A DNA stretch of 31,899 bases from Scleroderma bovista (lineage: Eukaryota; Basidiomycota; Agaricomycetes; Boletales; Sclerodermataceae): NCBI GenBank assembly GCA_037178675.1, contig JAYMGJ010000571.1, positions 1-31,899 on the forward strand, in the 5' to 3' direction. Numbering within the stretch: the stretch's first letter is position 1; each line of letters begins with the position of its first letter. Made by a program: the position numbers and the translations under genes. The notes beneath the pieces were generated by a model. That model saw only the letters and a program-made list of their open reading frames with translations. It did not search any database and had not been told where the DNA came from. Shown here piece by piece: positions 1 through 31,899 of this stretch.

Positions 1-51
1 GTCTAATCTAATGCTTGCTTACCACTGATCTTGACCATTGGTCATGTACAG

Positions 52-1896
52 CAGATGAATGCATACCAGGACAATAATATGGTGAGTCACACATTTTATC
101 GTACTGATCTACTGATTTTCATGCATATATTCAGTATATCAGTCAAATTCAGGTTTTAAAGGATATGGTTGCCAAGCTTCAAAACGAGAACACAGTGCTC
201 ACGTCGGGAAAGACAGCCATCGAGTAGCTGTGTCTATTCTTTTGTCCTACTAACTAACAACACACTTTGCTAACAGGGGTGCATATACTGCACTTCTCTC
301 CCGGCTCACCCCAGTTTCAGGCTCCTCCAATGATCCCAATGTGCCGCTTAACATCGGCATACAGGCTACTTCACTCAAGCACAGCTCAGGCATTGGTCTT
401 ATCCCCCCTCCCAAGTTTGACAAATCAGACTTTCCAAAAGTGTGCCTGTGGACAGAAAGAGAATACAAAATATGGAAGAAGACTCCAGAGGGTGTAGCAA
501 AAAAATTGACGGCCTATCTAGAAGACAAAGATGGGAAACAGCTAGACAACGATCGGGTTGGAAAAATCAATTCAATGATGTATGAAGGCTAGACCTCCGC
601 AATGAAGGCCATATCAACGCTGAGATGACGTGGACTTCAATGCTGCTGACCGTGAAGAAGACTTTTCATTGGGAGCTGGCTAATACTTTCATAGAACTTA
701 ACTACTGCGAAGACTTGTGGAAAGTCGATGCTCATGCCAAGGCAATTTACCCGTCCTGGAAACAGACGTGGTTTACCAAGAAGTCTGGCAAGCGCATGAA
801 GGTCGAAGAAGACACTGATGAAGATCTTGACAAGACCACCCATGACAGTGCCGCCGCTGGATTTGAAGGGGATAGTGTTGAAGAGTCCCCAGTCGATGCG
901 GCTGCCACCCCATTCTCGTTTACTGGCTTGTCTTTAGAGTCACCGCTCTCTCACAGTACTTCAGAGGCCTCTGCTACTTCTTCATCGGTGTCTGGGCCCA
1001 TTCCTCGCAATACCCCGGTCCACAAAGGGGACAAAAATCAGGTGTGTGGTTGTATACAGTCCCATAACACGCTCACACAATCTACAGAATCACATGTTGC
1101 ACAAACCCGAGCACCAGTACCCTGGATCAAATTCAAGAATCCTTTGTACCTCAAACATACGCTCTTTCACAGACACTACTGATGTCTTTCTTACAGGTTA
1201 TCAACCCCGGCAAACCGGCCATGCCCAAGCGATCACGTTTCTAATGCAGTGGAGTCTGCTTCACAGCCCTTGCAGACATCTCCAGCCGAGGCCAGAGGCC
1301 CAACAGATGTGTCATCAACCACACCAAGCAGTGGATCGTCTTCAGCACAAGTGCAACGTGTCTCCCCATCACACGGTACAACACCTTCGACATTCGCTAC
1401 CACAATCAGTAGTGATGCCAATGCAGCCTCTGCATCTGAACAGCCCCTGCAGACATCTACAGCCAAGACCAACAACACGTCAACAACCCAAGCAACCACT
1501 GCGAGCAAAAAGAAAGGTTGGCGCCCCGGATCTAACAAGAGCGCACAGTAAGTTGTTCATCCAAGTCGAGCACTATTCTAACCAGCAATGGAAGGATGCT
1601 ATGCGCCCATCGATGGCTTAAACAAGTCTCTCCATATGGCTCTCAAGAAGAATTCAATACATATTTCGATGCTCTTTCATCTGAGGCAAAAAAGGTGAGT
1701 GTAATGTTGGTTCAAATACTGATTGAATTGATCGTCGCTTTATAGAAATACAAAGATGAATATAAGCAACTCGTATGCATGCAACTCCCCATTTCTTTAC
1801 TCCGACGCTCATGCTATATCCAAGGTCGAGAAAGGGATCTGGACAAATGGGACCGCCGAGGTGATCGCAAAGTTTTCGGGACTGCCGATGTATTAG
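52..1896 (+). pseudogene. Multi-exon gene of an uncharacterised fungal family, one frameshift
   Basis: Exons that join in phase: 52-81, 153-223, 277-1043 (with a frameshift), 1197-1547, 1586-1694, 1746-1772 and 1825-1896 (TAG). All introns are GT..AG; most are 38-71 bp, one is 153 bp. The N-terminal part looks like a short coiled coil, followed by a segment with the pattern WTEREYKIWKKTPEG and then a segment with YPSWKQTW. Next comes a Ser/Thr/Pro-rich linker, and finally a compact region containing CAHRWLKQVSPYGSQEEF and KGIWTNGTAE. This layout resembles proteins repeated many times in Agaricomycete genomes, but I cannot name a function. Near base 588 the frame changes by one nucleotide: the upstream frame meets TAG at 590-592, whereas the downstream frame continues from CTA at 589. 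No intron explains the change, so a single-base deletion is likely. The 5' end may lie outside the window, because base 52 follows an acceptor-like site. Confidence 0.5.
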
Positions 1897-2840
1897 GGCG
1901 AAGTGGAGGGATGCGGGTCTTGTGGGGAGGAAAGGAGACAAGTGGAGATGAGAGTGCATGATGGGCAGGAGTGGGCATGGCAGGAATGAGAGGTACAATG
2001 GGGAGCAGCAGCAGCGGTGGGTAGGAATGGTGGGCGGTGGGCAGGAATACCTACAAACACATAGGATAGCATATTTTAGGGAGCAGGTGGGTGGGACATT
2101 AATGCAACCTACTTTTTCATAGAATGGCATAGGAATCTCGAGGGAACTAGAACTACATAGAACTACATAGCATGGTTGACGGCGGACTGTCGACGATGAC
2201 GATCTATGTAGATCTATGTGCTAGTTATGTTCACACATCTACATATGCACACCTTGGAATAATTGATAGGCTGGCGTACATTTTCTATGCAGTGCTACTC
2301 AGACGTAGGGCCTATGTATGACTACTGCTACATAGCCTCCCATATGTCCATTTCTCACTGGGCTCCAAGTCTCACCTTCGTCGAAAGGTGCGGGTGGAGA
2401 TGGCAACTGATATTCTTAGAACATTCGGGATTCACCCTCGGAGTTGGGAGATGAATGGTTCCACTGATATCCGCAGTCCATAATGATCCCACTCTGGGCC
2501 TGTCGCCAATCCAAATGGGATGGTTTCCTTTTGTGGTCACCTTGCAGCATTAATTGTACGTGGTCTGACGGTAAATCTCCTATCAGCTACTACTAGAACA
2601 TGGGGCGCCCGAAACTATACAAAACGCAACACGAAAAGTTAATGGCTGCTCAAACATACCAAAGAAAATATTATCAAAGGTATGAGACCTTTACTCAAAC
2701 TGCGACAGCTCACAGCTATTGGCTGCGACTTTAGCCATCATGATGAAATCAATTTGACACTCAAAGCTAAATGAGAGAGTATTAAAAATGGTATTCAATT
2801 CTTGGAGTCCGGGTATGATAAGATTTATACCTAGCTGCTG
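1897..2840. other. Non-coding stretch, no convincing gene
   Basis: No reading frame with codon-like structure or consistent splice sites was found. The only structure seen is an imperfect inverted repeat (2145-2170 against 2204-2226) built from copies of the decamer AACTACATAG. Confidence 0.5.
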
Positions 2841-2910
2841 TGGTGAATGGCTAATATTCCAATAGTGTCTCTCCCTGTACCATCGCCACAGAGCGACACG
2901 AACCACTTCA

Positions 2911-3228
2911 TTGCCTGCGCCACCCTCCGACCCGGATTACCCTCTGACCCCTGTGTTGCAACAATCACTCTCCGACCCGGATTCTATCAGCCAAATCAAC
3001 AGATCACTCAAGGAATTGGTTGGGGTCTCGTGCTATTCTTCGATGGATACATTATGTTGGAAGTACATCGAGACTAAAGATTACACAGAAATATGGGATG
3101 TCTTGACCAAAGTCGAAGGGTTGGAGAAGCAGGCATGCACTTTGAAATGGAAACACTTTGACGACTCAACTGATCCCACCAAGGAAACATATGATCGCAT
3201 ATGTTTTACCTCACGCATCCTGGAGGAC
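2911..3228 (+). CDS. Unrecognised ORF cut by the retrotransposon LTR
   Basis: An open frame runs up to the putative LTR start at 3229 and continues into it, where it becomes LTR sequence. The peptide has a helical, charged stretch (for example WKYIETKDYTEIWDVLTK). I recognise no domain. It could be an exon of a gene broken by the Gypsy insertion, or a remnant of an older element. The ATG at 2911 is not supported by context, so the true 5' boundary is unknown. Confidence 0.25.
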
Positions 3229-3836
3229 TGTCAAGACCATGTCCAACTCCGGACTCTTATCCGGTTACTCCGGTCGCATCACAGCACTACAGCTCAACTC
3301 TGGACCTCTGCGCGTCACTCCGGTCCCGGACGCACACATACTCTTCCGCTAAGTGCGACCCTTTGCATTAATCCCTATCCAGTCGTTACTTCACTTCTCC
3401 GTCAACCCTGTAGTACCGTGAGTTCTCCGTGCTCTGTTTATATCTTCTACCTTGTAGTATTTTCTCCGGACCTTACTTATTTTCATCAGACCTGATCTAG
3501 TCCCAACGCCAGTTATCCCTTGTCCGCCCTTTGGGCTGTTTACTTGTCACCGTAAATACTCGACCCTAGTTCTCCGTAGTATAAGTACCCTGTACTCCAT
3601 CCTGTATACCTCAGTCTGAAATCAACATAAGTCACTACTCCTGTTCTCGTCCATCTCCGTCTTCTCCTCTTGACCGGAACCTACGCAAGGGATCAATGCT
3701 TGATCCCCTTGTCGTTGAATCCAATCGGTCTCAACTCCGGCTGGACTAACTCCTTGTCCAGCCTCTGTCCTTCCCCTTCGTCTGTTTCCGTCCGGACTTG
3801 ACCGGACCTCTTACCGGAGTAGACCCGGACTTGACA
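3229..3836 (+). mobile_element. Putative 5' LTR of a Ty3/Gypsy retrotransposon
   Basis: The segment starts with TGTC and can end in TGACA at 3836, giving the TG..CA termini expected of an LTR. It lies immediately 5' of the gag-pol frame. It is dense in TCCGG/CCGGA motifs, which also recur in the coding part. A second LTR is absent because the element is truncated, so both ends are inferred from termini and position and not from an LTR pair. Confidence 0.5.
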
Positions 3837-3906
3837 GTATTTCAGACTCGCACTTGTGTGGGTTCACTGTCCCAAACCTCGTACGCATATCCTGTCCAGT
3901 TTCCTT

Positions 3907-6891
3907 ATGACTATGACCACGCGTTCCCGCGCTCGTACCGCTGCAGCACTTGCTGAGGAAGCAGGTGCAGTAGACAACCTCCACCTCTCTGCCGCCCAAC
4001 AAGCCCTGTCTAACCGCAGGCAACCTCCGGCTTCTGTAAGCCAATTCCGGAGCTTCACAGCTCGAAGCCCAGTAGTGTCGATGACTCCGCGTCGCGACGC
4101 TGTGTCTCAAAGCCTTTGTGGTTCTGTAGACCCTGGTCGCCATGGATCCGTTCCCGGTGACGACTTCCCCCACCATCGCGACTCTACTCCGGAACGCCCC
4201 AACACTGGCCGTTACCAATGGTTTGGCCCTGAGGACGCTCCCGGAGATGATCCGGACGACCCCGGAGATGGCAATGATGACAACGATGACGACAACGAGG
4301 ATTTCCTCGACGCCACGGAGGACTTAGACCCAAGTCTAGCGGTCTTCCACAACCTCGCCATCGCTGTCAACCGCCTCTCCCGCTCTTCCTGCCGGACTAA
4401 CGAGTCCTCCTCCTCCCTTGCCAAAGTCCGCGAACCGGACACCTTCGATGGCACGGATCCCAAAAAGCTCCGGACCTTCTTGGTCCAGTGTGAGCTCTGT
4501 TTTCAGGACCGTGCCAAGGCTTTCCGCCAGGACAGGGCAAAGGTGACCTTCGCCCAGTCCTACTTAAAAGGTATGACCCTGGAATGGTTCGAACCGGATC
4601 TCCTGAACTCCGGCGATCCGGCTGACCGTCCGCGCTGGATGGATAGCTGGGTCCATTTCGTCGCCGAACTACAGAGTACGTTCGGACCTCACGATCCCAT
4701 CGCCGATGCCGAGCACCAGCTCGAACACCTCCGGATGAAGGACGCACACCGCGTTACGCGGTATATTGTGGACTTCAACCAACTCGCCTCCCAGGTCCAG
4801 GACTACGGAGATGGTGCGCTTCGCCGCCTGTTCTACTCCAGACTTCCGGATCGTCTGAAAGACGAGATTGCTCGAGTTGGCAAGCCCCTGACTCTCCATG
4901 GACTCCGGGCACTATGCCAGGAGATCAACGCACGCTACTGGGAGCGCAAAGACGAGATTGCTCGTACCACAAAGAGTCAGTCCACCTCGTCCCCAGCTAA
5001 GACCTCTGACTCCGGAGGCAACTCACCCAAGTCCAGCAAGGAGAAATCCAAGTCCGGCAATGCCTCTAGCTCCACCACTGCTGGGTCGTCCAAAACGACC
5101 AGCAATCCATCCTCTTCCGGTTCCACCAGACCGGACCTCACCAACAAGCTTGGTAAGGATGGAAAGCTCACTGCCGATGAGCGAAAGCAGCAACTAGACA
5201 ATAACCTCTGCATGTTCTGTGGAGGTACCGGTCACTTTGCGGACAACTGTCCCAAGAAAACCAAAAAGGCCAAAGCTCGCGCTGCGGCTACTGACGCTGC
5301 CAAGTCCGGTAAGATGGACTCAAACTCGGGTGCCAACTCCAAGTCAAAAAAAAGAGTAAGCAGCTCCCGGCCCTCCCCACAACCGGCGAGCTGCGTTGAC
5401 TCCGGAAGTGCACCCAAGGAGGCCCGCCTCAACGTGTCCGCTCTTTATGACCCTAATTCCCTCATGCCACATGTTATCCTCTTATCATTTGACTTACCTA
5501 AAACCCGCGCACTTGTGGACTCTGGGTCCACGCATTGCTTTGTAGATGTACAATTCGCGCACAAAAACAATATCTCCACTTACTCCGTTACTCTGATTAC
5601 TCTCCGGCTATTTGACGGTACCTCCAATTTTGTAATTACTCAAGCCGTCGATCTATCAGTGAAATTCCCTGCATCCGGTGATGTCACCCCTATGACTTTT
5701 TACCTCACTCCATTAGACTCTGAATGCATGATTGTCCTTGGACATAACTGGCTCACCCACTACAATCCGTTGATTGACTGGGTATTGAGCAGTTTAACTT
5801 TCCGGACCCCTGCACCAAGTTTGCTAGCGCCCCCGTCGACCCCCTCTCCGGTTCTGTCCGGTAACCCTGTCTCCGGCCTCTCCGGCCAATCTAACCCCGG
5901 CCTCGTGCCATCTGCCGACACTCCGGTTTGCACCCCTCCCCACATCTCTTTGATTAATGCAGCCGCATTCGTGCGTGCGTGCAAGTTAGAAGGATCTACG
6001 AAATACCAACTTCAGCTGCGTCCCTCTGACTCAGCGAAGGCTCGCTCTTCCTCCGCCTCTACTCCACCGGACTTGGACATCGTCCCTCCGGAGTATTGGG
6101 AATATGCGGATGTGTTCAGTAAAGCGAAAGCCTCTGAACTTCCCCCGCATCGCGACTACGACTTGAAGATCGACCTTGAAGAAGGTACCTCTCCACCTCT
6201 GGGAACTCTCTACTCACTGTCTCCGGTTGAGCTCTCCGCTCTCCAGACTTTCATCAATGAGAATCTTAATACAGGTTTCATCCGCCCTACCGCCTCCTCC
6301 CACGCTGCTCCGGTCCTCTTCGTAAAGAAGAAGGATGGCTCACTCCGCCTCTGCGTTGACTTCCGAGGCCTTAACAAAATTACCAAAAAAGATCGCTATC
6401 CACTCCCTCTTATCTCTGACCTACTAGACTCCCCTAGCCGTGCTAAGATCTATTTGAAGATCGACCTCTGGCACGTGTACCATCTAGTCCGGATTGCTCC
6501 AGGCGACGAGTGGAAGACCGCCTTCCGTATGCGCTATGGGTCTTACGAGTGGTTAGTAATGCCCTTTGGCCTCACTAATGCCCCTGCAGCCTTCCAGCGC
6601 TTTGTCAACACCATCTTTGCTGACATGCTGGATGTCTGCGTCGTCATGTACCTCGACGACATCCTCATCTACTCCGAGGATATGGAGTCCCACCAGCAGC
6701 ACGTCCGAGAAGTGCTCTGCCGTCTCCGGTTGCATGGCCTCTTTGCCAAACCAGAGAAATGCGAGTTCCACTCGGACTCGGTAGAGTATCTTGGCTACCG
6801 CCTATCTCCAAAAGGTTTGACTATGTCTCCGGACAAAATCCAGACCATCTCCGACTGGCCTGAACCTCGAAAGGTAAAGGACATTGTATAA
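3907..6891 (+). pseudogene. Ty3/Gypsy gag-pol polyprotein, 3' truncated inside reverse transcriptase
   Basis: A single open frame; I take ATG 3907 as the start, although the frame is open from 3856. Residue numbers count from 3907. A capsid-like region begins near residue 178 (DTFDGTDPKKLRTFL). A CCHC zinc knuckle starts near residue 435 (CMFCGGTGHFADNC). The aspartic protease active site DSGST is near residue 538. The reverse transcriptase has YLDD near residue 915. The frame ends just after KVKDIV, where family members normally continue into the RNase H connection, so RNase H, integrase and the 3' LTR are missing. Family consensus at the RT motif I remember is DLRHAYHLVRI, whereas here it is DLWHVYHLVRI; R to W, A to V and a nearby T to M (RMRYG) are each explained by CpG to TpG. 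The copy cannot be autonomous. Confidence 0.93.
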
Positions 6892-7558
6892 GGTTTGCAA
6901 TGCATCATTTACTGGGGTCAGTGCTAAGGTGTCATCAACTTCCACTTTAGTAACATACAGCAATGTGCACCAGCTCTTCAACAAATCCTCACACATATAT
7001 CATGGAAAACTGGCTGGTCGTTCTCAGTTTTGATGGGTGGCCAAGATCCTACAGATCCTGAAGGATGTTGTGTCGTTGCAAGGTGAGCAAACCATTAATA
7101 TTACATGACTTATCTTTCAAATTGTTGTTATAGCCTCCACACCGGCAAAAATAAGCAAGGATTGGATTTTTCAGAGTCTTACCCTTCTTTCAACTCTACC
7201 GTTGTGAAAGCATACAGCGAGTTCCTGGACTCCAAGTATTGTAAGTCATTGTTTGTGGAAAACAAAGATACTGACCAGGCCCTAGATAAACTGAATGAGG
7301 ACAGTAGTGCCATTTGCAAGAAAATAGGTAGCAACGAGGGCAACAACTTAGACAGTATGGACAATGGCAAGGACAATGGTGACAGTGATGATGATGGTGA
7401 CGATGATGGGCCCACAAACAGGAATGAGGACAAGCAGGATGACACTGGAATTGATGGGGATGGGGAAGAGGATGACGATGGAGATGAGGGGAATGTGGAT
7501 CAGTTAAGTGATGTATCTGGTCCCCCTTTATATACTCAACATTTCAGGACAGGCCAGA

Positions 7559-7770
7559 TGTTGCAACAATCGTTCGTCAGACGACTTCTCCACAATGCGT
7601 TGCAACAACCTCTCCACAACATGCTGCACCGACCTCTCCACACCACGTTGCAACAATTTTTCCACACCGCGTTGCAACAATTTCTCCACAACGTGCTGCA
7701 TTCTCTACTGTTGCAACACCTTACTGTCCTGCCATCTCAGCAACTCTCCCAACTTCATCTATTGCAACAT
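7559..7770 (+). repeat. 24-bp minisatellite with TTGCAACA core
   Basis: Degenerate units of about 24 bp of the form GTTGCAACAATTTCTCCACAAC recur four to five times, followed by looser TTGCAACA copies. In one frame it encodes Ala-Thr-Ile-Ser-Pro-Gln units, so it is probably an expanded linker of the surrounding gene. A related TTGCAAC array lies at 29390-29730. Confidence 0.7.
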
Positions 7771-7916
7771 CCAGCAACGGAATAACCGATGGCACTCTAG
7801 TTCCACCCACCCATTGCAACACACTTGTTGGAGTTATAAACAGACTATTATGGTTTGTTTACTTACTTACATAAGCTTTCATCGCACTACATACAGTAGA
7901 GTCTATTACTATAGTT

Positions 7917-8055
7917 CCCTCAGTAGCTTGCCAGACTACTGAGGGTGAGTACCATTCCTACTGACTACTTCCTACTTACTGATACCTTGTAGTTACCCTA
8001 CAGGTATATCTAATATATCAGTAGCTTGCCAGACTACTGAGGTTACCCTACAGGT
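7917..8055. repeat. Duplicated hairpin sequence and second direct repeat
   Basis: CCCTCAGTAG at 7917-7926 pairs perfectly with CTACTGAGGG at 7936-7945 around a 9-base loop. The 24-base core of this hairpin is repeated exactly at 8019-8042. A second 14-base direct repeat (GTTACCCTACAGGT) occurs at 7992-8005 and 8042-8055. It may be a small duplicated transposon footprint or intronic repeat. Confidence 0.7.
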
Positions 8056-8754
8056 CTCCTCCTTTTCCCTTCCTTTAGGCTAGACCTTCCCTGTGCAGAC
8101 CACCACCTTTATATAACACTGACATCTGGTGTCCAATTGCCTGACTTTTCTGAACAGCTGCTCCAGAACCTAGGCTCTTTGGGACTGGAATTGGAAGCTA
8201 TGCTCCAGGTGAATAGCAGGGCGGTGTTTCAGGAGCAATGGCCAGTTTCGACAACCCCTCAATGGAACTTCGATGGCCTGGCATCTGACCCATTTTTTTT
8301 CACTAACATGGCTTCCATCAATTTTGGCCTAGGTTTCTCAACAGCAGGAGACTATGAATCCTGCAGCCCAATGTTTGGAGAATATATGCTTCCTCCTTCC
8401 TCCCTGCAGAATGAGCCCATGCACCTGGGTAGGCCGTGTTATATGGTCAGCGGACGATGACAATTGGCTGTGCTACACGGGCTGGCAGAAGTGAGGCTTA
8501 TGACTAGAGCTTTTCCGTATCACAGGGGTCAGCCCCCAACAGTATTGTCACCAAGTGACAACGGTGGGCCCATGGCTCTGTTGTCATCGTGGGGTAGGGT
8601 GAAAGTCTTAAGCTGGACAAATTGGTGTTGTCGTGAAAATACTCGGGCTGAGAGGAGTAGCATACCAATAGAATAAGTGAGCCAGTATGCAATGGAGGCA
8701 GTGTGGTGGAAATCTGACGGCAGCAATAACACCATAGTGAGCCAGTCAATCAGC

Positions 8755-8935
8755 ATCGCGGCATGGTCAACAGTGCGGCAAAGTCAACACTCCGGCATGT
8801 TCAACATCCCGGCACAGTCAACCAATGAGATGCGGTGCCAATGAGATGTGGTGCCAATGAGATGTGGTGCCAATGAGATGTGGTGCCAATGAGATGTGGT
8901 GCCAATGAGATGTTGTGCTGCTGTTGTGGTGCCGG
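8755..8935 (+). repeat. Minisatellite: CGGCA..GTCAAC units then 16-bp GGTGCCAATGAGATGT array
   Basis: About four degenerate CGGCAnnGTCAAC units (8757-8822), the same family as the arrays at 12.7-14.6 kb, run into about six copies of a 16-bp unit GGTGCCAATGAGATGT (8822-8930). This is the leftmost occurrence of the element's satellite family and may mark its left edge. Confidence 0.75.
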
Positions 8936-9049
8936 ATGTTATGTGTCAGCCACATCAATTTAGTTCCGGTGGTTCCTCGTGCCGGATCTTGGCCTAATGG
9001 TAGTTAGTTAACACTATATCCATGGCGATACATCTATATAGAGGACATA

Positions 9050-9990
9050 GTATCTAGGGCCTGATGGGTACTATACAGGGAGATCAACCTTGCAGCCCAT
9101 CACACTCGATGGGAAGCCAATTCACAGGCCTGCCCAACTATATAGTTGTTCCCACATTGAGGGCTTGTTTAATCCTCTGGGACACCCCATTCATGGCTTG
9201 TCACTTTAAAATGTACTTGCAAGGTTTCCCTGCATAGCTAGATAACACCTCTGCTAGGGCCTGCCCAATGCTATGGGATACCATGGCCATTGCCTGTCAG
9301 ACTGAACCCATATGCTGGGCGCACTGACTATAAATGACACTGTCTCCAGGGCTTGCCCACAGTTATGGGACACCACACCTGTGGCTAGCACCCCTTAAAG
9401 GTACAGTCTCCGCACAGCCCATTGGAATGGAAGGGACAATAGTTCCATGGCCCTTTGGTAAGAAAGGGACTCTGTTGTTACAGCCTGATCAAAGCCTGAA
9501 ACACACTATTCCTCTGGCCTGCCAATAGAAATGGCAAACCATATTTAGGGCCTGATGCAAAGCACGGGACACTGGCACTGCAGCCCTCCTACTCACTCCT
9601 ATTTGTTGGGCTCTATAATAGAATAGAGAACACTATATCCAGGGCCTCCTGCTCTTATAGATGATACGGCGCCTGGGGCTGTTATGTAATCATGGGACAC
9701 CATCATGGGCTTGACACATTGTGTGACACCAATTTAGCGGCGTGCCTTGGGAACTCCAGGAGGCGGGGCCTACTCTGCTACTTCTAGCCCCTTGGCCGCA
9801 ATTCCATGGCTACCCTGCTGCTTTGGCTGCCATGCTGCTAACAGTCCTTCGGCAGCAGCGGCCATCCCTGGTTCTCTGGCCGCATTGCTGCGGCATACCG
9901 TTCGTTTGCCATGATACCACGGCTGTACTTGTCATAGTGGCGGCCACCACTGCCGCCCGGCCATGATTGGTTACAGCCATCACAGCTGCG
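9050..9990. repeat. Dispersed degenerate repeat, left copy
   Basis: Loosely periodic sequence with recurring GGGCCTG and ATGGGACACC words, then a GCCGC/GCGGC-rich tract at about 9830-9970. The stretch around 9340-9600 aligns by eye, in the same orientation, with 28185-28450: shared words include CTCCAGGGC, TTAAAGGTACA, CAGCCCATTGGAA, AAGAAAGGGAC and CAAAGCA.GGGACACTGG. No convincing gene is present. Confidence 0.55.
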
Positions 9991-10199
9991 AACTTGACGA
10001 CCAGCATAAGGTATCAACTTGTGGCACCCATTGTATTGGAGACATGCACTATTCCCATTCATGCTGATGTGTTCCCTGTGTGATTTCTGCCTTATTGTTA
10101 ACCTGGCCGGGTGTTGCAGCCGCAGCTCAGATTTTGGCTGGCAACATTTGATTAACCAATTATTGTTGTGATGAACATATATGTGTATTCATACAATGT

Positions 10200-10989
10200 T
10201 TACCTACGGCGGCGCTCCAAAGACTCCTCCCATTTCTGCTGCAATGCATTTGGTGCACGGGTTAGCATCTCAATGGCCTCCATCCTTTTTGCACAATGCT
10301 GCATCACCTCCATATGATATTTAAGGGCATTGTCCGAGCTCCGCAAGATATTGTCGCAGAAGTACCGTGCATTTGACAAGGCCTCGTCCGAGGTATATCC
10401 AATGGTGAGTAGAATGGTGAGCTTTCTATCGGCAACCTGGCAAAGCTTTAGTATCTAACACAACACGAATAAGGGAGCATACCAGGTCCACCGGAAAGAA
10501 TGCCTCTGCCTCCGATACCATGTCCTGCAGTGGCCACGTGCTGTACCCTGCCGTACATGCGCCGTGGCCATTAACCCACCACGAGTTTGCCACTTGCAGC
10601 GTACTTGGAACCTGGACTTTGGCGGCCTTGGCATGATAGACATTCAACTGTCGCATTGCTGCATACAGTCTTGCCGGTGGCAGATTTTCTAGTACGACCA
10701 TTCTGTGCACCCTGCTCGCCATCATTGGCAATATCATCTTCGCACCCATAGCCTGGCATGCGGCAAGCACACGTTCTAAATTTGCCTGGGGGCTCATGAG
10801 TGTGTTAATCAAATGTAATCATTCTCCACTTACCACTTCCGTTTGTATGTTTGCATACCATTCAGCTGTGGCCAGCATCCCCTCGGGCTGTTGTTGAACT
10901 GCGTGCACCAACCGTCGAAAGCGGACTCCAACGTATTGCAATACCATGGACAGTTCGCAGGTTTCGCACAGTTCGGATGTGTTATTCAT
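10200..10989 (-). CDS. Orphan 231-aa protein, three exons, intact
   Basis: Exons 10989-10834, 10785-10483 and 10436-10200 (TAA) join in perfect phase (52, 101 and 78 codons plus stop). Introns of 48 and 46 bp have GTAAGT and GTATGC donors. The N-terminus has CETC. The rest reads as mostly helical with many Ala, Met and Leu, and it ends in a basic tail ESLERRRR. No domain is recognised. It lies head to head with the TET/JBP gene, with 275 bp between start codons, which could hold a shared promoter. It is the only one of six multi-exon genes in the element without an in-frame stop, and it keeps a CGA codon. A role in mobility or regulation of the element is inferred only from position. Confidence 0.8.
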
Positions 10990-11264
10990 GATTGATGGTG
11001 TGATGGCCGATTCGCCCTAAGCCTTATAACATTCAGGTAATCAATGTTCTCATGGTCCACATGTCACCTGATGCATAATTGCCACATTGTGCAACCGGGC
11101 ATGTGTTGTTTTGCACCGGCCAATCGCCAATCAGCCTTGTTTAGTGGATCTAGCCGAGAATGGAATGTGTTGCATTGCCATTTGCAAACAGATGTCTGCA
11201 GCTTGCTGCTCATCCCCCACTAAAATTTTTACTCCCCACATTGTCAAAAGTTGTCCTGTGTCCA

Positions 11265-12527
11265 ATGGCTGATGCAAATGCCGTGCCATCCAACTATACT
11301 TTGTCCGACATCATGGCATCATATATGCAGTGCCGCTTCCTGAATGAAGCATTTCCAGACTTAAATTCCCCCACCCCGGAAATGTTTCTGTCCCTGCCAG
11401 TGGATGCAACTGTAGCCATGAACCAAATTGTATCCACCATCACACAGGCATATCATAATTGGAGTGAGCCAATTCTTGTATAGTTAAATTATCCTTCCTT
11501 GATATCCACTTCAGTTTCCTGTGGCATTGACTTGATTAGGTTGTCCGAAAGCCTCGGACCAATGCAATCCGGCACAAATGAGCAACAGGAGATTAGGGTC
11601 CTCCGTAGACATCCTTCCTCTTTGACTGGAACCCTTTCCTGGCCCACCATTATTCTGGGAGAAGGCGACACAATTGCATTGTGGTATCTTCCTGGAGCTC
11701 TAGCTCCCTGCATCCAAGTATGGTATCATTCCACTCTCATTGTCCACTGTTGAGGCCTTTGTTTCTAGGAGCACATCGCGGCATCCATCGATCCACTTGC
11801 ACATCCACTGGAAGAGAGTATTACTAATCAGTCATGGCGTACAACACACCAGTATTTCAAGGATGACGTGGATATTTTCGGGTGCTTGGAATTCTCTCCG
11901 GCACGGCACATGCTCGGCCATTCTGTGAGTACCTTGTTCTTTTGACAATGCACTTGTTTGATCTTCTGCTAGACCCCCAATGACATTCCGGGGGTGTCCA
12001 AGGCTTTGGCCAGTCCTACGGGCTATCAATGGAGCAAGGATATAGGTCTTCCGTCGGCAATACTTTCAGGTGTTCTTTCTATTATCCATCTGCCTCTATA
12101 CCATGCCGGCCAACTTGCCATGCAACGCTTGACTGACTGGGCGACTGGCCATGATCCCGGAATGCTGGCGGCACTTGAAAATTGGTCAACTGTCATCACT
12201 AATATCTCGCTAATTGTCAATTGAAGTACCCCCCTCCACAGGGACCCACACTCTCGAGCAGATTGGTATGACATGCTAGTCAGTGTCGGTAATTATGATG
12301 ACTGTGCACTGGACATTCCCAGTCTTGGGATTCAGGTATTGTACAATCCTGGCACTGTCGTTGCATTTTCCAGCCGGCTCTTTTGGCACGGCGTCAATGA
12401 GGTTGACGGAGCGAGGTGCTGTTTGGCGTATTATATGAGGGATAATATTCACCATTGGTTAAGGGTGCCACGGCCTCTTCATTGGGTGACGCCAGATAAT
12501 GTCCGCAATGCACTGGTGAAGCATTGA
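11265..12527 (+). pseudogene. TET/JBP-type 2-oxoglutarate/Fe(II) dioxygenase with one in-frame TGA
   Basis: Family role: oxidation of 5-methylcytosine (TET) or thymine (JBP) in nuclear DNA. Exons 11265-11463, 11515-11717, 11769-11924 and 11973-12527 join in phase (introns 51, 51 and 48 bp), giving 370 codons; the terminal stop is TGA 12525-12527. Visible motifs include an N-terminal WPTIILGEGDTIALWYLPGAL-type segment and the double-stranded beta-helix iron site HRD (His codon 275, Asp 277). The distal His is in FWHGV (codon 325), and a basic residue follows in GARCCLAYYMRDN (Arg 334). These match fungal TET/JBP proteins, known to be carried by KDZ elements. TGA at 12222-12224 (codon 270) interrupts VN.STPLHRD, where Arg is usual; it would remove the catalytic core. 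A 26-base GT..AG segment could excise it only by deleting the iron-binding His. Low-level readthrough cannot be excluded. Confidence 0.9.
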
Positions 12528-12654
12528 ATAATTAGCTTCCTGATATGATTGTCTGTTGTATTAAAATGTAATTCTGATGGTATGTAGTCCAAATTTGTTG
12601 GAAGTAGTTTGTAGTAGATACTATCCGAATGTGTGTTGTGCTGATGGGATGTGG

Positions 12655-14105
12655 TGCCGCTCGGCGTGCTCAACATTGCAGCAGAGTCAACACTGCGGCA
12701 CAATCAACCCTCCAGCACAGTCAACATTGCGGCAGAGTTAACACTGCGGCACAATCAACAGTTTGGCACAATCACCATTCTGGCTCAACAATGCGGCAGA
12801 GCCAGCCCTGCGGCGCAATCAACCGTTCGGCACATTCATCATTTCGGCACAGTTAACAGTTCGGCACAATGAACAATTCAGCACTATCATTGCACACGTT
12901 GCCGGAAGCATCCTGACACACCACTACACAACAGAGTGAACTAATCTAGCATCAATCATGCTGCCAGAATTATAATTGTGCCGAACTGTTGAATCTGCTG
13001 GAATGATAAATGTGCCGCACAGTTACATGTGCCGGAGTACACAGCAATAGGTGATGTTCACCCCATGGATGCTACTGCCATTGAGGCACTGCACACCCTC
13101 ACTTGGACAGAACCAGCAGAGCAAGAGAGATGTGACCGCAGCTATTTCCGCAGGTGGTCAATGCGGATCAAGTTGGAACCTACTGTCAACACTGAAAATG
13201 ATGAGAAGCTCGCAGGAGCATCAACCTTGAGGAGAAACCATTGTGAATGAGTGGCCCATATGCACACACCTGCAAAAGGAAGAAAAGTAGCTGGGGAAGA
13301 AGAGAAATGTACACAATGCAAGGAGAGAGATTTACTGTGTGCTGTTGAGGTTGAACACTCGACCTGGTTTTGCAGTAAGTCTCTCTCTTTGCACTGTGCA
13401 CACGTGTCTTCTTTCCCAGCTACTTCAAATCCTTCTGCAGGTGCATATGGACCACTCATCAGCGATGGTTTCTCCTCAAGGCTGATGCTCCTGCAAGCTT
13501 CTCATCATCAGTGTTGACAGTTGGTTCCAACTTGATCCACATTGACCACCTGCGGAAATAGCTGCGGTCACATCTCTCTTGCTCTGCTGGTTCTGTCCAA
13601 GTGAGGGTGTGCAGTGCCTCAATGGCAGTAGCATCCATGGGGTGAACATCACCTATTGCTGTGTACTCCGGCACATGTAACTGTGCGGCACATTTATCAT
13701 TCCAGCAGATTCAACAGTTCGGCACAATTATAATTCTGGCAGCATGATTGATGCTAGATTAGTTCACTCTGTTGTGTAGTGGTGTGTCAGGATGCTTCCG
13801 GCAACGTGTGCAATGATAGTGCTGAATTGTTCATTGTGCCGAACTGTTAACTGTGCCGAAATGATGAATGTGCCGAACGGTTGATTGCGCTGCAGGGCTG
13901 ACTCTGCCGCAATGTTGAGCCAGAATGGTGATTGTGCCGAACTGTTGATTGTGCCGCAGTGTTGACTCTGCCGCAATGTTGACTGTGCCAAATGGTTGAT
14001 TGCGCCACAGGGCTGACTCTGCCACAATGTTGACGGTGCCGGAGGGTTGATTGTGCCGCAATGTTGACTCTGCCAGAATGATAATTGTGCCAAAATCTTC
14101 ATTGT
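12655..14105. repeat. 1.4-kb near-perfect palindrome (inverted repeat)
   Basis: The left arm, about 12660-13337, is the reverse complement of the right arm, about 13373-14090, around a loop of about 35 bp centred at 13355. The middle of each arm (about 12900-13240 and 13470-13810) is almost identical; both arms encode the same peptide start MPEYTAIGDVHPMDATAIEA on opposite strands (13029 plus, 13674 minus). The inner 80-90 bp of each arm diverge more. The outer arms are 17-bp CGGCACAATCAACAGTT minisatellite in opposite orientation. It could be a foldback element or an inverted segmental duplication. Confidence 0.9.
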
Positions 14106-14184
14106 GCTGAACTGTTAACTGTGCCAAAATGTTGAATCTGCTGGAATTATGAATGTGCCGCACAGTTGCATGTGCTGGAATACA

Positions 14185-14690
14185 CAGCAGTCAACAGGCC
14201 AGTGCAATCAATACTCCGGCACAATCAACCTTGCGGCACAGTCAACACTCCGGCAGGATCCACATCCCGGCAGTTGACAGGCCAGCACAATCAACACTCC
14301 GTCGGCACAATCAACACTTTGGCACCATCATCAGTCCAGTCCAGTCAACACTCCGGCACAGTCAACCCTCCGGCACAATCAACCCTCCGGCACAATCAAA
14401 CCTCCGGCACAGGCAACATTCCAGCGGAGTCAACACTGCAGCACAATCAACAGTTCGGCACAATCAACAGTTCGGCACAATCAACAGTTCGGCACAATCA
14501 ACAGTCGGCACAATCACCATTCTGGCTCAACATTGTGGCAGAGTCAGCCCTGCGGCACAATCAACCGTTTGGCACAATCATCATTCCGGCACAGTCAACA
14601 TTCCGGCACAATCAACAATTCGACACCATCATCATTGCGGCACACGCTGCTGGAAACATCCTGACATGCCGCTACACAACAGCATGATTG
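14185..14690 (+). repeat. 17-bp minisatellite TTCGGCACAATCAACAG plus third copy of palindrome-arm block
   Basis: Many CGGCACAATCAAC units, four of them near-perfect at about 14450-14515. The stretch from about 14510 to 14690 repeats the end of the palindrome arm (GGCTCAACATT, then CACACG.TGC.GGAA.CATCCTGACA, then TACACAACA). The same block thus exists three times: at 12770-12940, inverted at 13765-13925, and here. Confidence 0.85.
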
Positions 14691-14852
14691 ATGCAGTGAA
14701 CTACGGCACATATGTTATAGCTAGCTGTTGCACCAGCACACAATGGTTTCTAACTGCGGTAGTTGATTGTTATCAATGCCAGCAGTTGTGGAACTACAAG
14801 GACCACGGCCGGTAGGCCCATGTTTGCACATCTTCCCTTGGCAGATTTATAT

Positions 14853-17632
14853 TTACATATTGGCCGAAGGGTGTTCATGCATGGCATTCAATTGCTCCTG
14901 GTGCATGGCTTTGCCATTGTGGCTACCAGCCAATCTATGTGCCACTGTACATTCAGACATCCAATCATTGACCTCTGTATCCCACGGCACATCCATTGTC
15001 CAAAACCAGGCCAAAGTGTCATCCCTATGACCCCTTGCATTTGGGTCGGCAATGGTTGCACTGATCTTTAGGTCTTCTTTCCTCAACATTTGGTAGTGGT
15101 TCAATGTGTTGCCACTTGCATTCAATGCTATCATTTGTTTCCAGCACCGTCGATATATTGCCGCATGCTGCTGCACTTTCACATTGGCACTACCCACCTT
15201 CCCCCAGGCCCTCGTAGTCATATTGTATGTCCCGGCATGTCTGACATCAGTCCGGAAGATGACTGCCTTGTGTGCCAGCGAAACCCTTAGTTCATGTAGA
15301 GCATCATTGGCCTGACCTTCCCTCAATCGTAACTCCTGATCCACCATGGTTAAAAGCCCCAACCTATCGGCTTGCTGCATCCCCAGGTACGACGGCAAGG
15401 GCAGTACCACAGCATCCGAGTAGTTGGGATCTTGTGGGTGGAATGTGTCTGAAAATACATCTTTACCATCACCTTCATTGATGTCCGTTGTGGAAATGAG
15501 ATTATCCGAGATGTCCTCATTCCAATCTTCACCTAGAAATTGGGAAGCTGATTCACAGAGCCGATCAATTTGCATCTGCAGGCGGTCCTGCCGGCGGGCA
15601 ATAGACAACCTTTGTGTTTTCGTCGCCCTTGCATGAATGTGGTGGACATCTATGGCCAAAATAATTTGTGATTCTTCGGCTTTCAATACCCTTGCCATCC
15701 ATGTTGCTGCCCCACGCATATGACCATCCAGTCCCTGATTACTTATAATATCCATTTCGATCGACTTAGTTGTTTGAGCTGTCATTATAATACGTCAAAT
15801 TTGTTTGAAATCAGCCAAGCAAGTAAATACCTTTTTCCAGCTGCACCTCAAATATGTCCATTGATTTTGGATCAGTAACCCTATTCTCCAAAGCCGATTT
15901 CTCTTGCTGTGCCCAAAGCTCATGCAACTCGACCGGAACCCTTGTATCAAGCTCTGCAAATGCTCCTTCCGCGGACATCAGTGCCTCTTGAGCATTCTTC
16001 AAATTTCTTTTCAGGGCGATGGCTGTGCAATATGTCGTCGGTATACTTCACCCAAAATCTGCAAGATATTGTGATACCACTCACGCATCCACACCATCTT
16101 TAAGAAGTTGTTGTCATTCATTTGAAAATCAAGCAGCTCCTGTCTATGCGGCGTTGCCATTCTGCGGGCCGATGGCGAAATGATGTTAAGAGAGGACCAG
16201 AGAGTCTCCATAATTTCACCATCAACGCGGCCTACACAGGAAATGAAATTGGGAGCATATCAGGTGAAACATTCTGCCTTGTGACCATGTACATGCCAGA
16301 GCCCAATGCTAGGTTGAATCCATAGCCCACATGGTAAGGATATAAAATTGTTTGCTTCTAGCCGCTGCTTTAGGTTTTTGCTGTATTGGCAATTGATGTC
16401 ATAAAAGGTTATGACTTTTTGTTGCGGATCCATCCCATGTTGCACGGCATGTGCCAGAGCATAATCCATATTTACCTGCCTATCTTCCTGTTAGAGTGGA
16501 ATGCAAGCAACATGTCGGCACATACTGCTCTCCCTTCTGAAAGTCAACCATTGCATGGGGTACAAAGCATCCATGCCACGCACATGCACACCCGCCAATT
16601 CCAGTAGATGCCAGCTGATTTCTTTTAGTATTTGCCTGGTTTACTGCTCGATGGTTGCTACAGTCAGATTTCTGTGAATTCCATTACAATGCTGAACTGT
16701 ATTGTAAACATGTGCAATCACAAACCTCGACCCGGTTCAATGTTCCAGCCAGATAATCCTTATATTGTGGCATTGTAACCATGAATCCCATTCCGTCCAT
16801 GAGCCAAACTTCATTAGCTGAATTCTTTGGCTGCATATGCTCGGCCTTGAAGTTTCCATCCATCATGATGGTCCTAGAATATTTCCACCTATATTGTTCA
16901 GCTGCTCAATAAGTACAAGTAAAAATAAAACATTACTTACTTTGAGAGGTCTACATTTTCACTGGATGGAATGTTTACTCCTGGTTGTGGGCATGCCAGA
17001 CAGAACAGCACCAATTCCCCCCTCTTGGGATCAGGAGACCCTGGATGAAAACCTTGCCATTTCAACAACTTTAACAGCCTCCACATCCTTGACACCCTGA
17101 GTAGCTCTCTGTATCTGTTCTTGGATCAGTGTTGGTGGTGTCATCGGGTCCTTAATATCATCCTTTGAACTCACCGGTACAAGGCCGGGAAATGCATTGG
17201 ATGTAACTCGCTGAAGCTTGCTGTAATAATTCATGCCAGAGGTGCCGCACTCCACATTATCCATAATGAAGTCATCCAATACTTGGAAGGTGAATACAGT
17301 CCTAGGTTCCTTTGTAGTTGCCGGGAAGAGTCCTGCTTTGACCAACTGCAGATGTGAAGCTCCTGCATCTGGACAGTTACAATACCTCACATCACAAAAA
17401 TGTACCCCAGATGTATGCACTACAGTTAGGCAAGACCTGACCATTCCTCCAGAAAGATGATGGGGTCTTGGTTGGTCCTGAATATCCTCCCATTCATCCT
17501 CAACATCACCAGCAATGTCCTCACCATCCATCCCGCCATTCGGACACGGATCCCCACCATGGCCGAGGTGTACCACCAACCCAGCCTTCTAAATGAGTTG
17601 TTGCTGTATGCCAAGTAGAATTTGTGACTCAC
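14853..17632 (-). pseudogene. KDZ (Kyakuja-Dileera-Zisupton) transposase with CxC2-like cysteine cluster, one in-frame TGA
   Basis: Exons read from the minus strand: about 17632-17175, 17119-16941, 16888-16726, 16671-16522, 16475-16085, 16022-15831 and 15778-14853 (TAA). All introns (46-62 bp) keep phase. The first exon holds LGHGGDPCPN and a cysteine cluster (FCDVRYCNCPDAG, then VECGTSGMNYYSKLQ). Then come NRYRELLRVSRMWRLLKLLK, the first catalytic Asp in MMDGNF (about 16860), a CACAWHGCFVP segment, the second Asp in FYDINCQY (16400) and the catalytic Glu in GRVDGEIMETLW (16217). The long C-terminal exon is helical. An in-frame TGA at 16262-16260 sits in ECFT.YAPNF, where Arg is usual, and cuts off the catalytic Glu. 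CACAWHG is normally CACARHG, again a CpG change. At about 17585 the frame shifts by one base, and the usual N-terminal treble-clef part is not seen, so the 5' end is damaged or truncated. Confidence 0.92.
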
Positions 17633-17712
17633 CAGAATCCTTCAACAAAGTGTTGGGGACTTTTCTAGCACAGCACCACTCAAAAAATATCAAAGTCTAC
17701 TCGACACACAGC

Positions 17713-20114
17713 ATGGCCCGCAATTGTTCCTCCAGCAGATCTATGGAGAATCCTGATACAGAAGATGAGCAAGACAATTCCTCTGACTCGTCGGGCCCAG
17801 AGGCACCACAAAATGTGGTAAAAACCAAACTCTGGGATGATGAGGTCGAGGTCCTTGAGGAAGCCTTGGAAGACTGGAAGGCAGCGGACAGCAACCAAAG
17901 GAAAGGTATGAAGAATGCCATGAAGGCAAAAATCAAAAATCTCCCTGCCAATAGCACACTCAAAGGACATGAATGGGAGAAGAAGAAAAAAGTGCGCCCC
18001 ATTTCCATAACTTCACATGGACTACTGATGCATCAGTGATATCAGGCAATTAAAAATTGGTTGTATAACCACAGCCGAGCCCGTGCCTGAAAGGCCCTAG
18101 TAAAGTATGGATGTAGGTGGACTGCCAGATCAGTCATAATGAAGTCGAAGAAAAAAGAAATCAAGGCCGAATTCGAACAGGCTGGAATTGCCCAAGGAAG
18201 CACAAGCATGATTAAAGGCTACCAAAAGGCGGTAGGAAGCATCATGGGGAAGCTCACCCAGGAGGAAAGGGATGTTGCAGCAAAGCAGGCTGATGAATGG
18301 AACAAGGAGCAGCCGCCAGCAGAGGTCCAGGCCGAGTAAGTTTGTCATGTTGTCTCGACAATTATTCATCTGCAAACAGAATGGCCGAGACAAAAGGCCG
18401 ACAATATGTCAAACAGTTTGCGCAGGAAATGTGGTGGCAGTGTGGGATGAGGGTGGTTGTGATGGCGGCATGGAAGGGCCGGAATGGTCAGCCCATGATG
18501 GGAATGTATGTCGCTTCTCACTTGTGGTATTTGTATACTCACATTCATAGGCATGACTTTAATTCGGCATTGGGACAAGGGAAGACCTTTGCCGATTGGG
18601 ACGACATCAAGCACCACTGGGATGCCTATGCACAGCAGGCCATAGGAGGGGAAGAACACGATGATAGCGATGATGATGCCGGACCGACGATCTGCCAGAA
18701 GAAAGGGCAGAAGAGGCCGCAAACTGTTTTACCAACAACGGAAGATGGCACACCAATGATTCCGATCATCCTTGATATGCAAGCATTGGAGCGAAAGGAT
18801 ATTATGAGGACTTTTGTGACATGGCATTATCGTAAGTTCTGCCTTGTAAATGGAGAAAGAATTGACCCCTTGCTGCAGGCAAGGCATGCGGCAAGCCAAG
18901 TGCCAGTGTTCCTTGGGCTGCCATCCATGCAAAGACCAGTATCTACATATCATCTGGGTATCTGCCATGGCATTGGGAGTTCAAAGAGCCAACCCGGCTC
19001 ACAAATCAGGAGGTTACCAAGGTACTGGAATTCTGGTGGGACAGGCAAGTGACAGATCCGGAAGATGTACTGACATTTCGCAAATGGAGAGATATGGATG
19101 GTGGATTACAAGATCCAGTATCAGATTGTGAGGACTCAGTGGCCAGAATGATAAGTGGAGAAAAGCCGCCCCTGGAAGGTTAGCTCTGAATACTTTTATC
19201 AACTTGTTTTGACTGGTTCAAAGAACATGCGGCACCGGATGTGGAACTTGCAAACAGTCGGAAGAGACAGCGCACAATGGGTATGGATCTTTCAACCCTG
19301 TTATACAACCATTGACATGCATAAAAGAAGAGGCCCCAGAGGAGAGGGAGTCTGGTGCAACAAACAAAAACCGATGCCGGTCAAACTGGGATGATGGTAT
19401 GCCCCATACGTATTCCAAGCATTTGATCCTCCTACATTTGGAACATCCCTGTCAGCAAGCCATACAATGCCCATTGAACAGCCTGGTCAGTTCCTTTGAA
19501 TATTTTTGTTGTCAGAATATGAAGTTTATATATAGAGGATGACTTGGATGGACATAATGCAAGATCATCTAAGGAAACCGGTGCGTGGTGCTTGGTTTTG
19601 TTATGCCGGTGGCAACATCTTCACGAAGTGCATCAGCGGCACTGACGGCATGGCAGCCGGCCAAACCTAAACAGCAAGGTGGGTATCAGTCTCAATTACT
19701 TGGAAATGGCACATATTCTCATATAAGAAAAAGCACATATGGATCCTGGAAACGTCATGGCTAATGGACCGATGAAGCCAAAGCCCTGGGTTAAAAAGAG
19801 CACAGCCGATGCGCCGGTGGAATGTAAGTCTGCCTATTTCAATATCCATTTACCAATTCCGACAAATGATAGTTGGTGAATTAACTATGGATTCCATTGG
19901 CAACACAAATGGGATGGAGGGTGGTCGATCAGGGGATGATGATGTCACACACTCTGGAGGTAAGGAGAAACGGGCTGCCAGCACACGCCAGATTGCCAGG
20001 GCTCAAAGTGTCAATGCTGTTGCCAGGCCGAGTCAACTGGAATGGCAAAGAAGGTGGCCAAAGCGGCCAGATGCTGATGTCCCTATGCCCAGCCCAAAGA
20101 GATGCCGCAAATAA
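17713..20114 (+). pseudogene. Orphan 12-exon gene, 618 codons, one in-frame TGA
   Basis: Exons 17713-17991, 18046-18335, 18380-18505, 18551-18831, 18879-19178, 19224-19280, 19328-19396, 19456-19485, 19536-19580, 19637-19678, 19728-19823 and 19873-20114 (TAA). Every junction is GT..AG and keeps phase. The N-terminus is acidic/Ser-rich. A middle region has WLYNHSRARA, RWTARSV, KLTQEERDVAAKQADEWN and CGMRVVVMAAWKGRNGQP, then WHYRKACGKPSASVPW and SGYLPWHWEF. The tail of small exons is low complexity and ends in basic PSPKRCRK, a possible nuclear signal. Similar proteins recur in Agaricomycete genomes, but I know no function. TGA 18088-18090 follows HSRARA; CGA (Arg) would fit. The start lies head to head with the transposase about 80-130 bp away, and the end faces the next gene tail to tail across 77 bp. 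Intron 18506-18550 is 45 bp without a stop and could be retained. Confidence 0.8.
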
Positions 20115-20191
20115 TATATCTGTAGAATAGTGGTATTGTCAAATTTTCAATTTGTTGTCCTGAAAGATTTTATTGCAGCACTACTGTAACA

Positions 20192-21504
20192 CTACAGCTT
20201 GGAGGGATCTAATACTACCACATCCTCAGGGTGATCGGCCTCAATTATGTCACCATTCTCGCCAAGTCGGGCTGACCTAGCCAACATATCCTGCACATTC
20301 GCCAACATTGCTCTCCGGCACATTTCTGATCTTCACAGCCTGGCAGTGTCGAGCAACGTATTTGCGTAATGAATGTAGGCCGCAATGATAGGGTGGTCAA
20401 GGCCGGCATCGAGTGGGAGTAGGTCGGGCAAGTGCCTAGGAGGGACGGATGTAGTGACTTGCCTTGCAGAGGCCACTAGATGACAACTGATCAACTGATA
20501 CTATGGATGAAGCCCAAGAGAGACTTACATGAAAGCGCATCATTCATGAATGGATCCAAATCCTCATGCAATGTGTTAATCCTGTCCACCATTTCAAAAT
20601 AATCCACTGGATGATTGTTAAATACACATAATTCCCGCAGTAATACTGACTTACCATCCTCTGCATGCACGTGTTCCCGGAATCGTGCATGTGATCCAGA
20701 TGCAGCCTCAGGAGATGATTCTGATTCTGCCTCCATTGGGGAGGTGGGAATCAGTTGGCTTGATGCCAGGCTGGATGGCAATGCCAGGCTGGATGGTGAT
20801 GCCGGGCTGGATGGCGATGCTGGGCTGGATGGTGATGCCGGGCTGGATGGTGATGCAGGGACTGAGGATGCCGGCATCGATGGGGATGACATCCCAATAC
20901 GTGGCACATGCACTGGAGAGGGCGGGATCCATGCAGCCATCATGGGGGATGGCAACGGTGGCATCCATGCTTGCGGTTGGGTCCCTTGGGATGATGGCCG
21001 AACTGATGGGGTAGTTGGCATTGCTGCCAGGGGTGGCATTGACACCTGTGACTGAATGGTGAGGGTAGATGGCACATTGGATGGACCTGCAGCGATTGGA
21101 GGAGATGGTGGCATCCAAGCCTGGGACCTAGTCGTGGGGGTTGCTGCATGCATCTCATGTGCTGAGGGGCCAGGGAGGTTAATTGGAGCTGATTGCAAGT
21201 GGGCCGGTAACTGATCATTTGCCACTGTTGCTTGTCTGTTGCTGTCCACAGACATTGCATCCTTATTCCTCACAGACACATTTGTGCTCGTTTCACCTGT
21301 GCGCATCCCGTGGCGTGGGGGAGAGGGTGGCATCCAGTCCATGCTTGATGGCAGGTGTTCGTCGACAATGGATGGAGGCGGGTGCCACACTGGCAGTGCA
21401 GGAATGGCTGATAACGATGTCATGCAGATCAGCTCAGAGGAGAGAAATTACTCACTCAATTTCCGCGGACTTGCGCTATCAAATCTGACATCCTTAGGTG
21501 GCAT
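20192..21504 (-). pseudogene. Ser/Pro-rich orphan protein with WMPPSPP repeats, one in-frame TGA
   Basis: Exons 21504-21456, 21407-20529 and 20475-20192 (TAG) join in phase (introns 48 and 53 bp), 403 codons. The N-terminal two thirds is disordered: WMPPSPP-type motifs recur four times (DWMPPSPP, AWMPPSPP, AWMPPLPS, AWIPPSPV), and an 18-bp minisatellite at about 20758-20868 encodes SPASPS units. The C-terminal third looks folded (for example FREHVHAEDGKSVLLREL and HPIIAAYIHYANTLLDTARL) and is probably the functional part. TGA at 20335-20333 follows DTARL, with coding-like sequence (RSEMCRRAMLANVQDMLARS) continuing to the TAG; CGA would restore Arg. I do not recognise the family. Its tail-to-tail neighbour is the 12-exon gene, and its 5' side faces the satellite and duplicated blocks. 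Confidence 0.75.
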
Positions 21505-21639
21505 GGCAGTAGCAAAGATGCAAGTTGACAAGATGGAATTGATGTGGAATGGAAATCACAATTGAATGATTATATAATAATGGTTTCCATATATAGTTCA
21601 TCTATCTCACCACTGGAAAGATTGGCATAGTTGCATAGT

Positions 21640-21910
21640 GCTGATAGTGGGCAAGTGCCGATGTTATGCAAGTGCCGATTGTATTATGAATGTATGTTCT
21701 GCCGCTGGGGTGTGTGCTGACTGTCTACCGTATGCATGTGCCAATGGAATGCTGTGCTGATTACAGTATGTTACCCCTATCAATACCTAATGCCGCCATC
21801 CACGGCAATTATATATACTCTTGCTATTTATGTATATCGGTAACATTGAAGAATTACTCCAGAGGTAAATCTTGCATTTGCCGGCGAGAGATTGGGATAG
21901 TATGTACATA
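21640..21910. repeat. Duplicated block, left copy
   Basis: This stretch aligns by eye with 24595-24940 in the same orientation. Shared words include GTATGTTCTGCCG, ATGCCGCCAT.CACGGCAATT, ATGTATATC.GT and AATTACTCCA.AGGTAAATCTTGCAT. The two copies flank the 16-bp satellite and the reverse-oriented element remnant. No gene seen. Confidence 0.7.
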
Positions 21911-21929
21911 GTGCCAATAGTGTGCTGTT

Positions 21930-22258
21930 TCGATAGTGTGATGTGCCGATAGTATGTTGTGCCGATATTATGTTGTGCCGATCCTATGTTGTGCTGATAT
22001 TATGTTGTGCCGATCCTATGTTGTGCCGATATTATGTTGTGCCGATCCTATGTTGTGCCGATATTATGTTGCGCCGATCCTATGTTGTGCCGATATTATG
22101 TTGCGCCGATCCTATGTTGTGCCGATCCTATGTTGCGCCGATCCTATGTTGTGCCGATCCTATGTTGTGCCGATGTTATGTTGCGCCACTCCTATGTTGT
22201 GCCAACGTTATGTTGCGCTGATCCTATGTTGTGCCGATCCTATGTTGTGCTGTTGTGC
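21930..22258 (+). repeat. 16-bp minisatellite TTGTGCCGATCCTATG
   Basis: About 20 units of a 16-bp repeat, alternating mainly between TTGTGCCGATCCTATG and TTGTGCCGATATTATG, with TTGCGCCGATCC variants towards the right. Long ORFs here (Met-Leu-Cys-Cys-Ala-Asp units) are products of the repeat and not genes. The core TTGTGCC is shared with the reverse complement of the other satellites in the element. Confidence 0.95.
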
Positions 22259-22479
22259 GCCTAAGTGAGGGAAGAGGTCAGAACAACCAACAACCAACAC
22301 CAAATGACAGCAATATGCGAGTGGTGGTCTTCCTTTGCGTTTCTGGTATTTAATCTCCTCAGAGGGATGTGCTGCACGCCTTCAGGCAGGATGCAGGAGG
22401 GAAGGGAAGGGCTTCTGATGGGGATGAAATGTGACTGGGGATGGTATTGACTCCTCTTCAGCCTACCACAGTGGTTAGG

Positions 22480-24590
22480 AAGAGTCCTGGGATATAAAAG
22501 CGATGATAGATTGATGACAGGGGTGTAACAGCAGTGATGGAGCAGAGGGGAAGCAAGGGGACAGTTCCTGCTTCAAGAATGCGATGGACAGTGATGGGAT
22601 GGAGTGGACAGTGATGCTAGACTGCGCTTCAGCCTAGAGAAATGATCAGATACAAGATATATCTGATAAACAGCAATATAGGAGCTTTAGGTCAGCACTG
22701 AGTGACCTACAAGTCCAAAGACAAAGAGGGAGCTTATAGACAGAGAGGGAGAGTGAATGTGGTCGCTTTATTGAGGGGGAAGCAGACACTTCCTTGCAGC
22801 CTTTGGCTGCTGGTTTATATACAGGAGGGGCTGTGGCCCTGTAAGCACAAATGACTAAGTGCTTGGTAAGAGATTGGTAAGAAATTGGTAAGCGATTGAT
22901 AAGCAGTGTAATCAGGCTGAGTCATCGATGGGGAGAGCCTGAACAAGCTGCTGAGCCAAGGGAAAGAGCAAAAACATAGGTAAAAAGGGGTGTATAACCA
23001 AGAATATGGAAAAATCATTGCATGGGGCCCAAAAGAGAGGGGGAGAAAGCAGGGGATGAGTAGATCGAAGCTAAATGAGCATATGCGATGACATAATGCA
23101 TATGAATCATAGGGGCATGAGTCATGAATTGATAAGCAGCATGATAAGCATGATTTGAAGGATGATTGGTAAGTGATTGGTAAGGGGAGTAATGGGGATT
23201 AGTAATGCCAAGAGGGGATGAATAATGCGCAGCAGAGTGAGTCAGAGTGAGCCAGAGTGACTCTGTGTGACTCAGAAAGGAAGCACAACCTATGATTTAT
23301 TGAACTTTAGATCTGGAGATGAGCTTCTGAAGCAGTGCCACTGATGGGAGTGGCTGGGGGATAATAAAAGAATTGATCCGACCAGAAGAGCAGTGTCAGG
23401 GGGCCTGGAATGACAAGTAGAGTCACAGCTGGTCACAGAGTGTCACAAATCCCTTGGATTGAGCTTCTGTAGAGCAAAAACGCGAAATTTGGTGCTCCCG
23501 AAGTGCAGTCTTCCCTTGAGCAGTAAGGGGAAGGTTCTGTACTCTATTAGGGCTCCTAAGAAGGGTTCTAGAGCACTGTTTCATTCGTGTTTGTTGCGGG
23601 ATAGCAGGGAAGAGAATCGCAAGTAGCGGATTTGACGTGTCCAGGGAAGCGAGATGAATGATAGAGGGAGATGGATGTGACAGGACTCTGGGATGAAAGG
23701 ACCATATGCAGAGGACTCAGGAGACACAGAGATGACCAGGTATGAATTTTCAAGTCTAACGATAGACTTGAGACGACCAAAGTATGTGCGCGACGCAGGA
23801 CTGATGAGGAGAACGCGCTGACCGAGAACAAGAGGGACTGAGGGAGAAGAAGGCTGGGAAGATATGTACCAGACAGTACACAGGAGCTCAGGGAGAGGCT
23901 GTCCCAAGAGCAGGACATAATTGAGGTCTGCTGCAATAGCGGAGAAACGTTCCAGAGAAAATGCGGACTCCATAGTGAGTGATGAAGTGGGTGTCTAGAT
24001 TGCGGGTGGAATATCTCCGTGGGAAATGAACAGATTTACGTCGGAACTTGACAGGCAGATAAACCATGTCTAGGCTCCATGATGGTATAGTCACATGATT
24101 GATAGCTTCAAAAATGGCGGAGCTATTCAAAATATCGGAATGCCAGCACTGGGTGCCTAAATTTGACATTTGGGCGCTAAAAATGATTCTTCCTTTTCTC
24201 CTTTGTTTTTCTATCGTTTCTTCTGCTTCTTTGGTTGTTCTGGTATGGGAGTTGGACTGCAGTAGGTTGCATTCCTCTCTCATACTGAAATGATCATCAA
24301 TCCTTGGAATCTTCTGCTTCTTGGCGGTTCTTGTGCGAGGGATGACTGCCAGACGATGGCATTCATCTCTTGCTCCAGGATAGTCATTCTTGTGTGATAG
24401 ATGGCTATGACAAGCTTGTATTCATCCTTCGCATAAGGATAGTCATGACTTTGTGTGATATGGATAGCGAGGGCTGTCTGTATCCCTCAAGTCGGGACAA
24501 TCTTTCAACAGATCTTGGGTGTGCGTTCTTCGCATTAGTTTCATCGGCTAACTTTCTCCATGTCCACAGTACCAAACACGTTTGGTGCGT
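22480..24590 (-). mobile_element. Probable reverse-oriented degraded retroelement remnant
   Basis: Read on the minus strand, the segment has LTR-like signals: TATATAA (22821-22815), AATAAA (22772-22767) and a CT-rich downstream part. AG-rich sequence on the plus strand contains many GGTAAG..ATTGGTAAG words. Upstream on the minus strand are open frames of about 130 codons (23973-23581 and 24283-23888), plus a roughly 60-bp direct duplication at about 24330-24460. No reverse transcriptase, integrase or other domain was recognised and no terminal pair was found, so class and boundaries are guesses. The segment is flanked by the duplicated block copies. Confidence 0.3.
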
Positions 24591-24594
24591 GACA

Positions 24595-24940
24595 CCGTGC
24601 CGATAGTGTCTTGTGCCAATGGTTTGCAAGTGCCAATGTTATGCTGATGGTGTGTTCCAGCGGTGTGGATGTAATGCTGCTGGTGGTTGTGCTGATTGTA
24701 TGCCATATGTATGTGCCAATGCAGTGCCGAGTGGATGTTCGCCCTTGTATGTTCTGCCGATTATGTTGTGCCAACAGTGGATTAAAGTATGTTGCTCCTT
24801 CCAATACTTGATGCCGCCATACACGGCAATTTTAGTTACATCTGCAGGACATATCTAGCCTCCTCTTGGTATTCATGTATATCAGTGATGTTGAAAAATT
24901 ACTCCACAGGTAAATCTTGCATGTGCCGGTGACATATTGG
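24595..24940. repeat. Duplicated block, right copy
   Basis: Partner of 21640-21910 (same orientation, diverged). It contains scattered TGTGCCAAT and TTGTGCC words like the neighbouring satellites. No gene seen here or in the gap up to 25122. Confidence 0.7.
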
Positions 24941-25122
24941 CAATGTGTTCATGGCTGTGGTTGAGACCATTACTGGCATGTCTCTGACAGAGTTCGCAGG
25001 CTGCGTCAATGATTCACAAGGACAACTCTACATCCATAAATATACTTTACAATGCAATGTATATGGTATACATGGAATAGGAATCAGAAATTGTACAAAA
25101 GATGTAGGTATGATAAAGAAAA

Positions 25123-27065
25123 TTAGTCCGTTTGCATTTGCACACCGGCATCGTGCCCACCATCAGCATCGGAACTCCCAATCTCCATATCGGATGCCGG
25201 CATCCCAACATCTCCATCTTCCGGCGGGCTGACCTTGATTGCCGGAATATTGCTGGCCTCCATTGTTGCGGGCACTTCATCACAAATCGCTGTGTCAACA
25301 ACACAATGTTGTGATCAGTAGCACATAGCTTGGTAATCGACAGACTTACCATTTGGTGGGGCCCAGTTGGAGCTATCACCGGTTGGCTTGCTGGCACCCC
25401 TTTCATCGACCAAGCCTGGAGGTGCCACCTCAAGACTTGAGGCATTGTGGGTGCCGGTTGGCTCATTCGAGCCATGCCGGGATGGATTGCCGGACGACAC
25501 CATTTCTTCCAGCATAGTGGTAGGTGCTAGTGCCAACGGGCTTGGCGGACTGGGGTGAGCGCACTGCGAGACCTCGGCACATGTTGAGTCAGATGCCGGC
25601 TCTGTCGGTGTGAATGCCGGCCACGATGCTGGACGTTGAAGGTGGGATGGTGTTGGGAACATCTGTTCCCACATTGCTTCAACCACCTGCCGTAAGCTGG
25701 CAACTTCTCTGAGCGCGACGGCCAACCTGTCATTTGCTTCATCCACCTTTTGTTCCGTTTCGGCCTGCTTTTCCCTCAAACAGACAACCTCCTCCTTGAG
25801 ATCTTGTACATTGGAGGTATTTGTACTGTCTCCCGGTGTTGTGGGAGGGTTCGTGCCACTGCTGGCGGCTGTTGACGATGGACTTGCCGTCCTCAATGTC
25901 TTCCCTAGCCATGCTGGAGTATTGATCAGTACCCCATCAAAAACTGCATGGAATATCAATAGATATTAAATGGTTTGAATAATGAATGACTTACCTTGTT
26001 TCCTGGGCGGATTGGCTGCCGCTGGTGCTGGGGTCTGACGTTGCCTTTTTGAATGCTGTGATCTTCCTCGATTGAGCGTTGAGGGCGCAGATGGTGAGCG
26101 CTGACGTGGTGCCAGTTTCCTTGGTGCTTGTGAGCGCGACCTTGACCTCGCTCTGACTGCCGTCATCATGCTGCATGCAATCTTGCTGCAACAGCATTGC
26201 CAGCAAGCACGGCCTGGGTTCGCTGCACACCATCAATCCCGCTGTATGCACTTGATGCACTGATCCTTGTCATCCACCCACTCATAGCCTGCGTCTGGTG
26301 TCTGCATGTCGCGAACGTTTGGCCTTGGTCGCTTTGGCCGTGGTTGCGATGAGCCTTCTTCATTGTCACCGTCGCTGTTGATCGTTGTGACCGATTGGGC
26401 ACGCTTCCTCGGCTTGCAACTGCGACTGCAGCCCCTAGGCGCTTCATCATCCTCGATGGCACCGCTTCCTTCTGGCACTGCTTGTGAGTCCTCAGTTTCG
26501 CTGGGCTCACCTACTTGGCCATGACTGCCTTGCACCTCCATCTCCTTTACCCCCGATGGTCCTGCCACTGCATTGTTCCCCGACGGCTCTACTGCTCTCC
26601 TCTTTCCCTTGTCCACCTTCTTCTGCGGCTTGCCTAGTTGGAACCAGGGATGGTCCCGGATATCGTGGTCGGTAGCGTTAACGATGTCCGGGAAGTGAGG
26701 CCACTTCCCTGTCGACAGGATCACCTCTGGCGCCTCCATAAACTGGTCGGCAGCAATAATGATAGTTGGTATAATGAATCCTGCAGGTAAGTCCTGCAGG
26801 ACATTCTTGACCCGACGCTATCATATCCTAATCAGTGAGTTGATTGATTGCAGATAAAATTTCCACACACCACCTGGGCCCAGATAGTTGACACTGCTTC
26901 TGACCATACACCCTTCTCCCGTGTGCTTCTCAAGCCATCAATCTGGCCTTGAATTATTTCAGCGGCCTGGGCGATGACTTCTTCTGCAGTGAGGGACGTA
27001 GCCGTTGACATGTCCTCTTGAATGGATGAGGCGGAGACGAACTGAGAACCTTCTGAAGTTGCCAT
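25123..27065 (-). pseudogene. Orphan four-exon gene with cysteine cluster and coiled coil, one in-frame TGA
   Basis: Exons 27065-26874 (or to 26871), 26817-25995, 25943-25350 and 25289-25123 (TAA) join in phase, about 591 codons. Order of parts: a helical N-terminus (EEVIAQAAEIIQGQIDGL); KNVLQDLPAGFIIPTIIIAAD; a charged, low-complexity region with basic patches KGKRRA and KPRKR; a cysteine cluster QCIKCIQRD then WCAANPGRACWQCCSKIAC; an Arg/Ser-rich basic stretch; a coiled coil of about 45 residues (LKEEVVCLREKQAETEQKVD and onward); and an acidic tail. The cluster (C-x2-C-x6-C-x7-C-x2-C-x5-C) resembles zinc-binding or recruitment motifs common in Agaricomycete proteins. TGA 26235-26233 falls inside it, between IQRD and WCAAN; Arg (CGA) fits. 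A nuclear DNA- or chromatin-binding role is an inference. Confidence 0.75.
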
Positions 27066-27640
27066 ATAGACTGTAAGGATGTGGAAATGGTAAAGCAGTG
27101 GTTGAGGAGAGGAAGAACTGGGTCCAATTGCCGTGCGGCCTGGAGGATGTTCAACATATTATATAAGCATTTCACACCACAACATGTTTGCATTGTGGTC
27201 GCACACCAAAGTGGACTAAATCAAATATAGGTTAATAATTCAGCCACAAGTCCGACCAATCATTGTCCTGACAATTCGGCTAATGAACCACACTGCCGCA
27301 TTTCATATTGCATGGTGGCCACGTTTCTATTGCTTGTGATTGGCTGTCACAGTGCATTGTGCCATCAGAATAATAAGGGATCTCAGATTGGCATTATGGT
27401 TGGGCTTTGCAGTCGCCTTATTTTGGAATGTTTCTATCCTGTGGCATGTGATCTGACATGCTTGTGTTTAACAAGGAGCCTCAGTTATAGAAAGTGATTT
27501 CAAAGTGAGCAGCCTGCCAGCGCTGGCTCATCTAGCACTGCCATCTCTCGGGGAACAATCAATGCAGCATGTACTAACACAGCTGCAGCTTGAGAAAGGC
27601 ATCAAGGCCGCATCTTGGTCATTGTGGTACGGCCATCATT
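27066..27640. other. Non-coding stretch upstream of the cysteine-cluster gene
   Basis: AT-rich sequence with no convincing exon or repeat. It lies 5' of the gene that starts at 27065 and presumably includes its promoter. No clear TATA box was chosen. Confidence 0.4.
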
Positions 27641-27646
27641 AATTTA

Positions 27647-27982
27647 CTATCACTTACACCGTTGTTGGCACCCCCACCCATTTGGCACTTTGGTTTTTTA
27701 CCACCCACTGCTCAACTACACACAAAATTGACTAGTACAAAATTTGTTTTATACCACTCGGATACTCTGATAGCTCAAAGGATCGATATATGTGCAGTAG
27801 TTGTTGAGATCACAAAAAATGCTGGGTTGAACGGCAGTCACGCTCATTTGTCACCCAAGTTGTCACAAGTGCCAAAGTGGAGTCACACCTCTCATCACGG
27901 AATCCGTGTGACACCGGTGACATATGGTGACATTCTGTGACTGCTGAATGGGTGGGGGTGCCGACAACGGTGTAAGTGATAG
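27647..27982. mobile_element. 336-bp MITE with 36-bp terminal inverted repeats and TA duplication
   Basis: The left terminus CTATCACTTACACCGTTGTT at 27647 and the reverse complement of the right terminus (ending 27982) match over 36 bp with one difference, T against C at position 20 of the repeat. TA flanks both sides (27645-27646 and 27983-27984). TA target duplications are typical of Tc1/mariner or pogo-like elements. The interior has no transposase frame, so it is non-autonomous. The single difference lies in a CpG on one side and TpG on the other. Confidence 0.85.
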
Positions 27983-28169
27983 TAATGCTATCATTGCAGC
28001 ACTTATGCACACAGCCACCACAGCTTGGCTGCCACAGGCCAGTATGTCAGTGGGAAATGCCGGTTTCCACAATACCGTGTTGACACTACCACACGGCACG
28101 GTCATTCCCATATTGCCGCACAAGCAAGCATGATGGCCACATTGTACCTATTGTTGCCGTGTGCCCTGA

Positions 28170-28620
28170 CTATATAGATGAAACTGGCTCCAGGGCCTAC
28201 TCATAGTCATGGGACACCAATCCCATGGCTAGGTATTCTTAAAGGTACACCATGCATGCAGCCCATTGGAAAGCACGGGATGCTGTTTCTATGGCTGGCC
28301 CTGCAACAAGAAAGGGACACCAAAGGTACAGCCCAATGCAAAGCACAGGACACACTATCCCTCTGGCCCACTGACAGAAACAGGACACCAATACCACAGC
28401 CAAATTCAAAGCATGGGACACTGGTACAGAGGCCTTTCTATTGACTCCCATCCGCAGGTTAGCCGCATTGCGGCACTTACTACCGTCCTTTTGCCGAAAT
28501 GCTGTGGCAGCCCCCCTGCAATCCTCGGCCTGAATGTAGTGGCTACCCTGCGGCATATAGTCCTCTGGCCACATGCCGCGGCTCCCTTGCCGCATTAGGT
28601 ACTATTGCCACAGGCCATAT
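28170..28620. repeat. Dispersed degenerate repeat, right copy
   Basis: Direct-orientation relative of 9050-9990: recurring CAGGGCCT, ATGGGACACC, CAGCCCA.TG.AAAGCA and AGAAAGGGAC words, then a GCCGC/GCGGC-rich tract (28455-28600). No gene is visible. Together with the left copy it brackets the KDZ-associated genes. Confidence 0.55.
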
Positions 28621-28968
28621 CCTGATCTAGTGTACTAGTGTGTCAGCCCACCAATATTACTTGGTGACAACCTCTCCATGAGCCACCAATATGGCACAGT
28701 GAAACACCTTACCATTAGCCCACTCGTATGACATGGCGATGCACCATGGCTGGGCCCTATCTCAGCTGGCCATGTAGCATGGCCGATTGTCAGCTTTGTC
28801 TGTCCATGTTGTATGGGACAATGCAGGTGCATTATGTGGCAGAATGGGCTACCTGTGTTACCACCTGCCCCTTCCGACAATGACAGCTCATTGCTTAATG
28901 GTATATTCACATTTACGATTATGGATATTGTGTCTTATCTGGGTTTCTGCTTACATTAGACTCTGCAG
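28621..28968. other. Non-coding stretch, no gene seen
   Basis: No exon-like frame and no clear repeat. It contains the junction between the element and the right flank, whose exact position I cannot fix. Confidence 0.3.
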
Positions 28969-29227
28969 TATTCAAAAGTCCTCTGGTCGGCCATGGTAAA
29001 TGTGTACCAGTTCCGTCCCTACATGCTCAGAGAGACAACATGATAGGTGACCCAAGCAAGGAGAACAGTTTACCAGTGTTTGCAGAGAAAAGGAAGTGGA
29101 AAAAACATGTTTTGGGTGAAGTTGATGGATGCCCAGGCAAAAAATCAAAGTAAGCTGTGCAGTCCATTCATTACTGTAAGAAAGTTTCCACTAACGTTAT
29201 TACAGGAAAAGGAAAACTGGTGCTTGA
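28969..29227 (+). pseudogene. 3'-terminal exons of an uncharacterised gene, probably the displaced end of the gene at 6961-8430
   Basis: An acceptor CTGCAG precedes an exon from 28969 that contains FKSPLVGHGKC, DPSKENSLPVFAEKRKWKKH and VLGEVDGCPGKKSK. It splices through intron 29150-29205 (GTAAGC..TTACAG) to KKRKTGA and a TGA stop at 29225-29227. The Lys-rich tail (KKSKKRK) looks like a nuclear localisation signal. No start or upstream exon is present nearby. From memory of Agaricomycete proteins with the HTG..GLDF module, a KEN..PV..KRKWK segment near a basic C-terminus is usual, so these exons could be the missing end of the left-flank gene. Confidence 0.45.
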
Positions 29228-29384
29228 TTTTTTTGCTGTAGGCAGCTGTGATCATCCCCCTCTCCGCTTATACTATCGTTATTGGTATGCCATAAATTGT
29301 TGTCATTGTAGTCATACAAATATATATGCTGGTGCGATGAACATTGTACAGTATTACAGTAAGAAAACTTTGCCGACGCCGATT

Positions 29385-29735
29385 GCAACAATACGCTCGT
29401 GTTGCAACAGATCGCTGCAATGGTATGCCTGTGTTGCAACAGCGCACCTGTATTGCAACGGTGCGCTCGTGTTGCAAGAAACCATTGCATTAAACTGTTG
29501 CAACACGCTTTCATGTTGCAACGAATTGATGCAACGGTGCACCTGTATTGCAACAAATCGTTGCAACGGTGCACCTGTATTGCAACAAATCGTTGCAACG
29601 GTGCGCTTGTGTTGCAACGAATTGATGCAACAGAATGCTGTCGTAGCATCGTTTGTTGCAATGTTTGCGTTGCAACACACTTTACCGTGAATGATGCAAC
29701 ACATATTGATGGTAGTTATTGTGTTTTGTTGCAAC
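29385..29735 (+). repeat. TTGCAAC minisatellite, up to 32-bp units
   Basis: Dense GTTGCAAC and ATTGCAAC words; the best-ordered part (about 29530-29605) repeats a 32-bp unit of the form CGTTGCAACGGTGCACCTGT plus ATTGCAACAAAT. GTTGCAAC is its own reverse complement, so ORFs appear on both strands, but they are repeat products. Related TTGCAACA units occur at 7559-7770. Confidence 0.85.
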
Positions 29736-29885
29736 AAACTTACACTCGAAAGCCAGGGTCTTAAAGTTGTTGTGTTGTGGAGTTATTCAATGAATAGTCG
29801 AAATTATGCATTAGGCATGCAATGATAGTATTGACAAGGTTTTCGCACACAGCTGTAATAAATTCGCCTCATTTGTGTATTGACA

Positions 29886-30022
29886 ACCCCGCGGGTTTTT
29901 CACAAACCGCGGGTCTGCACGGGTTACACCGTACCCTTACCCGTGCGGGTTGCGGTGTGTACGGGTACGGGTAGTACCGGTGTGCCATATTTCATTCACG
30001 GGTTAACCCGTGCTCAACCCTA
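29886..30022. repeat. CGGGT-rich inverted repeat, of a type common in Agaricomycetes
   Basis: Alternating ACCCG and CGGGT words (for example AACCCCGCGGGTTTTT, GGGTTACACCGTACCC, GTACGGGTACGGGTA, CGGGTTAACCCGTG) make this a GC-rich, multi-hairpin sequence. It abuts the 5' break of the Hsp104 fragment. Confidence 0.7.
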
Positions 30023-30054
30023 AATTAAACGGCCGGAAATTTTTGAAATCCCCA

Positions 30055-30609
30055 GTGTGGGATGGCCAGGGTCGTGTCGTTGATTTCCGGAACACGGTCA
30101 TTATCATGACCTCGAATCTTGGCGCCGCGTTCGTCAACGCCATGTCAGAGGGTGCCGTGGACTCCAACACTCGTCAATTAGTGATGGGCACGATCCAGGC
30201 CCACTTCCCTCCGAAATTCGTCAATAGGATTGACGAAATCATTATATTCGTAAGTGCCAGCACTCAGTCTAGATGCAGGTGTCGTCTCACTACTTTTGAA
30301 CAGCGTACTCTTTCGAGAGATAATGTACTCAGGATCGTAGAGCTGCGACTCAAGGAGGTTCAAGAACGGCTTGCGGACCGCAAAATCACGCTCGACCTGG
30401 TACCCGAGGCTAGGCAGTATATTGCCTCCATGGGTTATAATCCAGCGTTCGGCGCTCGTCCATTGAACCGTGCCATTCAGAGCGAGCTCCTGAATCCGCT
30501 GTCTGTCATGCTCCTCTCTGATCGGATTCGAGACAACGAAACAGTCATAAAACAGAGCGGCGTGAGCTCCTCGGCTGATAACAATTCAAACCAGATACGT
30601 AGTAATTGA
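30055..30609 (+). pseudogene. HSP104: Hsp104/ClpB disaggregase, C-terminal fragment of the second AAA+ domain
   Basis: Intact relatives are hexameric AAA+ unfoldases of about 900 residues that resolve protein aggregates. Here only about 165 codons remain, beginning just after where Walker B should be: DGQGRVVDFRNTVIIMTSNLG (sensor 1 Asn), then FPPKFVNRIDEIIIF with the arginine finger. After intron 30250-30303 (54 bp, in frame) follow LRIVELRLKEVQERL and NPAFGARPLNRAIQSELLNP, which is sensor 2. The first AAA+ domain, middle coiled coil and Walker A are absent. The sequence after IRDNETV differs from family members and ends at TGA 30607-30609. The break coincides with the CGGGT-rich repeat, so this is a truncated copy; a full gene presumably exists elsewhere. 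Confidence 0.88.
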
Positions 30610-30658
30610 ATGGGCGTGAGATGAAATGGCTTTAACTCACGATGCACCTCTGATAGGG

Positions 30659-30665
30659 TATAAAA
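30659..30665 (+). promoter_or_regulatory. TATA box of the small knuckle-protein gene
   Basis: TATAAAA at 30659-30665 lies 160 bp before the ATG at 30820. Between them is a CA-rich leader and a likely 5'-UTR intron 30746-30803 (CCAG then GTACTG, ending CTGCAG). A clear TATA box with a short leader suggests strong or inducible expression. Confidence 0.6.
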
Positions 30666-30819
30666 GACGTTCGACGGTTCCCATTTCCACCAACGCAATC
30701 ATCTTGCAAACCAGATCTTTAACCAAGCAAACCAACAATCTCCAGGTACTGTTATTCTCTTGCCCGGCCTTTCTTCATCCTGTCATGCCAATTCTTTCTG
30801 CAGAACGCACTACATAAAA

Positions 30820-30921
30820 ATGAGCGACAATCATAAAGCTTGCGGCCTCTGCCAGGGTTCCGGAATGAACGGCGAGTACGCCTGCGGCGGCTGCCAGGGT
30901 TCCGGGTATGAGAAGAAGTAG
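30820..30921 (+). CDS. 33-aa protein with two DnaJ-type CxxCxGSG knuckles
   Basis: ATG 30820 to TAG 30919-30921 encodes a 33-residue peptide. It has two near-identical cysteine modules, ACGLCQGSG and ACGGCQGSG, spaced 14 residues apart and followed by a lysine tail. CxxCxGxG is the zinc-knuckle unit of DnaJ/Hsp40, where two units bind one zinc ion, so a single minimal zinc-binding hairpin is plausible. Support for a real gene: upstream TATAAAA, a phase-independent 5'-UTR intron (30746-30803) and a good 3'-UTR intron (30930-30982, GTAAGT..ATAG). It is too short for usual ORF callers. The adjacent Hsp104 remnant is suggestive, since DnaJ proteins partner with Hsp104, but the proximity may be chance. 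Function unknown. Confidence 0.6.
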   Translation: MSDNHKACGLCQGSGMNGEYACGGCQGSGYEKK

Positions 30922-30982
30922 TCTTATCCGTAAGTGCACGTTATCTTCCATTTGTCTCCGATCTAACTCGCATAAACCATAG

Positions 30983-31404
30983 ATTGTCCGAAAGTGATGG
31001 ACGGCGTCGAAGTTGAGACAAAATGTCTCGGGAGAAAATTGTAGAAAATACTTGTTCAATATACCTGTGATTTCCCTGCTCAATGTATATTTTTGACGTG
31101 AAGAATTGAAGCGGATTGGATGTGCTCGAGTCTAAATCGAAAGAAACTCTACTTAGCCTTAGGAACTCAAGGCTCGTGTTCAACCTGTTACATAGCAGTT
31201 TGAAAGCCGTCGACCAGGTTGTCTAAGGTACGATGTATAAGCGTTCGCTGCCGTTCTCTTTCCCGCCTTCACCAACCATCCGATCGACAAAGCAAGACTC
31301 TGCTCAGGTTGTCATAAAAGTACGTCGTATCTCGTGTCTTTGCTCTTGTCGTCGACTCTTATAGTAAACCGTTTTATTAGTGTCCATTAGGGAGGCTCAG
31401 AGTA
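30983..31404. other. Non-coding intergenic stretch
   Basis: It holds the 3' part of the small gene's transcript and then no clear exon. A second TATA-like sequence (TGTATAAGCG, 31234-31243) followed by a CT/CA-rich leader superficially resembles the 30659 promoter, but no knuckle-type ORF follows it. Confidence 0.35.
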
Positions 31405-31439
31405 GTCGCAGTCGCAGTCACAGTCACAGTCTCACGTGA
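31405..31439. repeat. GTCGCA/GTCACA hexamer repeat ending in an E-box palindrome
   Basis: Four to five hexamer units AGTCGC/AGTCAC end in TCACGTGA (31432-31439), a palindromic CACGTG E-box that could bind bHLH factors. ATATAAGG follows shortly after, so this may be the promoter of the gene at 31606. Confidence 0.5.
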
Positions 31440-31605
31440 CTACCATATAAGGACATAAATGTATTTCCGAGTAGACAAAATTGCAAAAAAATACAGAAAA
31501 TAGCCATAGAAAACATGTAGGGCACACGTTTGTGCTGCATCAAGGTGTCGGGTGCTTCGACTGTTCATTCCTTCCCCCCTATACTCATTTCCATTGCCAC
31601 TGGCC

Positions 31606-31885
31606 ATGTCCTTTGAGATTCAGAAGTATATTTTCACTTTCCTGTTCTTCATTTTTACTCATCTAATTGGTTAGGGCTAATCTTGATGCCATGAATTCTT
31701 GTGCTCGTCAAGAGATGAATATCAAAACTCGACAGATTCTTTTGGCAGAATTCAAGGAGGGGATCTGGACAGCTGAGCAGTATCGTGAACAGATTGCTCT
31801 TCTCAATGGTGATGAGGCCCCTCATCAGGCTGCCAAGAAAGCACAGGAATACTCTCCTGATTGGGATGAAGATTTAGACATTTAG
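31606..31885 (+). CDS. Small two-exon protein, 76 aa, unknown function
   Basis: Exons 31606-31625 and 31675-31885 (TAG) join in phase across a 49-bp intron (GTATAT..GTTAG). The peptide starts MSFEIQK and is mainly helical (CARQEMNIKTRQILLAEFK, then GIWTAEQYREQIALL), with a polar linker and an acidic tail WDEDLDI. Short proteins with this start and an ..EFKxGxxTxEEYR.. helix pair are familiar from Agaricomycete genomes, sometimes as the N-terminal part of longer proteins. No function is known to me. An E-box and TATA-like sequence lie about 160 bp upstream. Confidence 0.6.
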
Positions 31886-31899
31886 TTTTCACTTCATCT

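What the first reader, a model, noticed from the sequence alone, without database searches (positions are those of the whole stretch)
12222..26235. Five neighbouring genes each carry exactly one in-frame stop, always TGA, apparently from CGA
TGA interrupts the TET/JBP gene (12222-12224), the KDZ transposase (16262-16260), the 12-exon gene (18088-18090), the WMPP-repeat gene (20335-20333) and the cysteine-cluster gene (26235-26233). In each case the frame continues through conserved or coding-like sequence and in-phase introns. In the two recognisable families the lost residue should be Arg. Among CpG-to-TpG changes only CGA to TGA makes a stop, so five TGA and no TAA or TAG is what deamination of methylated CpG predicts; fungal RIP at other dinucleotides would also give TAA and TAG. 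One hit per gene is unusually even and could mean uniform young decay, or, less likely, recoding.
Basis: partly seen in the sequence, partly recalled or inferred. Interest (0 to 1): 0.9.

Follow-up and report, generated by a model that had tools for sequence, protein, structure and literature searches.

The report
CpG-decayed jumping gene, five stops
One decayed copy of a 20-kilobase fungal transposon, which carries its own DNA-demethylase-like gene, has a premature TGA stop in each of five genes; most other copies read carry CGA at four of these sites and TGG at the fifth, so this is an already documented kind of decay, likely caused by mutation of methylated CpG sites.

Summary
The five TGAs are real and in frame, but all lie in a single Kyakuja-like (KDZ) DNA transposon, window 8413-28838, with a 7-bp target-site duplication and at least 39 relatives in the same genome. 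The same codon in other copies is mostly CGA at four sites (TET/JBP 25 of 29, KDZ 29 of 29, 12-exon gene 18 of 20, Cys gene 15 of 20) but TGG in 19 of 20 (one deleted) at the WMPP site. So four stops are CpG to TpG and one is G-to-A at a Trp codon outside CpG. On inferred trees all five are the window's own changes, which argues against recoding. Across copies, CpG transitions run about 38 times the per-site rate of other C-to-T changes, equally on both strands; of 24 premature stops, 21 are TGA, 3 TAA, 0 TAG. That spectrum predicts 74% TGA, so five of five is unsurprising (P about 0.22). "One per gene" is softened: a predicted sixth gene has none, and the transposase likely also lost its 5' end to a deletion of about 0.9 kb. 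The cause (5mC deamination or a CpG-directed RIP-like process) is inferred. CpG hypermutation of mushroom transposons is already published.

The parts
8413..28838 (.). Kyakuja-like KDZ DNA transposon (20426 bp including a nested insertion) that holds all five genes
   Evidence: Left: 30 of 42 other match rows start at 8412 or 8413. Right: all 41 other rows end at 28838 or up to 11 bases beyond. Both 20-base end patterns match 20 of 20 bases on all 7 other contigs read
8406..8412 (+). target-site duplication GCAGAAT, left
   Evidence: a 7-bp direct repeat at both ends in 3 of 8 end pairs (window, C375, C126)
28839..28845 (+). target-site duplication GCAGAAT, right
8413..8427 (+). left terminus GAGCCCATGCACCTG (imperfect terminal inverted repeat)
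28824..28838 (-). right terminus, read inward CACATAATGCACCTG
10200..10989 (-). predicted sixth gene of the element, about 233 aa, 3 exons, no premature stop; no Pfam match in the one exon scanned
11265..12527 (+). TET/JBP dioxygenase gene, 4 exons
   Evidence: model; PF12851; CcTet
12222..12224 (+). TGA; other copies 25 CGA, 3 CAA, 1 TGA of 29; Arg five residues before the His of HxD
14853..17588 (-). KDZ transposase gene with CxC2 domain; 5' exons likely deleted in this copy
16260..16262 (-). TGA; other copies 29 CGA of 29
17635..17636 (.). deletion point: about 913 bp of the C137 copy are missing here; all 29 other KDZ alignments break here
18088..18090 (+). TGA; other copies 18 CGA, 2 TGA of 20
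20192..21500 (-). WMPP-repeat gene (approximate span)
20333..20335 (-). TGA; other copies 19 TGG and 1 deletion of 20; not a CpG site
22092..24594 (.). nested insertion absent from the C126 copy (the low edge lies in a 16-bp repeat array and is approximate); at least 39 further copies, 98-99% identical
25120..27066 (-). cysteine-cluster gene (approximate span)
26233..26235 (-). TGA; other copies 15 CGA, 2 CAA, 3 TGA of 20

Best explanation
The five TGAs are point mutations of one decayed copy of a multi-copy Kyakuja-like transposon, four of them CGA to TGA at CpG sites and one TGG to TGA, and the CpG changes likely arose by deamination of methylated CpG. Shown: the sense codon in other copies, the CpG bias, its strand symmetry, and TGA or CAA at the same CpGs in some other copies. 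Inferred: that each change is the window's own (trees), that these CpGs are methylated, that a DNMT1-type enzyme of this genome does it, that deamination of 5mC is the chemistry, and that the copy is functionally dead. How it would work: a DNMT1/Masc2-type enzyme marks the repeat at CpG; 5mC deaminates to T on either strand; CGA is the only codon that a CpG transition turns into a stop, and always TGA, so TGA dominates the nonsense load. The TET/JBP product would end after 269 of 370 codons, before its Fe-binding HxD motif.
For: Codon at each site in other copies: TET 25 CGA/3 CAA/1 TGA of 29; KDZ 29 CGA of 29; 12-exon 18 CGA/2 TGA of 20; WMPP 19 TGG/1 deleted of 20; Cys 15 CGA/2 CAA/3 TGA of 20. 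The five elements that were read at all five sites keep a sense codon at each. On inferred trees every window TGA lies on the window's own terminal branch, and TGA or CAA arose again at three of the four CpG sites. Pooled events: 953 CpG transitions (496 C-to-T, 457 G-to-A) at 582 sites against 114 other C-to-T at 2664 sites, ratio 38 (26-48 by gene); terminal branches only, 51. 24 premature stops in 40502 codon readings: 21 TGA, 3 TAA, 0 TAG; 19 from CGA, which makes up 335 readings; without the window's five, 16 TGA and 3 TAA. CpG observed/expected is 0.39-0.76 in the element's own stretches (0.88 in one 471-base repeat stretch) and 1.00 in the ClpB-like gene next door. A weak DNMT1-RFD match (E 5.5e-4, over the cut-off) and two C5-methylase matches lie on one strand of contig C98 within 4 kb.
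Against: One of five stops is not at a CpG. No methylation data are held. CpG depletion is not confined to the element: the stretch just left of it (6892-8412) has CpG observed/expected 0.30 and 1-3834 has 0.66, while the gypsy-like frame has 0.91 and the right flank 0.87. A 38- to 51-fold excess is above the roughly 10-fold that I recall for vertebrate 5mC, which leaves room for an active CpG-directed process. CpG counts per copy are overdispersed (variance/mean 5.1 in 22 TET and 5.8 in 24 KDZ less-diverged copies), which age differences or bursts could both give. Singletons alone give a ratio of 10.7, and the window's own singletons are 9 CpG and 9 other C-to-T, only about 4.6-fold per site; that count drops every CpG hit in a second copy. 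Trees were built partly from the CpG sites themselves. One per gene has P about 0.014.
Confidence: 0.87

Rival explanations
1. An active, CpG-directed RIP-like process (perhaps run by a Masc2/DNMT1-type enzyme) hits repeats in bursts; it is not passive deamination over time.
For: CpG ratio 38-51; the 22 less-diverged TET copies range from 1 to 26 CpG changes with few other changes; CpG signature with Masc2 is published for basidiomycetes (PMC4352252, sections 7 and 12 read) and CpG hypermutation for Tricholoma matsutake (PMC6980582, passages).
Against: No consistent TCG preference of the rust type: in singletons TCG is the highest of the four NCG contexts, by 1.3 to 1.6 times, but in the less-diverged TET copies it is the lowest, and in KDZ the second of four. 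CpG counts rise with the other changes (r 0.37-0.75 over the five sets), as a clock would give. Not separable from methylation-driven decay by sequence alone.
Confidence: 0.3
2. TGA is recoded in these genes (readthrough or reassignment).
For: All five in-frame stops are TGA; frames continue.
Against: TGA is the minority at all five codons among the copies read; most have CGA or TGG, a few CAA. The TET gene's own terminator is TGA. The spectrum explains the TGA excess.
Confidence: 0.01
3. The TGAs lie in introns or are assembly errors.
For: No transcript data are held, so splicing was not tested.
Against: The same stretches read as sense codons in other copies, and the TET codon aligns to a residue inside the oxygenase domain of CcTet; TGA recurs at three of the four CpG sites in other copies, which sequencing error would hardly give.
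Confidence: 0.03
4. The even one-stop-per-gene pattern reflects selection or a single mutational episode rather than chance.
For: P(one in each of five, given five stops) about 0.014 on the stretches examined.
Against: The gene list was chosen after the fact; a predicted sixth gene has no stop and the transposase likely has a second lesion. The gene shares used cover only part of three genes.
Confidence: 0.05

Closest known systems
TET+ Kyakuja DNA transposons of Agaricomycetes (Kojima 2025, PMC12730594; abstract, outline, passages and sections 19 and 26 read)
   Same: KDZ transposase and a TET/JBP gene in one element; 7-bp target-site duplications; the named TET relatives are from Scleroderma and Pisolithus, and that paper gives Kyakuja as the only TET+ lineage of Boletales; the solved relative is CcTet
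   Different: Here the ends are GAG...GTG with an imperfect inverted repeat, whereas that paper gives CA..TG ends without inverted repeats for its Laccaria families; this copy is decayed and has further cargo genes; placement among Kyakuja, Dileera and Zisupton by a tree was not done
CpG to TpG mutation bias in Agaricomycetes (Tricholoma matsutake PMC6980582; Rhizoctonia solani AG8 PMC4014442; Heterobasidion parviporum PMC5870257; passages read)
   Same: C-to-T changes biased to CpG; the second and third papers note that TGA is the nonsense product
   Different: Here it is read codon by codon across copies of one element that carries a demethylase-like gene; 953 of 1067 C-to-T events are at CpG, against about 40% for the SNPs of the second and third papers, which are another kind of data
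CGA to TGA excess among nonsense mutations in methylating genomes (Trexler et al. 2023, PMC10471768; abstract and outline seen)
   Same: CGA is the dominant source of stops and gives TGA
   Different: Human and comparative data there; one fungal transposon family here
RIP of Pezizomycotina (Neurospora type; recalled, and as described in PMC4352252)
   Same: C-to-T mutation of repeats
   Different: RIP there prefers CpA, which would also make TAA and TAG; here CpA changes are rare and TAG is absent

Membership tests
TET+ Kyakuja transposon | KDZ transposase domain (PF18758) with CxC2 cysteine cluster | tested here: met
   PF18758 match at 16107-16526, E 3.1e-28; PF18803 CxC2 in 17031-17588, E 1.4e-26
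TET+ Kyakuja transposon | TET/JBP gene inside the element's ends | tested here: met
   PF12851; ends at 8413 and 28838
TET+ Kyakuja transposon | 7-bp target-site duplication | tested here: met
   3 of 8 end pairs show a 7-bp repeat, the window among them; in 5 the flanks do not match; that both ends of a pair belong to one element was assumed
TET+ Kyakuja transposon | 5'-CA..TG-3' termini, no terminal inverted repeat | tested here: inconclusive
   One end reads CAC inward, the other GAG; an imperfect inverted repeat ATGCACCTG is shared
TET+ Kyakuja transposon | transposase groups with Kyakuja in a tree | not tested
   no named reference transposases of the three groups were fetched
5mC-driven CpG decay | C-to-T concentrated at CpG | tested here: met
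   38-fold per site, 51-fold on terminal branches; 10.7-fold by singletons
5mC-driven CpG decay | equal on both strands | tested here: met
   496 against 457 events; 83 against 79 singletons
5mC-driven CpG decay | CpG methylation of the element | not testable with these tools
   no methylation data; only candidate methyltransferase genes seen
RIP, Neurospora type | CpA preference, TAA and TAG stops | tested here: not met
   CpA singleton rates 0.0006-0.0011 against 0.0076-0.0125 at CpG; TAG 0 of 24, TAA 3 of 24
TGA recoding | TGA conserved at the site among relatives | tested here: not met
   TGA is the minority at all five sites

The most novel reading that the evidence does not exclude
A CpG-directed hypermutation system, in a mushroom subphylum where an earlier survey (as cited in PMC12730594) found none, outruns the transposon's own TET dioxygenase: it destroys the 5mC eraser through the very base that the eraser acts on, and the same Arg codon ahead of the Fe-binding HxD is hit again and again (CGA to TGA or CAA; Gln or Trp in relatives), so that this site is a recurrent kill-switch in the arms race.
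Probability: 0.2. Interest if true: 0.6.

Novelty: new member of a known kind. Interest (0 to 1): 0.33.

Why it matters
It shows with numbers how a run of same-type stop codons can be misread as recoding when it is the fingerprint of the local mutation spectrum. It also gives a multi-copy test bed for the open question raised in PMC12730594 (section 26): what TET/JBP genes do for mushroom transposons, and whether they protect against CpG hypermutation. Here the TET-bearing family is itself heavily CpG-decayed.

Tried and rejected
Recoding: rejected by the other copies. CGA origin for all five: rejected, since the WMPP site is TGG. Rust-type TCG preference: not consistent. Shared inheritance of the stops: trees put each window TGA on its own branch, though the C137 copy of the 12-exon gene is a close relative that also has TGA, so common descent with that copy is not fully excluded. 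A comparison of CpG decay in a repeat without TET (the nested insertion) was planned but not possible. Sampling: the copies read for TET and KDZ are the 29 most identical others of 39 listed each; for the other genes 20 of 39 (12-exon), 20 of the 41 rows other than the window's own (WMPP) and 20 of 39 (Cys) were read, chosen as a mix of high and low identity; the tool scored only the best 40 candidates per gene. One TET copy (L013) was left out of the tree for short coverage. Of the 40502 codon readings, about 42 lie at or just past the WMPP gene's own terminator. In one search the Arg position could be read by pattern in 23 of 44 relatives; the 21 others were dropped by the pattern, and at least five of them can be read by eye (R, R, R, Q, W).

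Searches for the pattern in print.
Full report
What is there. The five genes with a TGA are cargo of one DNA transposon. Homology to other copies begins at window 8412-8413 in 30 of 42 other match rows and ends at 28838 or up to 11 bases beyond in all 41 other rows. The two 20-base ends are identical on 7 of 7 other contigs read. A 7-bp direct repeat flanks the window copy (GCAGAAT) and two others; in the remaining five of eight end pairs the flanks do not match.

What the codons were. TET 12222: 25 CGA, 3 CAA, 1 TGA of 29 other copies. KDZ 16262: 29 CGA of 29. 12-exon gene 18088: 18 CGA, 2 TGA of 20. WMPP 20335: 19 TGG, 1 deleted of 20. Cys gene 26235: 15 CGA, 2 CAA, 3 TGA of 20. So four of five are CpG transitions; the WMPP stop is a G-to-A at a Trp codon outside CpG. 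The five elements that were read at all five sites have a sense codon at each. On FastTree trees with parsimony, each window TGA falls on the window's own branch, and TGA or CAA arose again elsewhere at three of the four CpG codons.

The mutation spectrum. Over five alignments (29, 30, 21, 21 and 21 sequences, window included) there are 953 CpG transitions at 582 CpG sites and 114 other C-to-T changes at 2664 sites: a ratio of 38 (26 to 48 by gene), or 51 on terminal branches. Among less-diverged copies only, the ratio is 38 in TET, 40 in KDZ, 23, 30 and 9 in the three short stretches. A stricter count of singletons gives 10.7, which is low because a CpG hit twice is no longer a singleton; the window's own singletons there are 9 CpG and 9 other C-to-T. 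The two strands are equal (496 and 457). There is no consistent TCG preference: TCG is highest among singletons and lowest in the less-diverged TET copies. CpG observed/expected is 0.39-0.76 in the element's own stretches, apart from 0.88 in a 471-base repeat stretch, and 1.00 in the adjacent ClpB-like gene; but the stretch just left of the element has 0.30 and 1-3834 has 0.66, so depletion is not confined to it.

The stops. In 40502 codon readings (TET and most KDZ exons, and one stretch each of the other three genes; 30, 30, 21, 21 and 21 sequences) there are 24 premature stops: 21 TGA, 3 TAA, 0 TAG. Nineteen are CGA to TGA, although CGA is 335 of the readings. Without the window's five the figures are 16 TGA and 3 TAA. 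The measured rates predict 74% TGA; five of five has probability 0.22, and 21 or more of 24 has 0.09. One per gene given five stops has probability 0.014 on these stretches, but the gene set was picked after the fact, the sixth gene has none, and the transposase likely carries a second lesion.

How broken the copy is. The TET protein would end after 269 of 370 codons, before the HxD that binds iron (motif recalled). In the alignment with CcTet the residue at the TGA is the Arg of SLIVNRATPIHRD, five residues before the His. In 23 of 44 database relatives where a pattern could read it, this residue is R in 9, Q in 9 and W in 5: the outcomes expected of CpG transitions in Arg codons, besides stop. 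All 29 other KDZ alignments break at 17635; across this point the C137 copy has about 913 bp that the window lacks, whose minus strand, as in another copy, reads as a cysteine-rich start of the transposase, an identification by eye. No frame-shifting indel of the window stands out in the TET and KDZ exons against 29 copies each; the indels seen are each in one other copy. A repeat of about 2.5 kb, with at least 39 further copies, is nested at about 22.09-24.59 kb.

Mechanism. C5-methylase domains occur on three contigs, and one of these, C98, also has a weak DNMT1-RFD match on the same strand within 4 kb, so a DNMT1/Masc2-type enzyme is likely. Methylation of CpG and deamination to T would explain the bias, the strand symmetry and the TGA excess. 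A RIP-like CpG process is not excluded. PMC12730594 (section 26) states, citing an earlier survey, that hypermutation is not detected in Agaricomycotina; PMC6980582 (passages), PMC4014442 (passages) and PMC5870257 (passages) report CpG-biased C-to-T changes in that group. The present case adds a well-counted member.

Against this reading. No methylation or RNA data; one of five sites is not CpG; the window's singletons are not CpG-rich in number; trees partly rest on CpG sites; the copies sampled for TET and KDZ were the most identical ones; a comparison repeat without TET could not be fetched.

Verdict. An ordinary mechanism, well supported in pattern and inferred in chemistry.

Noticed in passing
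12670-13201 and 13502-14033: A 532-bp inverted repeat (96% complementary, 300-bp spacer) next to the TET gene, made partly of the 17-bp CpG-bearing repeats of the element.
   Followed up: no
8730-8933, 12650-14650, 21911-22250: Arrays of 16-17-bp repeats, many with a CGGCAC or GTGCCG core; many units differ by CpG to TpG or CpA, so the decay can be seen by eye within the arrays.
   Followed up: no
relatives P0001-P0044: In the relatives that could be read, the Arg before HxD is R, Q or W, and the middle residue of HxD is R, H, W, Q, C, L or N: mostly CpG-transition neighbours of Arg, which suggests that many annotated relatives are decayed too.
   Followed up: partly
22092-24594: Nested repeat with at least 39 further copies at 98-99% identity; type not determined.
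   Followed up: partly
3835-6891: A 1018-aa open frame that looks like a Ty3/gypsy polyprotein (named by eye; the one family search that held it failed), with CpG observed/expected 0.91.
   Followed up: no
6892-8412: Stretch just left of the element with the lowest CpG observed/expected of the stretches measured, 0.30; its nature was not looked into.
   Followed up: no
30007-31899: ClpB/Hsp100-like gene beside the element (PF10431), CpG observed/expected 1.00.
   Followed up: partly
L144, minus strand: The cysteine-rich piece missing from this copy matches PF20632 (coronavirus NSP13 zinc-binding domain) just above the cut-off (28.7 against 27.7 bits) and no CxC family; most likely a shared cysteine spacing, not kinship.
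   Followed up: no
G000:C296 (L145): A C5-methylase exon with the motif GTSCVDYSNLN (PF00145); its subfamily was not determined.
   Followed up: no
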